A stretch of DNA of 64,000 bases from Parabacteroides gordonii MS-1 = DSM 23371 (GTDB lineage Bacteria > Bacteroidota > Bacteroidia > Bacteroidales > Tannerellaceae), in NCBI RefSeq assembly GCF_000969825.1, contig NZ_KQ033919.1, positions 3,980,749 through 4,044,748 of the forward strand, given 5' to 3'. The stretch's first letter is position 1. Every line of letters begins with the position of its first letter. The notes beneath the pieces are model-generated. The model was not told the origin of the DNA and did no database searches. It worked only from the letters and a program-made list of their open reading frames with translations. Shown here piece by piece: positions 1 to 64,000 of the stretch. The position numbers and the translations under genes were made by a program.

Positions 1-1309
1 TAGCCGTACAGTTGTGGCCGATAGTATCCTGGCTGACCTGGATAAAGCGATCATGTATCTGAAAGAACAGAACAACAGCGCGTCTATGCGTGTACACAGG
101 GATGTGGCCCGTGCCTTGAAAAGCGAAGTCGCTTTGTTTGAAGGTACGTGGGAGAAATACCATAAGGCAAAAGGAGATAAGTTCTTCGATCCTTCTGTGA
201 CGGACGAAAAGATAAAGAGCTATTTCACCCAGGCTGCCGCTGCCGCTAAAGAGGTGATGGATCGTGGCGTATGGAAGATATATACCACCGGAAATACTAC
301 GAACGATTATCGCGTAGTGTTCCAGACTACCGATCTGTCGAATAACCCGGAAGTGCTTTGGTTTAAGATGTATGACGGCGACCAGGTAGGTAACAACGTG
401 AACCGTTACCTGAACCAGGGTGGCGGTGGAGTCGGAGTGACCTCGTCTCTGGTAGACGACTATCTGACTATCGATGGGAAACCTTTTGTCGGAACGCAAC
501 GTATAGAAGCCAAAAAAGTATTCGGAAACGAACTATTGCCGACTGTACGCGACCCGCGTCTGGTACAAACGATTTGTGCCCCGGGACAGCAATTGCGTCC
601 GGATGATACCGCTCCTTATTATCAGGTGCCGCCGCTGATCGGTTCTTCTGCCTATAACCAGAATATGACAGGTTATTCCTTGCTGAAGCATGTGCAGATC
701 GACTATACCGGTAGTTTGGATGCTGAATTCAAAGGAGCGACTCCGGCGATACAGTTCCGTTATGCCGATATCCTGTTAAATTATGCCGAAGCGTTAGCAG
801 AGTTGGATGGAGCAACCAATTCTCAGAATATTATTGTAGCTTTGCAACCGTTACGTGATCGCGTTGGTATGCCTGCCGTTGACTTTGATCGGGAGTACAA
901 TCAGGAATCTGATTATCCTTTCCGTCATTTAAATAAATATATTCAGGCTGTCCGCCGTGAACGTCGTATTGAAAAAGCTTGCGAAGGCCGTCGCCTGGAA
1001 GATATCCTGCGTTGGGCTGCTGCAGAAGAGCTTATTGTCGGTCAGTGGCCGAAAGGGGCACTTTTTGTAGGAAGCAACCTGCAAGAGCATCCCGAATACG
1101 ACGGTAAACTGGTTTACGACCAGTCTTCCGGTAATAACCTTTTCCTGACAGGGAAACCGGGCGACGCACTGCGTTATGTAGTGCCCAGCAATCCGGCCGG
1201 TTATGAGCAAGGATGGCGTTTTAACGTCGGTCGCGACTATCTGTTGCCTATTCAACCTCGTATGTTGTCATTGACAGGAGGTAAATGGGAGCAGAACCCG
1301 GGTTGGTAA
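1..1309 (+). CDS. SusD/RagB-family outer-membrane glycan-binding lipoprotein, 5'-truncated
   Basis: The reading frame is open to the first base of the window, so the N-terminus with its signal peptide and lipobox is missing. About 435 residues remain. The C-terminal part is characteristic of SusD/RagB proteins: FRYADILLNYAEAL followed by LRDRVGMP, then a stretch with RRERRIEKACEGRR and LEDILRW, and a terminal QNPGW. SusD proteins sit on the cell surface and bind glycan for their SusC partner, which must lie upstream of the window. A sulfatase gene follows after 23 bp, so the pair probably belongs to a locus for a sulfated host glycan. Family call is firm; the ligand is inferred only from the neighbour. 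Confidence 0.93.
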   Translation, partial: SRTVVADSILADLDKAIMYLKEQNNSASMRVHRDVARALKSEVALFEGTWEKYHKAKGDKFFDPSVTDEKIKSYFTQAAAAAKEVMDRGVWKIYTTGNTTNDYRVVFQTTDLSNNPEVLWFKMYDGDQVGNNVNRYLNQGGGGVGVTSSLVDDYLTIDGKPFVGTQRIEAKKVFGNELLPTVRDPRLVQTICAPGQQLRPDDTAPYYQVPPLIGSSAYNQNMTGYSLLKHVQIDYTGSLDAEFKGATPAIQFRYADILLNYAEALAELDGATNSQNIIVALQPLRDRVGMPAVDFDREYNQESDYPFRHLNKYIQAVRRERRIEKACEGRRLEDILRWAAAEELIVGQWPKGALFVGSNLQEHPEYDGKLVYDQSSGNNLFLTGKPGDALRYVVPSNPAGYEQGWRFNVGRDYLLPIQPRMLSLTGGKWEQNPGW

Positions 1310-1332
1310 ACTCATTTATATAAGCAAGATAT

Positions 1333-2904
1333 ATGAAAAACGTTAGATCTACAGTATTATTTTCTTTGACAGGAGCAGCGATGTTGGCATCGCTGCCCTC
1401 CTGCAAGGAAAAGGAGGAGAGCAAGAAGCCCATGAACATCCTCTACATCATGTGTGATGACCATTCGTACCAGACAATCAGTGCGTACGATAACCGGTTC
1501 ATCGAGACGCCTAATATTGACCGTATCGCCAAAGAAGGAGTCCGTTTTACAAACAGCTTTGTAGCCAACTCGTTAAGCGGGCCGAGCCGCGCTTGCCTGC
1601 TGACCGGTAAGCATAGCCATAAGAATGGCTTTACCGACAACACAAAGACGTTCGACGGCGAACAGCAGACTTTCCCGAAGTTATTGAAACAAGTCGGTTA
1701 CCAGACTGCTATTGTCGGTAAGTGGCACCTTACTTCCGATCCTACAGGATTCGATTACTGGAACATCCTGATCGGACAAGGGGATTACTACAATCCGTAT
1801 TTCATCGATAACGGGGAAAAGAAACAGATTGAAGGATACGCCACCAATATAACGACCGACCTGGCTATCGACTGGTTGGATCAGAAAAGGGACAAGGATA
1901 AACCGTTCTGTCTGCTCCTGCATCACAAGGCTCCGCACCGTACCTGGATGCCCGATACTTGTGACCTGGATCTGTATAACGACGTTGTATTCCCTATCCC
2001 CGAAACTTTCTACGATAAGTACGAAGGCCGCATTGCCGCTTCCGAGCAGGAAATGAGCATTATCGAGGATATGGATCTTGTTTATGACCTGAAACTGGCC
2101 GATAAAGAGAACGAAATCCATACCAAGACAGGGTTGGAAAAGGCCGGTCGTGCAATGTATAACCGGATGAATCCCGATCAGAAAGCTGCCTGGGATAAAC
2201 ATTACGACCCGATCATCAAGGATTTCAAAGAGAGAAAGCTGAGCGATAAGGCGTTAGCCGAATGGAAATATCAGCAGTATATGCATGATTATATCCGTGT
2301 GATCCATTCGGTAGACCGCAACGTGGGACGCGTACTGGATTACCTGGAAAAGAACGATATGCTGGATAATACCATCATCGTTTATACGTCCGACCAGGGT
2401 TTCTATATGGGCGAACATGGTTGGTTCGACAAACGTTTTATGTATGAAGAGTCTTTCCGCACGCCGATGCTGGTACGTTATCCGGGAGGCATAAAGGGTG
2501 ATATCCCTGAAATGGTTCAGAATATCGACCATGCGGCTACGTTCCTTGAACTGGCCGGTGCTCCGGTACCTGAAGATATCCAGGGAGATTCTTACCTGCC
2601 GCTGCTGAAAGGCGAACATCCGAAAGACTGGCGTACTTCATTGTATTACCATTTCTACGAATATCCGGCAGAGCACATGGTAAAACGCCATTACGGAGTT
2701 CGTACGGATCGTTACAAACTGATCCATTTCTACAACGACATCGATGTATGGGAACTGTACGACCTGCAGAACGACCCGATGGAAATGAAGAACATCTATA
2801 ACGAACCGGGCAACGAAGAGATCATCAAACAACTAAAAGATGAACTCCACAAACTACAGAAGCAGTATGACGACCCGATAGAGTCGGAATTGGCAAAAAG
2901 CTGA
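1333..2904 (+). CDS. Secreted serine-type sulfatase (lipoprotein), probably S1_11-like
   Basis: Encodes 523 residues. A lipoprotein signal ends in LPSC (Cys24). The alkaline-phosphatase-fold sulfatase signature is complete: metal-binding CDDH near residues 41-44, the active-site motif SGPSRACLLTG with Ser82 as the formylglycine precursor, and a late SDQGFYMGEHGWFDKR segment. A serine precursor implies maturation by a radical-SAM anSME enzyme, which is not in this window. The HHKAPHRTWMPD segment and overall length resemble N-acetylglucosamine-6-O-sulfatases of group S1_11; that assignment is from memory and uncertain. It follows the SusD gene closely, so likely one operon. A close paralogue (same length, Ser82 at the same position) sits at 38914-40479. 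Confidence 0.93.
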   Translation: MKNVRSTVLFSLTGAAMLASLPSCKEKEESKKPMNILYIMCDDHSYQTISAYDNRFIETPNIDRIAKEGVRFTNSFVANSLSGPSRACLLTGKHSHKNGFTDNTKTFDGEQQTFPKLLKQVGYQTAIVGKWHLTSDPTGFDYWNILIGQGDYYNPYFIDNGEKKQIEGYATNITTDLAIDWLDQKRDKDKPFCLLLHHKAPHRTWMPDTCDLDLYNDVVFPIPETFYDKYEGRIAASEQEMSIIEDMDLVYDLKLADKENEIHTKTGLEKAGRAMYNRMNPDQKAAWDKHYDPIIKDFKERKLSDKALAEWKYQQYMHDYIRVIHSVDRNVGRVLDYLEKNDMLDNTIIVYTSDQGFYMGEHGWFDKRFMYEESFRTPMLVRYPGGIKGDIPEMVQNIDHAATFLELAGAPVPEDIQGDSYLPLLKGEHPKDWRTSLYYHFYEYPAEHMVKRHYGVRTDRYKLIHFYNDIDVWELYDLQNDPMEMKNIYNEPGNEEIIKQLKDELHKLQKQYDDPIESELAKS

Positions 2905-2929
2905 TAGATATAGACAGGTAAAATAATAA

Positions 2930-2965
2930 AGGCTGTTCCATGATAATTCAGGAGCAGCCTTTTTT
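2930..2965 (+). terminator. Rho-independent terminator after the sulfatase
   Basis: A 10-bp stem (AGGCTGTTCC pairing with GGAGCAGCCT, one G-U pair) with an 11-nt loop is followed by a T tract. It closes the SusD-sulfatase transcript and lies just before the convergent HicB-like gene. Confidence 0.85.
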
Positions 2966-2989
2966 CGTATGATCGACTTTTAGTTCAAT

Positions 2990-3328
2990 CTATAGCATAG
3001 AGGCTATTTGCTTTTCCAAAGCTTGTTTAATGAATGCGTTGATAGATACCCCGGCTTGTTTGGCAAGCAATGCAATCCGGCTATGTATCTCAGGAGATAT
3101 GCGAACATTCAAAGAGCCGGAAAAACTTTTAAGAGGCTTTATCCCTTCTTCTTCGCAGTAAGCCAAATAATCATCTACTGCTTCATGAAAAGCCGCTGTA
3201 AGTTCTTTTACGCTTTCGCCTTCAAAGTTCACAAGTCCGTTTATACCCTCTATTTTACCGAAAAAGACGTTGTCCTTTTCACTAAAGTTCACAGAACCGA
3301 TATAGCCTTTGTAAGTTAATGTATTCAT
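2990..3328 (-). CDS. HicB-like antitoxin-family protein, orphan
   Basis: About 112 residues from MNTLTYKGYIGSV; an ATG five codons upstream (3343) is also possible. The N-terminal half has the HicB partial RNase-H-like fold (FFGKIEGINGLVNFEGESVKEL, then AFHEAVDDYLAYCEE). The C-terminal half is a ribbon-helix-helix segment (SGSLNVRISPEIHSRIALLA, then SINAFIKQALEKQI). HicB proteins normally neutralise the HicA mRNA interferase and repress their own operon. No hicA-like reading frame lies on either side: upstream is a tRNA gene, downstream the terminator of a convergent gene. It may be a solitary DNA-binding regulator. Its own promoter is visible upstream. Confidence 0.85.
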   Translation of the reverse strand: MNTLTYKGYIGSVNFSEKDNVFFGKIEGINGLVNFEGESVKELTAAFHEAVDDYLAYCEEEGIKPLKSFSGSLNVRISPEIHSRIALLAKQAGVSINAFIKQALEKQIASML

Positions 3329-3366
3329 TTGTTTATGCCGCATTTATCAGGTTGCCGCCCTGTTCA

Positions 3367-3397
3367 CAAATGTAACTATATTTTAGTTGCAAGCAAG
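3367..3397 (-). promoter_or_regulatory. Promoter of the HicB-like gene
   Basis: On the minus strand a Bacteroidetes-type -7 box TACATTTG (3367-3374) follows a CTTG -33 element (3394-3397) with a 19-bp spacer. The predicted start of transcription is about 30 bases before the start codon. Confidence 0.6.
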
Positions 3398-3456
3398 GGC
3401 TGAGGGATATAAAAAAACACCATAAGAAGCAATGTCGCTTTCTAATGGTGTTCATG

Positions 3457-3530
3457 TGGAGAATATCGGACTCGAACCGATCACCTACAGACTGCCAGTC
3501 TGTCGCTCTAGCCAGATGAGCTAATCCCCC
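3457..3530 (-). tRNA. tRNA-Ala (anticodon GGC)
   Basis: Reading the minus strand gives a complete 74-nt cloverleaf. The 7-bp acceptor is GGGGGAT with ATTCTCC, the D stem GCTC/GAGC, the anticodon stem ACAGA/TCTGT with loop CTGGCAG (anticodon GGC), and the T arm ATCGG-TTCGAGT-CCGAT. The discriminator base is A. The G3-U70 pair, the main alanine identity element, is present. CCA is not encoded, consistent with the CCA-adding enzyme at 41467-42900. Confidence 0.95.
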
Positions 3531-3548
3531 GTTGTTTATTTTCGAGTG

Positions 3549-3556
3549 CAAATATA
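3549..3556 (-). promoter_or_regulatory. -7 box for the tRNA-Ala gene
   Basis: TATATTTG on the minus strand, 18 bases before the tRNA 5' end, matches the Bacteroidetes TAnnTTTG consensus. It stands back to back with the -7 box of the DUF4286 gene. No convincing -33 element was seen. Confidence 0.55.
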
Positions 3557-3578
3557 GGGCTTTTCCTGATATTAGCAC

Positions 3579-3586
3579 TATCTTTG
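3579..3586 (+). promoter_or_regulatory. -7 box for the DUF4286-ruvC operon
   Basis: TATCTTTG matches TAnnTTTG and lies 24 bases before the chosen ATG of the DUF4286 gene. It supports the start at 3611 over an upstream TTG that would fall inside the box. Confidence 0.55.
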
Positions 3587-3610
3587 TATAAGAATTTTAT
3601 ACGAAAAGCG

Positions 3611-3925
3611 ATGATTATTTATAATACAACATTTAATATAGAGAATGATATCCTTGCCGAATGCGTGGATTATCTCAAGAAAGACTATATTCCCAGAGCT
3701 GCTGCAAGCGGTTTTCTGATGACTCCCTATCTGCGTCGTATCCTGCAGGATGAAACGGAAGAGGCTTCCAGTTACTCGGTTCAGTTCCATGTAAAGAACT
3801 ATGAGACACTGGAATACTGGTTGCAGAATGAAGGCCGTGCCCTGCAACAGGAGCTGGTGCAACGTTTTGGGCCTAAGATTGTCGGTTTCAGTACGCTACT
3901 GGAAGATATAGCACTGGATCTATGA
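3611..3925 (+). CDS. DUF4286 family small protein
   Basis: About 104 residues starting [13 protein letters not shown]. An upstream TTG at 3584 is unlikely because it overlaps the -7 box. The protein is acidic and compact, with segments [15 protein letters not shown]-like and [16 protein letters not shown] that I recognise from the uncharacterised Bacteroidetes DUF4286 family. It lacks a signal peptide or membrane segment and is probably cytoplasmic. Its stop codon overlaps the ruvC start in an ATGA, so the two are translationally coupled. The function is unknown; co-transcription with ruvC does not by itself show a repair role. Confidence 0.8.
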
Positions 3926-4482
3926 TCAAAGACCGTATCATACTTGGTATAGACCCCGGAACGATCGTGATGGGATATGGTGTCCTGAAGATCGAAGGGA
4001 ATAAGCCGAAGCTCGAAGCTATGGGCGTGCTGCAACTGAATAAGTATGAAGATCACTACATTCGTCTGAAAAAGATCTTTGAGCGGGTATTGGCTTTGAT
4101 CGATCAGTATCATCCCGATGAGTTGGCTATCGAAGCCCCTTTCTTCGGAAAGAATGTGCAGAGTATGCTGAAGTTGGGACGGGCACAAGGCGTGGCTATG
4201 GCGGCTGCCCTTGAACGCGAAATCCCTATTTTCGAATATGCCCCGCTGAAGATCAAGATGTCTATCACCGGTAACGGTAACGCAGCCAAAGAACAGGTTG
4301 CCGGAATGTTACAACGTTTCCTGCATATCCCGCAAGAGTCGATGTTGCCGCAACTGGATGCCACCGACGGATTGGCGGCCGCCGTTTGCCATTATTTCCA
4401 GACGAATAACCCGATCTCGGAAAAGAAATATTCCGGCTGGAAGGATTTCCTCGCGAAGAACCCCGATAAAGTCCGTAAGTAA
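3922..4482 (+). CDS. ruvC: Crossover junction endodeoxyribonuclease RuvC
   Basis: RuvC resolves Holliday junctions with RuvAB by symmetric nicking. The 186-residue protein has the RNase-H-fold acidic residues in expected places: Asp11 in LGIDPGT, Glu71 in [10 protein letters not shown], and Asp146/Asp149 in [14 protein letters not shown]. Length and motif spacing are typical. It overlaps the preceding DUF4286 gene by 4 bp and is followed by a strong bidirectional terminator. Another ATG-less frame within the gene is a shadow. Confidence 0.97.
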
Positions 4483-4505
4483 AGCCGATCTCTCCTGTAT
4501 AACAT

Positions 4506-4539
4506 AAAAAAGTCCGGAACGCATATTCCGGACTTTTTC
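4506..4539. terminator. Bidirectional terminator between ruvC and gdhA
   Basis: An AT-extended stem (AAAAAGTCCGGAA with TTCCGGACTTTTT) and a 6-nt loop has an A tract on one side and a T tract on the other. It can therefore serve both converging genes. Confidence 0.9.
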
Positions 4540-4557
4540 TATCTAATAATGTATAGC

Positions 4558-5892
4558 TTATACAATACCCTGTGCCATCATCGCCTTGGCCACTTTCATG
4601 AAGCCGGCAATGTTTGCACCTTTCACATAGTTAATATATTTACCGTCTCTACCATGCTCTACGCATTGTTCGTGGATCGCACTCATGATCTGGTGCAGTT
4701 TGGCATCCACTTCAGCGGCAGTCCAGGAGATATGCATGGCATTCTGTGTCATTTCCAATCCCGAAGTAGCTACACCGCCGGCATTAACGGCTTTACCCGG
4801 AGCAAACAACTGGTTGTGTTCGATAAATAGATCGACAGCTTCGGCCGTACAACCCATATTGGACACTTCGGCAACGCACAAAGTCTTATTCTCGATCAGT
4901 TTGCGGGCATCGTCTGCATCCAGTTCGTTTTGTGTAGCGCAAGGCAGGGCGATATCCACTTTCTGTTCCCAGGGTTTCTTACCCGGATAGAAGGTTGCAC
5001 CGGGATATTCCTCAGCATAAGGAGCCACGATGTCGTTACCGCTGTTACGCAATTCCAACAGATATTCGATCTTGTCGCCCGAAATACCGTCCGGATCATA
5101 CACATATCCGTCAGGGCCGGAGATCGTAACTACTTTGGCACCCAGTTCTGTCGCCTTCTTTGTTGCTCCCCAGGCCACATTTCCGAAACCGGAAACGGCC
5201 ACTGTTTTTCCTTTTATATCGATACCATGAGTTTCAAGCATCTGATGTACGAAGTAAAGGGCACCATATCCCGTAGCTTCCGGGCGAAGGATAGAACCGC
5301 CGAATTCCATACCTTTACCAGTAAATGTACCGGTGTTTTCGCGTGCCAGTTTCTTATACATTCCGTACATATAACCTACTTCGCGGCCCCCTACGCCGAT
5401 ATCACCTGCCGGAACATCGCGGTCAGGCCCCAGGTTACGCCACAGCTCCATGATGAAAGCCTGGCAAAAACGCATGATCTCTGCATCGCTCTTTCCGCGG
5501 GGAGCAAAGTCTGAACCGCCCTTACCACCACCCATCGGTAATGTAGTCAGCGCATTTTTGAATGTTTGCTCAAAACCCAGGAACTTAAGAATGGATAAGT
5601 TTACAGACGGGTGGAAACGGATTCCCCCCTTATACGGGCCGATCGCATTATTGAATTGTACGCGGTATCCTAAATTAACCTGTACTTCACCTTTATCGTC
5701 TACCCAGGGTACACGGAAAGTAAAGATACGTTCCGGTTCAACCAAACGCTCGATGATCTTCGCTTTCTCGAATTCAGGATGCTGGTTATAAACCTCTTCT
5801 ATTGATAAAAGAACTTCTTTCACGGCCTGCAAGTACTCTTTTTCACCCGGGTGCTTTGCTTCCAGTGCAGATAAAATAACTTCTGTTTTCAT
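4558..5892 (-). CDS. gdhA: NADP-type glutamate dehydrogenase
   Basis: The enzyme aminates 2-oxoglutarate with ammonia and NAD(P)H to form glutamate, a main nitrogen entry route in Bacteroidetes. The 444-residue length fits hexameric small GDHs. Visible motifs are PYKGGIRFHP near residue 86, the active-site LPMGGGKGGSDF with catalytic Lys124, the DVPAGDIGVGGREVGYM segment, and a Rossmann glycine motif VSGFGNVAWGA near residue 240. The NADP preference is inferred from overall similarity to E. coli GdhA-type enzymes. It has its own promoter upstream and shares a 437-bp divergent intergenic region, containing a palindrome array, with the gene at 6330. Confidence 0.97.
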   Translation of the reverse strand: MKTEVILSALEAKHPGEKEYLQAVKEVLLSIEEVYNQHPEFEKAKIIERLVEPERIFTFRVPWVDDKGEVQVNLGYRVQFNNAIGPYKGGIRFHPSVNLSILKFLGFEQTFKNALTTLPMGGGKGGSDFAPRGKSDAEIMRFCQAFIMELWRNLGPDRDVPAGDIGVGGREVGYMYGMYKKLARENTGTFTGKGMEFGGSILRPEATGYGALYFVHQMLETHGIDIKGKTVAVSGFGNVAWGATKKATELGAKVVTISGPDGYVYDPDGISGDKIEYLLELRNSGNDIVAPYAEEYPGATFYPGKKPWEQKVDIALPCATQNELDADDARKLIENKTLCVAEVSNMGCTAEAVDLFIEHNQLFAPGKAVNAGGVATSGLEMTQNAMHISWTAAEVDAKLHQIMSAIHEQCVEHGRDGKYINYVKGANIAGFMKVAKAMMAQGIV

Positions 5893-5929
5893 AGCGTTTA
5901 TTGCTTTTTAAGGAATAACATTATGTAGG

Positions 5930-5960
5930 CAAATGTAGGGAATTCTACGGATTGACCAAG
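5930..5960 (-). promoter_or_regulatory. Promoter of gdhA
   Basis: On the minus strand, -33 CTTG (5957-5960) and -7 TACATTTG (5930-5937) are separated by 19 bp. This is the textbook Bacteroidetes primary sigma-factor arrangement, about 30 bases before the gdhA start codon after allowing for the +1 site. Confidence 0.7.
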
Positions 5961-6111
5961 CGTTTTGCTTTCTTTTTGACAGTTCAGGATATGTTATTGA
6001 TGCATATATTGCAGACGTTTTCGGTTACCCTTCGTCCAACTAGTATCAAAGTGCCGGGAAACTAATTGTTTATCAGGCATATTCTAATCTTTAACATATG
6101 TATTTTTATAC

Positions 6112-6195
6112 TTTTGAGCTAGCATGAATTTAATTTTGAGCTAGCTCGAAATTGATTTTTAGCATGGTCAAAATTAATTTTCAGCATGCTCAAAA
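6112..6195. repeat. Array of four 18-bp quasi-palindromes at 22-bp pitch
   Basis: Four tandem units lie at 6112, 6134, 6156 and 6178. Each is an 18-bp imperfect palindrome followed by a 4-bp spacer (TTAA, TTGA, TTAA). Examples are TTTTGAGCTAGCTCGAAA and TTTTCAGCATGCTCAAAA. The shared form is TTTTnAGCnnGnTCnAAA. A weaker palindrome (ACATATGT, centre 6097/6098) lies one pitch upstream. The array stands between the divergent gdhA promoter and the promoter of the gene at 6330, and a purine-rich tail follows. No function is known to me. The rest of this 437-bp region holds only the two promoters. Confidence 0.8.
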
Positions 6196-6295
6196 GAAAA
6201 AAAATATAGGAGAAAAATATTAGTGAATAGAGAGGAAAAGAATAGAATGTCGGGAGAAAAATCTTAATACTCTGCATCGGATTTGATTTTTTCCT

Positions 6296-6303
6296 TACTT
6301 TTG
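6296..6303 (+). promoter_or_regulatory. -7 box for the PPDK-domain gene
   Basis: TACTTTTG fits TAnnTTTG, 26 bases before the ATG. A weak TCTG lies 21 bp upstream as a possible -33 element. Confidence 0.5.
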
Positions 6304-6329
6304 GGCGTATATAACTCTATAAAATCATT

Positions 6330-9287
6330 ATGAGCGGAATACCGGACTTTAAGAACCTTGTGTTTAAAGACACATCCTTCGCCAATCTAATGAATAAGCG
6401 TATATATAATGTATTGCTTATCGCCACTAAATATGATGCCTTTATGTTGGAAGACGACGGGCGGGTAGACGAACAGATATTTAACGAATATACTTCGCTG
6501 AGCCTTCGTTATCCACCCCGTTTTACCCAGGTGACAACGGAAGAAGAGGCACTTGCCGAGCTGAAAGACCGCAACTTTGAACTGATTATCTGTATGCCTA
6601 ATATGGATAACCGCGACATCTTTGCGGCGGCCAAAGAAATCAAAGTGCATTATCCTAATATTCCGATCGTGGTGCTGACACCTTTCTCGAAGGAAGTTTC
6701 CAAACGTATTGCCAACGAAGACCTGAGCGCGATCGACTATGTGTTCAGTTGGCTGGGTAATGCGGAGCTGTTGCTGGCCATCATCAAGTTGATAGAGGAT
6801 AAATGGAATGCGCCCGACGATACGAAGAGTGTCGGCGTGCAGATCATCCTGCTGGTGGAAGACTCTATCCGTTTCTATTCTTCGGCTTTACCACATTTAT
6901 ATAAATTCGTGCTGGAGCAAAGCCAGATGTTTGCCCAGGAAGCATTGAACGGTCATCAGCGTACCTTGCGTATGCGTGGGCGTCCAAAGATCAAGCTGGC
7001 CCGTAATTATGAGGAAGCTGTCCGCATTTTTAACCAGTACCGGGATAATATGCTCGGTATCGTTTCGGATATGAGTTTCATGCACGACGGGGTGAAAGAT
7101 CCTTATGCCGGGTATAAGTTCGGGCAGTATGTCCGTAAGACGGGGCTGATCATTCCTTTTGTCCTGGAGTCGTCCGAGTCGTGCAATAAGGTATATGCGA
7201 AAGAGTTGGGAGCTTCGTTTATCGATAAGAATTCGAAGAGTTACCCGCAGGATCTCCGTAAGAAGATCATGCAACGTTTCGGGTTCGGCGACTTCGTGAT
7301 CCTTAATCCGCAGACAAAGGAAGAGATTATGCGTATCAAAGACCTGAAGGATTTGCAGAAGAAAGTCTTCCAGATCCCCGACGATTCGCTGGTCTACCAT
7401 CTTTCGCGCAACCATTTCTCTCGCTTCTTCTATTCGCGTGCCATGTTTCCGCCCGCAGAGGTGTTGAAGCGGGTGGATGTGAGCGACTATAAAGATATGG
7501 ATGAGGCTCGTAAACTGATATTCGACCTGATCGTGCAATACCGCCGGATGAAGAACTCCGGTGTAGTAGCCATCTACCAGAAAGACCGCTTCGACGAATA
7601 CAGTAACTTTGCCCGTATCGGCGAAGGTTCGCTGGGAGGAAAGGGTAGAGGCCTGGCCTTTATGGGGGCGATGGTGAAACGTTACCCCAAACTGGAAACG
7701 GAGAACTTCAATACCAACATACCGAAGACGGTCGTGATATGTACCGACATCTTCGACGAGTTTATGGAAACGAACGAGTTGCTGCCCATCGCCCTGAGTG
7801 ATGCGGACGATGAGACGATCCTTAAATACTTCCTTCGTGCCAGTCTGCCGGCCAGCCTGATCGACGATTTGATGGCTTTCTTCGATGTGGTGAAGAGCCC
7901 GATTGCCGTCCGTTCGTCCAGCCTGCTCGAAGATTCGCATTATCAACCGTTCGCTGGAATTTATTCTACCTATATGGTTCCCCGCATGGAAGATAAATAT
8001 GAGATGCTGCGTATTCTGAGCGATGCCATCAAGGCGGTGTACGCTTCCGTCTTTTATCGTGATAGTAAGGCGTATATGATGGCAACATCCAACCTGATCG
8101 ACCAGGAGAAGATGGCGGTCGTGTTGCAGGAGGTGGTAGGAAACCGTTACAACGATCATTTCTATCCGACTATTTCCGGTGTGGCCCGTTCACTGAATTT
8201 CTACCCGATCGGTAACGAGAAGGCGGAAGATGGCATTGCCAATATCGCCCTCGGACTGGGTAAATATATCGTGGATGGCGGACAGACATTGCGTTTCTCC
8301 CCGCGTCACCCGCACAATATCCTGCAAATGAGTACGATGGATTTCGCCCTTCGGGAAACGCAAACCCGTTTTTATGCGCTCGACCTGAAGAACCTGGCGG
8401 AACAGTTTTCTATCGACGACTCGTTCAACCTGACGCGCCTGGGCTTGAAGGAGGCCGACGCAGACGGTTCCCTGAAATATATTGTTTCTACTTACGATCC
8501 TTACGATCAGATTATCCGCGACGGTTATTATTCCGGCGGACGGAAAATCCTGTCTTTCGTCAATATCCTGCAACATGATGTATTCCCTCTGGCCAAGACC
8601 CTGGATGAATTACTCAGTATCGGACAGAAAGAGATGGGACGTCCCGTCGAGATCGAGTTCGCCGTCAATGTCGATCCGAATAATCACGATAAGGCAACCT
8701 TCTATCTCCTTCAGATCCGACCGATCGTAGATAATAAGGAGATTATGGATGAGGATCTGACGCAGGTGCAGAACGAAGAGACGATCCTGTCGTCTACCAG
8801 CGTGCTCGGACATGGCATCGTAACGGATGTACAGGATATTATCTATGTGAAAAGCGGGGCTTTCAACTCATCGAACAATCAGCTGATCGCTTATGAAATA
8901 GAGAAACTGAACCGGCGCTTTACCGAAGAGGAAAAGAACTATGTACTGGTCGGCCCCGGACGTTGGGGAAGCAGCGACCACTGGTTGGGTATTCCGGTGA
9001 AGTGGCCGCATATCAGCAATGCCCGCGTAATAGTGGAATGTGGTCTTGAGAACTACCGTGTCGATCCGAGCCAGGGAACGCACTTCTTCCAGAACCTGAC
9101 CTCTTTCGGTGTCGGATATTTCACTATCAATCCATTCAAGGGAGACGGCTGGTTCGATGAGGCCTACCTGAATGCCTTGCCGGCTGTCGAGGATACGGAG
9201 TATCTGCGGCATGTTCATTTTGATAAACCGATCGTTATCAAGATGGATGGAAAGAAGAGTTTAGGCGTGGTACTTAAGCCGGAATGA
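6330..9287 (+). CDS. Receiver-like/PPDK N-terminal ATP-binding domain protein (PEP synthase-like, incomplete)
   Basis: A 985-residue cytoplasmic protein. Residues about 25-155 form a receiver-like fold that lacks the acceptor Asp. A second receiver-like region at about 168-330 keeps LLVEDS, Asp247 in GIVSDMSF and a lysine in SFIDKNS, so it might be phosphorylatable. From about 430 to 830 comes the nucleotide-binding domain of PEP synthase/PPDK (GSLGGKGRGLAFM; VRSSSLLEDSHYQPFAG; FYLLQIRPI). The swivelling phosphohistidine domain and the PEP-binding domain are absent, so it cannot perform the normal PEP synthase reaction alone. It is often labelled PEP synthase in annotations, but that name is misleading. 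It may be a signal-controlled ATP-dependent phosphotransferase; the partner is unknown. A histidine kinase gene follows. Confidence 0.85.
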   Translation: MSGIPDFKNLVFKDTSFANLMNKRIYNVLLIATKYDAFMLEDDGRVDEQIFNEYTSLSLRYPPRFTQVTTEEEALAELKDRNFELIICMPNMDNRDIFAAAKEIKVHYPNIPIVVLTPFSKEVSKRIANEDLSAIDYVFSWLGNAELLLAIIKLIEDKWNAPDDTKSVGVQIILLVEDSIRFYSSALPHLYKFVLEQSQMFAQEALNGHQRTLRMRGRPKIKLARNYEEAVRIFNQYRDNMLGIVSDMSFMHDGVKDPYAGYKFGQYVRKTGLIIPFVLESSESCNKVYAKELGASFIDKNSKSYPQDLRKKIMQRFGFGDFVILNPQTKEEIMRIKDLKDLQKKVFQIPDDSLVYHLSRNHFSRFFYSRAMFPPAEVLKRVDVSDYKDMDEARKLIFDLIVQYRRMKNSGVVAIYQKDRFDEYSNFARIGEGSLGGKGRGLAFMGAMVKRYPKLETENFNTNIPKTVVICTDIFDEFMETNELLPIALSDADDETILKYFLRASLPASLIDDLMAFFDVVKSPIAVRSSSLLEDSHYQPFAGIYSTYMVPRMEDKYEMLRILSDAIKAVYASVFYRDSKAYMMATSNLIDQEKMAVVLQEVVGNRYNDHFYPTISGVARSLNFYPIGNEKAEDGIANIALGLGKYIVDGGQTLRFSPRHPHNILQMSTMDFALRETQTRFYALDLKNLAEQFSIDDSFNLTRLGLKEADADGSLKYIVSTYDPYDQIIRDGYYSGGRKILSFVNILQHDVFPLAKTLDELLSIGQKEMGRPVEIEFAVNVDPNNHDKATFYLLQIRPIVDNKEIMDEDLTQVQNEETILSSTSVLGHGIVTDVQDIIYVKSGAFNSSNNQLIAYEIEKLNRRFTEEEKNYVLVGPGRWGSSDHWLGIPVKWPHISNARVIVECGLENYRVDPSQGTHFFQNLTSFGVGYFTINPFKGDGWFDEAYLNALPAVEDTEYLRHVHFDKPIVIKMDGKKSLGVVLKPE

Positions 9288-9288
9288 G

Positions 9289-9322
9289 AAAAAGTTGTTG
9301 TTTTTCAACAATTTTCTTCTCA
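9289..9322 (+). terminator. Probable terminator after the PPDK-domain gene
   Basis: The sequence AAAGTTGTTG, a 5-nt T loop and CAACAATTTT form a roughly 10-bp stem with one G-U pair. A pyrimidine stretch follows immediately after the stop codon. It is AT-rich, hence moderate confidence. Confidence 0.5.
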
Positions 9323-9349
9323 GGGCTTTTTTGTGTTATTTTATTCATA

Positions 9350-9357
9350 TACATTTG
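9350..9357 (+). promoter_or_regulatory. -7 box for the PAS histidine kinase
   Basis: TACATTTG matches the consensus. A TTTG at 9330-9333 could be the -33 element, although its 16-bp spacing is short. The implied leader is about 85 nt. Confidence 0.4.
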
Positions 9358-9450
9358 TAACTATCTTATAGCGCATGAAAATTAAAACGTATATAATTAG
9401 GCGGATTAATATACGCATTTGTGTATCAGAATAGACTAAAGAAGGGACGA

Positions 9451-11778
9451 ATGGGACAAGCTGGAGAAAATGAAACGGAATCAGGTAAAGATGAGCAGGC
9501 TTTTTTTGAGGAGGAAATATCCAAATTAATAGAAGATCAATATCTGTTCACGGAAAGTATCTATGCCTACCTGCCAATAGGTATTGAAATATATGATGCA
9601 GAAGGTCTTTTGCGTAGCGTCAACGACTATGCTTTACGTATGTACGGCATAGCTGACCGGGCAACGGTGGTAGGGACGGTCAACTTGTTTAACAGTCCTT
9701 ATATGGACGATACTCTTAAGGCTCAGGTAAAAAACGGAGAGAAAATCTCTTTGGAGTTTGAATATGATTTTGACCAGATAAATAGCGACGCATACTTTTC
9801 TTCTAGCAATAAGAGTACGATGATTTATAACGTACAGGTTGTTGCTATAAGGGGTAAAAAAGGAGGAATTATCGGGCATATATTGCTGGCCAATGATGTA
9901 ACGGCTGTGAGAGAAGCGGAATACCGTACGGAAGAAACCAAGAAAAATCTGGAAATGGCTATGGATGCCGCTAATATGGCTTCCTGGATATATGATGTAC
10001 GCAAGGAAGTTTTTACTCCGCTGTATGGGGAAACTGTATCGGGTGAGACTATGACGATCGAGAATGCACTGAAGATGTTGCATCCCCAGGATCATGCTCC
10101 CTTGAAGCTGCTTTTTTCACAACTGATAAATAAGGAAATTCAAACGGGACAGATCACATTGCGCTTTTATAATGAGCAGGAGCAGCAATATCGTTTCTAT
10201 GAAAGCCGTATGCGGTTATCCTCCGAGCATCTGAGAAGGTTGCAGATTATCGGGACACAACTGGATGTGACGGAAAGAATACAAATGGCAAAGAAGACAC
10301 AGGATCTGATTGCAAAACGTGAGTTGGCCATGAAAGTCAGCAATATCGTCCATTGGGATTTTGATGTGCGGAACCAAAAGTTCGAATCGTATAATGATCC
10401 GGTCAACGACTATGTCAGCGACCGTTTGTTGGCTGTTTCAGAATATATGGATGTTATACATCCGGAAGACCGTCCTTCGGTACAAGCAACTGTACAGTCT
10501 ATGACCGAAGGAAGAGACCATACCTTTAATATCACATGCCGTATGCAAACCAAATATGATGACACCTGGCAATATTGTGACATTATAGGCGTCCCTTTTG
10601 AACGTGATGAAGAGGGGAATATCATACGCTTTACAGGCTTCAGGCAAAACATTCCCAAATTACAGAAATTAAACCGGGAACTTAGAGAAAGAAATTATAG
10701 AATAGAACTTACCTTCAAGACGGTAGGTATGTCTTATTGGGATTTTGATGTAAAGAGCGATATGTTCAGAGCTTTCAACGATCCGGTAAATGACTATCAT
10801 TCGGAAAAAACAATTAAGGCTGATGAATATCTGAAAGTAGCCCATCCGGATGATATCGATTGTGTCTGCGACTATATCAATCATATGCGTCAGGGTGTTG
10901 ACAAGGATTTTAATTTGAAATATCGCTCTAAGACGAAATGGGATGATGAATGGCAGACTTTACTGGTCACCGGTATTCAGGTTGAGAGAGATCTGAAAGG
11001 GCACGTTACCCGCTATACCGGCATAACGATCAATAATACGAAATGGGAAAAGATGATCCAGGAGCTGAAGGAAATGAAAGAAAAGGCGGAACTTTCCGAC
11101 CGGCTTAAATCGGCTTTCCTTGCCAATATGAGTCATGAAATACGCACTCCTTTGAATGCTATTGTCGGTTTCTCCGAACTATTGACAACCTGCGATGATC
11201 CGGAAGAAAAAGAGGAGTATGCCGGTATTATCCAATCAAATAATGAGTTGTTGTTACGGTTGATCAACGATATTCTGGATCTATCCAAGATAGAGTCGGG
11301 TGTTATCGATCGTAAATGCGAGCGGTTTAACCTGGCAAAAGTCTCCGGTGAATTATATACGACGGTGTTACCAAAGATAATAAATCCGGCTGTCAAGTTC
11401 AGTATGGACGATTCTTTTCCGGATTGTTTGGTTGTCTTGGATAGAAGCCGGCTCAAGCAGGTATGGATGAATTTTCTCACCAATGCCGTGAAGTGTACGA
11501 AAGCGGGATATATAAAAATGGGATATTCGATTGAAGGGGGAGGCATACGAATCTATGTGGAAGATACGGGAGTCGGTATTCCCGAAGAAAAACATGATAA
11601 GGTCTTTGCCCGGTTCGAGAAGCTCAATGAGTTTGCACAGGGAACAGGATTAGGGTTAACCATTTCCAAAGCGATTGTTGAATCAGCAGGGGGAAAGGTT
11701 GGATTTACTTCGACTCCCGGTGTCGGATCTACCTTTTGGGCCTGGTTTCCTTGCTCTCCGGAGTTAGTTGAGCAATGA
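9451..11778 (+). CDS. Multi-PAS sensor histidine kinase (soluble, orphan)
   Basis: 775 residues from an ATG preceded by GAAGGGA; a GTG ten codons earlier is in frame but has no ribosome-binding site. There is no membrane segment, so it senses a cytoplasmic signal. An N-terminal PAS (LPIGIEIYDAEG, about 30-130) is followed by three more PAS-like repeats. The last two look like a recent internal duplication, since both contain FNDPVNDY-type motifs and a WDFDV start. Then come HisKA with FLANMSHEIRTPLNAIVGF (His562) and HATPase (VEDTGVGIPEEK, GTGLGLTISKAIVE). No receiver or response-regulator gene adjoins it. The upstream protein with a receiver-like domain is a conceivable partner, but that is speculation. 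Confidence 0.92.
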   Translation: MGQAGENETESGKDEQAFFEEEISKLIEDQYLFTESIYAYLPIGIEIYDAEGLLRSVNDYALRMYGIADRATVVGTVNLFNSPYMDDTLKAQVKNGEKISLEFEYDFDQINSDAYFSSSNKSTMIYNVQVVAIRGKKGGIIGHILLANDVTAVREAEYRTEETKKNLEMAMDAANMASWIYDVRKEVFTPLYGETVSGETMTIENALKMLHPQDHAPLKLLFSQLINKEIQTGQITLRFYNEQEQQYRFYESRMRLSSEHLRRLQIIGTQLDVTERIQMAKKTQDLIAKRELAMKVSNIVHWDFDVRNQKFESYNDPVNDYVSDRLLAVSEYMDVIHPEDRPSVQATVQSMTEGRDHTFNITCRMQTKYDDTWQYCDIIGVPFERDEEGNIIRFTGFRQNIPKLQKLNRELRERNYRIELTFKTVGMSYWDFDVKSDMFRAFNDPVNDYHSEKTIKADEYLKVAHPDDIDCVCDYINHMRQGVDKDFNLKYRSKTKWDDEWQTLLVTGIQVERDLKGHVTRYTGITINNTKWEKMIQELKEMKEKAELSDRLKSAFLANMSHEIRTPLNAIVGFSELLTTCDDPEEKEEYAGIIQSNNELLLRLINDILDLSKIESGVIDRKCERFNLAKVSGELYTTVLPKIINPAVKFSMDDSFPDCLVVLDRSRLKQVWMNFLTNAVKCTKAGYIKMGYSIEGGGIRIYVEDTGVGIPEEKHDKVFARFEKLNEFAQGTGLGLTISKAIVESAGGKVGFTSTPGVGSTFWAWFPCSPELVEQ

Positions 11779-11780
11779 AG

Positions 11781-11828
11781 AAAACAAAGCCCTCTCCGCT
11801 ATATAAGCAAAGAGGGCTTCTTGTTTTG
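11781..11828. terminator. Bidirectional terminator between the kinase and phosphoesterase genes
   Basis: AAGCCCTCT (11787-11795) pairs with AGAGGGCTT (11811-11819), flanked by A-rich and T-rich arms. It serves both converging transcripts. Confidence 0.85.
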
Positions 11829-11841
11829 TATAGGAAAAGGA

Positions 11842-12837
11842 TCAATCTTTCTTCTTAATAAAGTCGGAAGGATAATTTACCTTGTTAATGATTTCGTTAC
11901 CTTTCAGGTGGATCCAGGTTTTAAAACCGTTTTCACCTTCAGTCATTTCGATTACGCGTGCACCGTTTGTCAGGTTGTTGTAAACCGTGTCGCCTCCGGT
12001 GTAACGGCCATAGGCTAATAAGATTCCTTTCCAGTAAACGGCATAATCGTCATCGTGATCATGGCCGACAAAGACACCTTGAACATCTCCCATTTCTTTC
12101 ATGGAAGCAAACAGTCCGGAGTTCAGTTGTGGAGCGCAGGCTTTCTCTTTACGTGTTCCTACCAGGATCGCTGTTTCATCCGAAGCTGCCTGATTATATT
12201 CGGGCAGGGCGATATGGAAGAAAGCCAGGGAAGGGACAGGTGTTCCTCCATTCTGTTTCGTGAATTTGGCACTGTTATCGCGATACCATTGCACCTGGTC
12301 GAACTTGATGTAATCGTATCCGCCGATACCTTCTATCTGGGAATAAGAGTGAGAGTCCATGCAATAAAGCACGACAGCATCTTTATTTCCATTCGATGAT
12401 TTGATCGGAAGAATATAATTGCTGGCTCCCGATACACCTTTTACAGAATCTGTCAGGTTGTAAGGGATCGTTCGGATGATATCGAACAACTGTGTGCGTG
12501 TCAGGCCTTGTTCGTTATCATGGTTACCGAATGTCATGCCGAAAGGTATCTGACGTTTAGCTGCCAGGTTAAGTATGGTACGCATACCTTCTTCGGCCGG
12601 TTGACCATAAATCACATCACCGGTGAAAAGCACCAGATCCGGTTTCTCTGCATCCAGCACTTCATTGATCCTTTCGATCGAAATGGCCGACTTCGGATTG
12701 TTATGGATATAATGTACATCGGTGAATTGTACGATCTTAAATTTACCGTCCTTGTTGAATTTCAGTGACGGCTGTTGGGCGTTGCCGTTCAATAGGCCGA
12801 CCAGCAGGAATATGATACAAAAAAATAACTGTTTCAT
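11842..12837 (-). CDS. Secreted calcineurin-type metallophosphoesterase
   Basis: 331 residues with a signal peptide ending near NGNAQQ. All calcineurin-fold metal motifs are seen: Asp40/His42 in FTDVHY, Asp74 in FTGDVIYG, Asn105-His106 in FGNHDNE, and GHDHDDD near residue 255. It resembles PhoD-unrelated, purple-acid-like phosphodiesterases in which a TDVH segment opens the domain. It is the last gene of the minus-strand phosphoesterase cluster, only 15 bp after the preceding gene. The substrate is unknown. Clustering with an endonuclease/exonuclease/phosphatase-fold protein, a nucleotide-pyrophosphatase-like protein and SusCD suggests stepwise release of phosphate from an imported phosphodiester. 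Confidence 0.9.
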   Translation of the reverse strand: MKQLFFCIIFLLVGLLNGNAQQPSLKFNKDGKFKIVQFTDVHYIHNNPKSAISIERINEVLDAEKPDLVLFTGDVIYGQPAEEGMRTILNLAAKRQIPFGMTFGNHDNEQGLTRTQLFDIIRTIPYNLTDSVKGVSGASNYILPIKSSNGNKDAVVLYCMDSHSYSQIEGIGGYDYIKFDQVQWYRDNSAKFTKQNGGTPVPSLAFFHIALPEYNQAASDETAILVGTRKEKACAPQLNSGLFASMKEMGDVQGVFVGHDHDDDYAVYWKGILLAYGRYTGGDTVYNNLTNGARVIEMTEGENGFKTWIHLKGNEIINKVNYPSDFIKKKD

Positions 12838-12852
12838 CTTCTCGTAGATTTA

Positions 12853-13755
12853 TTATTTAAAAACAGGCATCGAACGGCCGATCCATACTTGCGGTTGTTG
12901 CAGGTTGAAGATTTCGGCAACAGTTGAGGCACAATCGAACTGCATCATGCTGATGTTATCGAAGCAATATCCTTTTTTGATATTCTTTCCGGCAATGATA
13001 AAGGGTGTTTCCATTTCTTGCATGGTCTTTCCGCCATGTCCTTTATTGATACCACCATGATCGGCTGTGATAATGAAGATCGTATCGTCGTACATACCGG
13101 CTTTTTTCACTGCTTCTACAATCTGACCGATATAGCCGTCCAGTTCTTTTATCTTAGCATAATAAGCGGGAGTGTCGTGTCCGTCGGCATGTCCTACATG
13201 GTCGGGGTTGTCAAAAGCGATCATGGTAAGTGTCGGCTTTTTCTCGGTGATGTATTTAACGGCCATTTCGCACAATACGGTCGGTTGTTTGTTATAGTCC
13301 GGGCCTTGTGCATGGTAGCTCAGTGACAAGGTATCCACCAGATATTTGATACCGTCCCAGTCGTAAAGGCAACCTATTTCTGCATCCGGCTGGGCGTCGC
13401 GCAGTAATTGGAAAACGGTCGGGAAAATACCATGCTTGTTCAGTTCGCGTGAAGGCAGTTCGGGTGTTCTTGATCCCCATTCAGTGTATCCGTGAATCTC
13501 CGGCCCTGCTCCCATGAACATGGATGCCCAGTTTACTGCACTGGATGAAGGGAGTACGGAACGTTTCTTCAACGTATAGGAACCCTCTTTCATAAATTGT
13601 TTGGTGACAGGCATCTCTGCTTTTTCTACACTATAAGCTCCCCAGCCGTCCAGACCGATCCAGACTACGTGCTTAGCTTTTGGTTTGGCGGCAAAAGCCG
13701 AACTGATTGTGAAAATGGTTAAAACCAGAATAAGTAATAAGTTTCTCTGTTTCAT
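12853..13755 (-). CDS. Secreted type I phosphodiesterase/nucleotide pyrophosphatase-like enzyme
   Basis: 300 residues with a signal peptide (SSAFAAKPKA). The alkaline-phosphatase superfamily layout is clear: WIGLDGWG with metal-binding Asp36, a nucleophile region LPSSSAVNWASM (one of Ser70-72), FDNPDHVGHADGHD, and a late ITADHGGINKGHGG metal site. The phosphodiesterase/NPP branch is indicated by DPDH-type DNPDHVGH. It likely cleaves phosphodiester or pyrophosphate bonds in the periplasm. It has its own promoter and is followed at once by a metallophosphoesterase gene. Confidence 0.88.
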   Translation of the reverse strand: MKQRNLLLILVLTIFTISSAFAAKPKAKHVVWIGLDGWGAYSVEKAEMPVTKQFMKEGSYTLKKRSVLPSSSAVNWASMFMGAGPEIHGYTEWGSRTPELPSRELNKHGIFPTVFQLLRDAQPDAEIGCLYDWDGIKYLVDTLSLSYHAQGPDYNKQPTVLCEMAVKYITEKKPTLTMIAFDNPDHVGHADGHDTPAYYAKIKELDGYIGQIVEAVKKAGMYDDTIFIITADHGGINKGHGGKTMQEMETPFIIAGKNIKKGYCFDNISMMQFDCASTVAEIFNLQQPQVWIGRSMPVFK

Positions 13756-13783
13756 GATAAGTGTTTAATTTGTATTAGTACCT

Positions 13784-13814
13784 CAAAGGTATGTAAAATA
13801 GGGACGATTACCCA
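13784..13814 (-). promoter_or_regulatory. Promoter of the NPP-like phosphodiesterase gene
   Basis: On the minus strand, TACCTTTG (13784-13791) is a full -7 box. A TTGG lies about 20 bp upstream as a plausible -33 element. It gives the last two genes of the cluster an internal start. Confidence 0.55.
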
Positions 13815-13836
13815 ATTAGCATAGCTTCTTTTATTA

Positions 13837-14907
13837 TTATTTTATAGTGATATCGAATTGGTCATACGACTCGGTTCTCCAGGATTTATCGGCAGTTGTC
13901 GGCGAAATGGCGAAAAGCGGGGAGAAAGTCTTTATCTTGATCGTCTGACCGTCCGGCATAAATTCCATGATACGCAACCAACCGTCGCCACCGTTGCCAT
14001 GCCAGAAACCATCGGCAGTCTGGGCGTTGAACATCATTTGTGGTATTTCTTTTCCGGCCGCATTCTTATCCACGCGGAAAGCAACGTTATCTTTGAACGG
14101 GGCGATCTCACATTCGTGTCCGCAGATGACCATGCAGATATTGGAAGAAGGATAAACGAGTTTCTGCCAGATCGCTTCCCCGTAGTTGGCAGGAGATACT
14201 TTGTAGTTCTCTTTTATGTGACGTTTTCCGTTCCATGCCAGGAAAGAGTGAGTCAGTATAATGACCTTATGGTCTTTATACTTCGGCTTTTCGGTGACGG
14301 TCTTTGCCCATTCGATGGCTTCGTCACGAGGGGCAAACTCCAGGGATACGACAAGTATTTTGCCCCAGGTATCGGTCTCGAATTCGTAGGCTGCATTTTC
14401 AAGTGTCGGGATATCCTGATAGTTGTTCCCTACTTCTACTAATGATTTTCTCCAGCAGGAATTTCTTTCCGAAGGGAAATAGGCAGGAAAACGGCATAAA
14501 CGATTCTCTGACTTTTCGTATCCGTAATCATGATTTCCGGTGCAGATCACGTAAGGTAATTTATTATCCAACCGGGCAAAAGCCTGTGAGGCCGCTTTCC
14601 ATTGCTCTTCGCTGGTTTGGTTGCCGTTTACTCCGTCAGGTATGCGGATTTCGTTCTGTTCAACCAGGTCGCCTGTACATAGAACGGCTTCGATGTTCAG
14701 CCTTTCCTTGTTGTTGGCCGTCCAGGCGGTCATCAGTTCGAATAAGGGCTGGTTTACATCGAATTTGGTGTAACTCTGCGGGTCGGGGAGCAGGATCATG
14801 GAGAATGATTTGCTATCCGTTAACTGGGGTTGTACAGGTTGTACCTGGGCGGTAACCGTTAATAGGTTGAGCAGGATACCGATCGATAGAATAAGTCTTT
14901 TTTTCAT
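13837..14907 (-). CDS. Secreted metallophosphoesterase
   Basis: 356 residues with a signal peptide (ILLNLLTVTAQ). Calcineurin-type motifs appear in a variant form: LLPDPQSYTKF at the first metal site (DPQ instead of DxH), CTGDLVEQN, CTGNHDYG, LTHSFLAWNG and CGHECEIAPF. This variant is common in large Bacteroidetes exophosphatases. It is a different subfamily from the product of 11842-12837, so the cluster carries two non-redundant metallophosphoesterases. It starts 25 bp after the LamG/EEP gene and is probably co-transcribed with it. Confidence 0.88.
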   Translation of the reverse strand: MKKRLILSIGILLNLLTVTAQVQPVQPQLTDSKSFSMILLPDPQSYTKFDVNQPLFELMTAWTANNKERLNIEAVLCTGDLVEQNEIRIPDGVNGNQTSEEQWKAASQAFARLDNKLPYVICTGNHDYGYEKSENRLCRFPAYFPSERNSCWRKSLVEVGNNYQDIPTLENAAYEFETDTWGKILVVSLEFAPRDEAIEWAKTVTEKPKYKDHKVIILTHSFLAWNGKRHIKENYKVSPANYGEAIWQKLVYPSSNICMVICGHECEIAPFKDNVAFRVDKNAAGKEIPQMMFNAQTADGFWHGNGGDGWLRIMEFMPDGQTIKIKTFSPLFAISPTTADKSWRTESYDQFDITIK

Positions 14908-14932
14908 ACGTGTTTATCTTTATGATATGATT

Positions 14933-17011
14933 TTAATGGGATGACGGAGACACTTCAAAAGTGGTGAGAACGGCAGCATGGTCGGAAGCCCATACATCGT
15001 CTATCTCCGGAGTCGTCTTGACTATCTTTGAAGATATGGCTTTTATTCCTTTCCCTTTGTAGAAAAGGAAGTCGATCCGGCTAACCCGCAATTGTCCGTA
15101 GATAACGGCGAATGTGCCTTCCGGGCGGCTTACTTCATCCGGATTGATCTCACGGAAACTATCTTTATAACCTTCGCTTTGGATATAGATAGTGGTAGGG
15201 AATGGAACCGGGCCATATCCATAATGCAAGGGAGCAGCAGCGGCTGTCCAGTCCAGATGGCTGCATGAATTGAAGTCGCCTCCAATAATAACGGGAGTTT
15301 CGTCGTCTGTCAGATAAGGTTTGGTATCCTTTTCAAGAATATGTTTCATGTCGACCAGAGCTCGGATCGAGTCTTCTGCTACCCAGATACGCGGATCATG
15401 TCCGCTATTCGGATAATTGCAGGAGTATTCGGGACGGTAGGCATACCGCAACCAGCAAGCATTAACGAGCAGTTGACGTCCGTTAGGCAATGTTATTTTT
15501 CCCGGATTGGAGTTGAATGTTTTATCGGTGGGTATCTTTTCCAACGGATAGCGGCTGAAGAGTACAAGGTTATCGTCTAATGCCGGAGTCTGCATATTGT
15601 AGTTAAGCGAATCTTTAAAACGTTGTTGTCCGCCGTAACCTTCCTGCATGGTTATGATATCCGCATGGGAAGCTTTTAACAAGTCGATGATCCGGCTTTG
15701 CCCGTCATTTCCGACATGCCGGCCTCCGTGCCAGATATTCCATTGCAGGATTTTGACAATGTTGGGATTATTGCTGCTGTTGCAGGTGATTCTTTTCTCT
15801 ATCAGTCCTTCACTTATTTCCGGAATATAATTCGTTTTATCCAGTTTAAAAGAAGGAACCTTTATTTTTATCTTATTACTGAAAGTGGCTTTGTCGGAAA
15901 TATCGGCGGTCACCAATAGGTAATTAATTCCCGGTGTCAATTTTATTTCTCCTTTGGAAGCTTTGAATGTCATTTTCTCTTTAGGAGCTTTGCCGTTCCC
16001 GAATAACTCTGTCCGTGTATTTGAACGGGCGTTTTTGCCAGTATAATATATATGTACGCGAGAGATATCAGATAGGGAAGTCATATCCGACAGATCCAGT
16101 GACAATTCGGTTAGGGATAATGGTGCTTGATTACCGGTAACTGCTATTCTTACTTTCAGGATCTGATCGTCACGGGTGCCTTGGTCTGCATCCCATTCGC
16201 TGTCTATTACAACTGCATTAAATAATTCCTGGGTTATATCGGCTGTGTAGCTGAATTTCGGATTGTCGTTTACTACGGTATATGCCATAGGAATCGTACC
16301 TTTATAATCTACCCGGCCATTGCGTATATGATAGGCCTGGTCTCCTTTTCCGACCCAGTTGACGGAAACATCATTTATCCCGTCATCAAAATTGTAATAA
16401 GCGATTAATGTTTTGAATTGAGGATGAGTGGGAGTAAGCGGTTTACCCATCCATTCCCGTATCATTTCGGTAGACAAGGCAGAATTCCAGACACGTACTT
16501 CGTCCATAAGGCCACCGAAAGATGTCGTATCGCTTTCGTTTATTCCCAGAGCTCCGGGCAATACGGAAACGGCAACCGGTTTACTGTCTGCCACTTCGCC
16601 ATCCAGATATAATCTGGTGACAGTCCCGTCGCAGGTAAGAGCGACATGATGCCATTGATCATCCAGTGTCTCCTTCGACCATAGATCGGCCCGGGTGCTA
16701 TGAAGTTTCCCTTTTTCTATGACAAGCGGGAGATAATCGGTTATATTCAGTTGGCTGTACTCACCTCCTCCAAAAATAATTTCCTGATCTTTCCAGGATG
16801 TATCATCCCCTTTGATCCATGTTTCAAGTGTAAAGGGTGCGTCGAGGATTCGGATCCCCGTTTTTACATTGTTATCTTTCCCATCGAGATGTAAGGCGAG
16901 ATTCTGGCCGGGAGACTGGGCTATCGACTGGGTGACGGATGAGCAGAGTAGAAATAGAATAAAGAAGCATGCCTTCTCTAAGAATGGCCGTTTGTAATAC
17001 TGATATTTCAT
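14933..17011 (-). CDS. Secreted LamG-endonuclease/exonuclease/phosphatase (EEP) fusion protein
   Basis: 692 residues from MKYQYYKRP; an ATG 14 codons earlier overlaps the promoter and is rejected. After a signal peptide, residues about 45-205 form a LamG/concanavalin-like lectin domain (LALHLDGKDNNVKTG; ETWIKGDD; DEVRVWNSALS). A beta-rich linker follows, similar in style to sialidase-associated N-terminal domains. Residues about 430-690 are an EEP domain: LQWNIWHGGRHVG, MQEGYGG (catalytic Glu), GGDFNSCSHLDW, and SDHAAVLTTF. EEP members include DNase I, sphingomyelinase-type and inositol-phosphate phosphatases, so the substrate is open. The lectin domain suggests attachment to a carbohydrate-bearing or particulate substrate. 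It is the first gene of the phosphoesterase run after the SusCD terminator. Confidence 0.88.
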   Translation of the reverse strand: MKYQYYKRPFLEKACFFILFLLCSSVTQSIAQSPGQNLALHLDGKDNNVKTGIRILDAPFTLETWIKGDDTSWKDQEIIFGGGEYSQLNITDYLPLVIEKGKLHSTRADLWSKETLDDQWHHVALTCDGTVTRLYLDGEVADSKPVAVSVLPGALGINESDTTSFGGLMDEVRVWNSALSTEMIREWMGKPLTPTHPQFKTLIAYYNFDDGINDVSVNWVGKGDQAYHIRNGRVDYKGTIPMAYTVVNDNPKFSYTADITQELFNAVVIDSEWDADQGTRDDQILKVRIAVTGNQAPLSLTELSLDLSDMTSLSDISRVHIYYTGKNARSNTRTELFGNGKAPKEKMTFKASKGEIKLTPGINYLLVTADISDKATFSNKIKIKVPSFKLDKTNYIPEISEGLIEKRITCNSSNNPNIVKILQWNIWHGGRHVGNDGQSRIIDLLKASHADIITMQEGYGGQQRFKDSLNYNMQTPALDDNLVLFSRYPLEKIPTDKTFNSNPGKITLPNGRQLLVNACWLRYAYRPEYSCNYPNSGHDPRIWVAEDSIRALVDMKHILEKDTKPYLTDDETPVIIGGDFNSCSHLDWTAAAAPLHYGYGPVPFPTTIYIQSEGYKDSFREINPDEVSRPEGTFAVIYGQLRVSRIDFLFYKGKGIKAISSKIVKTTPEIDDVWASDHAAVLTTFEVSPSSH

Positions 17012-17040
17012 GATATTAATGTGATGTGTTTTTGTATCTC

Positions 17041-17048
17041 CAAAGGTA
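17041..17048 (-). promoter_or_regulatory. -7 box for the LamG-EEP gene
   Basis: TACCTTTG on the minus strand, identical to the -7 box of the NPP-like gene at 13784-13791. It lies 30 bases before the chosen start codon and just downstream of the SusD terminator. No clear -33 element. Confidence 0.5.
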
Positions 17049-17061
17049 ACCATTTTGTGTG

Positions 17062-17090
17062 AAAAAGGGATAGGATTTCTCCTATCCCTT
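17062..17090 (-). terminator. Terminator after SusD in the phosphoesterase locus
   Basis: A perfect 11-bp stem (AAGGGATAGGA with TCCTATCCCTT) and a 4-nt loop is followed on the minus strand by a short T run. It separates the SusCD transcript from the phosphoesterase genes. Confidence 0.8.
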
Positions 17091-17111
17091 ATAATAATTC
17101 ATGATATAGAG

Positions 17112-17159
17112 GAAAGAATGTTAGTGTCTATTATTCTAGGTAGAATATAACGTTCTTTC
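17112..17159. repeat. Imperfect 12-bp inverted repeat behind SusD
   Basis: GAAAGAATGTTA faces TAACGTTCTTTC with one mismatch across a 24-nt loop, which itself contains TATTCTA/TAGAATA. It lies between the SusD stop codon and the terminator and may protect the 3' end of the SusCD mRNA. Confidence 0.5.
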
Positions 17160-17163
17160 TGTT

Positions 17164-18690
17164 TTATTTCAGTATCCACATTATGTCGTTGATATTATCG
17201 CTACCACCAAACTGACGACTCAGTGCTTCTTCCAGATTTTCACGGTTGTAGTTGTATTCTCTTTCGGGATACATATAACGAACAGGGATACGATCCGGAG
17301 CTGTTACGTTTTTACTTGATTCCGGATTGATCGGCAATACAGGATAACCGGTTCTTCTATAATCGTAATAAGCTTCGTAAGTATGTTGCAGATAATATGA
17401 AATATATTTCTGGATAATAATCTTTTCCAGATCTTTTTCAAAAGAACCTGTCAGTTGTATTTTATCATTAGCCAGGTAAGATGCAATATAATCGTTAGTG
17501 ATGACACGTCCGTGTGCATATTCTTCCGGTGTATAATCTTTGACAAATTTCATATGAGCTTCGATCCCTTTTTTATAATACTCACTGGTATTCCCACTAA
17601 TCCAGCCACGTAGACAAGCTTCTGCCAAAAGGAATTGCTGTTCACTGTATCCCAAACGTATCAGCGGTTCACCTTCTACATGACTTTCGGAAATGTAACG
17701 GAGGTTCGGCCGGCAAAATAAATTGGCTCCATGTGCTTTCGATACATCTCCATAGGGGAGAGACGGATCGACACCGACATAGGCATCAAAATCGCTTTCC
17801 TCTTTACCTTCGTTTATCTTGGCAATAGAGGGCTCTCCGTAGTAGAACAAACGGTAATCTCCGTATTCTGTCATTTGATCAACCAGTGCAGATGACATCA
17901 TTGCATATTTTGTCTGGTTGGAAGTCAAATCGTTGAAAGGATATTTCATCCCCTGTTGGTCTTTGTAAACCAATTGGAAGTTGTCCGCATTGGATGTCAT
18001 TAAAGAACCATTCTGAACGATTCCGGCAAAACGGGATTTTAGGTTCAGGTCAGACTCATTTTCCTTTTTGGAAAGGTTCATTAATACTTTCAACTGGAAT
18101 GCAGTCACTGTTTTTTTCCAGTTTTCCTTATTCCCGCTAAAAATAATATCGCCTTCGAATGCCATATCATCTGCTTCGGAGAAACATTGATAAGCTTTTT
18201 CCAGATCATTGAGAATGCCCAGCATTACTTCTTTCTGAGTTTCGTATTTTGGGCGGGGATTACCTTCTTCCCCCTGACCGGCGTTGGTGTATGGAATATC
18301 TCCTATATTTAGAGAAATATAATAAAGCAGATAAGCTTTAGAGAAAAGGGCTAATCCTTCGTAACCTTTTTGTCCGGGCGACTTAGCTACCATATCGTTG
18401 CAATTGACAACCTGTAGGAAGCCGTCGAAATCGCCACGTCCGATATTGTTGTATTGCAAATCTGAAACGCCTTCGTTCCATACGATTTGTTTAGCCAGCA
18501 CACCGTCGTTTACATATTCCTTTACGGTGCGGTCTTTACGGACAACCTCGTAGATAACTTTGGTTGCCAACATAGAAGAGGGCACTGTTGTTGCCGTATC
18601 CGGGTCTGTATTAAGTTTTTCAAAATTATCACAACCAGTAAATATGGATAGTGCTGTGAATAATAACAGAAATTTATTTATATGTTTCAT
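17164..18690 (-). CDS. SusD-like lipoprotein (SusD-like_2 type)
   Basis: About 508 residues from MKHINKFLL, with lipobox IFTGC (Cys20). It begins NFEKLNTDPDTATTVPSSML, a hallmark of the SusD-like_2 branch that pairs with STN-type SusC receptors under FecR control. Later segments include LIRLGYSEQQFLLAEACLRGW and YLQHTYEAYYDYRRTGYPVL, both typical of this family. It follows the SusC gene after 13 bp. Given the four phosphoesterases downstream, the cargo is probably a phosphate-containing compound rather than a plain glycan; that is an inference. Confidence 0.93.
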   Translation of the reverse strand: MKHINKFLLLFTALSIFTGCDNFEKLNTDPDTATTVPSSMLATKVIYEVVRKDRTVKEYVNDGVLAKQIVWNEGVSDLQYNNIGRGDFDGFLQVVNCNDMVAKSPGQKGYEGLALFSKAYLLYYISLNIGDIPYTNAGQGEEGNPRPKYETQKEVMLGILNDLEKAYQCFSEADDMAFEGDIIFSGNKENWKKTVTAFQLKVLMNLSKKENESDLNLKSRFAGIVQNGSLMTSNADNFQLVYKDQQGMKYPFNDLTSNQTKYAMMSSALVDQMTEYGDYRLFYYGEPSIAKINEGKEESDFDAYVGVDPSLPYGDVSKAHGANLFCRPNLRYISESHVEGEPLIRLGYSEQQFLLAEACLRGWISGNTSEYYKKGIEAHMKFVKDYTPEEYAHGRVITNDYIASYLANDKIQLTGSFEKDLEKIIIQKYISYYLQHTYEAYYDYRRTGYPVLPINPESSKNVTAPDRIPVRYMYPEREYNYNRENLEEALSRQFGGSDNINDIMWILK

Positions 18691-18703
18691 AATCACTCAG
18701 TTT

Positions 18704-21700
18704 TTAAAAATCAAGTTTAATATTCAAACCAACATAACGCATGGAAGGAGCATTCAGCAACTCTTCGTGATCTTCTGTGATAGCATCCGGATCCGAATAT
18801 TTGAAGTCCTTGCACCAGATGAAGAGGTTTTGTCCTACCAGAGAGACGTGGATATTATCGAAACCGATCTTTTGAGCAGCCTCTCCCGGCAATTTATATC
18901 CGATAGACAATTCGCGTAATTTCAGGAATGTCAGGTCATGAATGTTCTGGATTCTTTTACTTCCATTCCAGGGTTGGTAATTCTTTGTATAGGCTTCGTA
19001 AGACACGGCAACGTCGTTGGGAGCGAATACACGTGTATCTTCCAGAATATTTCCGTAAGAATCATATTTTACGGAACCTGAAACAACCTTTACACCCTGG
19101 CCTACATAATTAGTCTTTCCGTTTACGACTTCGTCATAACGCCATTGATTATCGCTATCGATATGTGTTCCGGAATTCCACATGGCTTGTTCCAGACGGT
19201 TGTAAGCCTTACCTCCGACACGTCCGTCGAAAGAAACATCAAGAGTGAAATTTTTATAGCTCAGATGATTCGTGAAACCCCATACCCAGTTAGGACGTTC
19301 GAAACCGGCTTTTGTAGGATAATCGCTCAATACGGGCAGACCACCGCTATGTACAATGTTTCCTTGCGGATCTCTTTCCCAATCGTATACTTCAAACCAG
19401 TCCCAGCGTTCGCCCGGTTTTACCCAAGGTCTGTCGGTTGAATAAGTCTCGTCGATCTTATGATAATAGTAGCGGTCGCGTCCCCAGTTGAAAGAAGAAG
19501 TCCAGTTCCAGTCTTTTGTTTTGATAATATCACCGGATACGGTTACTTCCCATCCTTTTTTGATACGTTCTTCATCGTAATTGTTCAACGTTTTCTCAAA
19601 ACCGGAAGTATAGCTTAAAGGAGATTCATGCTGGATATCAGTCATTAACTTGGTATAATAAGCTACATCGAAACGTAAACGATTACTCAGGAAATGAGCG
19701 GCAGCACCCACTTCAAAGGAAGTTGCCTTTTGAGGAACCAGTGTAGCATCACGGATCATCGTCGGATAGGCGGCAGTAGATTTGCTGTCCCATACATTCT
19801 GTGTGATCTTGTATACTTTATTGATATCATATATATCGGCAGCTGTTTTAGTGATAGTCCATGAACTTCTTAATTTCAAAAAGCTCAGGTAGTCGGACAT
19901 ATCGACCAGTTCCGAAAGGATAACGCTACCGGATACAGATGGATAGAAGTAGGATTGTTCTGATTTAGCCAGTGTGGAAACCCAGTCGTTACGACCTGTG
20001 GCTTCGATGAAAACCGCATTTTTCCAAGATAAATCGATTTTACCGTAAACACTGTTTGTCTGTTTTGTTTTTACAGTGGTTGACACAGATGGAAGATCCT
20101 TCGATGCTTTTAGCGAATAAAATCCGGGAACAGTTAATCCTCCGTTTGTATTGGCATCGAACTCGTCTTTTTGGTAATAGTTTAATCCCATACCTAACAT
20201 TCCGCCAACATTGAAGTCGCCCACCTTTTTATCAGCGATCAACAGAACGTCGCCTATGATACCATACCCTCTGCGTTCATATTTCTCAAATTTACCAGTC
20301 TGGCTATTACGGGCGCTAAGAGGTATTTTATATTCAAATTTTCTAGAGTAAGTATCAGACCCCACACGTGCAGTCGCTTTCAACCAATCTAAAATTTCAT
20401 AATTGAGAGTAGCCTGTGCATTGGCGCGGTTTTCTAATTGTGATTTTGTTGCTGCGTTTGCCAGGAAATAAGGGTTATTGTAATCGTATTTGTATAACCA
20501 GTTTTGTTCGATATCTTCTTTTCCTTCTTTCCAGTAATTTTTGAATTCACGAATATCGAATTCGGTACCTGTCCATACGATCATATTGTAAAGATAACCA
20601 TCCCAGCCATATCCTTCTCCTCTGAACTGAGGACTGTAGCTACCATTGTAAGTGATAGAGGCATCCAGGGAAAATTTACCGAACTTCATATCTCCTGCAA
20701 CGGTATAAGTGAAATCATTCAATTTGTTTCCAGGAAATTGTCCTTTGTTGTAGACATGTGTCAATGAGGTTCTGAAACTGCCGTTCTTGCCTTTGTAGGT
20801 TACATTCACATTGTTGTTGGTGACGAAAGATGTTTCCAAAAGATTATTGAAATTGTTCTTACCCTTTGATACCAATGGCATCTCTCTCCATTCATACGTG
20901 TTAGGGTCATATTGGACGGCATTTCTTCCGATGTCCAGTTTATCTCCCCAGACATATTCACTCAACTCCTGTAAATACTTACCTCCGGAACCGCTACTGT
21001 AGGATGATTGTACTTCCGGCAATACCAGATATCCGGCATTGAACATCGTATTACTGTTTACACTGACTGCCAGACCTTCTTTCGTTCCGCGCTTTGTTGT
21101 TATCATAATGGCTCCTGAAGCTCCCTTTTCTCCATAGAGGGCGGAGGCAGTCGCACCTTTCAATACACTCATCGATTCGATATCATCAGCTGCAACATCG
21201 CTTAGCCCGGTGTTTTCAAACGGGATACCATCAATTACGATAAGTGGTTTTTCACCACGTAATAAGATCGTTGAGCTTTCGTTAAATGCATTTGTATTGA
21301 TCACAGAAACTCCCGCGATCTTACCGGAAAGGGAGGTGGCTATGTTGGCACCTTTTACTGTTGTGAATTCATCACCTCCGACTTTCTGGACGGAATAACC
21401 CAATGCTTTTTCCGAACGTTTGATACCTAACGCTGTTACTACTACTTCTTCCAGCAGTTCTGTATCTTCCGATAAAATGACATTTATCGTCGACTGTTCG
21501 CCAACCTGGATTTCCTTGCCGGCATATCCGATGTAGGAAATAACCAATACAGCTTTGTTGGGCACGGATAAACTGAATTTTCCGTCTATATCTGTAATGG
21601 TTCCGTTGGTAGAACCTTTCTCCACTACATTAGCACCGATAATCGGTTCTCCTTTTGCATCGGTAATTGTTCCTGAGATATTTTTGATGGATTGTTGTAC

Positions 21701-22099
21701 TTTTGCTTCACTAAGTACTTCCTTCGGTGAAAGGATAATGCTCTTATCCAGTACCTTATAACTGATATCCGTTCCATTGAACAGCTGTTCCAATACATTA
21801 AAAACATTCTTCTTGTTGCTTTTGATGGAAACAACACGGTTGGTGTTTACCTGTTTGTTGTTATAGAAGAAATGGAAATCCGATTGTTTTTCTATTTCAT
21901 CTAATACGTCCTGTACTGTTTTGTTATTAACGTTCAGGGACAATGTAGCCGACTGGCTGTAGCTTTCGGAGGCATACGCCAATCCAATGCATACAAATAG
22001 CATTATTGCGGTGAGTCTCATACATAATGGTATTTTCTTCAGGATAATAAACGGTGAATTCACCATCCTGAAATGTTGGATGCTAAAATAATTTGTCAT
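18704..22099 (-). CDS. SusC-family TonB-dependent receptor with STN signalling domain
   Basis: About 1,131 residues from MTNYFSIQHF; another ATG lies 18 codons upstream. After the signal region (LAYASESYSQ) an STN domain (LSLNVNNKTVQDVLDEIEKQ, then DFHFFYNNKQV) contacts a FecR-type anti-sigma factor. A carboxypeptidase-like domain follows (SGTITDAKGEPIIGANV), then the TonB-box region LEEVVVTALG, the plug (LIVIDGIPFE; LYGEKGASGAIMITTKRG), and a 22-strand-type barrel ending in MRYVGLNIKLDF. The FecR gene is immediately upstream and the sigma gene divergent, which is the FecIRA arrangement. It imports the locus substrate across the outer membrane and signals its presence. Confidence 0.95.
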   Translation of the reverse strand: MTNYFSIQHFRMVNSPFIILKKIPLCMRLTAIMLFVCIGLAYASESYSQSATLSLNVNNKTVQDVLDEIEKQSDFHFFYNNKQVNTNRVVSIKSNKKNVFNVLEQLFNGTDISYKVLDKSIILSPKEVLSEAKVQQSIKNISGTITDAKGEPIIGANVVEKGSTNGTITDIDGKFSLSVPNKAVLVISYIGYAGKEIQVGEQSTINVILSEDTELLEEVVVTALGIKRSEKALGYSVQKVGGDEFTTVKGANIATSLSGKIAGVSVINTNAFNESSTILLRGEKPLIVIDGIPFENTGLSDVAADDIESMSVLKGATASALYGEKGASGAIMITTKRGTKEGLAVSVNSNTMFNAGYLVLPEVQSSYSSGSGGKYLQELSEYVWGDKLDIGRNAVQYDPNTYEWREMPLVSKGKNNFNNLLETSFVTNNNVNVTYKGKNGSFRTSLTHVYNKGQFPGNKLNDFTYTVAGDMKFGKFSLDASITYNGSYSPQFRGEGYGWDGYLYNMIVWTGTEFDIREFKNYWKEGKEDIEQNWLYKYDYNNPYFLANAATKSQLENRANAQATLNYEILDWLKATARVGSDTYSRKFEYKIPLSARNSQTGKFEKYERRGYGIIGDVLLIADKKVGDFNVGGMLGMGLNYYQKDEFDANTNGGLTVPGFYSLKASKDLPSVSTTVKTKQTNSVYGKIDLSWKNAVFIEATGRNDWVSTLAKSEQSYFYPSVSGSVILSELVDMSDYLSFLKLRSSWTITKTAADIYDINKVYKITQNVWDSKSTAAYPTMIRDATLVPQKATSFEVGAAAHFLSNRLRFDVAYYTKLMTDIQHESPLSYTSGFEKTLNNYDEERIKKGWEVTVSGDIIKTKDWNWTSSFNWGRDRYYYHKIDETYSTDRPWVKPGERWDWFEVYDWERDPQGNIVHSGGLPVLSDYPTKAGFERPNWVWGFTNHLSYKNFTLDVSFDGRVGGKAYNRLEQAMWNSGTHIDSDNQWRYDEVVNGKTNYVGQGVKVVSGSVKYDSYGNILEDTRVFAPNDVAVSYEAYTKNYQPWNGSKRIQNIHDLTFLKLRELSIGYKLPGEAAQKIGFDNIHVSLVGQNLFIWCKDFKYSDPDAITEDHEELLNAPSMRYVGLNIKLDF

Positions 22100-22173
22100 A
22101 GATTTGTAAGTGATTTTAGAGTTAAAAAATTCATTTGCTAAGCTTGTCGCCAAACAAGCCTGCAGTTGGTTTT

Positions 22174-22207
22174 CATACGGGAAAATACGCCAATATTTTT
22201 CCGTATG
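22174..22207. repeat. 14-bp hairpin in the FecR-SusC intergenic region
   Basis: CATACGGGAAAATA pairs with TATTTTTCCGTATG across a 6-nt loop, with one mismatch or wobble. It sits in the 166-bp leader of SusC, and a smaller GCTTGT/ACAAGC hairpin (22142-22159) lies nearer the start codon. It could be a leader structure or a terminator/attenuator behind fecR. No clear T tract follows. Confidence 0.5.
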
Positions 22208-22265
22208 TTTTGTTTTAAGGAGGTTCTGTTGCTTTCATACTGTATTTATTAGGTTACACAAAAAA

Positions 22266-23288
22266 TTAATATAGTTCGACAATTGTTTTTTCTGATACTT
22301 TGTTTTTGTCCGGGTTTATCTCCGGATCTATGAATTTGTATTGAATACCAGACGATAACCGGAAGTGTTCAAGAATAAGCATAAGATGCTGCCCACTGAA
22401 AGTTCCGGTGAAAGAATTTTCATACAACAAATCGTTTTTTACGATAAATTGGGTATTGAAACGCTTATCCAGTATTTTTAAAGCCTCTTCGAAAGAGGTG
22501 TTTCTGAAAACAACCAAACCATCTTTCCAGGCTATTTGTGTCGGTAGATAAGATGCGTTTGTCTTGATTCCCTTGGTTTTTATGTTATAAGCCACTTCGT
22601 CATCCGGCTTCATAATAAACGACTCTTCTTCATTCTTCTTGTTTCGGAAAGAAAGTTTGACCGAACCGGAAATCAAAGAGGTTGTCACCTGGTTGCTTTC
22701 TTTATATGCTTCAATATTAAATTCTGTGCCCAGCACTTCAGCTTTCAGGTCGAAAGGCGTGTTTACGATAAATCTCTTTGATTTATCTTTCTGCACGGAA
22801 AAATAGGCTTCTCCATCCAGTTCGACAGTGCGGGTGTCGCCGGTAAATTTCTGGGGATGTTTTAAATAAGATCCGGAGTTTAACCACACTTTACTGCCAT
22901 CCGGCAGATTTAAGGCTGCGACCATACCGGGATTTGTTTTGATTTCAATATATTCGACCGGCTCTTTTTTAGTAACGAAATAAATAGTACTGAGCAGTAA
23001 AGGTAGAATAAGGATAGCTGCGACTTTTTGAAACCAGACAAGATAATTCGTTTTGTTCGGTTTGCGGAATCTTTTCTTTACTTGCTCTAACGCTTCTGCT
23101 GAATTTACTTCTTTAATTGTATTAAGAGTGTCGGTCGCCATATAGATGTACTGAACATCCCGGGCTAGTTTTCTATTTTCTTCAGACTCCTGTAGCCATT
23201 GCTCTACTTCCTGCTTTTGATCAGCGGAAAGTGAATCGGTATAATAACGTAGAAGTATATGTTCGTCTATATGTTTTTGCATGTCCAT
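22266..23288 (-). CDS. FecR-family anti-sigma factor
   Basis: 340 residues. A cytoplasmic N-terminal anti-sigma region (HIDEHILLRYYTDSLSADQK, with an E-rich helix) precedes one membrane segment (WFQKVAAILILPLLLSTIYF, about 84-103). The periplasmic FecR domain follows (NPGMVAALNLPDGSKVWLN; ELDGEAYFSVQKDKSKRF; VLGTEFNIEAY). A C-terminal DUF4974-type segment (VVFRNTSFEEALKILDKRFN) is seen, which in this family contacts the STN domain. It holds the sigma factor inactive until the receptor signals. The gene is divergent from the sigma gene across 279 bp that contain a perfect inverted repeat. Confidence 0.94.
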   Translation of the reverse strand: MDMQKHIDEHILLRYYTDSLSADQKQEVEQWLQESEENRKLARDVQYIYMATDTLNTIKEVNSAEALEQVKKRFRKPNKTNYLVWFQKVAAILILPLLLSTIYFVTKKEPVEYIEIKTNPGMVAALNLPDGSKVWLNSGSYLKHPQKFTGDTRTVELDGEAYFSVQKDKSKRFIVNTPFDLKAEVLGTEFNIEAYKESNQVTTSLISGSVKLSFRNKKNEEESFIMKPDDEVAYNIKTKGIKTNASYLPTQIAWKDGLVVFRNTSFEEALKILDKRFNTQFIVKNDLLYENSFTGTFSGQHLMLILEHFRLSSGIQYKFIDPEINPDKNKVSEKTIVELY

Positions 23289-23378
23289 TTTGTCTCTTTA
23301 TATTAAAGACTAACGAACAGAGATACCTCCTAAATGAAAAAGTGTTTTTTTGAGATAATTTTTTTAATGAAGTGAAAG

Positions 23379-23550
23379 AGTTCTAGTAAGACTATGGTAA
23401 AAATGTATGCAAACTGCCTGTTTTTCCACATTACAACATATTATAAAGGCATGATTTTTATTTGAATAAAAACTACATCAATTGGTAATAGGCTGTAAAG
23501 TGCAAAAACGTGAATTTAACATGCATAATTGACATAGTCTTACTAGAACT
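23379..23550. repeat. Perfect 18-bp inverted repeat enclosing 136 bp, candidate invertible promoter
   Basis: AGTTCTAGTAAGACTATG at 23379-23396 faces its exact reverse complement at 23533-23550. The right arm ends 17 bp before the sigma-factor ATG. An inner TATGCA/TGCATA pair (23406-23411, 23522-23527) adds symmetry. The enclosed AT-rich 136 bp sits between the divergent anti-sigma and sigma genes. This geometry (18-bp arms, 136-bp spacer, promoter position) matches Bacteroides invertible promoters. A clean -33/-7 pair was not found in either orientation, and no recombinase gene is in the window. A divergent operator pair is the alternative. Confidence 0.7.
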
Positions 23551-23567
23551 TAATCCTTTTTTACCAG

Positions 23568-24152
23568 ATGCTTTCAAAAATCACAGATATTATAACTGAC
23601 GAGGTTCTTTTTGAAAAGATCCAGGCTGGTGATGTGAAAGCGTTTGATGTCCTGTTTATGCGTTATTATCCTCTGTTGTGTGCTTATGCGAAACAATTTG
23701 TCGATTTTGATGACGGACAGGAGATTGTACAGGATGTGATGGTTTGGTTCTGGGAAAACAGCAGCATGCAGGTGATCGAGTCTTCTCCTAAAAACTATTT
23801 GTTCAGAGCGGTAAAGAACAGATGCCTGACATTGATAAACCGTAATGAGCTGAAACAACGGGTAGTCAGTTCCATGTACGAAAACCAGCAATCGCAATAT
23901 GAAGATCCGGATTTCTATATTGTGGAAGAACTCACCCGGAACATTGAAAACGCCTTGTCCCGCCTGCCTGAAACCTATCGGGAGGCTTTTGAAATGAACC
24001 GTTTCCAAAGCATGACTTATAATGAGATTGCAGAAAAACTGAATGTCTCCTCTAAAACGGTCGATTACCGTATTCAGCAGGCATTGAAACTCTTGCGTGT
24101 GGAGTTGAAAGACTATTTGCCTTTGTTAATGGCTTTAGTCAGAATTGTATGA
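23568..24152 (+). CDS. ECF RNA polymerase sigma factor
   Basis: 194 residues with region 2 (FDVLFMRYYPLLCAYAKQF, then GQEIVQDVMVWFWEN) and region 4 (LSRLPETYREAFEMNRFQSM, then NEIAEKLNVSSKTVDYRIQQ). This is the standard Bacteroidetes ECF sigma that partners a FecR anti-sigma factor and an STN-type SusC. It probably activates the SusCD operon encoded divergently. Its start codon lies just downstream of an 18-bp inverted repeat, so its expression could be phase-variable or autoregulated. Confidence 0.95.
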   Translation: MLSKITDIITDEVLFEKIQAGDVKAFDVLFMRYYPLLCAYAKQFVDFDDGQEIVQDVMVWFWENSSMQVIESSPKNYLFRAVKNRCLTLINRNELKQRVVSSMYENQQSQYEDPDFYIVEELTRNIENALSRLPETYREAFEMNRFQSMTYNEIAEKLNVSSKTVDYRIQQALKLLRVELKDYLPLLMALVRIV

Positions 24153-24182
24153 AATACTTCCGGCTAAAGCCATCCTTTTATA

Positions 24183-24917
24183 TTACAAGCTTTTCACCCA
24201 TTCTTCCGCTTTAGCTAAAGCTTCCGGCTTACCGATATCGAGTAATCGCAGGTTTTCGGCTGCGTAAGCGTGGATATTTGCTTTGGCACAAATAGACAGA
24301 TAGAAATTGATGATCGGGAATTTACCAGTCCATTCTTCCATCCAGTCGAATATCTGCGGAGATAATACATGGATACCGCTGAAAGCATATTCATTATATA
24401 GCTTCGGATCGAAATCGGGATAATAAGATTTTACCTCTCCGGTTTCATGGTTTCTCCATCCGCACAGGCGGTTCTCGTTGTTGAAAAGTAGATAACGCGA
24501 GGTATTCCGTTTGCTGACCAGTAAGGTGGCGATCGGATTTGTTTCCAGATGGCAGTTGTATAGCTTTCTCAGGTCGACGTTCGACATGATGTCGACATTG
24601 TGCACCAGGAAAGGTTCGTTTCCCTGAAGGAATTTAGCTGCATTCTTTATCCCGCCTCCCGTGTCGAGAAGATATCCCCGTTCATCGGAGATATGGATCT
24701 GGACTCCAAAGTTGTTGTTGGCAGCCAGGAAGTCGATGATCTGGTCTCCCAGGTGGTGAATGTTAATAACGATCTGGTGAAACCCGGCATCCTTCAGTTT
24801 CAGGATCACATGTTCCAACATCGGTTTCCCATTTATCGGTAACAATGCTTTCGGGGTATTGTCGGTTATCGGTTTGAGACGAGTTCCCATACCGGCCGCG
24901 AAAATCATAGCTTTCAT
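24183..24917 (-). CDS. Sugar-1-phosphate nucleotidyltransferase, MurU-like
   Basis: 244 residues with the nucleotidyltransferase signature FAAGMGTRLKPITDNTPKAL, INGKPMLEHVI, and a DTGGGIKNA segment near residue 87. HNVDIMSN supplies the metal-binding Asp. It is shorter than glucose-1-phosphate thymidylyltransferases and close to MurU of the Pseudomonas-type MurNAc recycling route (UDP-MurNAc from MurNAc-1-phosphate). The neighbouring gene, overlapping by 4 bp, resembles the kinase AmgK that makes MurNAc-1-phosphate, and this pairing supports the call. It could instead act on another sugar phosphate such as mannose. Confidence 0.8.
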   Translation of the reverse strand: MKAMIFAAGMGTRLKPITDNTPKALLPINGKPMLEHVILKLKDAGFHQIVINIHHLGDQIIDFLAANNNFGVQIHISDERGYLLDTGGGIKNAAKFLQGNEPFLVHNVDIMSNVDLRKLYNCHLETNPIATLLVSKRNTSRYLLFNNENRLCGWRNHETGEVKSYYPDFDPKLYNEYAFSGIHVLSPQIFDWMEEWTGKFPIINFYLSICAKANIHAYAAENLRLLDIGKPEALAKAEEWVKSL

Positions 24918-26344
24918 AATATTGCGTCAAAGATTTGTTCTATATTTTGTTCCCTGTGGGTCAAATCCACTTTCACTCCGAATTTGGCATGCAGATGCTC
25001 TGCCAGGTGTTGTGCCGAATAGACGGAACGATGCTGTCCGCCGGTACAACCGAACGAGATCATCAGGTTCGTGAAACCGCGATCCAGGTAGCGCTTTACC
25101 GAGGTATCCACAATCGTATAAACGTGTTCGAGGAAAGAGGTGATCTCGCCGTCTTCTTCCAGAAAACGGATAACCGGTTCATCTAGTCCTGTGAAATGAT
25201 TGTATCGCTCGTATTTACCTGGGTTATTGATCGCCCGACAGTCGAATACGAAGCCTCCGCCGTTTCCGCTCGGATCGTTGGGTATTCCTTTTTTATAGGA
25301 GAAACTGACGATCTTAACTTCCAGCATCCGCTTTTTTATATCGTCCCTGAACTGTGTCAGTCCGGTCAGTTCCCTTAAAACGGAACACAGATAAGGATAT
25401 TCCGGATACTCATTCTTTAATAACTGGCGCAGGTTATTGATCGCGAAAGGAACACTTTGGATGAAATGTGGTTTCTTTTCAAAATATCCCCGGAAACCGT
25501 AAGCGCCTAATACCTGTAAAGTTCTGAACAGGACAAAATGACGTAGTTGGCTGAAGAAATGTTCTTCATCTACATCTGTATATTTTCGTAAAGCCTGCAG
25601 ATAATCTGCAAGCAATTCATTTCTTAAATCTTCGGGATAATTGGCTTTGGCCTGCCAGAGGAAAGAGGCTACGTCGTAATAAACCGGCCCTTTCCGTCCA
25701 CCCTGAAAGTCGATGAACCAGGGTTCTCCGTCTTTCACCATAACATTACGCGACTGGAAGTCCCTGTACAGGAACGTAGGAGAGGTGTCACGCAACAGGA
25801 CATCGCTCATTTTCTGAAAATCATCTTCCAGACGGTCTTCCTGAAACTCCATGCCGGTAGCTTTCAGGAAACAGTATTTAAAGTAATTCAGATCCCAGAG
25901 GATGGAACGTTGGTTGAATTCCGGCTGGGGGTAACATTCATTATAATCGAATCCATCGGCTCCTGCATACTGGATGGAAGGAAGCATCGTGATCGTTTTA
26001 TGTAACAACCGGCGTTCTTCTTCATCGAAAACACAACTTCTGCGCCCTTTCTCTATGGCGTTGAAAAGCATTGTGTCTCCCAGGTCTTCCTGTAGGTAAA
26101 AAGAATGATCGTCAGAGTGGTAATGTACTTCCGGAACGGAAATACCTTTTTCTCTGAAAAATCCGGACATATAAATAAAAGCTTTGTTCTCTTCCTGGGA
26201 AGATCCGCTGACCCCGATTAAAGTTTTAGGCCCCGATATTCTGAAATACCTGCGGTTGGAACCGGATGAAGGTAGTTCGGTCACGTCTTCTGCCTGTGAA
26301 CCAGTATATTCGTAGTAGAGTCTTTTTAATTCTTCTGTTACCAT
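24914..26344 (-). CDS. AmgK-like aminoglycoside-phosphotransferase-fold kinase fused to a RapZ C-terminal domain
   Basis: 476 residues in two parts. Residues 1 to about 315 are an APH-fold kinase: SSGSNRRYFRI nucleotide loop, YLQEDLGDTMLF, catalytic LYRDFQSRNVMV (Asp at the HxD position), and IDFQGGRKGPVYYDVASFLW. This is most like MurNAc/GlcNAc anomeric kinase AmgK. From about 318 to the end it matches the C-terminal half of RapZ: SFSYKKGIP, FDCRAINNPG, TGLDEPVIRFL, and the diagnostic GCTGGQHRSVY. The RapZ P-loop kinase half is absent. In E. coli that C-terminal domain binds glucosamine-6-phosphate and RNA. The fusion suggests feedback of amino-sugar status onto cell-wall recycling (inference). 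It overlaps the MurU-like gene. Confidence 0.88.
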   Translation of the reverse strand: MVTEELKRLYYEYTGSQAEDVTELPSSGSNRRYFRISGPKTLIGVSGSSQEENKAFIYMSGFFREKGISVPEVHYHSDDHSFYLQEDLGDTMLFNAIEKGRRSCVFDEEERRLLHKTITMLPSIQYAGADGFDYNECYPQPEFNQRSILWDLNYFKYCFLKATGMEFQEDRLEDDFQKMSDVLLRDTSPTFLYRDFQSRNVMVKDGEPWFIDFQGGRKGPVYYDVASFLWQAKANYPEDLRNELLADYLQALRKYTDVDEEHFFSQLRHFVLFRTLQVLGAYGFRGYFEKKPHFIQSVPFAINNLRQLLKNEYPEYPYLCSVLRELTGLTQFRDDIKKRMLEVKIVSFSYKKGIPNDPSGNGGGFVFDCRAINNPGKYERYNHFTGLDEPVIRFLEEDGEITSFLEHVYTIVDTSVKRYLDRGFTNLMISFGCTGGQHRSVYSAQHLAEHLHAKFGVKVDLTHREQNIEQIFDAIL

Positions 26345-26425
26345 ATTTCGTTAATTACGGCACTAAGGTAAGTCTTTTTTGTCAGGGGAGGAAACTTAAT
26401 TAAAAACATTCACTTTCGCGATTGT

Positions 26426-26579
26426 TTTTTATGCCGATGTAATCGGAGTTACTATACGGACAAATTCAGATTACTATGGCGACTAATCAGTGGTTGATAA
26501 CCGTCTGCCGTATGGTTGATAATTGTCGGGCATACGGATGATAACTGTCGACCATATGGCTGATAATTATCAGCCACAA
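26426..26579. repeat. Array of about seven quasi-palindromes at 22-bp pitch
   Basis: Units begin at about 26426, 26448, 26470, 26492, 26514, 26536 and 26558, exactly 22 bp apart. The last is a perfect 18-bp palindrome, GGCTGATAATTATCAGCC. The three before it have the form GGnTGATAAnnGTCnnCC with 4-bp spacers GTAT, ATAC and ATAT. The first three are more diverged (ATTACTATGGCGACTAAT). The array lies between the divergent kinase/RapZ gene and the DUF6383-type gene, with a purine-rich stretch after it. The rest of this 534-bp region has only the promoter near 26829. Confidence 0.82.
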
Positions 26580-26828
26580 AAAACTAAGGGAGGAAAATGA
26601 AAAGAGTAAGGGTGGAAAGATACGTAATATCGGTGTGATTTTATATGGAAAGCGGTATCTTTTTACTTCAGTATAGGAAAATGGGTGTATACATTATTGA
26701 ATGTTTGTATAAAGAAAGCATTAATAGCGGTCGAAACATGTTGGCATTAAAACAACTAGTTTTGTACAATATACGTGATTATAAGTATCTTTAGCGTTTC
26801 TTATAGCAACTCCGAATTGAAAATATCC

Positions 26829-26836
26829 TATCTTTG
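26829..26836 (+). promoter_or_regulatory. -7 box for the DUF6383-type gene
   Basis: TATCTTTG matches TAnnTTTG, 42 bases before the ATG. The -33 region is weak. Confidence 0.5.
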
Positions 26837-26878
26837 TCGTTAGTATTAATAATATGTATAAACCAAAAGGAAGAATAT

Positions 26879-29449
26879 ATGAATAAAAAATCTACTCTAT
26901 TAGCCGCTGCTTTGATGGCGGTAAGTTCGTTTACGGCAAATGCAGCAACAGGTGATGAGGTTGATCCGAAAGACTGGACTGCAGGGAATTATTATTATTT
27001 GAAATCTACGGAAAAAGAAGATAATAAGGATATGTATCTATCTTTATCTGGAATAAAAGCGGATTCTGTTGTTGTTAAATCGTTTAATGAATTAACAAAA
27101 GCTTCTCGTGATTCTGCTTTATGGGAAATAACTACTGCAGGAACTGAAACTGCAGGTGTTGTTTATCAGTTTAAGAATAAAAAAACACAGGCTTTATTGT
27201 CTTTTGAAGCATCTCTGAATGCAAAGCCAGTTTTGGCAGAAGGTGTGCATAAATGGATTTTTAAAAATGATGTAATAAGTGCGCATATAGCAGGAGATAA
27301 GGAAATAAAAATCTCTTACTCAAAGGCCGGTGGAATTGTTTTTGGTGGATCAACAGGTACACCGTTTAAAGTAATTAAACCTAATGATAAGATGTCTTTA
27401 ACACCAAAAGATCTTGGTAGTGGATTTAGTGTTTTTAGATTGTCTTTTGGAGGTGAATTTGAAGGGAATATCTTTGATGGGAAAGACTTGATTGCTTCAA
27501 CTGATGCAGGTGGCTATATTAAATTACAAGTTTCAGGAGATGAGTCGTATGAAAATGGAAAAGAGAAATATTTGGGTATTGATACATTGAAAACATCTAT
27601 TTCTGGTGCGACAGGTGCTTATGGAGCTAAATTTTCATTAGATTCAATTCGTACAACAGTAGGTAAGGAAAATGAAGCGTATAAACAGTTTAAATTTACA
27701 GTCGATTTGAAAAATGACTCACTGACTGTTTACGTGAAAGATGCACCAGGAGTAAAAGAATCTGTGAATAATGCAGAAAAAGTAAGAATAGTCTATGCAC
27801 GGTTAGATAATAAAAGCCTTTTAACTGTTGCTGATGTTGAAGAACCTACTCAAGGTGTTTTACCATTTATCTCTGTAGAAAAAGGAACTCCTGCCGAAAT
27901 CGAAGGTGGTACAGGTGTTTACTTCCTGAAGAGTGCAAGTAAGACTACCACTGGCGGAAAGTATATTGCAGCTTATAAAGATAGTGAAATCAAAATAATG
28001 ACTGGAACCCCTTCGGTAAATCAACTTGAAGGACAGTGGTATATTAAAGAAGATAATGGAATGTATAGCATTGTAGATCGTAAAAGTAATACATCTATGT
28101 TGCTGAAAGGTGAAGTTTTTGCAGTTCAGGGAATGGCTAATACATTTACATTCGGTGGCAATGCAGATTCTATCACTGTTGAACCTCAGAAAGTAAATCT
28201 TGATGACAAGTTCTTAGGATCGGCCAATTTCACAACAGCAGAAATGGCAAACAACGGTTATGCCTTAAATCTGATACCTGCAGGTGCTGAAACAAGTTCT
28301 TCTTATACTGTTACGGCTGACTCCATTCTTCAGGTTAAATCTGTAGATGGAAAAGATGCTGTTATTTTTAAAATTGTAGCTGTTGATACATTAGAAATCG
28401 GTGGTGCACAAGCATTGAAAGATACAGTTTCTATTGTGCAATATCAGTTGAAGTCTCAGTTTAGCGATAAATATGTGGCTTATGATACAGAAAAGAAAAG
28501 CCTGAAAGTTTCTAGCTCTGCTAACGCTATTAATTTCTTCTTCAATATAAATGTTGATGGTGGAAAATATAGCATGGAAATAGCAACAGGTGATAATGAT
28601 GGTAAATTTATTACTGCTGATTTAGCTTCTTCAAACATGGTTTTATCAGAAACTCCCGCTTATTTCAATTTCGTTGAAATGGAAGCTCCAGAATATGGTA
28701 CATTCGATTCCGGTAACAAACGATTTACTTCAGATTTGAAGTCATTAACAATGAATCCGTTGAGCTTCTTTGCAGAAGCAAAACAGGAAGGACAGGAGAT
28801 TGTTAAGTCGACTTATGAAAAAGACAACTTCAGCTTGTGGTTGAGTAAATCAAAGGCTTCTACTGCAGAAAAACCGTTGTATTTCATTATGACTTCGTTG
28901 GCTGTAGATGGAGATCCGAATGCTAGTAGACATTATTTTTATATGGTTTCTGGTCGCGATTCTTCATTAGTAGATACATCTGCAGATAAGAATTATCGTG
29001 TTCACTTTATTAAAAACGATACAATTGAAACAATGAAGGATAATGCTAACAATCCTGCTTTGTTTGCGTTGAAAGTGACAGAAAGCGGTAACTATTTGCT
29101 AGAAAATCAGAAGGAATTGAATCGTGCTGATGGAGGTGCACCATATGTAGGTATCATAAATAACGTTGTAGTTATGACAAAAGACGGTGTTGAGTTCTCA
29201 GTTGAAACTGCTCCGGCTCCTGTTGCTAACGAAGAAATCGAAGCTCCTACCACTGTAAAGGTAATTGGTGGTGTTGGTGAATTCAGTATCCGTAATGCAC
29301 ATGGAAAGAAGATTACTGTATCAAACATCCTGGGTCAGACAATCGCTACCCGTATTGTTTCATCTGATTATGTTACAGTTCCGACAACAAGAGGTGTTGT
29401 GATTGTATCTGTAGAAGGTGACAAGGCTTACAAGGTGATTGTGAAGTAA
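26879..29449 (+). CDS. Large secreted protein with C-terminal DUF6383-type domain
   Basis: 856 residues starting MNKKSTLLAAALMAVSSF with AGGAAG-like sequence before the ATG; an upstream GTT/ATT-initiated reading is rejected because it overlaps the -7 box. The signal peptide ends near TANAATG. The body is beta-rich and repetitive in style (YFLKSAS, KYIAAYKDSEIK; YQLKSQFSDKYVAYDTEKKS), like RicinB/lectin-like modules, with no catalytic motif recognised. The last 70 residues (GEFSIRNAHGKKITVSNILG, then VTVPTTRGVVIVSVEG) look like the DUF6383 ending I associate with Parabacteroides and resemble a secretion or anchoring domain. The gene is clearly more AT-rich than its neighbours, hinting at transfer or unusual expression. 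Function unknown. Confidence 0.82.
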   Translation: MNKKSTLLAAALMAVSSFTANAATGDEVDPKDWTAGNYYYLKSTEKEDNKDMYLSLSGIKADSVVVKSFNELTKASRDSALWEITTAGTETAGVVYQFKNKKTQALLSFEASLNAKPVLAEGVHKWIFKNDVISAHIAGDKEIKISYSKAGGIVFGGSTGTPFKVIKPNDKMSLTPKDLGSGFSVFRLSFGGEFEGNIFDGKDLIASTDAGGYIKLQVSGDESYENGKEKYLGIDTLKTSISGATGAYGAKFSLDSIRTTVGKENEAYKQFKFTVDLKNDSLTVYVKDAPGVKESVNNAEKVRIVYARLDNKSLLTVADVEEPTQGVLPFISVEKGTPAEIEGGTGVYFLKSASKTTTGGKYIAAYKDSEIKIMTGTPSVNQLEGQWYIKEDNGMYSIVDRKSNTSMLLKGEVFAVQGMANTFTFGGNADSITVEPQKVNLDDKFLGSANFTTAEMANNGYALNLIPAGAETSSSYTVTADSILQVKSVDGKDAVIFKIVAVDTLEIGGAQALKDTVSIVQYQLKSQFSDKYVAYDTEKKSLKVSSSANAINFFFNINVDGGKYSMEIATGDNDGKFITADLASSNMVLSETPAYFNFVEMEAPEYGTFDSGNKRFTSDLKSLTMNPLSFFAEAKQEGQEIVKSTYEKDNFSLWLSKSKASTAEKPLYFIMTSLAVDGDPNASRHYFYMVSGRDSSLVDTSADKNYRVHFIKNDTIETMKDNANNPALFALKVTESGNYLLENQKELNRADGGAPYVGIINNVVVMTKDGVEFSVETAPAPVANEEIEAPTTVKVIGGVGEFSIRNAHGKKITVSNILGQTIATRIVSSDYVTVPTTRGVVIVSVEGDKAYKVIVK

Positions 29450-29475
29450 TAAGCTATAACAGATAAACATATAAG

Positions 29476-29510
29476 AAAAAGCGGATGAATAACTTCATCC
29501 GCTTTTTTTA
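29476..29510. terminator. Bidirectional terminator overlapping the regulator's stop codon
   Basis: A 14-bp perfect stem (AAAAAGCGGATGAA with TTCATCCGCTTTTT) with loop TAAC is followed by a T tract. It lies between convergent genes and its distal arm touches the stop codon of the hybrid regulator. Confidence 0.9.
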
Positions 29511-32500
29511 TTTTGCTTCGTTTTTGAAATTCTCTTTGTATTGTGTAGGAGTGCTACCTGTATATTGTTTGAAAGCCGTACTGAAATAACGTGCCGTAGA
29601 AAAACCTACTTCTGTTGTGATCTCTGTTATATTCAGATCAGTTGTTGTCAGATAGTTAATGGCTTTCTCCATCCTTAATTTATTAATATAATCTCCGACC
29701 GGCATATTGGTGATGGCTCTCATTTTGGCATATAAAGAAGAACGGCTCATTCCGATTTCTTTACATAGTAAAGGTACATCCAATGACGGATTTGCCAGAT
29801 TATCCGTAATTACTTTGTTTAGTTTTAAAAGGAATTTCTCATCTGTATTACTAAATGTGCTTTCCTGTGGTTGCGGTATAAATCCGGCTTTCAGATACCG
29901 GTTTTTTATATGTTCCCGGTTTGCCAGCAAACTACGTATTCGTTCCTGCAATGTATCGATATCGAAGGGTTTTATCAAATAACTGTCAGCTCCGTTTTTA
30001 TATCCATGCAGACGGCTGTTCTCATCGTCACGGGCAGTGAGAAGAATGACCGGGATGTGACTTATTTCTAAATCATCTTTAATCGATTTGCACAAGTCGA
30101 AACCATTCATTCGTGGCATCATAATATCGCTGACTACAATATCCGGCTGCTTCTCTTTCGCAATCCGGAGAGCTTCCATTCCATCAGTAGCCGTATATAT
30201 TTTCTTGAACTGACCATTTAGCGATTCGTCCAGGAAGTTTATTAGCTCTGTGTTATCTTCAACCAGAAGAATCGTATGATTTGAAGTGCTGAAGTTTTCG
30301 CCGGATTGTTTATTATCCTCTTCTTCATAAGAAGAAATTAATTCGTTCAGGTAAGGTTTTGATGGCTGCTCTTCATTTGTTTGAGTTTGTTCGATTGGGA
30401 GTTCAAAGAAAAAGACGGCTCCGTTTTCATCTTCCCTGTCTTTTGCTTTCAGGCAACCTCCATGAAGTTCAGCCAGTATTTTTGAATATGATAATCCGAT
30501 GCCGGAGCCTCCCTGTTCATTATTCCCTTGATAGAAACGGGTAAACAGTTTGTTGGTGTCCACATTTTTCAAGCCATATCCCTGATCGGTAACAGTGATC
30601 CTGACTTTTCCGTTATTCTCATATAGTTCGGATGAAATATTGATCTCCGTATTGTCTGGACTGTATTTCAATGCATTGATCAGGAGGTTTGTCAGTATGA
30701 TCTCACATTTGTGCTCATCGAATGGAATTTCGTTAATCCTTTCATCCAATTGATAGGTAAGGGATATGTTTCTGTTCAGGCATTCATTGATAAAATTCTC
30801 CGATACAGAATGTAACCACTTATTTAGTGGGTGCTTTTTTATTTGCAGTTTGCTTTCTCCTACTTCCATTTTGCGGACATCAAGGACTGTATTGATAATA
30901 TTCCTCATTCGTTGAGCCTGGTTATAGATGCTTTTTAACGGAACAAAATTAAGGTCTGATTCCGGTAAAGCCTGAAGGATCCGTTTTAACGGTGCATGTA
31001 TCAACGTTAGAGGAGTACGCAACTCATGGCTGATGTTTATAAGAAAACGAACTTTTTCTTCATATACTTTTTGTTCATGCTCTTTCATGCTCCATTTTAG
31101 TTCATATTCTTTTTTCTTGATCGTGTAATGGAAAAGCCATGCTAGTACAGATACTATGACAATCAGTATACATAAAATAAACCACCATGATTTATACCAG
31201 GGAGGCATAACTGTTATAGAAAGTAACTCTTGCGACGCAGTCCAGTCCCCATCTTTTTTACTGCATGAAGCTGTAATGGTATAGCTGCCCGGCGGGAGGC
31301 TACGGATAACCAATTCTGGTTTATAAGAATCTATATTCTGATCGCTTAATCCTTTTATCGTGTACCGATAGACTTTCTTTCTGAAAATATCCTTTTCCAG
31401 GGATTGTACTTTGATGGTTATTGATTTATTATTCCAGGGCACGGATATACCAGGTGGATTCCCCTTTATTTCATTATTTGCAGATTCTCCATTGATAATA
31501 ATATTTTTGAGCGTCAATAGAGGGACTTCATCCGTTTCAAGCGGTATGTCTTTGTCTATGCATAATAGACCTTTGATCCCACCTATATAGACAGAACCAT
31601 CTTGGGAGATCAATCTGGGTTTGTACATGTATTCGTTGGGCAAGACACCGTCCGATTCGCCAAAAATAATGAATTTATCTTCTTTTATCAGGTGGGCGAA
31701 TAACATACCGTCGGCTCCTATCCATACTTTGTTTTGTTGGTCGCAGATAACAGAATTAACCTCTTGGAACAAGCTGGTTTGTATTGTTTGGGATTGCTGG
31801 ATAATAGGATTGTAGCTGATCAGCCCGTAATTCGTACCGAGCCAGAATGTCCCGTATTGATCGCGTGAAACAGCATTGATCCGGGTCTCTTCCGGACATT
31901 TATAAATTCGGGTAAGTTTGTTGGTTCTGTGATTGAATTCATAGATATTGTAAAGATCATTCAGATAGGTCAGGTAAGAATTATGATAGATCGGGTTGAG
32001 AAGGCTGGCAATTTCTCCTTCGAAATCTTCTTCCACCGACTCGAAGTGGCCGGATGATATAGTATATGTGAGTATATGATCGGATAAAAACAGGATCGTT
32101 TCGGGTGTGTTTCTGTATATGTTAACAGCCATTCCGGTATGGCATAGCTGATGGTTGATACTATCGTTAATAATCACGATTTGCTGATAATCGGCCGTTT
32201 GTTTGTTGAATCGGAATACTCCCCGGTTAAAAACAGAAATCAGCAGCTCTTCGTCCGTAAAACCATCGGTTAGGGAGGCGACTTTATCTCCCCAGGTAGA
32301 GGAGTAATGCTTGAACTTTTTGGTAGACGGGTTAAAGCTATTTATGCCTCCGCCGTCTGTCCCGATCCAGATGTTTCCCGATGCTTCCTGGTGGAGACTT
32401 AATACCGTGTTGTCACTCAATCCTCTTTCGTTTCCCAAAAGTGAATGTGTATAAGTTTTCATGTGCACTTCGCAGATATTGATCAGTCCATCGCGGATGG

Positions 32501-33458
32501 TTCCGGCCCACATATTATTATTGTTATCCCTGTACAGGCTAAGAACCGAATTGACGGGTAATGAATAATTATCACCGGATATATGTTCCAGAATCCGGAT
32601 TTCTTTTTTTTCAAGATCTATGATATTGATGCCTCCACCATCTGTTCCGGCCCATATTTTAGAATCTTTTTCTTCCATGCAAAGGATTACATTGTTATTA
32701 AGGTTTGAGTTTTGGTTTGAATATGCAGCCAGCAGTTTTCCATTGCGATCATAACATTGAACTCCCTTATTATAAGGAGATATCCATATTCTTTCTTTTG
32801 AATCGATCAACATAGACATGATCTCGTCTCCGCAACTGAATGGGGCAGGACTGGTTTCTCCGGTATGCAGGTCTAGTAAAACAAGACCTTTCCAGCGATT
32901 GGCACATAATAATGTATTCTCGTTCCAAAGGCTTAAGGATGAGATCATAAAACCGTCGCGGTAGTTGAACCTGGCAAATAAGGTTAACTCCTGGTCTTTA
33001 TAACTATATTTGTATATTTGGTTGCGGCAACCAAATAGCATTCCGTCTGCGACCTGGCAGACGGAATGTGCGAATATATGATTACCATCTTTATTTTTTA
33101 TTGTAGAGAAATTGTCCGTATCCTGTTTGTAGCAGGTTAATCCTTTTTCAGTCAGTATCCATATAGTATGTTGTTTGTCTTCTGTAATCTTGATGATCGT
33201 ATTGCTCGGTAACGATAGTGGATTGTTCTGCTCGTGCTGGTATTTTTGCAGTTCGTATCCGTCGAATTTAGCCAATCCCGCCCTGGTTCCGATCCATACG
33301 ATCCCTTTAGAATCAGTAAAGATTACTTTTACAGTTGACGGAAGTCCCTCTTTCAATGAGATTTGCTTGAAGTAATAATGACTTGCTTGTGAAGGTAAGC
33401 AAATAATGAATGAAAGTAAAAGGATATTTACTATATAATATGCTAAAGGCTTTTTCAT
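29508..33458 (-). CDS. Hybrid two-component system regulator (HTCS)
   Basis: About 1,316 residues from MKKPLAYYIV; an ATG 23 codons upstream is less likely. The signal region (CLPSQASHYYF) leads to a periplasmic sensor of Reg_prop propeller repeats (IVWIGTRAGLAKFDGY; KIWAGTDGGGINII; NIWIGTDGGGINSF) and a Y_Y_Y domain. A membrane segment follows near 754-780 (WWFILCILIVIVSVLAWLF). Then come HisKA with INISHELRTPL (His near 811), HATPase (VTDQGYG; GIGLSYSKIL), a receiver (VVSDIMMPRMNGFD, Asp near 1109) and AraC-type HTH. Such proteins sense an oligosaccharide and activate the adjacent locus, here the divergent SusCD-sulfatase operon. Confidence 0.97.
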   Translation of the reverse strand: MKKPLAYYIVNILLLSFIICLPSQASHYYFKQISLKEGLPSTVKVIFTDSKGIVWIGTRAGLAKFDGYELQKYQHEQNNPLSLPSNTIIKITEDKQHTIWILTEKGLTCYKQDTDNFSTIKNKDGNHIFAHSVCQVADGMLFGCRNQIYKYSYKDQELTLFARFNYRDGFMISSLSLWNENTLLCANRWKGLVLLDLHTGETSPAPFSCGDEIMSMLIDSKERIWISPYNKGVQCYDRNGKLLAAYSNQNSNLNNNVILCMEEKDSKIWAGTDGGGINIIDLEKKEIRILEHISGDNYSLPVNSVLSLYRDNNNNMWAGTIRDGLINICEVHMKTYTHSLLGNERGLSDNTVLSLHQEASGNIWIGTDGGGINSFNPSTKKFKHYSSTWGDKVASLTDGFTDEELLISVFNRGVFRFNKQTADYQQIVIINDSINHQLCHTGMAVNIYRNTPETILFLSDHILTYTISSGHFESVEEDFEGEIASLLNPIYHNSYLTYLNDLYNIYEFNHRTNKLTRIYKCPEETRINAVSRDQYGTFWLGTNYGLISYNPIIQQSQTIQTSLFQEVNSVICDQQNKVWIGADGMLFAHLIKEDKFIIFGESDGVLPNEYMYKPRLISQDGSVYIGGIKGLLCIDKDIPLETDEVPLLTLKNIIINGESANNEIKGNPPGISVPWNNKSITIKVQSLEKDIFRKKVYRYTIKGLSDQNIDSYKPELVIRSLPPGSYTITASCSKKDGDWTASQELLSITVMPPWYKSWWFILCILIVIVSVLAWLFHYTIKKKEYELKWSMKEHEQKVYEEKVRFLINISHELRTPLTLIHAPLKRILQALPESDLNFVPLKSIYNQAQRMRNIINTVLDVRKMEVGESKLQIKKHPLNKWLHSVSENFINECLNRNISLTYQLDERINEIPFDEHKCEIILTNLLINALKYSPDNTEINISSELYENNGKVRITVTDQGYGLKNVDTNKLFTRFYQGNNEQGGSGIGLSYSKILAELHGGCLKAKDREDENGAVFFFELPIEQTQTNEEQPSKPYLNELISSYEEEDNKQSGENFSTSNHTILLVEDNTELINFLDESLNGQFKKIYTATDGMEALRIAKEKQPDIVVSDIMMPRMNGFDLCKSIKDDLEISHIPVILLTARDDENSRLHGYKNGADSYLIKPFDIDTLQERIRSLLANREHIKNRYLKAGFIPQPQESTFSNTDEKFLLKLNKVITDNLANPSLDVPLLCKEIGMSRSSLYAKMRAITNMPVGDYINKLRMEKAINYLTTTDLNITEITTEVGFSTARYFSTAFKQYTGSTPTQYKENFKNEAK

Positions 33459-33584
33459 TTGGCTGATTTTAAAAATAAGATTGGTAACAAATGTATATTT
33501 TTTGTGTGAAGATAACCAAAAATACAAGAACTTTATTCAGCCGTTAACATTCCAGAGTTGTAGTCAAATCGATATAGTGAAGTC

Positions 33585-33613
33585 CATTTTTGTCTATTTA
33601 GCCTCCAAAAATG
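33585..33613. promoter_or_regulatory. Candidate HTCS operator upstream of SusC
   Basis: CATTTTTG faces CAAAAATG across 13 bp, and a GTCCATT motif occurs twice (33582-33588 and at 33613). It lies about 65 bp before the -33 region of the SusC promoter, where an HTCS would bind. The rest of this 315-bp region is AT-rich and otherwise featureless. Confidence 0.5.
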
Positions 33614-33677
33614 TCCATTAATTGCTGATTGTGTGATCGTTGGAAGATTTTGGATGATTCGTGGAGTTTATCGAACG

Positions 33678-33706
33678 CTTGAATATTCTTTCGTATCCTA
33701 TATTTG
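33678..33706 (+). promoter_or_regulatory. Promoter of the SusCD-sulfatase operon
   Basis: TATATTTG (33699-33706) is a consensus -7 box, with CTTG (33678-33681) 17 bp upstream. A leader of about 60 nt precedes the SusC ATG. Confidence 0.6.
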
Positions 33707-33773
33707 CTTCCGAAACTTTGAGAACAAACAAAAAGGAATAATAATTTTTTAATATCAATTTAAATTTAGTTTT

Positions 33774-36700
33774 ATGAAAAACCTATGGAAAGTTTTTCTG
33801 GTATGCTGTCTGTTCTTTTCTTCCCTTTCCGCAATGGGACAAGAAAAGAATATAAGTGGTAAAGTCCTTGATGACTTTAACGAGACAGTGCCTGGTGTGA
33901 ATGTACAGGTCAAAGGTACTATGTTGGGAACCGTTACTGATGCGGATGGTAATTTTAATATTACTGTTCCGAATGTAAAATCAGTATTGATTTTTTCTTT
34001 TATCGGCTATGCTACACAGGAAATAACTGTCGGCAATCAAACGAAACTTACCGTTAAACTGAAAGATGACACGCAAAATCTGGATGAGGTTGTGGTTGTA
34101 GCTTACGGTAGTGCGCGTAAAAGCGATTTAACAGGTGCATTGACGACTTTGCGTCCCGACGCAAATGATGCGGCTAAAGCGTCTTCAATAGACAACTTAC
34201 TTCAAGGTAAAGTTGCCGGTTTGAATGTAACATCTTCTGTTTCGGCTCCGGGAGCAGCTTCTTCGGTAACAATTCGTGGTGCTAACTCCCTGCGTGGTGA
34301 TAATCAGCCGTTGTATGTTATTGATAATGTACCGCAGGCCTCTACCGGTGATTTTGCATCATCTGCATTGAGTGGAGACTTTCAGATTGCACAAGATCCG
34401 TTATCTTCTTTGAATCCGGCGGATATTGAGAATATCACTGTATTGAAAGACGCTTCTGCTACGGCAATTTACGGTTCGCGTGGTGCTAACGGTGTTATCC
34501 TGATTACTACTAAAAAAGGTTCGATGGGTAAACCGAAAGTAAATGTAACAGCCAATTTCACTGTGGCCAATGCCCGTAATTTGTACGATATGATGACCCT
34601 GGAGCAGAGCGCAATGTACAAGAACTCCCAGAAAGATGAAAAATCACGTCAGTTTTATCTGATAGACGGACAAGTACGATATGTGTTTGCCGACAATGTA
34701 GGCACTTATCTGGAAAATCCGAATGATCCGAAGAACTATCGTGTGTTGGAATATCGTAACTGGCAAAAAGAAATTTACCAATCTGCTTTTTCACAGAATT
34801 ATTCGGCTTCTGTCAGTGGCGGTTCAGATAAGATTAAATATTATGTCTCTGCCAGTTTTAAGGATGTGAATGGCATTACTGTCGGTACGGGTTTCAAACA
34901 GGGAGATTTGCGTACAAACCTGACGGCCGACCTTTCAAAGACTGTCAAGCTGAACCTGACGATGAACGGATCTTTACGCCAGAACAATATGATGGCCGGT
35001 GGTAACACGATTGGTGGTGCTACCAGTTCTATTTCACGTACGGCTCTGGATTATTCTCCTTATCAGGTGCCGGATGATGACCCGAATATGTTGACAAGTC
35101 CCGATTTGAAAACGACTGTATTCAGTTGGCGGGATGATTATGACGATATCACGAATGATAAGACTTTTAAAGTCGGTTTGGATCTGTCCTGGAATATCAT
35201 CGAACATTTGACTTATAATTTACGTGTGGGTGGTAACATGAATATAAATGACCGTTCACGTTGGTGGGGTACGCAGTTGACTCTCGGTGCCAATGATAAT
35301 GGTATATTGTCGCTGACCAATACGGATAAAAATAACTATTCGGTAGAAAATCTGCTGAATTGGAATTCGAATATAGGTAAAGATATTACATTCGGTGCAA
35401 CAGTCGGTGTTACGTATGATGATTACGGAAACGTAGTAAAGAATACGAAAGGGACGGACTTTGAGATCAAGACCTTGCGTACAAAAGGTCTGCAGCTGGC
35501 ATCAAAGGTGGATAACCAACAGCCGATACAAAAAGACTTCCAGTTGTTGTCTTATCTGGGACGTGTAAACTTCAACTTCTACGAAAAGTATTTATTAACG
35601 GCCTCTGTACGTGCCGATGGTTCCAGTAAGTTCCGTGAAGGAAAACGTTGGTCTTATTTTCCTTCTGCTTCTGTGGCATGGAGAATGGAACAGGAAGAGT
35701 TCCTGAAAAATACGGAATGGCTGGATCAGTTGAAAGTACGTGTCGGATACGGACAAACGGGTAACCAGAGTATCGATCCTTATTCTACTTTTTCCGATTA
35801 TGCGCGTGTAATCGATTATGCTACCGCAAAAGGTGATCGTCTGCTGGCTTTGGGAGTGGATAAATTACAAAATGACGGGTTGAAGTGGGAACGTACTACC
35901 TCATGGAATGCCGGTGTCGATTTCGGATTTCTTCATTCACGTCTTACCGGTACGGTTGATTTGTATCATAAGAAAACAACCGATCTTTTGATCTCCAGAA
36001 CATTACCTGCTTCCAGCGGTTTTGGCAGCGTGATGCTTAATCAAGGGTCTTTATCAAATAAGGGTATTGAAATTTCATTGAATGGTGAAATTATTCATTC
36101 AAAGGATTGGAGTTGGAATATTGGAGCGAATATCGGTTTTAATAAATCGACAATTGGTGATCTGGGCTTTGAACCGGCTGATTTCGGCGACCTGAAACAG
36201 GTGAGAGGTTATCTGGGTAATTCTATTGGCGACCATTTTGGTATAGCCAACATCTTCCTGGTTGATCAAGCTCCCGGTTTGTTCTTTGGATATAAGACCG
36301 ACGGTATCGTTCAGGAAGAGGACATTGCAGATGGTAAAGGGGTAAAATATACAGCACCGGACGGAAGTACGAAATATTATACGAAAGATCCTAGCTCAGG
36401 TAGTGTAAAACCTCATGCCGGAGACGTTAAATATGTGGATATGAACGGTGATGGCGTTATCGATGAAAATGATAAAACGATTATCGGTGATCCGAATCCG
36501 GATTTCACTTATGGCTTCCAAACACGCGTTTCGTGGAAGAGCCTGTCTTTGTCGGCTTCGTTTAATGGTGTTTACGGCGCAGATCGTTTAAATACGAATA
36601 TTCGTTATAATATGACTCCGGCTACTAATGCAGGAAATCTGACGCAGGAAGCATTCCTGAATTCATGGACGGCCGAAAATCATTCAAATCTGTATCCCGG

Positions 36701-36998
36701 CACTGGTTATCTGATCCCGAACGGTGTGGTAATGGATCGTTATGTAGAAGATGCAAGTTATTTGCGTTGCTCGGATATTACACTTAATTATATCTTGCCA
36801 AAGCTTTGGACTAATAAGATCGGCTTTGAAAATATTAGTGTATTTGCTTCTTTAAAGAATGCATTTGTTATCACAAGCTATAGCGGATATGATCCCGAAG
36901 TAAACAGCTTCGCTTTCGACGGTTTGCGTCCGGGTATCGATATGAGCCCGTATCCAAGTGCCCGCTCTTATGTATTCGGTTTAAATGTCACATTCTAA
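33774..36998 (+). CDS. SusC-family TonB-dependent outer-membrane transporter
   Basis: 1,074 residues. Signal peptide (FFSSLSAMGQ), then a carboxypeptidase-regulatory-like domain (ISGKVLDDFNETVPGVNVQV; GTVTDADGNFNITVP). TonB-box region LDEVVVVAYG precedes the plug (GLNVTSSVSAPGAASSVTIR; LYVIDNVPQ; IYGSRGANGVILITTKKG) and barrel, ending in YVFGLNVTF. No STN domain, which fits control by the HTCS rather than a sigma/anti-sigma pair. It is followed after 20 bp by its SusD partner and then by a sulfatase, so the imported glycan is probably sulfated. Confidence 0.97.
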   Translation: MKNLWKVFLVCCLFFSSLSAMGQEKNISGKVLDDFNETVPGVNVQVKGTMLGTVTDADGNFNITVPNVKSVLIFSFIGYATQEITVGNQTKLTVKLKDDTQNLDEVVVVAYGSARKSDLTGALTTLRPDANDAAKASSIDNLLQGKVAGLNVTSSVSAPGAASSVTIRGANSLRGDNQPLYVIDNVPQASTGDFASSALSGDFQIAQDPLSSLNPADIENITVLKDASATAIYGSRGANGVILITTKKGSMGKPKVNVTANFTVANARNLYDMMTLEQSAMYKNSQKDEKSRQFYLIDGQVRYVFADNVGTYLENPNDPKNYRVLEYRNWQKEIYQSAFSQNYSASVSGGSDKIKYYVSASFKDVNGITVGTGFKQGDLRTNLTADLSKTVKLNLTMNGSLRQNNMMAGGNTIGGATSSISRTALDYSPYQVPDDDPNMLTSPDLKTTVFSWRDDYDDITNDKTFKVGLDLSWNIIEHLTYNLRVGGNMNINDRSRWWGTQLTLGANDNGILSLTNTDKNNYSVENLLNWNSNIGKDITFGATVGVTYDDYGNVVKNTKGTDFEIKTLRTKGLQLASKVDNQQPIQKDFQLLSYLGRVNFNFYEKYLLTASVRADGSSKFREGKRWSYFPSASVAWRMEQEEFLKNTEWLDQLKVRVGYGQTGNQSIDPYSTFSDYARVIDYATAKGDRLLALGVDKLQNDGLKWERTTSWNAGVDFGFLHSRLTGTVDLYHKKTTDLLISRTLPASSGFGSVMLNQGSLSNKGIEISLNGEIIHSKDWSWNIGANIGFNKSTIGDLGFEPADFGDLKQVRGYLGNSIGDHFGIANIFLVDQAPGLFFGYKTDGIVQEEDIADGKGVKYTAPDGSTKYYTKDPSSGSVKPHAGDVKYVDMNGDGVIDENDKTIIGDPNPDFTYGFQTRVSWKSLSLSASFNGVYGADRLNTNIRYNMTPATNAGNLTQEAFLNSWTAENHSNLYPGTGYLIPNGVVMDRYVEDASYLRCSDITLNYILPKLWTNKIGFENISVFASLKNAFVITSYSGYDPEVNSFAFDGLRPGIDMSPYPSARSYVFGLNVTF

Positions 36999-37018
36999 TT
37001 TAAATAATCTGCTATAAA

Positions 37019-38803
37019 ATGAAAACATTGAAATATATATTATTATTTGCCGGTGTTCTTTCTTTTTCAGCCTGTAATTCCTGGCTGGATGAAGATCCGG
37101 AATATAGTATCAATACGAACACGGCTTTCGCAACAAAGGAAAGCGCCCAGATGGCCTTACAAGGATGTTATGGCTATATGGCAAACGATAATGGGTATGG
37201 ACAGGCCTGGCAAGAGCTGATGATTTCTGCTTCCGGTTTCGGATGGTATCAGACAAATGGTAACGATCAGGATGATTATACATCCCTTCGTGCTATTCCG
37301 GCCTCTACATTGATCAATATGGCATGGACAGGCATGTATAAAGTTATTGGCGAAACAAATGCTTTTATTGCTAATATGGAAGAAAGTCCATTGGATGAAA
37401 GTGTGAAAACAAGTATGCTTGCCGAAGCTAAATTCCTGCGTGCGTTGGCGTATTATAATGTCGTGACAACGTGGGGAGACGCTCCTTTCAAAACAACTCC
37501 TTCCGCTTCGGATGCCGTAGCATTGCCACGTGTTGAAAAAGCAACTATACTGGCACAGGTGGAAAAGGACTGGACGGATGCTTTTAATGATCTGCCGGAA
37601 AAGGCAACAGATGGCTTTGCTTCCAAATGGGCGGCAAAAGCATTCTTGGGTAAATTGTATTATACTATTGCCGCCCAGGGGGATCAAGCTGCATGGGAAA
37701 AAGCTAAAGCTTGTTTCGATGAAGTATATAATAAAGGTATATATGCTTTGCAGCCTAAATTTGGCGATCTGTTTGCTAATAATGTAACAGGCTCCAAGGA
37801 ATCGATCTTTCAGATGAACTATGCGGTATCCGGTGTAAGTCGTAACCGTGGTAGCTGGCTTTTTGCTCCAACCAATTCTACTACCGGTAAATCCTGGAGC
37901 CGTATACGTGCCTCAAAAGCTTTATATGATTATTTCAGAGGAACTTATCCGGGTGATGCACGTCTGGAAGTTACTTTCCAGTCGAAGTGGAGAAATTATA
38001 CTGCGAATGGTCAGGTAGCTGCACAGGTAGAACCGGTTCCTTCCGCCCGTGATACGACGTATGCTTATCCGTTGGTATCTTATGATTCGAAAGAAACACC
38101 GGAAGGCTGGAGCAAATCAAAATTGTTGGTTGCTGAAATCCCTTATGAGCAATTGCCTGATCCTGCCAACCCGAGTGCCAAAGAGTTGAGTTCCGGTAAA
38201 TATGCTGGTATGGATGAATTGGTTAAGAAATATTCGGAAAATACAGGTGATAACCAGGGGTGGCCTTATTTTAAGAAACCTATCGATCAGGTTGTTTCTG
38301 CACAAAACAGTCATAAGAACATCTTTATATATCGGTATGCCGATATGCTGTTGATGATGGCTGACGTATATAATGAATTGGGTGATAAAAACAAAGCGAT
38401 CGATTTGGCAGATGAAGTGTTGTCCCGTGCACGCCAGTCGGGTAGCCAACCATCTGAACAGCCTGCCCGTTGGAATTCTTCATTGTCGAAAGATCAGATT
38501 AAAGAGAAGATCTATTTTGAACGTATATTTGAATTTTCCGGTGAACCGGGTATGTATCAGATCGTTCGTTCACGTGGTACGGAGATGTTGAAGAAAGCTT
38601 TGGAACTGAATAATAATCATGAACTGGTGTTATTGCATAATGCAAATACTGCAACAGGTGTGAATAATTTTAGAGATCGTTATTATAACAACGGCGATTT
38701 AAGTGAAGACTTCCTGAAGAAGAATTTGCTGTTGCCTATTCCGAAAAACGAAATCGATACAAACTCGGCTATAGATTTCTCCGATAACAATTTTGGGTAT
38801 TAA
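37019..38803 (+). CDS. SusD/RagB-family lipoprotein
   Basis: 594 residues with lipobox SFSAC (Cys19). SusD landmarks include EDPEYSINTNTAFATKESAQ, LAEAKFLRALAYYNVVTTWG, RYADMLLMMADVYNELGD, and KIYFERIFEFSGEPGMYQIV. It forms the surface lid of the SusC pore at 33774-36998. The terminal NLLLPIPKNEIDTN is the usual SusD ending. The sulfatase gene follows after 110 bp containing a GC-rich hairpin. Confidence 0.95.
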   Translation: MKTLKYILLFAGVLSFSACNSWLDEDPEYSINTNTAFATKESAQMALQGCYGYMANDNGYGQAWQELMISASGFGWYQTNGNDQDDYTSLRAIPASTLINMAWTGMYKVIGETNAFIANMEESPLDESVKTSMLAEAKFLRALAYYNVVTTWGDAPFKTTPSASDAVALPRVEKATILAQVEKDWTDAFNDLPEKATDGFASKWAAKAFLGKLYYTIAAQGDQAAWEKAKACFDEVYNKGIYALQPKFGDLFANNVTGSKESIFQMNYAVSGVSRNRGSWLFAPTNSTTGKSWSRIRASKALYDYFRGTYPGDARLEVTFQSKWRNYTANGQVAAQVEPVPSARDTTYAYPLVSYDSKETPEGWSKSKLLVAEIPYEQLPDPANPSAKELSSGKYAGMDELVKKYSENTGDNQGWPYFKKPIDQVVSAQNSHKNIFIYRYADMLLMMADVYNELGDKNKAIDLADEVLSRARQSGSQPSEQPARWNSSLSKDQIKEKIYFERIFEFSGEPGMYQIVRSRGTEMLKKALELNNNHELVLLHNANTATGVNNFRDRYYNNGDLSEDFLKKNLLLPIPKNEIDTNSAIDFSDNNFGY

Positions 38804-38848
38804 ATAACGCATTGGTATTAGTCGATTTACCTGGAATTGTATAAAGGT

Positions 38849-38871
38849 GGGGCGCAGTTGGTCTGTGCCCC
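38849..38871 (+). terminator. GC-rich hairpin between SusD and sulfatase
   Basis: GGGGCGCAG pairs with CTGTGCCCC (one G-U pair) over a 5-nt loop, followed by the weakly T-rich GCTTTGCTT. It may be a leaky terminator or mRNA-end stabiliser that lowers sulfatase expression relative to SusCD. Confidence 0.5.
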
Positions 38872-38913
38872 GCTTTGCTTATTCGAATTATTAATTTTTC
38901 AAATGTCAACGAT

Positions 38914-40479
38914 ATGAAATCGGGTTTATTCTATTCATTAACAGGTACTGCGGCTTTGTTATCTGTGGCTTCCTGCTCTCAGAAGAAAGAGAAGGAAGAT
39001 GTAAAAAAGCCTTATAATATAGTCTATATCATGACGGACGATCATACTGCGCAAATGATGAGCTGTTATGATACCCGTTTTATCCGGACTCCTAATCTGG
39101 ATATGATAGCAAACGACGGGGTAAGGTTTACTAACAGTTTTGTTACGAATTCGTTAAGCGGCCCCAGTCGTGCCTGTATGTTTACGGGAAAGTTCAGCCA
39201 TAAAAATGGTTTTACTGATAATACGAACTGTGTTTTTGACGGTTCACAGCAAACAATGCCTAAGTTGTTGCAAAAAGCCGGTTATCAGACGGCGATTATA
39301 GGTAAATGGCATCTGGAGAGTCTGCCGACCGGATTTGATTTCTGGGAGATCGTACCCGGACAAGGCGACTATTACAATCCTGATTTTATCACTTCAGATA
39401 ATGATACGATCCGTAAAAAAGGGTATGTGACCAATATTATTACGGATATGAGTATCGACTGGATGCAGAATCAACGGGACACAAGTAAACCATTCTGTTT
39501 GTTTATCCACCATAAAGCTATTCACCGTAACTGGATGGCTGATACATGTAATCTGGGATTGTATGAAGATAAAACATTCCCGCTTCCTGACAATTATTAT
39601 GATACATATAAAGGACGTCTGGCGGCTGCAGCCCAGGAAATGAGCGTTATCAAGGATATGGATCTTATTTATGATTTGAAAATGCTGCGTCCGGATAAAG
39701 ACAGTCGTTTGAAAAGCTTGTATGAAAAGTATTATGGACGTATGGACGCAGGGCAGAAGGCTGCCTGGGATGAATTTTATGAACCGATTATAAAAGACTT
39801 TTATGCAAAGAATTTAAAGGGTAAAGAACTGGCAGAGTGGAAGTTCCAACGGTATATGCGTGACTATGCCAAGACTGTTAAATCGTTGGATGACAATGTC
39901 GGTCGCGTACTGGATTATCTGAAAGAAAAGAATCTGTTGGAGAATACGTTGGTGGTATATACTTCCGACCAGGGTTTCTATATGGGTGAACATGGTTGGT
40001 TTGACAAACGATTCATGTACGAAGAATCAATGCATACACCTTTGATCATGCGTTTGCCCGCAGGTTTTGATAAACGGGGGGATATTCCGCAAATGGTTCA
40101 GAATATCGATTATGCTCCGACATTTCTGGAGCTGGCCGGTGCGGAAATTCCTGCCGATATGCAGGGGGAATCTCTGTTGCCTTTGTTGAAAGGGGAAAAT
40201 CCGGCAGATTGGCGGACTTCCATGTATTATCATTTTTATGAATATCCGGCCGAACACATGGTAAAACGACATTATGGTGTGCGTACCGATCGTTATAAGC
40301 TGATCCATTTCTATAACGATATTGATAGCTGGGAGTTGTTCGACCTACAGAATGATCCTCATGAAATGAATAATGTGTATGGTCAAAAGGAATATGAACC
40401 GGTGGTAAAAGACATGAAACAGGAATTGCTCCGGTTGCAGGAAAAATATGATGATCCGATACGATTGACGCAGAATTGA
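38914..40479 (+). CDS. Secreted serine-type sulfatase (lipoprotein), paralogue of 1333-2904
   Basis: 521 residues from MKSGLFYSLTG, with lipobox SVASC (Cys21). An ATG-less upstream extension is rejected. The formylglycine motif SGPSRACMFTG places Ser82 as precursor; MTDDH gives the metal site and SDQGFYMGEHGWFDKR is near the C-terminal third. HHKAIHRNWMAD and the ending YYHFYEYPAEHMVKRHYGVR match the first sulfatase almost residue for residue, so both probably attack the same or related sulfate ester. An anSME is needed for maturation but is not in the window. It is the only enzyme gene of this SusCD locus. Confidence 0.93.
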   Translation: MKSGLFYSLTGTAALLSVASCSQKKEKEDVKKPYNIVYIMTDDHTAQMMSCYDTRFIRTPNLDMIANDGVRFTNSFVTNSLSGPSRACMFTGKFSHKNGFTDNTNCVFDGSQQTMPKLLQKAGYQTAIIGKWHLESLPTGFDFWEIVPGQGDYYNPDFITSDNDTIRKKGYVTNIITDMSIDWMQNQRDTSKPFCLFIHHKAIHRNWMADTCNLGLYEDKTFPLPDNYYDTYKGRLAAAAQEMSVIKDMDLIYDLKMLRPDKDSRLKSLYEKYYGRMDAGQKAAWDEFYEPIIKDFYAKNLKGKELAEWKFQRYMRDYAKTVKSLDDNVGRVLDYLKEKNLLENTLVVYTSDQGFYMGEHGWFDKRFMYEESMHTPLIMRLPAGFDKRGDIPQMVQNIDYAPTFLELAGAEIPADMQGESLLPLLKGENPADWRTSMYYHFYEYPAEHMVKRHYGVRTDRYKLIHFYNDIDSWELFDLQNDPHEMNNVYGQKEYEPVVKDMKQELLRLQEKYDDPIRLTQN

Positions 40480-40498
40480 TAATGAGTGGATATAAACT

Positions 40499-40533
40499 AA
40501 AAGAGACTGCCAATTAATGGCAGTCTCTTTTTT
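40499..40533. terminator. Bidirectional terminator after the sulfatase
   Basis: A 13-bp stem (AAAGAGACTGCCA style arm with TGGCAGTCTCTTT) and a 5-nt loop, ending in a T tract. It ends the SusCD-sulfatase operon and the convergent lipoprotein gene. Confidence 0.9.
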
Positions 40534-40544
40534 ATGGGGTTATG

Positions 40545-41387
40545 TCAGTCTTTGTTTTCCGTATTACTCTCCAACTTATTCTTCAAATAAGCGATCCTGT
40601 TTGTTGATTTATCTTTTTCTTTAATCAGGTTTTCCAGATCGCTAAGAACGGTTGCCAGGTCGAAAGTGGCGGCAATTGCTTTTTTATCACCGTCTGCAAT
40701 ATATATTGTATAAGGTTTACCCCCGGTATATTCCGCTTTGATACGCTCTTTTGCGTTTGTGGAAATAAATTTGGCCGCATCAAGACCCTTTTCTCCTTTA
40801 TAGGTCACTACTTCGGTCGTTTTTCCTAAATCTTTGAAGCGGTAATTCACTCCACCATCATAAGCGATCGATGCAGTTTCGGCAAACTGGCCATCCGGTG
40901 TGCTGACCTTTATTCCTGTATGGTTGATCGGCGCACCCCCATAGAAAACGCTGGCAAGATAAATCTCGCCTTTTTCGTTTACTCCGCTCCGGATGTAACA
41001 ACGTTGCACATTCCGTTCTATCGTTTGTTGCTTCCAGATGTAATTACCGATCTCTTCATAAACGCTGTCTTTTTCAAAATTGAATCCTTTTTTCAGAGCT
41101 TCCGCCTCTTCTATTTTAATAGGGAGCAAGCTGTCACAAAAAGCAATAGTTCGTTCTGCTTCTTTTAATTCAACTTGGCGCATCAAAGCCAGGCCCTCCT
41201 TTAATACCTTGTATTCTTTCGGATAAAGAGCCCGGAGACTGTCTATTTCACTTTTTGCAGCGAAGAATTCGTTCCGTTCGTACATGCTTCTCGCATTGTT
41301 CAATCTGGCTTGCGCCTCTTTTTCCGTTTGGTTGCATGCAGCCAGTGTGATGGCGGCAAGTGCGATACATATTGCTGACTTCTTCAT
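40545..41387 (-). CDS. Lipoprotein of unknown function with coiled-coil N-terminal half
   Basis: 280 residues with lipobox LAAC (Cys18). Residues about 20-110 are charged and helical (QARLNNARSMYERNEFFAAK, then SEIDSLRALYPKEYK) and read like a TPR/coiled-coil segment. The second half is beta-rich (GEIYLASVFYGGAPINHTGI; YRFKDLGKTTEVVTYKGEKG). The last 35 residues are again a coiled coil (LSDLENLIKEKDKSTNRIAY). I do not recognise a family. It shares mirrored divergent promoters with the CCA-adding enzyme gene. Confidence 0.8.
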   Translation of the reverse strand: MKKSAICIALAAITLAACNQTEKEAQARLNNARSMYERNEFFAAKSEIDSLRALYPKEYKVLKEGLALMRQVELKEAERTIAFCDSLLPIKIEEAEALKKGFNFEKDSVYEEIGNYIWKQQTIERNVQRCYIRSGVNEKGEIYLASVFYGGAPINHTGIKVSTPDGQFAETASIAYDGGVNYRFKDLGKTTEVVTYKGEKGLDAAKFISTNAKERIKAEYTGGKPYTIYIADGDKKAIAATFDLATVLSDLENLIKEKDKSTNRIAYLKNKLESNTENKD

Positions 41388-41410
41388 GTTGTTTAGCTTA
41401 TTCGTTCTGT

Positions 41411-41439
41411 CTGCAAAGATATATTTTTTATCTTTGCAG
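41411..41439. promoter_or_regulatory. Mirrored divergent promoters (11-bp inverted repeat)
   Basis: CTGCAAAGATA and TATCTTTGCAG form a perfect 11-bp inverted repeat with a 7-bp centre. Each arm contains a full -7 box (TATCTTTG): minus 41414-41421, plus 41429-41436. The two -7 boxes sit 7 bp apart, so polymerases at the two promoters probably exclude each other. Confidence 0.7.
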
Positions 41440-41466
41440 TCTCAATGAGTGAGATAAATAAAGCGA

Positions 41467-42900
41467 ATGTATATAGATCAGGAAGATATTTTAAATCATA
41501 TATCGGCAAAGCCGTTCCATTTAATATCAGAGGCAGCAGACGAATTAGGAGTTGAAGCCTATGTGATTGGTGGTTACGTCAGGGATATTTTTTTATACCG
41601 TCCTTCAAAAGATATAGATGTAGTTGCTGTAGGCAGCGGTATTGAATTAGCAAAAGCAGTAGCCAGCAAGTTAGGTAAACGGACGCATCTGTCCGTATTC
41701 AAGAATTTCGGTACGGCTCAGGTGAAATCGGGTGACCTGGAAATCGAATTTGTCGGTGCCCGGAAAGAATCTTACAGCCATGACAGTCGGAAACCGATCG
41801 TGGAAGATGGTACGCTGGAAGACGATCAGAACCGTCGTGATTTTACGATCAATGCGCTGGCTCTTTGTCTGAATAAAGAGCGTTATGGAGAATTGGTCGA
41901 TCCTTTCGGAGGGCTGGAAGATATGGATAACCTGATTATCCGTACCCCTCTCGATCCGGATATAACTTTCAGCGACGACCCGTTACGAATGATGCGTGCC
42001 GTCCGTTTTGCCTCCCAGCTGGGATTTTTTATCCACCCGGATACATTTGATGCTATCGAGCGTAATAAGGAAAGGATCTCTATCATATCCAAGGAACGGA
42101 TTGTCGATGAACTGAATAAAATAGTTCTTTCGCCTAAACCCTCGGTCGGTTTTGAACTGCTGGACAAATGCGGATTGTTACCTTTGATATTTCCGGAACT
42201 CTGTGCTTTGAAAGGTGCAGAAACAAAGGAAGGTATCGGGCATAAAGATAATTTTGCCCATACTTTAATGGTATTGGATCGTTTGAGCAAGACGACAGAT
42301 AATTTATGGCTTCGCTGGAGTGCTATTTTTCATGACATAGGCAAACCTGCTACTAAGCGTTTTGATCCTCGTTTGGGCTGGACATTCCATAATCATAACT
42401 TTATCGGAGAGCGTATGTTGCCGGGTATTTTCCGTCGTATGAAGCTGCCGATGAATGAAAAGATGAAATATGTCCAGAAGATGGTGACCCTGCACATGCG
42501 TCCCATCGTCCTGGCCGATGATGAAGTGACCGATTCGGCTATCCGTCGCCTTCTTTTCGATGCCGGAGATGATATAGATGATTTGATGAAACTCTGTGAA
42601 GCAGATATAACCAGTAAAAATCCTGAGAAAGTACGGCGTTTCCTGAATAACTTTCGGTTGGTTCGTGAGAAGCTGGCAGAAATAGAGGAAAAAGACCGGG
42701 TACGGAATTTCCAGCCGCCGGTTTCGGGAGAAGAAATTATGGAGATATTCGGTCTTCCGCCTTCTCAACCGGTAGGAATTATCAAGGAGGCGATAAAAAA
42801 TGCTATCCTGGATGGTCTCATTCCCAATGAGTACGAAGCTGCTAAACAGTTTATGCTGGAACGGGCGGCAAAGATGGGACTGAAACCTGTTAATAACTAA
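41467..42900 (+). CDS. cca: CCA-adding tRNA nucleotidyltransferase (class II, HD domain)
   Basis: 477 residues. The class II nucleotidyltransferase head has VIGGYVRD (about 34-40) and metal-binding DIDVV (Asp49/Asp51). It is followed by [11 protein letters not shown], the conserved [17 protein letters not shown], and an HD hydrolase domain ([11 protein letters not shown] near 290; [10 protein letters not shown]). It adds or repairs the 3' CCA of tRNAs; the tRNA-Ala gene here lacks CCA, consistent with need. A poly(A) polymerase role cannot be excluded from sequence alone. Ends at a strong terminator. Confidence 0.93.
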
Positions 42901-42961
42901 TTTCTAGTGCTTAATTGTTCTACTAATTTATGATAGATTACAAAATGTAATCAGTAAATGC

Positions 42962-43009
42962 TCAGAGCCGGCTCATTTATTCAAGAAGCCGGCTCTGATT
43001 CTTTTATTT
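42962..43009 (+). terminator. Terminator after cca
   Basis: A perfect 12-bp stem (TCAGAGCCGGCT with AGCCGGCTCTGA), 13-nt loop and the T-rich tail TTCTTTTATTT. Confidence 0.88.
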
Positions 43010-43028
43010 ATATCCCGGAAAAATAGAG

Positions 43029-43357
43029 CTATTTCCCTCTTAATAATTCAGCCCCTTCATTCCCGAACACGATTTTTAATACTTGTTCTTTTTTGTCGTT
43101 ATCCAACTTAATTTGTAATACCGTTTCCGTCGATATATTATTGTCTCTACTCAGGACGTATTTCTCAGGATATGCAATAATATCTATGACTGATTCCTGT
43201 AATGCATTTGCAATAATGTATTATACTTTAACTCCCGTTCTCCCGACATAATAAGACTTAAGCCAGCCTGTTTTATCCCAATCTGACTAGCTAAATATTC
43301 TTGCGAATACCCTTTGTTCCTGCGAATTGCATCTATATTCCTTAGTATATCATTCAT
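43029..43357 (-). pseudogene. Frameshifted XRE-family helix-turn-helix regulator
   Basis: The minus strand reads MNDILRNIDAIRRNKGYSQE, then YLASQIGIKQAGLSLIMSGE and RELKYNTL from 43357, a classic Cro/C1 HTH. It hits a stop at 43184-43186. From 43214 another frame continues IANALQESVIDIIAYPEKY and runs to a stop at 43029-43031. Joining the frames gives a plausible 115-residue regulator (NTLLQIANALQES). The break lies at TTATTGCAAATGCA, consistent with loss of a 7-bp repeat of TTGCAAA. Neither piece is long enough to be noticed alone. Likely inactive, unless it is a truncated HTH-only peptide. Confidence 0.75.
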
Positions 43358-43396
43358 ACAAGCAATTTAACATTTGTGGTTTGAATAAATAAGCGA

Positions 43397-43691
43397 TCTC
43401 CGTAATAAAAAATTGCACATTTGTTTACTAATATAACGAAATGCAATATCTTTGCCCCTGTGATTTTATTAATTCTCTTAATAGACCGTCTGTTCCTGTT
43501 TTGAAACATTTCGGTATTAAGTCTAATTGTTAACCAAATATGTCTGAATATGATATTGATATATAGTGAGTTGCGTTTGCCTGTGGATTTAATTGCCTGG
43601 TATATGTATAAACGGGTCGGTTATTTTCGATGAGGTAGTTTGCAAGAAACGTTCCTATTGTCTCTCCGTAATAAAGATTGCACTTTGTTAA
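43397..43691 (+). repeat. Two dispersed direct repeats upstream of SusC
   Basis: TCTCCGTAATAAAAAATTGC (from 43397) recurs as TCTCCGTAATAAAGATTGCA (from 43662), each continuing into CACATTTGTT or CACTTTGTT. The copies are about 265 bp apart. The first lies at a promoter; the second has no -7 box. They may be operators or a decayed duplicated promoter. Confidence 0.6.
43420..43454 (+). promoter_or_regulatory. Candidate promoter upstream of the SusCD at 43853
   Basis: -33 TTTG (43420-43423) and -7 TATCTTTG (43447-43454) are separated by 23 bp, slightly long. ATTGCA/TGCAAT inverted halves overlap both elements. It implies a leader of almost 400 nt before SusC. The remaining leader holds no other recognisable feature. 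Confidence 0.4.
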
Positions 43692-43852
43692 GTTATGGGG
43701 ATGATAAAATCTAAGTTTTTTATAATTCGATAGTATTCATTTTAATATTGATTGCCTATGATTATGAATTTTTAAATCCAATGCTTTAGATCGGATATTT
43801 AGTTATATCCATTGTGTTTTTTAACCTTATATTCATTTAACAACAAACAAAA

Positions 43853-46800
43853 ATGAAAGAATCTATTTTAGATGTACATTCAGGAAAATGTCTAGCTAAA
43901 AGCAATTTATTCAGAATGTTAACCTTATTGCTTTTTGCACTATTCACAACGACTGCATTTGCACAACAGAAAAATATCAGGGGTACTGTTATCGACGCCT
44001 CAGGTGAATCCCTTATCGGTGTAAATGTCTCTGTGAAAGGAACCACGATCGGTATTATTACCGATATGGATGGTAAATACCAATTGGAAGTACCGGCCAA
44101 TGCTACGCTTCTCTTTTCTTATATCGGATACCAAACACAGGAAATAGCTGTCGGTAATCAATCATCGATCAATGTAACATTAAAAGAAGACACTCAGAAA
44201 TTGGAAGAGGTGGTAGTAGTAGGTTACGGGGTACAGAAGAAAGTAACTGTTACGGGGTCTGTAGCCAGCGTATCCGGTGAAGAACTGAAAGCATCACCAA
44301 CAACAAACTTATCGAATGGTATGGTTGGTCGTATGCCGGGTGTTATCGGTTTTCAGACAGCAGACGAACCGGGTGGCGGAGGAACAACAATCCGTATACG
44401 TGGTACTAACTCGCTGGGAAGTAATGATCCGCTGGTAGTAATCGATGGTGTGCCCGACCGTGATGGCGGTATGAACCGTTTGAATCCGACAGAAATTGAA
44501 TCTATCTCTGTTTTGAAGGATGCCGCTGCTGCTATCTATGGTGCCCGTGCTGCTAACGGTGTTGTTCTGATTACGACCAAGCGTGGTAAAGAAGGTAAGC
44601 CGGTTGTTTCATTTAATGCAAGTGCCGGTTTCTCGAAGCCAACCCGCCTGCCGGAAATGACAAACTCCTATGAATATGCGACCATGTTGAACGAAGTGCT
44701 TCCGGGCTCTTTTTCTGATGAGCAGATCGAAGGCTTCCGCACACATGCTGATCCCTGGAAATATCCGGATACCGACTGGTTCGGTGAAATTGTTAAACCC
44801 GCTTCTCCTTTGTATCGGGCTGATATAGGTGTATCCGGTGGTACGGACAAAATTAAGTACTATGTTAATTTCGGTGCCAACGGTGAGGATGGACTCTACA
44901 AAAACTCAGCCAACCGCTACGACCAGTATAGTTTGCGTGCGAATCTGGATATCAAGACCAGTCAATATGTAGATTTCCAGGTTGGAACAACGGCCCGTTT
45001 GGAAGATACCAAATATCCGGCAAAAGGAGCCGGTGATATCTTCGGTAGCGCACGGCGTACCCGTCCGGATCAACCGGCCTGGTGGCCGACAGGTGAACCG
45101 GGGCCGGCTATCGAGCGTGGTGATAATCCGGCAGTAACCAGTACGGATCTTGCAGGTTTCGACCATTACAAAAACCAGTATATCCAGAACAACTTTTCTA
45201 TCAACGTCAAAGTTCCCTGGATCGAAGGTCTTACTTTGCGTGGTAATGCTTCTTACGATATCCATTTCATGAATCGTAGAAAAATGCAGAAACCGGTTTA
45301 TCTGTATTCATGGGATGGCGTGAACGAAAGCAGTGAAGGGTTGAGCGCTTCGAAACAGTGGATCGATGCACCGACACTGGAACGCAAACACACCGAACAA
45401 CTCGGCTGGATGCTCAACGGCTTGATCGACTACAACCGCACATTCGGACAACATACAGTTGGTGTAACATTCGGTATGGAAGGTCAGAAGAAACAATATG
45501 AAGAAACATTGGCTTACCGCCAGGGTTTCATTTCCGACAGCAAACCGGAATTGAACCTCGGTGGTGAAGAAGGGCAAATGGCGAATGGCTATTCCTGGAA
45601 AGAAACTCGTCTGAATTACTTCGGTCGTGTGTCTTACAACTATCTGGAACGTTATTTATTTGAGTTCGTTTGGCGTGTGGATGGTTCCTATCGCTTCCCG
45701 AAAGATGAACGTTACGGTTTCTTCCCCGGCGTTTCCTTGGCATGGCGTGCTTCCGAAGAAGGATGGTGGAAAGATAATATCCGTTTTATCGACTATTTTA
45801 AGTTGCGTGGTTCTGTCTCACAAACCGGTAATGACGCCCTTGTGGATTCAGATGGTAACTACGATCATTCCATCCAATATCTGACGACTTATGCATTCAA
45901 CAATGCCGGTACGACATTTGGCGGTATTGAGAACAAACGTTTGTATCCAAGCCGTACTCCGAATCCGAATATTACATGGGAAGTCGGTACAACTTACAAT
46001 GTCGGTTTAGATCTTAAATTCTTACAGAATCGCTTAAGTTGGGAAACGGATATTTTCTACCATAAACGTACGAACATGTTGATCTCGCGTAATGCGTCGT
46101 TGTCGGAAATTACCGGTATCACCTTGCCTCGTGAAAACCTGGGTGAAATGAAAAACCGTGGTTTTGAGTCTTTGGTCAGCTGGCAGGATAAGATCGGTCA
46201 GGTAGAATATGGAGTGGCTCTGAACATGACTTATGCCAGAAACCAGATCACTTTCTGGGATGAAGTACAGAATGTACCGGAGTATCAGTTTTCAACTGGC
46301 CGGCCGGTAGGTAGCCGTAACCTACTGTACTATGTCTCGGATGGTATTTTCCGCAATCAGGCGGAAGTAGATGAGGCACGGGCAAAGGGATTGTTATATT
46401 CAGACAATACTGTTCCGGGTGATATCCGCTTTAAAGATATGAACGGGGATGGCAAGATTGATGGTCTTGACCGTGTCCGTCCGGAAAAGAATCAGGAGCC
46501 GCGATTCGTTGCCGGGTTGACACTGACTGCTAAATGGAAAGGCTGGGATGTTATGTTGTTATTCCAAGGTGCAACGGGTGCTCAGGTGTACATCGAAACC
46601 TGGTCGGGCCTGGTCGGCAACTATCTGAAGAGCGATTATGAAAAACGTTGGACACCGGAAAATCCCAATTCGGAAGGACCGCGTGCCTGGGACCGTGAAA
46701 ACCAGTACTGGATTAACAATGATAATACGTACTTCCTGAGAAATGCAGATTATCTCCGTTTGAAAAATGCAGAACTCGGTTACACTTTCCGTTTTGAAGG

Positions 46801-46963
46801 ACTGAAGAAAGTAGGTTTTTCTAATTTGCGTTTATATGCAAATGGTAGTAACCTGTTTACTATCGATGGTGTAAAGGATGCCGACCCGGAACAGCGTGAT
46901 GGCAGTATCGGTGGTTATCCATTGAGAAAAATTATCAACTTCGGAGTTCAAGCAACATTTTAA
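43853..46963 (+). CDS. SusC-family TonB-dependent outer-membrane transporter
   Basis: 1,036 residues. Signal region LLLFALFTTTAFAQ, carboxypeptidase-like domain (IRGTVIDASGESLIGVNVSV; GIITDMDGKYQLEVP), TonB-box region LEEVVVVGYGVQKK, plug with an IRIRGTNSLGSNDPLVVIDG motif, and a large barrel. No STN domain. Compared with 33774-36998 it has a longer N-terminal leader before the signal peptide. The SusD partner follows after 12 bp. No sensor/regulator gene adjoins except the broken XRE gene, so control of this pair is unclear. Confidence 0.96.
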   Translation: MKESILDVHSGKCLAKSNLFRMLTLLLFALFTTTAFAQQKNIRGTVIDASGESLIGVNVSVKGTTIGIITDMDGKYQLEVPANATLLFSYIGYQTQEIAVGNQSSINVTLKEDTQKLEEVVVVGYGVQKKVTVTGSVASVSGEELKASPTTNLSNGMVGRMPGVIGFQTADEPGGGGTTIRIRGTNSLGSNDPLVVIDGVPDRDGGMNRLNPTEIESISVLKDAAAAIYGARAANGVVLITTKRGKEGKPVVSFNASAGFSKPTRLPEMTNSYEYATMLNEVLPGSFSDEQIEGFRTHADPWKYPDTDWFGEIVKPASPLYRADIGVSGGTDKIKYYVNFGANGEDGLYKNSANRYDQYSLRANLDIKTSQYVDFQVGTTARLEDTKYPAKGAGDIFGSARRTRPDQPAWWPTGEPGPAIERGDNPAVTSTDLAGFDHYKNQYIQNNFSINVKVPWIEGLTLRGNASYDIHFMNRRKMQKPVYLYSWDGVNESSEGLSASKQWIDAPTLERKHTEQLGWMLNGLIDYNRTFGQHTVGVTFGMEGQKKQYEETLAYRQGFISDSKPELNLGGEEGQMANGYSWKETRLNYFGRVSYNYLERYLFEFVWRVDGSYRFPKDERYGFFPGVSLAWRASEEGWWKDNIRFIDYFKLRGSVSQTGNDALVDSDGNYDHSIQYLTTYAFNNAGTTFGGIENKRLYPSRTPNPNITWEVGTTYNVGLDLKFLQNRLSWETDIFYHKRTNMLISRNASLSEITGITLPRENLGEMKNRGFESLVSWQDKIGQVEYGVALNMTYARNQITFWDEVQNVPEYQFSTGRPVGSRNLLYYVSDGIFRNQAEVDEARAKGLLYSDNTVPGDIRFKDMNGDGKIDGLDRVRPEKNQEPRFVAGLTLTAKWKGWDVMLLFQGATGAQVYIETWSGLVGNYLKSDYEKRWTPENPNSEGPRAWDRENQYWINNDNTYFLRNADYLRLKNAELGYTFRFEGLKKVGFSNLRLYANGSNLFTIDGVKDADPEQRDGSIGGYPLRKIINFGVQATF

Positions 46964-46975
46964 AACGTAATTATT

Positions 46976-48910
46976 ATGAAAACGAAACTAAAATATATTT
47001 GCCTCTCGGCAGTCGCCGGGCTGACACTTTCACTCAGCTCCTGTTCTGACTTCATGGATCTGACACCGGAAGACCAATATGATGAAACAGCCGTTTGGGC
47101 AGATGCAGATTTGACTAAATCGGTTGTCAATGATGTCTACTCGTATGTATGCGACATCGCACAAGAGGTGAATACTTCTGCATGGTCGGACGATGCTTTC
47201 TTTACACATGTGTATGGATGCCGTGATATCAATGAAGCAACAGTTTCCCCAAGTAACCTGGGGGCTTATGATCGTGATGACTGTCCGTTCAAGTGGAGTA
47301 AACAGTACAAAGGTATCTACCGTGCCAATCTGGTATTGGAAAATATCGATAATGTACCTGAGAAAACCGGTGTAGACCTGAATGTCCTGAAAGGGGAGAT
47401 CTATTTCCTTCGGGCATATATCTATACGGAATTGCTTCGTGGCTTCGGCGGTGTGCCTATCGTAGATAAGGTGTATTCTATTGAAGAGGCTTCCGAGTTG
47501 AGCCTGCCGCGTGCTGATGTAGCAGATGTTATGGATTTTATCCTGAAAGATATCGAGCAGGCTGTTAGCTTATTGCCCGAAGAACAGTCGGGTGCGAACT
47601 TAGGCCGTGCAACGAAAGGGGCTGCCAAAGCTTTAAAGGCCCGTGTATTGTTGCATGTAGCCAGTCCGTTGTTCGCAGATCGTTCTGTTAATACATTGGC
47701 ATGTAATCAATACACCGGCGACCGTCAGGCTTTGTATCAACAAGCTTTGGATGCCGCTAAAGAGGTGATTAATAACGGCCCTTATTCGTTGGTCGATTGC
47801 AATGCAGCTACTATTAAGGATATAGCAAACAACTTCCACAATATCATTATTACGAATAATGAGGAAACAATCTGGGCAAAACAGTATGTAAACAAAGATC
47901 AGAATGCCGATAACTGGGTTCGCAACCGTGTCGCTTTGCTGCATGGGCCGAACGGATATCATAACTGGGCAGGAACTGCTCCGACACATGATTTGGTTAT
48001 GGCATTCGAGGTGGAAGACGGAAAACTTCCTGATGAACTGCTGAAACCCGGTGAAGAAACGACTGTGAATCCGTATGCAAACCGTGAACCGCGCTTCTAT
48101 GCTACAATAGGTTATGACGGTGCAGAGTGGGGACGTCCCAGAGCTGCCGATGGAGCCGTGTTCGATGCCACCCCGCTGGGTAATCTGCAGTTCGGTTATT
48201 ACGAATTGAGTAGCGGTGGTTCAAAAGTCGATGCCATACAATCTGTGGATGATGAGAATAATCCGATCAAAACGCAGTCCTTTAACGGTATGGTGGGGGT
48301 AGATTCCCGTATGTCGAATATCGAAAACTGGAATGGTACGTATACAGGTTATCTGGAGAAGAAATTAATAGATGGCACAGTCTCTGCGACCGAACATAAT
48401 TTCCAGACCAATCCGATGCCGTATATCCGTTTGGCCGAAATGTATCTGATTGCGGCTGAAGCAAGTCTTGAGTTGAACAAGTTGGATGAAGCAGTCACTT
48501 ATCTGGATGCTCTTCGTAGTCGTATCGGTCGCCCGGACACAAAAGCCACTTTGGCGGTTCGTGGACAGGCATTCAACCAAAACGACTTACGTGAATTCCT
48601 GCGGCGGGAGCGTCGTGTAGAGTTGGCTTACGAGGAATCACGTTATTATGATGTACGCCGCTGGATGATCGCTCCGGAAGCGGGTAGCAAGAAGTTGACG
48701 GGTATTACTATTGTAGGTCGTCTGAAACCCGGTAAGACGGCGACTTTACCTTATGTACATGATGAAGAGGTATATGATTATACCTGGACTGTCCTCAATC
48801 TGAACTATATAGAGAAGCGTAAATGGGATAACAAAATGTATTTTGCTCCAATCAAACTGGAAGAGACATTGCGTAATCCGGCCTTGGAGCAGAACCCCGG
48901 GTTTAAGTAG
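46976..48910 (+). CDS. SusD/RagB-family lipoprotein
   Basis: 644 residues, lipobox LSSC (Cys23). SusD landmarks include DLTPEDQYDETAVWADADLT, LKGEIYFLRAYIYTELLRGF, GVPIVDKVYS, RLAEMYLIAAEASLELNKLD, and LRRERRVELAYEESRYYDVR. It is a typical partner of the SusC just upstream. The operon appears to contain no enzymes; degrading enzymes may be the dehydrogenase and beta-galactosidase genes downstream or lie elsewhere. Confidence 0.96.
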   Translation: MKTKLKYICLSAVAGLTLSLSSCSDFMDLTPEDQYDETAVWADADLTKSVVNDVYSYVCDIAQEVNTSAWSDDAFFTHVYGCRDINEATVSPSNLGAYDRDDCPFKWSKQYKGIYRANLVLENIDNVPEKTGVDLNVLKGEIYFLRAYIYTELLRGFGGVPIVDKVYSIEEASELSLPRADVADVMDFILKDIEQAVSLLPEEQSGANLGRATKGAAKALKARVLLHVASPLFADRSVNTLACNQYTGDRQALYQQALDAAKEVINNGPYSLVDCNAATIKDIANNFHNIIITNNEETIWAKQYVNKDQNADNWVRNRVALLHGPNGYHNWAGTAPTHDLVMAFEVEDGKLPDELLKPGEETTVNPYANREPRFYATIGYDGAEWGRPRAADGAVFDATPLGNLQFGYYELSSGGSKVDAIQSVDDENNPIKTQSFNGMVGVDSRMSNIENWNGTYTGYLEKKLIDGTVSATEHNFQTNPMPYIRLAEMYLIAAEASLELNKLDEAVTYLDALRSRIGRPDTKATLAVRGQAFNQNDLREFLRRERRVELAYEESRYYDVRRWMIAPEAGSKKLTGITIVGRLKPGKTATLPYVHDEEVYDYTWTVLNLNYIEKRKWDNKMYFAPIKLEETLRNPALEQNPGFK

Positions 48911-48939
48911 TACTGGTTTTTATAAGGTAAAGAGTAGAG

Positions 48940-48975
48940 CTTTTCGGAAAAAGGCTTAAGGCTTTTCCCGAAAAG
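48940..48975 (+). repeat. Hairpin behind SusD
   Basis: CTTTTCGG pairs with CCGAAAAG across a 20-nt loop, itself containing AAGGCTTAAGGCTT symmetry. It lies ahead of a separate strong terminator and may protect the mRNA 3' end. Confidence 0.5.
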
Positions 48976-48992
48976 GTAGGCATCGGTTATCC

Positions 48993-49036
48993 AATGGGTC
49001 GGTAGCTATTTTTTATGGCTGCCGACCCATTTTAAA
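48993..49036 (+). terminator. Terminator of the SusCD operon
   Basis: A 14-bp stem (AATGGGTCGGTAGC with GCTGCCGACCCATT, one G-U pair) with an 11-nt T-rich loop is followed by TTAAATAA. The rest of this 377-bp region holds a hairpin before it and a promoter near the next gene. Confidence 0.75.
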
Positions 49037-49217
49037 TAACTCTTGTATCATTCACATTTCACCGTAATCATTCTTGCTGTCAATCAGCAGTATTGTCGGA
49101 GATAACGGGTGAAACGTACTTGTTCTATCAGGTAGATTGCATGCGATTATTGAGGGGGTAAGAGGGGCAGATCTGTAGCTGTATATTGATCGATATAATA
49201 ATAATATTACGAAATTT

Positions 49218-49248
49218 ATTGTACATATTACAGCATTTTGTAACTTTG
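49218..49248 (+). promoter_or_regulatory. Promoter of the dehydrogenase/beta-galactosidase operon
   Basis: ATTG (49218-49221), a 19-bp spacer and TAACTTTG (49241-49248) match the Bacteroidetes -33/-7 spacing, about 40 bases before the ATG. Confidence 0.6.
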
Positions 49249-49287
49249 GGCAATCTCTCAATTCGTAATTTGTAAAATAGTATTATC

Positions 49288-50454
49288 ATGAAAAACAGAA
49301 AGCTAAGAATGGGCATGGTAGGCGGTGGCAGCGATGCTTTTATTGGAGCTATCCATCGTCGTGCGGCCTTTATGGACAATCAGATTGAATTAGTTTGTGG
49401 ATGTTTCAGCGTAGACCCTGAAATATCAAAAAGTTCCGGACTCTCTTATTTCTTGCCGGAAGACCGTATTTACAGTACTTACCAGGAAATGTTCGAGCAT
49501 GAAATGACTTTGCCGGAAGGAGAACGGATGGATTTTGTAACTATCGTGACTCCCAACCGCTGGCATTTCGAACCGGCTATGATGGCTTTGGAAAGAGGTT
49601 TCCATGTCGTAGTGGATAAGCCGATGACCTTCTCTTTGGAGGAAGCGAAGCAATTACAGAAGAAGGTGGAGGAAACCGGACTCGTTCTGGCTCTTACCCA
49701 TGTTTATTCAGCCTATCCTGCTGTAAAAGAGGCGAAAGCCCGTATCGCCAGAGGTGATCTGGGTAAACTGCGTCGTGTATATGTGGAATACCTGCAAGGA
49801 TGGCTGTCCGACCGCATCGAATTACAAGGAGGTAATAATGCCGGATGGCGTACTGACCCGAAACGTTCGGGGAAAGCCGGTTGTATCGGTGATATCGGTA
49901 CACATGCCTGGCACCTGAGTGAATATATAACAGGTCTTAAGGTGCAGGAAGTCTGTGCAGACCTGAATGCCTTTGTTCCCGGACGTCCGATCGACGATGA
50001 CGGTGCCGCCTTTATGCGCTATGAAAATGGCGTGGTCGGTACACTTACAGCCTCACAGATCGCTGCCGGAGAAGAAAATAATATCCGTATCCGTATTTAT
50101 GGAGATAAAGGCGGGTTGGAATGGCAACAGCAGGAACCTAATACCCTGTTTGCCAAATGGACTGATAAACCGACCGAGGTTATCCGGATGGGAAACAACG
50201 GATTTATAGGCGATACGGCCAAGATGAATACCCGTACACCGGGCGGTCATCCCGAAGGTTTCATCGAAGCTTTTGCCAACATATACAGAAACTTCGCCCA
50301 TACCGTAATGAGCATCAAGAAAGGAGAACAGCCATGTGAAGAATGCCTGGACTTCCCGACCGTATACGATGGCGTAAGAGGTATGCAATTCATTGAAACA
50401 ATGGTGGAAGCCGGCTACAATGAAAATGTGAAATGGCAGAAGTGGGTCGATTGA
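49288..50454 (+). CDS. Gfo/Idh/MocA-family NAD(P)-dependent sugar dehydrogenase, cytoplasmic
   Basis: 388 residues, no signal peptide. The Rossmann start GMVGGGSDAFIGAIH and the VDKPMTFSLEEA motif (conserved Lys) mark the Gfo/Idh/MocA family. DIGTHAWHLSEY supplies the His often used in catalysis. It likely oxidises or epimerises a sugar released by the beta-galactosidase encoded 31 bp downstream. The substrate is unknown. Distinct from the Tat-exported family member at 55363-56748. Confidence 0.9.
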   Translation: MKNRKLRMGMVGGGSDAFIGAIHRRAAFMDNQIELVCGCFSVDPEISKSSGLSYFLPEDRIYSTYQEMFEHEMTLPEGERMDFVTIVTPNRWHFEPAMMALERGFHVVVDKPMTFSLEEAKQLQKKVEETGLVLALTHVYSAYPAVKEAKARIARGDLGKLRRVYVEYLQGWLSDRIELQGGNNAGWRTDPKRSGKAGCIGDIGTHAWHLSEYITGLKVQEVCADLNAFVPGRPIDDDGAAFMRYENGVVGTLTASQIAAGEENNIRIRIYGDKGGLEWQQQEPNTLFAKWTDKPTEVIRMGNNGFIGDTAKMNTRTPGGHPEGFIEAFANIYRNFAHTVMSIKKGEQPCEECLDFPTVYDGVRGMQFIETMVEAGYNENVKWQKWVD

Positions 50455-50485
50455 TTATGCACATACATTGAAAACCTAATATCAA

Positions 50486-53400
50486 ATGAAATTAAAAATG
50501 CTAGCTTGCTGTTGTTCCTTAATCGGAATGACAGCATTCGCTCAAAAGAATGAGTGGAAGGATCCCAACGTTAATGAGGTAAACCGTGCTCCGATGCATA
50601 CCAACTATTTTGCGTATGAAACGGAAGATGCAGCGTTGAAAGGATGTAAAGAATCGTCCGGAAATTTTATGACCCTGAACGGAACCTGGAAGTTTAACTG
50701 GGTGAAGGATGCGGATGCCCGTCCGACTGACTTCTATCAGGTGAACTTTAACGACAAAGGTTGGGCGAATATGCCTGTGCCCGGTGTTTGGGAACTGAAT
50801 GGTTTCGGTGATCCTATCTATGTAAATGTAGGATATCCGTGGAGAAACCAGTTTAAGAACAATCCCCCCGAAATCCCTGTAGAAAATAACCATGTCGGTT
50901 CATACCGTAAAGAAATTATTGTTCCGGCAGACTGGAAAGGGAAAGAGATCTTTGCCCATTTCGGTTCTGTGACCTCAAATATGTACCTGTGGGTGAACGG
51001 ACAATATGTAGGATATAGTGAAGACAGCAAACTGGAAGCTGAATTCAACCTGACCAAATACCTGAAACCCGGGAAGAACCTGATCGCATTCCAGGTATTC
51101 CGCTGGTGCGACGGTACTTATCTTGAAGACCAGGACTTCCTGCGTCTGTCGGGAGTGGGACGTGATTGTTATCTGTATGCCCGCAATCCGAAACAGATAC
51201 AGGATATCCGCGTGACTCCGGATCTGGATGCACAATATAAGGATGCTACATTAAATATAGCACTGAACCTGAAAGGCAGTGGTGTGGTAGATGTGAAATT
51301 ACTGGATAAGGATGGTAAGTCGGTCGCAACAACGACCCTGAAAGGATCGGGCAAGATTTCTGCCGATATGGCTGTTGCCAATCCGTTGAAATGGACGGCT
51401 GAAACACCTAATCTGTATACCTTGGTTGCTACATTGAAAGACGGCGGCAAAGACCTGGAAGTGATCCCTGTAAAAGTCGGTTTCCGCAAGATCGAACTGA
51501 AAGGCGGTCAGATACTGGTAAACGGTCAGCCTGTACTGTTCAAGGGGGCAGACCGTCATGAAATGGATCCGGACGGCGGTTATGTAGTATCGCGTGAGCG
51601 CATGTTGCAGGATATCAAAGTAATGAAAGAATTCAACCTCAATGCGGTTCGTACCTGTCACTATCCGGATGCTAATTTGTGGTATGACCTGTGTGACGAA
51701 TATGGTATATATGTAGTGGCAGAAGCCAACGTGGAATCTCACGGTATGGGATACGGTGAAGAAACACTGGCTAAGAACCCGTTGTATGCCAAAGCGCATC
51801 TGGAACGTAACCAGCGTAATGTACAGCGTGGTTTCAACCATCCGTCCATTATCTTCTGGTCATTGGGTAACGAAGCCGGTTTCGGCCCTAACTTCGAAGC
51901 ATGTTATACCTGGATCAAGAACGAAGACAAGAGCCGTGCGGTTCAGTATGAACAAGCCCGTACGAATGAGTTCACGGATATCTATTGCCCGATGTACCTG
52001 GGTTATGAAAGAAGTGAAGAATATTGCAAAGGCGATATCGACAAACCGCTTATCCAGTGCGAGTATGCACACGCGATGGGTAACTCACAAGGTGGATTTA
52101 AGGAATATTGGGATCTTGTACGTAAGTATCCGAAATACCAGGGTGGTTTCATCTGGGACTTTGTGGATCAATCCTTGCGTTGGAAGAAAGATGGAACAGA
52201 TATATATGGTTATGGTGGCGATTTCAACCGCTATGATGCAACAGACAACAACTTCCTCGATAACGGTTTGATCAGCCCGGATCGTAAACCGAATCCTCAC
52301 ATGCACGAAGTTGGCCATATCTACCAGTCTATCTGGGTAACTCCTTCTGACCTGGCTAATGGTGTAGTGAATGTTTACAACGAAAACTTCTTCCGCGATT
52401 TGAGCGGTTACTATGCTGAATGGGAATTGCTGGCTAACGGAGAAGTGCTTCAAACAGGTGTGATCAAGGATCTGGATGTTGCTCCGCAGCAAACCAAGTC
52501 TGTTAAACTGGATTACACTACGGACGGTATTTGTAAATGCAAAGAACTCCTGCTGAATGTGGCGTTCAAGCTGAAGAAAGCGGAAACAATGCTTCCTGCC
52601 GGATATACAGTTGCTAAGAATCAACTGGTAGTTCGTCCGTACGAAGCTCCGGAACTGAAGTTGGCCAATGTTGAAAAAGTAAATATCGCAACGGTTATCC
52701 CTACTATAAAGGAAAACGATTACAACTATCTGATCGTACTGGGTGAGAACTTCCGTATCGAATTCAACAAACATGACGGCTTCCTTTGCAAATACGATGT
52801 GAAAGGACAGGCTATGATGGATGAAGGCGGCAAACTGACACCTAACTTCTGGCGTGCCCCGACCGATAACGATATGGGTGCCGGCCTACAAAACAAATAT
52901 GCAGCCTGGAAACAACCCGGCCTGAAACTGACTTCGCTGACCAATAAGATCGAAAACGGCCAGGCTGTCGTAAATGCCGAATATACAATGGATGCTGTTT
53001 CCGCTAAATTGTATATCACTTATACGATCAACAACGAAGGTGCCGTGAAAGTATCACAGAAGATGGTTGCCGATAAGTCGGCCAAAGTATCTGACATGTT
53101 CCGCTTCGGTATGCAGATGCAGATGCCGGAAGAAATGGCACTGATCAAATACTACGGACGCGGCCCGTTGGAAAACTATTCAGACCGTAATAATGTAACC
53201 GACCTCGGTAAGTTCTGCCAGACGGTCGACGAACAGTTCTACTCTTATATCCGTCCGCAGGAAACCGGAACAAAGACCGATATCCGCTGGTGGAAACAAA
53301 CCAATAAGGGTGGCAATGGTTTGATGTTCGTAGCTGAGGCTCCGTTCTCCGCTTCTGCATTGAATTATTCGATCGAATCGCTTGACGACGGTGTGCAGAA

Positions 53401-53581
53401 AGATCAGAGACACTCTGAACTGGTTCAAAAGGTCGATTATACGAATTTGTGTATCGATAAGGCACAGATGGGATTAGGTTGTGTGAACAGCTGGGGAGCA
53501 CTTCCTCTGGAAAAATATCGTCTGCCTTACGGCGATTATGAGTTCACTTTTATTATGACGCCTATCCAGTCGAACCTGTAA
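50486..53581 (+). CDS. Periplasmic GH2 beta-galactosidase
   Basis: 1,031 residues with a signal peptide ending near MTAFAQ. The LacZ-type layout is complete: sugar-binding/jelly-roll domain (NGTWKFNWVKDADARPTDF; VNGQYVGYSEDSKLEAEF), immunoglobulin-like domains, TIM barrel (KGADRHEMDPDGG; RTCHYPDANLWYDLCDEYG), acid/base Glu463 in SLGNEAGFG, nucleophile Glu526 in IQCEYAHAMGNS, and a C-terminal beta-galactosidase small chain (RAPTDNDMGAG; YGRGPLENYSDR). It removes terminal beta-galactose in the periplasm. It is co-transcribed with the dehydrogenase and ends at a terminator. Confidence 0.96.
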   Translation: MKLKMLACCCSLIGMTAFAQKNEWKDPNVNEVNRAPMHTNYFAYETEDAALKGCKESSGNFMTLNGTWKFNWVKDADARPTDFYQVNFNDKGWANMPVPGVWELNGFGDPIYVNVGYPWRNQFKNNPPEIPVENNHVGSYRKEIIVPADWKGKEIFAHFGSVTSNMYLWVNGQYVGYSEDSKLEAEFNLTKYLKPGKNLIAFQVFRWCDGTYLEDQDFLRLSGVGRDCYLYARNPKQIQDIRVTPDLDAQYKDATLNIALNLKGSGVVDVKLLDKDGKSVATTTLKGSGKISADMAVANPLKWTAETPNLYTLVATLKDGGKDLEVIPVKVGFRKIELKGGQILVNGQPVLFKGADRHEMDPDGGYVVSRERMLQDIKVMKEFNLNAVRTCHYPDANLWYDLCDEYGIYVVAEANVESHGMGYGEETLAKNPLYAKAHLERNQRNVQRGFNHPSIIFWSLGNEAGFGPNFEACYTWIKNEDKSRAVQYEQARTNEFTDIYCPMYLGYERSEEYCKGDIDKPLIQCEYAHAMGNSQGGFKEYWDLVRKYPKYQGGFIWDFVDQSLRWKKDGTDIYGYGGDFNRYDATDNNFLDNGLISPDRKPNPHMHEVGHIYQSIWVTPSDLANGVVNVYNENFFRDLSGYYAEWELLANGEVLQTGVIKDLDVAPQQTKSVKLDYTTDGICKCKELLLNVAFKLKKAETMLPAGYTVAKNQLVVRPYEAPELKLANVEKVNIATVIPTIKENDYNYLIVLGENFRIEFNKHDGFLCKYDVKGQAMMDEGGKLTPNFWRAPTDNDMGAGLQNKYAAWKQPGLKLTSLTNKIENGQAVVNAEYTMDAVSAKLYITYTINNEGAVKVSQKMVADKSAKVSDMFRFGMQMQMPEEMALIKYYGRGPLENYSDRNNVTDLGKFCQTVDEQFYSYIRPQETGTKTDIRWWKQTNKGGNGLMFVAEAPFSASALNYSIESLDDGVQKDQRHSELVQKVDYTNLCIDKAQMGLGCVNSWGALPLEKYRLPYGDYEFTFIMTPIQSNL

Positions 53582-53598
53582 ACTGAAAATTATTAAAA

Positions 53599-53650
53599 AA
53601 AGCATAATCGGTTTACGATTAACGTTAAATAGGCCGGTTATGCTTTCTTT
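53599..53650 (+). terminator. Terminator after the beta-galactosidase gene
   Basis: AAAGCATAATCGG pairs with CCGGTTATGCTTT (one G-U pair) over a 22-nt loop, then CTTTATATT. It separates the GH2 transcript from the cytochrome operon. Confidence 0.7.
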
Positions 53651-53733
53651 ATATTAAGGAAAATACTACTTTTATTGCCGATTTTTAAATCTAATCTTAG
53701 ACTAAGTGTAAAATTTGAATACCATAAATACAG

Positions 53734-55320
53734 ATGGCTACTAACAAAAATTCTAATCGATATTCATCAGACCAAAAAAAGAAGAGCTTCTTTAAAGGAA
53801 AGACTTTTATGCTTCTTTTGGGAGTGATTTTTGGTGCCGGGGTTATGATCCTGGCTTACAATACTTCTGTCTATTTTTCTTCCGATGAGTCATGTATGAT
53901 GTGTCATGTACACCCGCATGTGGAAAATAGCTGGAAACTGTCCAAACACGTAAATAACGGTAGTGGTGTGAAAGTACATTGTGTAGACTGTCACCTTCCG
54001 CCTAAAAACGACACCTGGAACCATTATACGGCAAAAGCAAAGCTGGGTCTGAAAGATGTGTGGTCTTTTATGACAAAGGACAGCGCCGATTTTGACTGGA
54101 ATGCAAAGTCAGAGTTGGAACATGCCGTAAAGTATATCCCTAACGAATCATGTAAAGAGTGTCACCAGAATTTGTTTCCGGAAGGAATTACAAACGATGG
54201 TATCACAGCACACCTTTATTATGATGAGAATGAAAAGAAACTGGACTTGCAGTGTATCAGCTGCCACCTGGATGCAGGACACTATAACCCGAACTACAAT
54301 CACTCGAAGATGACGGGTGTTCCGGGTATGGCTTCCGGTTCCGGAGCGATCGATACAAGCTTGTATTTTAAAGAACCGACGACGGTAACAGCTTTTGCTG
54401 ATTATAAGGAACAGATCCCCGGCACTCCGGTGTCGTTTAAGATGGTGGCTGTTCCGGGCGGAACATTCAAGATGGGTAGCACCTCGAAAGAACCGTTCCA
54501 TAAACCGGATGAAGAACCCGTACGTGACGTAACTGTCAGCCCGTTCTTTATGGCTGAACTGGAAGTGACCTGGGATCAGTACTGGGCATTCTACGGCAGT
54601 ACGATGAGTGAAGGACGTACACCTCCCGAAACTGTATATGCGAACAACAGTAATCCGGATGTAGATGCGATCTCCGGCCCGACTCCTCCGTTCGGATTCC
54701 CCGACCAGGGATGGGGTGGCGGCGACCGTCCGGCTATCACGATGACACATTATGCGGCTGAAACATTCTGCCAGTGGCTGTCGAAAAAGACCGGTAAGAA
54801 ATACCGTCTGCCAACTGAAGCCGAATGGGAATATGCAGCCCGTGGTGGTACGGAAACTCCTTACTTCTTCTCCGGCAGTCCGAAAGATTTCTCGGATCAG
54901 GGCTTCTGGCGTAAGTTCTTCGATGCAAAGACCGACAGTATCAGTTCGTTCGTCATTTACAGCAAGAACAGTAAGAATAAGACACAGGAACCGGATCTGG
55001 TGAAAGCCAATCCGTTCGGATTAAAGAATATGTTGGGTAATGTCATGGAATATTGTGCAGATAAATACGATCCCGAAGCTTACAGCAAGGGTGGTAATGC
55101 TGTTACAAATCCATTGGTGACTGAAGGAACGGAATGGGTAGTACGCGGAGGTAACTATACTTCGGATGCGGCAGACCTTCGTTCGGCAGCCCGCGACTAT
55201 ACCAAACATGATGCGTGGTTGAAGACAGACCCGCAGCAACCTAAAAGTATCTGGTGGTACTCAGACATACGCGGCATCGGTTTCCGTGTAGTATGCGAGC
55301 CGGATGCATCAGTAAAGTAG
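53734..55320 (+). CDS. NapC/NirT-type tetraheme cytochrome c fused to a SUMF1-fold domain
   Basis: 528 residues. A membrane anchor (MLLLGVIFGAGVMILAY, about 26-42) precedes four c-type haem sites: CMMCH (54-58), CVDCH (83-87), CKECH (140-144) and CISCH (174-178), as in NapC/NrfH quinol dehydrogenases. Residues about 235-525 are an SUMF1/formylglycine-generating-enzyme fold (VAVPGGTFKMGS; PVRDVTVSPFFMAELEVTWD; YRLPTEAEWEYAARGG; MLGNVMEYCADKYDP; VRGGNYTSDAADLRSAARDY; GIGFRVVCE). The two active-site cysteines of true FGE, expected in the RGG...R region, are absent, so sulfatase activation is unlikely. Probably takes electrons from menaquinol, or feeds them to it. First gene of the redox operon. 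Confidence 0.9.
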   Translation: MATNKNSNRYSSDQKKKSFFKGKTFMLLLGVIFGAGVMILAYNTSVYFSSDESCMMCHVHPHVENSWKLSKHVNNGSGVKVHCVDCHLPPKNDTWNHYTAKAKLGLKDVWSFMTKDSADFDWNAKSELEHAVKYIPNESCKECHQNLFPEGITNDGITAHLYYDENEKKLDLQCISCHLDAGHYNPNYNHSKMTGVPGMASGSGAIDTSLYFKEPTTVTAFADYKEQIPGTPVSFKMVAVPGGTFKMGSTSKEPFHKPDEEPVRDVTVSPFFMAELEVTWDQYWAFYGSTMSEGRTPPETVYANNSNPDVDAISGPTPPFGFPDQGWGGGDRPAITMTHYAAETFCQWLSKKTGKKYRLPTEAEWEYAARGGTETPYFFSGSPKDFSDQGFWRKFFDAKTDSISSFVIYSKNSKNKTQEPDLVKANPFGLKNMLGNVMEYCADKYDPEAYSKGGNAVTNPLVTEGTEWVVRGGNYTSDAADLRSAARDYTKHDAWLKTDPQQPKSIWWYSDIRGIGFRVVCEPDASVK

Positions 55321-55362
55321 ACTAGTGTAAAAATTATATCAATTCTTTAAATTTGCTATATC

Positions 55363-56748
55363 ATGAAAAAGGAAAACAGTATCAGTAGAAGATCATTTTT
55401 AAAAAGTTCGGCTATGGCTGGTGCACTGGGTGCAATCGGTACAGGTAGTGCGGCTAGTGTTTTAACTTCTTGTGACGGTGGAAGCAAGGCGAATGCTTTG
55501 AAACCGCTGAAAGAACCCGGAACGTACTACGTTCCCGAATTGCCGGATCTGGCAACCGACGGACAGGAACTGAAAGCCGGTGTTATCGGTTGTGGCGGAC
55601 GTGGTTCCGGTGCAGCTTTCAACTTCCTGAATGCCGCCAACGGTGTTACAATCGTTGCACTGGGTGATACTTTCCAGGAAAGAGTGGATGAACTGGCTGA
55701 TAAGCTGAAAAAAGATAAAAACATAGATATTCCCGCCGATAAGCGTTTTGTCGGTTTGGATGCTTATAAACAAGTAATAGATAGTGGGGTAGATGTTGTG
55801 ATCATTGCAACTCCTCCCGTGTTCCGTCCGGTACATTTCCAATATGCTACGGAAAAAGGAAAACATTCATTCCTTGAAAAACCGATCTGTGTAGACCCGG
55901 TAGGTTATCGTACGATCATGGCTACTGCTAAACAGGCGGATGCCAAGAACCTGCGTGTAATCACAGGTACACAACGTCATCACCAGCGTCCTTATGTGGA
56001 ATCTTATAAGAAGGTAATGGAAGGTATGATCGGTGAAATTACCGGTGGTACGGTTTACTGGAACCAGAATATGTTGTGGTTCCGCGAACGTCAGAAAGAC
56101 TGGAATGATTGTGAATATATGATCAAAGACTGGGTAAACTGGAAATGGTTGTCAGGTGATCATATCGTTGAACAGCATGTACACAACATCGATGTATTCA
56201 CCTGGTTCAGCGGTTTGAAACCGGTTAAGGCTGTCGGTTTCGGTTCCCGCCATCGTCGTGTTACAGGTGACCAGTATGATAATTTCAGTATCGACTTCAC
56301 GATGGAGAACGGTATCCACATGCACAGTATGTGCCGCCAGATCGACGGTTGCGTGAATAATGTAAGCGAATTTATTCAGGGGACAAAAGGTTCATGGGAT
56401 AGCTCTACTATGGAGATCAAAGACCTTGCCGGTAATGTGATATGGAAATACGACTACGAAGCAGAGAAAGCAAACTTCAAGCAGACTGACCCGTATACAT
56501 TGGAACATGTGAACTGGATTAACAGTATTCGTGGTAACAAACCGCTTCAGCAGGCATCCGAAACAGCCGTTTCCAATATGGCTGCTATTATGGGACGCGA
56601 ATCGGCATATACCGGTGCTGAAACAACCTGGGATGCAATGACTGCTTCTCCGTTGGATTATACTCCGAAAGACCTGAATCTGGGTAAGATGGATATGAGT
56701 ACGTTTACCGTTCCGGTTCCTGGCAAACCTCTTGAACAAAAGAAATAA
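55363..56748 (+). CDS. Tat-exported Gfo/Idh/MocA-family oxidoreductase (probable lipoprotein)
   Basis: 461 residues. SRRSFLKSS is a Tat signal and VLTSC (Cys37) a lipobox, so the protein is exported folded and may be lipid-anchored. The nucleotide-binding motif GVIGCGGRGSG and the LEKPICVDP segment are family hallmarks. TGTQRHHQRPYVESYKK and GDHIVEQHVHNID add likely substrate residues. GH109 glycosidases have this layout and were considered, but the residue pattern reads more like dehydrogenases. Tat export fits a pre-bound nicotinamide cofactor. It sits 42 bp after the tetraheme gene and 3 bp before the TIM-barrel gene, so the cytochrome may recycle its cofactor (inference). Confidence 0.87.
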   Translation: MKKENSISRRSFLKSSAMAGALGAIGTGSAASVLTSCDGGSKANALKPLKEPGTYYVPELPDLATDGQELKAGVIGCGGRGSGAAFNFLNAANGVTIVALGDTFQERVDELADKLKKDKNIDIPADKRFVGLDAYKQVIDSGVDVVIIATPPVFRPVHFQYATEKGKHSFLEKPICVDPVGYRTIMATAKQADAKNLRVITGTQRHHQRPYVESYKKVMEGMIGEITGGTVYWNQNMLWFRERQKDWNDCEYMIKDWVNWKWLSGDHIVEQHVHNIDVFTWFSGLKPVKAVGFGSRHRRVTGDQYDNFSIDFTMENGIHMHSMCRQIDGCVNNVSEFIQGTKGSWDSSTMEIKDLAGNVIWKYDYEAEKANFKQTDPYTLEHVNWINSIRGNKPLQQASETAVSNMAAIMGRESAYTGAETTWDAMTASPLDYTPKDLNLGKMDMSTFTVPVPGKPLEQKK

Positions 56749-56751
56749 GAT

Positions 56752-57693
56752 ATGACTCTGAATAGAAGAAACTTTTTAAGAACAACATTGTCCGGTGCCG
56801 CAGTAGCTGCTGTAAGCACCGGTGCATTGGCCTCCTGTGCCGGCAAGGCTTCTTCTCCGGAAACATGTCCGGAAACTAAATCCTGCTGTAACAGCAAGGC
56901 GAAACTGAACCTTTCTTTTCAGGAAGGGACTCCTCCGGGTGAAAACCTCAATGAGAAGTTCGACTATATGGAAAAGATGGGTATTGTCGGTTTCGAACCG
57001 GGCGGACGCGGACTGAAAGACCGTGTGGGTGAGATCAAACAGGCTTTGAACGGACGCAATATCAAAGTCAGTGCCATCTGTGCAGGCTTCGAAGGTTTTA
57101 TCCTCTCTACCGATCCGGCTATCCGTAAGCAATGTATGGATACGATGAAAGAGATCATCACGGCAGCCGGTGAGCTTGGTTCTACGGGTGTTATCATTGT
57201 TCCTGCTTTCAACGGACAAGTACCGGCGCTTCCTCATAACCAGGAAACGCGCGATTTCCTTTGCGAACAGTTCAACGAAATGGGTAACCATGCGGTTCAG
57301 AACGGAACGACCGTTATTTTTGAACCATTGAACCGTAAAGAATGTTTCTATATGCGTCAGGTAGCCGATGCAGCTTCCGTATGCCGGGATATAAACAATC
57401 CGGGTGTTCGCTGCATGGGTGACTTTTGGCATATGACCTGGGAAGAAACTTCCGACATGGGAGCGTTCCTCTCGGCGGGCGACTATCTCCAACACGTACA
57501 CGTGGCAAGCCGCAAACGACGCAGCATGCCGGGTGAAGACGGTGATGCGGATAACTATGTAGACGGCTTCAAAGGCCTGAAGATGATAGGTTATGATAAA
57601 TACGTAAGTTTCGAATGCGGATGCCAGGGTGACCGTAACACGGTGCTTCCGGCCGCAGTTGAATTATTACGCAAACAATGGGAAGAAGCATAA
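56752..57693 (+). CDS. Tat-exported sugar phosphate isomerase/epimerase-like TIM-barrel protein
   Basis: 313 residues. LNRRNFLRTT is a Tat signal and LASCAG (Cys29) a lipobox. The body is an AP-endonuclease-2/xylose-isomerase-like TIM barrel: MEKMGIVGFEPGGRG, VSAICAGFEGFIL, FEPLNRKECFYMRQV (metal-binding Glu), MGDFWHMTWEE (Asp/His), HVHVASRKRRSMPG and VSFECGCQGD (final Glu). The substrate cannot be a phosphorylated cytoplasmic sugar. In gut Bacteroides such proteins occur with Gfo/Idh/MocA enzymes in the 3-keto-sugar route for glycoside cleavage, where they act as isomerase/lyase-type components. Tight spacing (3 bp either side) indicates one operon. Confidence 0.85.
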   Translation: MTLNRRNFLRTTLSGAAVAAVSTGALASCAGKASSPETCPETKSCCNSKAKLNLSFQEGTPPGENLNEKFDYMEKMGIVGFEPGGRGLKDRVGEIKQALNGRNIKVSAICAGFEGFILSTDPAIRKQCMDTMKEIITAAGELGSTGVIIVPAFNGQVPALPHNQETRDFLCEQFNEMGNHAVQNGTTVIFEPLNRKECFYMRQVADAASVCRDINNPGVRCMGDFWHMTWEETSDMGAFLSAGDYLQHVHVASRKRRSMPGEDGDADNYVDGFKGLKMIGYDKYVSFECGCQGDRNTVLPAAVELLRKQWEEA

Positions 57694-57696
57694 ACT

Positions 57697-58407
57697 ATGC
57701 CTTTAGTATATCCTAATATGCAAATGAGTGAGGTGGTGGAAGAACATCCCTCACTCATTCCTGTGATCAACCGGTTTGGTATCCGTCTGGGATTGGGTGA
57801 CAAGTCGGTGAAGACTATCTGTGATGAATATCAGCTGGATACCGATTTCCTGCTGACGGTGATCAATACGTTCCTCAACGAAGAGTACTTCCCGGAGCGG
57901 AAGTTGCAGACATTCCATACATCACAGATCATCGATTACCTGACCAAGACCAACCAGTATTATTTACGTTATCAATTGCCGAACATAGAGCGGCATCTTA
58001 CCTCTTTTATCTCTATGAGTACGCCGGGAAACAATACATTGAACCTGATCGGTAAATTTTTCTCCTCTTTCAAGGAAGAGTTGACCAGCCGTATTCAGAA
58101 AGACGATGAGTTGTGGTTTCCCTATTGCCTGTCTTTAAGTGAAAAGATCAACGGTTGCCAAGCTTCGGGCGAAACCGGAGTGCTTCAGCTCGGTGGTGAG
58201 CAGCGGCTGGAAGATCCTATCGAAGCGCTGCTGTCAGACCTGAAAGGGATCATGGTTAAGCATCTGTCGGGCGATTACAATGAGAATTTATGCTATGCTG
58301 TGATCTTCGGTATCAGCAGTCTTGAGAAAGATATCAAGCAGCACAACCGCATCCGTTACCGTATTCTTACTCCGATGGTTTCCGCGATGGAGAAATTATG
58401 TAAATAA
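57697..58407 (+). CDS. DUF542/hemerythrin-like protein with degenerate di-iron ligands
   Basis: 236 residues, cytoplasmic. The N-terminal 60 residues match the ScdA/YtfE-type DUF542 region (MSEVVEEHPSLIPVINRFGI; LGLGDKSVKTICDEY). The remainder is an HHE-like four-helix bundle, but the usual His-His pair in helix 1 reads TNQYYLRYQLPNIERHL. Only scattered ligands remain in the last helix (DIKQHNRIRYRILTP). Acidic positions such as DDELWFP persist. A classic oxygen- or NO-sensing di-iron site is therefore doubtful. It is 3 bp from its neighbours and immediately followed by a LuxR-type regulator, so it may act as its sensor or partner. Confidence 0.82.
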   Translation: MPLVYPNMQMSEVVEEHPSLIPVINRFGIRLGLGDKSVKTICDEYQLDTDFLLTVINTFLNEEYFPERKLQTFHTSQIIDYLTKTNQYYLRYQLPNIERHLTSFISMSTPGNNTLNLIGKFFSSFKEELTSRIQKDDELWFPYCLSLSEKINGCQASGETGVLQLGGEQRLEDPIEALLSDLKGIMVKHLSGDYNENLCYAVIFGISSLEKDIKQHNRIRYRILTPMVSAMEKLCK

Positions 58408-58416
58408 TCCTTGTTG

Positions 58417-59001
58417 ATGCACAGAACCAGGCAAATAGCGATCATTCTATCCGATACTTTGCAAAGCATTGGCCTTCAGAGCTTGCTTACCGACTATTTC
58501 CCGCCGGTAGAAGTATGCTGGTTCCCTACCTTCGAAGCGTTTAATGCTTCGGGTTGCAACGACACGTTCGACTACTATTTTACATCACCGGAAACCCTGG
58601 TATTGAATGCCGATTTTTTCCTTCCCCGCCGTAGCAAAACAACCGTACTGATCGATGGGGGAGAAGGGGCAGGTGGAGTTTCCACTACCAACCATATCAC
58701 GATAAAAGCTCCGCAGGAGATCATCATCGAGCAGTTGCAGCAGTTAATGACCAACGATAACTCCGCTAATCTTTCCGGTGAAACCAACAAAGACCTTTCC
58801 ACCCGTGAGACGGATGTCCTCCAACTGATAGTAAAAGGCATCACCAACAAGGAAATAGCCGACAAGCTGAGTATCAGCCTGAACACAGTCCTTACCCACC
58901 GTAAAAACATTACCGCCAAGCTCGGCATCAAAACCGTTTCCGGCCTTACCTTCTATGCCATCATGAACGGGATTATTTCGGGGGATGATATAGAATTATA
59001 G
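58417..59001 (+). CDS. LuxR-family transcriptional regulator with atypical receiver
   Basis: 194 residues from MHRTRQIAIIL; TTG codons 3-6 bases upstream are less likely. Residues 1-110 resemble a receiver but lack the phospho-acceptor Asp (DYYFTSPETLVL stands where it would be). Residues about 130-190 are a complete LuxR HTH: LSTRETDVLQLIVKGITNKE, IADKLSISLNTVLTHRKNIT. It probably regulates its own operon or the TonB receptors downstream, and may respond to the hemerythrin-like partner rather than phosphorylation. Its stop codon overlaps the first unit of a palindrome array. Confidence 0.92.
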   Translation: MHRTRQIAIILSDTLQSIGLQSLLTDYFPPVEVCWFPTFEAFNASGCNDTFDYYFTSPETLVLNADFFLPRRSKTTVLIDGGEGAGGVSTTNHITIKAPQEIIIEQLQQLMTNDNSANLSGETNKDLSTRETDVLQLIVKGITNKEIADKLSISLNTVLTHRKNITAKLGIKTVSGLTFYAIMNGIISGDDIEL

Positions 59002-59117
59002 TGATCTCTGTTTAGGACTATAGTGATACTTCGGTTAATACTATAGTGCTGATATATGTAGGTCTATAGTGTTATAATAGGTCACACTACTGTGTAAAAT
59101 CACTACATCTAGTGATT
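58997..59117. repeat. Array of TATAGTG-centred quasi-palindromes at 22-23 bp pitch
   Basis: TATAGTG or close variants recur at 58997, 59019, 59042, 59065 and 59088 (TACTGTG), with a final inverted repeat AATCACTA/TAGTGATT (59098-59117). Spacing is 22, 23, 23 and 23 bp. Units are centred on CTATAG-like dyads and the first overlaps the luxR stop codon. The last one abuts the probable -33 element of the TonB receptor promoter. Function unknown; multi-site operator is the simplest reading. Confidence 0.75.
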
Positions 59118-59146
59118 GCGGACCTTGTTTCTTTCCCGTTTCTTTG
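59115..59146 (+). promoter_or_regulatory. Probable promoter of the tandem TonB receptors
   Basis: ATTG (59115-59118), a 20-bp spacer and TTTCTTTG (59139-59146, one mismatch to TAnnTTTG). The -33 element overlaps the last array unit, so a repressor or activator bound there would affect polymerase. Confidence 0.45.
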
Positions 59147-59177
59147 CAATCGTAAAATACTAATAGTTCGAAATACA

Positions 59178-61529
59178 ATGAAACAACGCTACCTGTATGT
59201 CCTGGTCGCAGGCTCTTTTCTTTGTTTGCAAACGATGAAAGCCGATGAGGTGAATGTAAACAAAAATGATACTATTAAGACATATAATATCGATGAGGTT
59301 ATCATCACTTCGTCGACGAAGGAGACGAACGACCTGCGTTTGTTGCCAGGATCTGTATCTATCCTTTCCCCGCAAGCTGTTTCAGGACGTCAGATCGATG
59401 CGTTGAAAGATATCAGTGCGTATGTTCCCAATCTTTATATGCCGGATTACGGTTCCAAAATGACTTCGGCTATCTATATCCGCGGTATCGGTGCACGAAG
59501 CAGCGGGCAGTCGATCGGACTTTATGTGGATAATGTGCCGTATCTGGATAAGAGTGCATTCGATTTTGAATTGAACGATATCCAGCGTATCGAAGTGCTG
59601 CGTGGCCCCCAGGGTACGTTGTACGGACGTAATGCGATGGGAGGTATCGTGAATATTTATACCTTGTCGCCATTCAACTATCAGGGGACGAAGCTGACTC
59701 TTTCGGGTGGTAATTATGGCGCTTTTAAGGCTAAGGCATCCCATTACAGGAAACTGAGCGAAAAGGTCGGTATTTCACTCAGCGGTTATTATGACCGTAA
59801 TGACGGGTTCTTTGTCAATGAATATGATAATACCCGTGCGGATAAGGAACAGTCGGCCGGCGGACGCTTCAAACTGGACTGGCTGATCAATCCGAACCTG
59901 AAAGCGCAATATACTTTCAACTACGATCATGTAGATCAGGGCGCCTTTCCCTATGGATTGTATAATAAGGAATCAGGTGTTGTTGAGCCGATCCGCATAA
60001 ACGATCCCAGTTCTTATCTGCGTAATATGTTGAATAATAGTCTTTATCTGGAATGGAAAACAGATAAGATCCTGTTGTCTTCCACTACTGCCTACCAGTA
60101 TTTGAAAGATGATATGAAGATGGATCAGGATTATACGGAGAAATCTATCTTTACATTGAATCAGAAACAGAAGCAATATGCCTGGAGCGAAGAAGTTGCG
60201 ATTAAATCAAACGATAAGAAGAATTATCAATGGAGCTTCGGGGCGTATGGTTTTTATAATAGTTTGAAAACGGATGGGCCGGTGATGTTTAAGGAAGATG
60301 GTATAAAAGAAATCCTTCAAGCTCAATTTGATAAAATACCTATGCCTAAGATTACCGTTAAAGGTGAGAATAATCAAATTTATTTCCCTGGATACTTTGA
60401 AACACCGACTTATGGGTTAGCATTATTTCATCAATCAACTTATAATGATTTATTTATTCCAGGTCTATCTGTTACGGCGGGTATCCGCTTAGATTACGAA
60501 CATGCGAAATTGAATTATGACTCATCGGTAAAGGGGATGACGATGAATATATTTATGCCGAGTATGGCTCCGGGCATGCCGGCAATTAATCAGGATTTCC
60601 CGGTGACAGCCCATTTACAGGGAGAGGAGTCTCAGGATTTCTTGCAGGTTTTGCCTAAAGTGTCTTTGCGTTATCAATGTTCACCGGGGACATTTACTTA
60701 TGTTTCTGTAGCAAAGGGATATAAAACAGGGGGGTATAATGTACAGATGTTTGGAGATCTGGTACAGGCACAGGCTCAGTATGATCTTAAAGAAGAAATA
60801 AAAAATATGATGCCGCCGGCAATGAGTGGTATGTTTGAAAATCCGGAGTTACCTCCTGTATCTGATGTTGCGTCGTTTAAGCCTGAGCATAGTTGGAACT
60901 ATGAAATGGGGGTTCGTAGTGAACTTATCAAGAATCGTCTGAATATGGAGCTGACGCTCTTTTATATGGATATTCAGGATATCCAGTTGACAACTTTCGC
61001 TCAGAATGGTAGTGGCCGTATGATTACCAATGGAGGTAAAGCGGATAGTTATGGTGTTGAAGTTGGTTTGCGAGGTCTTCTTGCTGAAGGTTTAACAGCT
61101 GATCTTAATTATGGTTTTACCCGTGCTACTTTCCGCGATTATATGACGCAGGTAAAAGAAGATGGAGAGTTAGTGGATAAGGATTATAAAAATAACTTTA
61201 TTCCGTATACACCCCGTCATACGGTAAGTTTGGGATTTCAATATACTAAACTGCTTCATAATTGCTGGTTCGATCAATTTACAATTTCAGCTCAATATAC
61301 CGGAGCCGGAAAGATCTTCTGGACAGAAGAAAATAATCTTAGCCAGGATTTCTACGGCGTGCTGAACGGTAAAGCCGGTGTCCGTAAAGGAGCTGTCAAT
61401 CTGAATGTATGGAGCCGCAATATAACGAATACGGATTATCAGGCATTCTATTTTGAATCGTTCGATAACTCATTTATACAAAAAGGTAAACCGTTCCAGA
61501 TCGGGGCAGAAGTTACGGTAGCGTTTTAA
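59178..61529 (+). CDS. TonB-dependent receptor with methionine-rich loops
   Basis: 783 residues from MKQRYLYVLVAG; the open frame extends 22 codons upstream into the promoter. Signal peptide near LCLQTMKA, TonB-box-like IDEVIITSS, plug (YVPNLYMPDYGSKMTSAIYI; IEVLRGPQGTLYGRNAMGGI), then a 22-strand-type barrel ending in IGAEVTVAF. It is a classic siderophore/vitamin-type receptor, not SusC. Barrel loops carry Met/Pro-rich inserts (NIFMPSMAPGMPAIN; MMPPAMSGMFENPELPP) absent from the downstream paralogue, which is 92 residues shorter. The central part of the gene (about 60280-61300) is visibly more AT-rich than both ends. Cargo unknown; metal or metal chelate is plausible. Confidence 0.92.
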   Translation: MKQRYLYVLVAGSFLCLQTMKADEVNVNKNDTIKTYNIDEVIITSSTKETNDLRLLPGSVSILSPQAVSGRQIDALKDISAYVPNLYMPDYGSKMTSAIYIRGIGARSSGQSIGLYVDNVPYLDKSAFDFELNDIQRIEVLRGPQGTLYGRNAMGGIVNIYTLSPFNYQGTKLTLSGGNYGAFKAKASHYRKLSEKVGISLSGYYDRNDGFFVNEYDNTRADKEQSAGGRFKLDWLINPNLKAQYTFNYDHVDQGAFPYGLYNKESGVVEPIRINDPSSYLRNMLNNSLYLEWKTDKILLSSTTAYQYLKDDMKMDQDYTEKSIFTLNQKQKQYAWSEEVAIKSNDKKNYQWSFGAYGFYNSLKTDGPVMFKEDGIKEILQAQFDKIPMPKITVKGENNQIYFPGYFETPTYGLALFHQSTYNDLFIPGLSVTAGIRLDYEHAKLNYDSSVKGMTMNIFMPSMAPGMPAINQDFPVTAHLQGEESQDFLQVLPKVSLRYQCSPGTFTYVSVAKGYKTGGYNVQMFGDLVQAQAQYDLKEEIKNMMPPAMSGMFENPELPPVSDVASFKPEHSWNYEMGVRSELIKNRLNMELTLFYMDIQDIQLTTFAQNGSGRMITNGGKADSYGVEVGLRGLLAEGLTADLNYGFTRATFRDYMTQVKEDGELVDKDYKNNFIPYTPRHTVSLGFQYTKLLHNCWFDQFTISAQYTGAGKIFWTEENNLSQDFYGVLNGKAGVRKGAVNLNVWSRNITNTDYQAFYFESFDNSFIQKGKPFQIGAEVTVAF

Positions 61530-61532
61530 GTT

Positions 61533-63608
61533 ATGAAGATATTATTCCTATCTTGTTGTTTATCCTTATCTGTTTTAGCTGTCAGAGCAGAAGATCAGGA
61601 TACAGTGAAAGTCCGTCAGGTCGATCTGCACGAAGTTGTTGTTCAATCATTCAAGCAAAACAGGGATTTGCGGTTGGAGCCGTTGTCGGCATCATCCGTA
61701 ACAGGGACGGCCATACAAAATAAGAACATTACCGATATCAAGGAATTCAGTTCCTTTATCCCTAACCTTTTCATGCCCGACTATGGCTCGAAGCTGACTT
61801 CTCCCGTTTATATCCGTGGGATCGGCTCGAAGATCAATGCCCCTTCGGTGGGGCTTTACGTAGACGGCATCCCTTACTTTGAAAAGTCGGCTTTCGATTT
61901 CAACTTCACCGAGATAGACCGGATGGAAGTGCTGCGCGGCCCGCAAGGGACACTTTACGGACGCAACACGATGGGAGGTATCATTAACGTATATACCAAA
62001 TCGCCGTTGAAGTATCAGGGGATGAACGCTTTCATCTCTAACGGTACCTATGGTAACCGCGATTATGCCCTTTCCCGTTACGCCAAGATCGGCGATACCT
62101 TCGGGTATGCCCTCTCCGCCAATTATAACCGGAGCGACGGATACTTCACCAACCTGTTTACCGATAAGAAAGCAGACGATCAGAAAAGCGGTTCAGGCCG
62201 TATCCGCCTGGAATGGAAGCCGACGGATCGGTTGTCGTTGGGGCTGATGAGTTCGTATGATTATTCCAAACAGGGCGGCTACCCGTATGCCGTTTGCGAC
62301 TCGCTGACACATAAGCCGGGCGATGTCAATTACAACGATTATAGTTTCTACAAACGAGCCATGTCCACCACCGGCCTGACGGTTGAATATAAAGGGGAGG
62401 GTTACAGCCTGAGCAGTAAAACCGCATTCCAATATCTTTCGGATCATCAGGGGATCGACCAGGACTTTTCTGCGGCAAGCGTCTATTTTGCCAAGCAGGA
62501 TCAGAAACAGAAGATGGTATCGGAAGAGTTCAATATCAAATCTACTACTGCCAACCGTTATAAATGGTTGTTCGGTGCTTTCGGTTTCTGGCAGGGGATC
62601 GATAATACGGTGACGCTCGATTACCTCTCCGCCAAATACAGTACTCGGAAATTATACGATACTCCTACTTACGGCTTTGCCCTTTATCACCAGTCTACTC
62701 TGGATAGCTTGCTGACGGACGGCCTATCCCTTACTTTCGGACTGCGATACGATTATGAGCGGGCTTCAACCGATTATCTGGCCTATAAAGATGCCGGCGG
62801 CAGTAGTAATCAGACGGATGCTTTTTACAGTAAACTGAACTTTAGCCAGCTGACCCCGAAGATCGCCCTGCAATATATGTTCCCCTCTACCGGCCTGCTC
62901 TATGCAACGGTGACGAAAGGCTACAAGACCGGTGGTTTCAATACTTCCTTCGAGCGTGAAGAAGACCGTTCGTTCCGCCCCGAAAGCAGCTGGAATTATG
63001 AGTTGGGTGGGAAGCACCCCTTTCTGGACAACCGCCTGCGTGCCGAGATCGCCCTTTTCTGGATCGACTGGAAGAACCAGCAGATCAGCCAGACACTCCC
63101 TTCCGGTCGCGGATCGATGTTGACAAATGCCGGGCGCAGCGTAAGCAAAGGCGTGGAAGTCACTTTGCAGGGAAACCCGGTGAATGGTCTGATGGTGCAG
63201 GTGAATTATGGCTTTACGCATGCCACATTTAAAGAATACGTCGATGAAAAGAAAAACATCGATTACTCCGGCAATTACCTGCCGATGGTTCCTTCGCATA
63301 CGTTCGCTGTCGGAGCCGACTACACGCTGTCGAATCCCTGTACCCACATCGACCGTTTTCTGGTCAGTCTGAATTATACCGGAACCGGGCGTATTCATTG
63401 GAAGGAAGACAATAAAGTTTCCCAGCCTTACTATGGACAATTGAGCGGAAAAGTTTCTGCAACCAAAGGATTTGCTACCTTTGCAATCTGGGCTAAAAAC
63501 ATCACGAATACCCACTATAACGCTTTCTATTTCGAGTCGGGAGGAAAAGGGCTGGCGCAATTGGGTCGGCCGTTTACGATCGGGGGAAGTGTGGCGATAG
63601 CACTTTAA
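61533..63608 (+). CDS. TonB-dependent receptor, tandem paralogue
   Basis: 691 residues with a short signal peptide (LSVLAVRAE). TonB-box-like LHEVVVQSF, plug (FIPNLFMPDYGSKLTSPVYI; MEVLRGPQGTLYGRNTMGGI) and a barrel ending in IGGSVAIAL. It shares MPDYGSK, the plug and the ITNTxYxAFYFES ending with the upstream receptor, so the pair arose by tandem duplication. It lacks the Met-rich loop inserts. It begins 3 bp after the first receptor and ends 1 bp before an MFS gene: a single transport operon. Confidence 0.92.
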   Translation: MKILFLSCCLSLSVLAVRAEDQDTVKVRQVDLHEVVVQSFKQNRDLRLEPLSASSVTGTAIQNKNITDIKEFSSFIPNLFMPDYGSKLTSPVYIRGIGSKINAPSVGLYVDGIPYFEKSAFDFNFTEIDRMEVLRGPQGTLYGRNTMGGIINVYTKSPLKYQGMNAFISNGTYGNRDYALSRYAKIGDTFGYALSANYNRSDGYFTNLFTDKKADDQKSGSGRIRLEWKPTDRLSLGLMSSYDYSKQGGYPYAVCDSLTHKPGDVNYNDYSFYKRAMSTTGLTVEYKGEGYSLSSKTAFQYLSDHQGIDQDFSAASVYFAKQDQKQKMVSEEFNIKSTTANRYKWLFGAFGFWQGIDNTVTLDYLSAKYSTRKLYDTPTYGFALYHQSTLDSLLTDGLSLTFGLRYDYERASTDYLAYKDAGGSSNQTDAFYSKLNFSQLTPKIALQYMFPSTGLLYATVTKGYKTGGFNTSFEREEDRSFRPESSWNYELGGKHPFLDNRLRAEIALFWIDWKNQQISQTLPSGRGSMLTNAGRSVSKGVEVTLQGNPVNGLMVQVNYGFTHATFKEYVDEKKNIDYSGNYLPMVPSHTFAVGADYTLSNPCTHIDRFLVSLNYTGTGRIHWKEDNKVSQPYYGQLSGKVSATKGFATFAIWAKNITNTHYNAFYFESGGKGLAQLGRPFTIGGSVAIAL

Positions 63609-63609
63609 T

Positions 63610-64000
63610 ATGATGCAAAAAAACAAAATATTCAACCTCGGAACCTTCTTCTGCCTTTATATTGCGCAGACTATTCCGATGAGTTTCTTCTCCACCGTTA
63701 TCCCGGTTATGATGCGGCAGGAGAATTTTTCGTTGTCCGCTATCGGACTTCTTCAGCTGATCAAGTTACCCTGGATACTGAAATTCCTCTGGTCGCCGAT
63801 GGTAGACCGCCATGCCGTGACGACAGGCGATTATAAACGCTGGATATTCTCTTCTGAACTGATCTATGCCGTCCTGATCTTTGCCGTGGCTTTCCTTGAT
63901 TTCAAGACTGATTTTTATATGATCATCGTCCTGATCATTATCTCATTTATCGCTTCCGCCACGCAGGATATTGCAACGGATGCCCTGGCGGTACTTTCCT
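63610..64000 (+). CDS. MFS transporter, AmpG/RhtX-FptX-like, 3'-truncated by the window
   Basis: The first 130 codons of a membrane permease starting MMQKNKIFNLGTFFCLYIAQ. Several hydrophobic segments are seen, plus LLQLIKLPWILKFLWSPMVD and ASATQDIATDALAVLS, which mark the AmpG/RhtX-FptX branch of the major facilitator superfamily. RhtX/FptX proteins move intact siderophores across the inner membrane, and pairing with two TonB receptors makes that role attractive. AmpG (muropeptides) is the alternative, as both share the TQDIATDAL motif. It starts 1 bp after the receptor stop. Confidence 0.82.
   Translation, partial: MMQKNKIFNLGTFFCLYIAQTIPMSFFSTVIPVMMRQENFSLSAIGLLQLIKLPWILKFLWSPMVDRHAVTTGDYKRWIFSSELIYAVLIFAVAFLDFKTDFYMIIVLIIISFIASATQDIATDALAVLS

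Follow-up and report, generated by a model that had tools for sequence, protein, structure and literature searches.

A conserved core unit of two genes, a cytochrome fused to a SUMF1/FGE-fold domain (hereafter the fusion) and a Gfo/Idh/MocA oxidoreductase (Gfo), with an accessory TIM-barrel protein (TIM), was found in the window (i.e. the whole stretch of 64,000 nucleotides analysed, from Parabacteroides gordonii MS-1). This gene pair probably enables extracytoplasmic sugar oxidation in this gut bacterium, with the electrons delivered to its respiratory chain. The layout given in the original prediction, three neighbouring genes for a cytochrome, an oxidoreductase and a TIM barrel, was recovered as + strand open reading frames at the predicted positions (Table 1), with gaps of 42 and 3 bp. 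Given the terminator-like hairpin ahead of them (matched in quality by 0/200 shuffles), the three genes may lie on a separate transcript; a sigma-70 promoter scan (8 sites vs a shuffle mean of 18.9) was given no weight. The GH2 gene was rejected as a core part because this hairpin sets it apart and because it is not beside the module in many loci, and the RIC-like (57697) and LuxR (58411) genes were rejected as both are missing from four Dysgonomonas-labelled loci and from others. The 15 window proteins scanned for domains (ORF 46976, a SusD by position and similarity, ORF 29508 and short ORFs being left out) included no flavoprotein domain, no 3-keto-disaccharide hydrolase, no ApbE and no GMC flavoprotein subunit of the kind expected for a LacABC-type system.

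Table 1. Features of the module and its surroundings (window positions; aa, residues of the encoded protein).
Feature	Position	Strand	Remarks
Cyt-SUMF1, tetraheme NapC/NrfH-type cytochrome and SUMF1/FGE-fold domain fusion, 528 aa	53734-55320	+	
Gfo, Tat-exported Gfo/Idh/MocA oxidoreductase, predicted lipoprotein, 461 aa	55363-56748	+	
TIM, Tat-exported (predicted) TIM-barrel keto-sugar epimerase/isomerase-like protein, 313 aa	56752-57693	+	
GfoU, possible accessory Gfo/Idh/MocA protein, levoglucosan-dehydrogenase-like, no visible export signal	49288..50454	+	upstream of fusion
Terminator-like hairpin between GH2 and cytochrome genes	53600..53645	+	MFE -21.4 kcal/mol, z -4.9
NapC/NirT tetraheme domain, aa 24-187	53803..54294	+	Pfam Cytochrom_NNT PF03264, 4.2e-23
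Heme motif 1, CMMCH, aa 54-58	53893..53907	+	43/43 sequences
Heme motif 2, CVDCH, aa 83-87	53980..53994	+	43/43 sequences
Heme motif 3, CKECH, aa 140-144	54151..54165	+	43/43 sequences
Heme motif 4, CISCH, aa 174-178	54253..54267	+	43/43 sequences
K101 to D108, candidate quinol site	54034..54057	+	Lys and Asp of NrfH (D. vulgaris) at the aligned positions
SUMF1/FGE-fold domain, aa 236-489, without FGE active-site cysteine pair	54439..55200	+	PF03781 (FGE-sulfatase), 6.9e-40
Tat signal (RRSF) and lipobox-like LTSC at Cys37	55363..55473	+	RRxF then Cys in 55/55 aligned relatives

The expected tetraheme cytochrome did prove to have a four-heme NrfH/NapC-type domain, while its fusion to a SUMF1/FGE-fold domain had been overlooked. 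The tetraheme part scored 82.4 bits against PF03264 (cut-off 24.1), matched the NrfH structure 2j7a by profile (6e-11) and is accompanied in the structure model by an N-terminal helix (aa 19-48); against the NrfH equivalog TIGR03153 the fusion reached 71.7 bits, below the cut-off of 134.2 bits. All four CxxCH motifs are retained in the 43 aligned fusion proteins (identity down to 45%), as are K101 and D108, whose NrfH counterparts we take to be the quinol-site residues K82 and D89. The retention of this putative site agrees with the proposed quinone-linked cytochrome, in which electrons would flow towards the quinone. In formylglycine-generating enzymes (FGE), the active site contains a pair of cysteines close to the C-terminal end of the domain. 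Since no such pair is present (the window protein has no Cys in WVVRGGNYTSDAADLRSAARD, and Cys is not among the four commonest residues at any position of aa 471-483 in the 43 sequences), a formylglycine-generating function was ruled out.

Gfo matches the Pfam families GFO_IDH_MocA (5e-11) and TAT_signal (4.6e-6), and its structure model adopts the Gfo/Idh/MocA enzyme fold, with Rossmann and C-terminal domains. The GxG motif, D102, K173 of the EKP motif, H274 and D277 (the catalytic Lys and His among them) are conserved in 55/55 aligned relatives, and the RRxF motif, kept in all of these, upholds the predicted Tat export. Membership of the BT_2158 glycoside 3-dehydrogenase family (NF058561) was ruled out by score (24.3 bits vs a cut-off of 750).

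Across 295 Bacteroidales genomes, the full-length fusion was found in 38, Gfo (E<=1e-60) in 39 and both in 38 (19 families; Fisher 3.5e-47, for genomes that are not independent and with the 437-bit line for ‘full-length’ drawn on the match list itself), the single Gfo-only genome being G160 (Gfo 42%). The count comprises 43 genes of at least 437 bits in 38 genomes (the window's own and 42 fetched, one of which, in locus L144, was missed by ORF calling and recovered by tblastn); dropped from it were two further partial matches in G233, a cytochrome-only match of 149 bits in G154 and the SUMF1-only matches that form the bulk of the 285 genomes matching in the fusion search. Gfo directly follows the fusion in 80/80 closest loci and in 37 of the 42 loci of an even Bacteroidales sample (5/42 fusion genes having no Gfo directly downstream). 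As the four heme motifs are kept in 43/43 proteins and the cytochrome-Gfo order in 80/80 closest loci, we regard the module as being beyond chance; co-function of the fusion and Gfo is well supported. The suggested co-occurrence of the genes across Bacteroidales is thus supported, with this pair as the conserved unit and TIM as an accessory, whose orthologue (E<=1e-50) was detected in 18 genomes, every one with the fusion, and is missing from 20/38 fusion genomes.

Gfo copies exceed those of the fusion in several genomes (3 to 1 in the window's own, 5 to 1 in G038), and in a phylum sample 61/64 Gfo genomes were without a fused cytochrome at E<=1e-50, which argues that the chemistry of Gfo is independent of the cytochrome. 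Within the sampled genomes the fusion occurred in Bacteroidales and, beyond this order, in a single genome from a different class. Outside Bacteroidales, the gene ahead of Gfo encodes a SUMF1 protein devoid of the cytochrome part in 11 of 20 loci (hand-picked from the 64 genomes, mostly best matches and thus non-random), and the tetraheme part therefore looks like an addition to a more widespread pairing of SUMF1 and Gfo. In some of these loci (71/88 neighbouring ORFs from 16/20 loci, four loci having been lost in ORF calling and short or doubtful ORFs omitted) ApbE is encoded within three genes of Gfo (5/71 neighbour proteins), as it is in L181, an observation that may raise the idea of a covalent flavin.

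The proposed 3-keto-glycoside setting gained support from genome content and from gene neighbourhoods. The BT_2158-family glycoside 3-dehydrogenase is present in 35/38 fusion genomes vs 38/257 others, and the window's own genome has three true members, located elsewhere. Among 102 same-strand neighbours (out of 128 operon neighbours; 24 from L121-L124 and two very long proteins were omitted) we recorded 15 TIM barrels (7 being orthologues of the window's TIM), 6 ThuA proteins and 4 3-keto-disaccharide hydrolases, as compared to 3 TIM barrels and at most 1 of each of the others among 102 of 128 randomly drawn control genes. In L221 and L223 the hydrolase gene is the next one downstream of Gfo, and L220 has one in its vicinity.

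TIM itself (Pfam AP_endonuc_2, 2e-29) matches 3kws (1.5e-161) and 6wn6 (3.4e-25), the latter, a 3-keto-D-glucoside 4-epimerase that is presumably YcjR of the E. coli YcjS/YcjR pathway, being its nearest characterised relative (profile match 2e-32). TIM-barrel epimerases of the DTE/YcjR type bear a Glu-Asp-His-Glu metal tetrad, found here as E191/D224/H250/E288, invariant in 12/12 relatives. A twin-arginine motif, visible in the sequence and retained by 12/12 relatives, backs the predicted Tat export of TIM. TIM-barrel Mn eliminases acting on 3-keto-glycosides have been described (PMC10628242). GfoU, which may be a further component, is encoded on the same strand no more than 5 kb upstream in 36/80 closest loci but in 3/42 loci of the even sample, and its NCBIfam match (107 bits) falls under the cut-off of 650.

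On the whole, we favour a membrane-associated, periplasm-facing, quinone-coupled (3-keto) sugar dehydrogenase formed by the fusion and Gfo, a full mechanism that we hold to have about an even chance of being correct. Gfo would be exported folded via Tat with its nicotinamide already bound, become lipid-anchored, and oxidise a secondary hydroxyl (most likely at C3) of a glycoside or sugar by means of K173/E270/H274. The SUMF1 domain would dock Gfo and position it beside the tetraheme domain, which would pass the electrons to menaquinone at the NrfH-type site. In Parabacteroides, the keto product may then be processed by TIM through metal-dependent epimerisation or beta-elimination, and GfoU may reduce imported keto-sugar. 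Sugar oxidation by menaquinone is downhill and the reverse uphill. Several points count against this mechanism. The usual role of NapC/NrfH proteins is to take electrons from quinol and supply them to a periplasmic reductase. Transfer of a hydride from bound NADH straight to one-electron hemes is chemically poor, and the 15 scanned window proteins include no flavoprotein domain. Further points are the cytochrome-free Gfo of most phylum-sample genomes and of G160, the Gfo copies in excess of the fusion, the 5/42 fusion genes with no Gfo directly downstream, the lack of a 3-keto-disaccharide hydrolase among the scanned window proteins and the absence of the TIM orthologue from 20/38 fusion genomes. 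In a bolder and doubtful version, the SUMF1 domain would serve as a hitherto undescribed adaptor that carries electrons from the Gfo nicotinamide over a putative bound cofactor to the hemes. The module would then be the first case of a periplasmic NAD-enzyme driving a respiratory complex, and the heme-free pair of SUMF1 and Gfo in other Bacteroidota, which in some cases lies near ApbE, would do the same with another acceptor.

Less likely than the quinone-coupled dehydrogenase, and on our reckoning unlikely, is a redox-neutral Gfo (as in GH109, GFOR or E. coli YcjS/YcjR), whose bound NAD would oxidise and re-reduce the same or two sugars, with TIM epimerising or cleaving in between and the cytochrome only rescuing NADH-stuck enzyme or setting the starting redox state. 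Redox neutrality is common among Gfo/Idh/MocA enzymes that keep NAD(P) bound, the fold neighbours of the Gfo model include GFOR, aldose-aldose oxidoreductase and an NAD-dependent glycoside hydrolase, TIM is closest to an epimerase, and the cytochrome-free Gfo of most phylum-sample genomes points the same way. However, the retention of the cytochrome in 38/39 Bacteroidales Gfo genomes is strict for mere rescue, and GH109 membership, retained only within this redox-neutral reading, is made unlikely by a weak profile match of 2ixa (6.5e-8, Rossmann part only, with 30 distinct sequences ranking above) and by the lack of any GH109-named Pfam match for Gfo.

Quite improbable, in our view, is a respiratory reductase in which menaquinol, through the tetraheme domain, would drive Gfo to reduce a periplasmic keto-sugar or other carbonyl as an anaerobic electron sink. 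The NapC/NirT assignment and the occurrence of the fusion in an order rich in anaerobes (and in one genome of another class) are consistent with it, but keto-sugar/sugar couples lie below menaquinone, so that menaquinol-driven reduction would be uphill, and partners such as 3-keto-glycoside-cleaving enzymes require 3-keto compounds to be made, not removed. We give still less credence to the SUMF1 domain as itself a redox enzyme (like PvdO/EgtB) served by the hemes, with Gfo and TIM in small-molecule modification instead of glycoside catabolism: PvdO (5hha, NCBIfam name dihydropyoverdine dehydrogenase) is the closest solved fold of the fusion model by Foldseek (6.0e-18), and the domain is well conserved in the aligned fusion proteins with a relative adjoining Gfo even without hemes, but it has no FGE cysteine pair, a SUMF1 fold can serve a structural role (PorK/GldK are among its matches) and the neighbours are enriched in sugar enzymes.

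The cleavage of glycosides through 3-keto intermediates is a recently recognised breakdown route in gut Bacteroidota, and the near-strictly co-inherited cytochrome-SUMF1 partner offers a concrete and testable answer to how exported nicotinamide enzymes dispose of electrons. If true, extracytoplasmic sugar breakdown would be coupled to anaerobic respiration, and a role would be assigned to a subfamily whose only current name is ‘SUMF1/EgtB/PvdO family nonheme iron enzyme’, as well as to 3kws, a solved structure that goes by the name ‘putative sugar isomerase’.

In the open-licence PMC papers we found no description of a Gfo and SUMF1-cytochrome module, which is no proof of its being unpublished. 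With the NrfH/NapC quinol dehydrogenases (2j7a) the fusion shares the CxxCH motifs, the N-terminal helix and the aligned quinol-site Lys/Asp; it differs from NrfH by the SUMF1 domain and by His60 in place of the methionine of CxxCHxM, and it is partnered with a sugar oxidoreductase instead of NrfA/NapA. The SUMF1 fold is common to PvdO and formylglycine-generating enzyme, whereas the window domain is without the FGE cysteines and fused to a cytochrome. The E. coli YcjS/YcjR pair (3-ketoglucoside dehydrogenase and 3-keto-D-glucoside 4-epimerase) likewise couples a Gfo/Idh/MocA enzyme with a related TIM barrel, but it is cytosolic and balanced through NADH, while the window proteins are predicted to be exported and adjoin a cytochrome. 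The LacABC lactose 3-dehydrogenase with its DUF1080 hydrolase (Caulobacter, Pedobacter) and the flavin GlycDH-type enzymes resemble the proposed module in devoting a dehydrogenase of several components to the oxidation of glycosides at C3 (PMC9007349). A cytochrome c also belongs to LacABC, and its dehydrogenase is a GMC flavoprotein, whereas that of the window is a nicotinamide Gfo/Idh/MocA enzyme with a NapC/NrfH-SUMF1 fusion. The hydrolase of the LacABC system is placed in the periplasm (PMC9007349) and GlycDH is a flavoenzyme (PMC10628242). B. thetaiotaomicron BT2156-BT2160 (BT_2158_fam glycoside 3-dehydrogenase, DUF1080 hydrolase and TIM-barrel isomerase) also directs a Gfo/Idh/MocA enzyme and a sugar isomerase-type protein at glycosides, with the window Gfo standing outside the BT_2158 family; BT2157 is a 3-ketotrehalose hydrolase (PMC9007349), and the table of PMC10434189 that annotates BT2156-58 has no cytochrome among these three. 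On the favoured reading, the module would be a variant of the known respiratory glycoside 3-dehydrogenases, in which the arrangement of fusion and Gfo is apparently new.

The three open reading frames of the original prediction, with intergenic gaps of 42 and 3 bp, were recovered as such, and the description of ORF 1 as a cytochrome held for its tetraheme NapC/NirT domain, but had left out a second, SUMF1/FGE-fold domain fused to it (see table). The window derives from a 6.79 Mb genome, its nearest named relative at the locus being Parabacteroides goldsteinii (97%, cytochrome protein). ORF 2 (the Gfo/Idh/MocA protein, hereafter Gfo) is probably a membrane-anchored lipoprotein, as judged by an RRxF motif followed by a lipobox-like cysteine in 55/55 aligned relatives (44 of which satisfied the lipobox pattern of the scan script); the same pattern was present in 5/12 relatives of ORF 3 (the TIM barrel). 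The window proteins that were scanned showed no flavoprotein domain. Genome-wide, we recorded two PF01578 matches (cytochrome c assembly proteins) and one further NapC/NirT cytochrome.

Features of the window in and around the three-gene cluster
Positions	Strand	Feature	Remarks
33774-38803		SusC/SusD-like pair	first pair of the upstream region 33774-48910
38875-40479		sulfatase	after the first SusC/SusD-like pair
43853-48910		SusC/SusD-like pair	last SusD not scanned
49241		TAnnTTTG motif	~40 bp upstream of GfoU; motif of the Bacteroidetes -7 promoter element type
49288-50454	+	GfoU, Gfo/Idh/MocA protein	possible accessory
53600-53645		terminator-like hairpin	between upstream GH2 gene and three-gene cluster; z -4.9
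53734-55320	+	ORF 1, cytochrome-SUMF1 fusion	N-terminal helix, tetraheme NapC/NirT domain (aa 24-187), SUMF1/FGE-fold domain (aa 236-489)
55363-56748	+	ORF 2, Gfo	twin-arginine signal
56752-57693	+	ORF 3, TIM barrel	twin-arginine signal
57697-58407		RIC/ScdA-like protein	NCBIfam RIC 47.7 bits (cut-off 204.7), no Pfam match
58411-59001		LuxR-type regulator	
59112-61529		TonB-dependent receptor	tandem; NCBIfam ranks siderophore receptor first, below cut-off
61533-63608		TonB-dependent receptor	tandem; as preceding

Gfo directly followed the cytochrome gene in all of the closest loci (80/80, the best 80 of 179 loci found) with a median spacing of 42 bp, and in 75 the TIM orthologue came next; among the remaining five the sequence ends too early in four, and the single true absence (L054) belongs to a genome carrying a second, complete locus. 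In an even sample of 295 Bacteroidales genomes, the full-length fusion (437 bits or more) was represented by 43 genes in 38 genomes and 19 families. Within the 42 fusion loci fetched (the window's own left out), Gfo was situated directly downstream in 37 and the TIM orthologue behind Gfo in nine. In the other loci Gfo was located within ~4 kb (L131 and L132), ~9 kb further along (L139) or on other contigs of the genome (L133 and L134), with a Gfo truncated by the contig end also adjoining the L133 fusion on the opposite strand. At genome level, Gfo (E<=1e-60) was detected in 39/295 genomes, 38 of them together with the fusion (exception G160), and the TIM orthologue (E<=1e-50) in 18, all harboring the fusion; the Fisher values for co-occurrence (3.5e-47 and 1.3e-18) overstate independence, since the genomes are related. 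Of the 80 closest loci, 36 had a GfoU-like gene no more than 5 kb upstream in the same orientation, vs only 3/42 even-sample loci.

Two same-genome Gfo paralogues (L187, 7983-9347, and L188, 8007-9371; 48% and 44%) had no adjoining cytochrome partner, the former being close to a gene that matches SusD weakly. In five genomes (L214-L218) the TIM orthologue resides away from the fusion: it lies beside a GfoU relative in L214 (5986-10683; 52%; a BT_2158-family gene also nearby) and L217 (4797-6906; 77%), a neighbourhood not seen in L215, L216 and L218.

In the phylum-wide sample (395 genomes), the fusion (E<=1e-50) was present in three genomes and Gfo in 64, and the SUMF1 half alone was matched in eight others, all of which possessed Gfo. 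The SUMF1 gene adjoins Gfo in four of these eight (L179, L181, L185 and L186), and no Gfo was found in the stretches around it in L180, L182, L183 and L184. In 20 further non-Bacteroidales Gfo loci, chosen among the 64 Gfo genomes, a SUMF1-like reading frame lay immediately 5' of Gfo in the same orientation (11 loci), lay nearby (two) or was missing (seven), and CxxCH was absent from all 18 such SUMF1 frames recovered. Because SUMF1 genes devoid of CxxCH adjoin Gfo in non-Bacteroidales loci, the SUMF1-Gfo pair is more widespread than the fusion, and in Bacteroidales its SUMF1 side is joined to a quinone-reactive tetraheme module. We infer, without a tree, that the SUMF1 domain would be the partner of Gfo and the hemes an exchangeable electron outlet; any order of age between the two states would be inference in the same way.

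Two other arrangements were observed. L181 (2561-8889), from a non-Bacteroidales genome, groups SUMF1, Gfo, ApbE, TIM-barrel and GMC oxidoreductase genes, i.e. a mixture of both sugar-dehydrogenase types. In L180 and L182 (about 8900-17000) the SUMF1-only relative is located near a probably YceI-like gene and a protein with two CxxCH motifs (ApbE also in L182). Gfo is missing from these stretches, which may point to another use of this type of SUMF1.

The four heme motifs, together with H60, H72, H160, H183, K101 and D108, were invariant in 43/43 fusion proteins. A profile search with the cytochrome domain retrieved Desulfovibrio vulgaris NrfH (2j7a, 6e-11), in whose alignment K101 and D108 stand opposite a Lys and an Asp (K82 and D89), and the methionine of CxxCHxM occupies the place of H60; in NrfH this Lys and Asp belong to the quinol site. 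The SUMF1 domain resembles both PvdO and FGE, but lacks the cysteine pair of the latter. The fusion model was moderate overall (mean pLDDT 76, pTM 0.64), its SUMF1 part being mostly >84 except for about aa 281-330 and 491-510. In Gfo, the GxG loop, D102, the EKP lysine K173, H274 and D277 were kept in 55/55 relatives (position E270: Glu 43, Asp 10, Asn 2), and the best structural matches of its model (mean pLDDT 89) include inositol dehydrogenases and glucose-fructose oxidoreductase. The TIM barrel retained in 12/12 relatives a Glu-Asp-His-Glu set, typical of metal-dependent keto-sugar epimerases; 3kws is a close solved homologue (539.8 bits, mature protein), and among characterised proteins the 3-keto-D-glucoside 4-epimerase 6wn6 comes nearest.

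A link to 3-keto-glycoside metabolism was also apparent in the neighbourhood of distant loci, where same-strand genes (n=102; fusion and own Gfo excluded) were compared with 102 control genes taken from these loci: TIM barrels (15, seven being window-gene orthologues, vs 3), further Gfo/Idh/MocA proteins (15 vs 4), ThuA (6 vs at most 1) and 3-keto-disaccharide hydrolases (4 vs at most 1) were all more frequent near the fusion. Outside Bacteroidales, 71 neighbour proteins from 16 loci (no control) included 12 TIM barrels, 5 ApbE and 5 3-keto-disaccharide hydrolases. A 3-keto-disaccharide hydrolase gene is directly 3' of Gfo in L221 and L223 and close by in L220. Moreover, glycoside 3-dehydrogenases of the BT_2158 family were found in 35/38 fusion genomes vs 38/257 others, two of the three fusion genomes without them being incomplete (61% and 76%); this tie is one of association, not need, since 38 genomes harbor such enzymes without the fusion. 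In the window's own genome, BT_2158-family enzymes number three, and the 3-keto-disaccharide hydrolase family is matched 16 times.

The RIC/ScdA-like and LuxR-type genes follow the module in many Parabacteroides/Tannerellaceae loci and are absent from four Dysgonomonas-labelled ones; both TonB-dependent receptors match one single gene in several related loci. The stretch just 5' of the cytochrome gene yielded no TAnnTTTG.

Within the periplasmic sugar-oxidation module originally proposed, Gfo would oxidise a sugar hydroxyl using bound NAD, with electrons passing from Gfo through SUMF1 and the hemes to menaquinone, a direction assigned solely on redox potentials; the least secure part is how a hydride carried by NAD would be passed to hemes that take up single electrons. 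The keto-sugar would then be processed by the TIM barrel, and the imported product could be reduced by GfoU, by analogy with Agrobacterium tumefaciens, for which reduction of 3-keto-glucose by a Gfo oxidoreductase has been proposed (PMC10628242).

A joint description of the module's parts was not found in the open-licence PMC literature searched. Its nearest known counterparts are the BT2156-2160 3-keto-glycoside pathway and the LacABC-type dehydrogenases (PMC9007349, PMC11501099, PMC10434189). The role of even the former is substrate-dependent, since deletions of BT2157 and BT2158 are reported to have left growth on raffinose-family sugars without defect (PMC11501099). The window module falls outside the BT_2158 family, and differs from the LacABC type in that no GMC flavoprotein was found among the window genes scanned; on a bolder reading, it could possibly embody a categorically new electron-transfer step.
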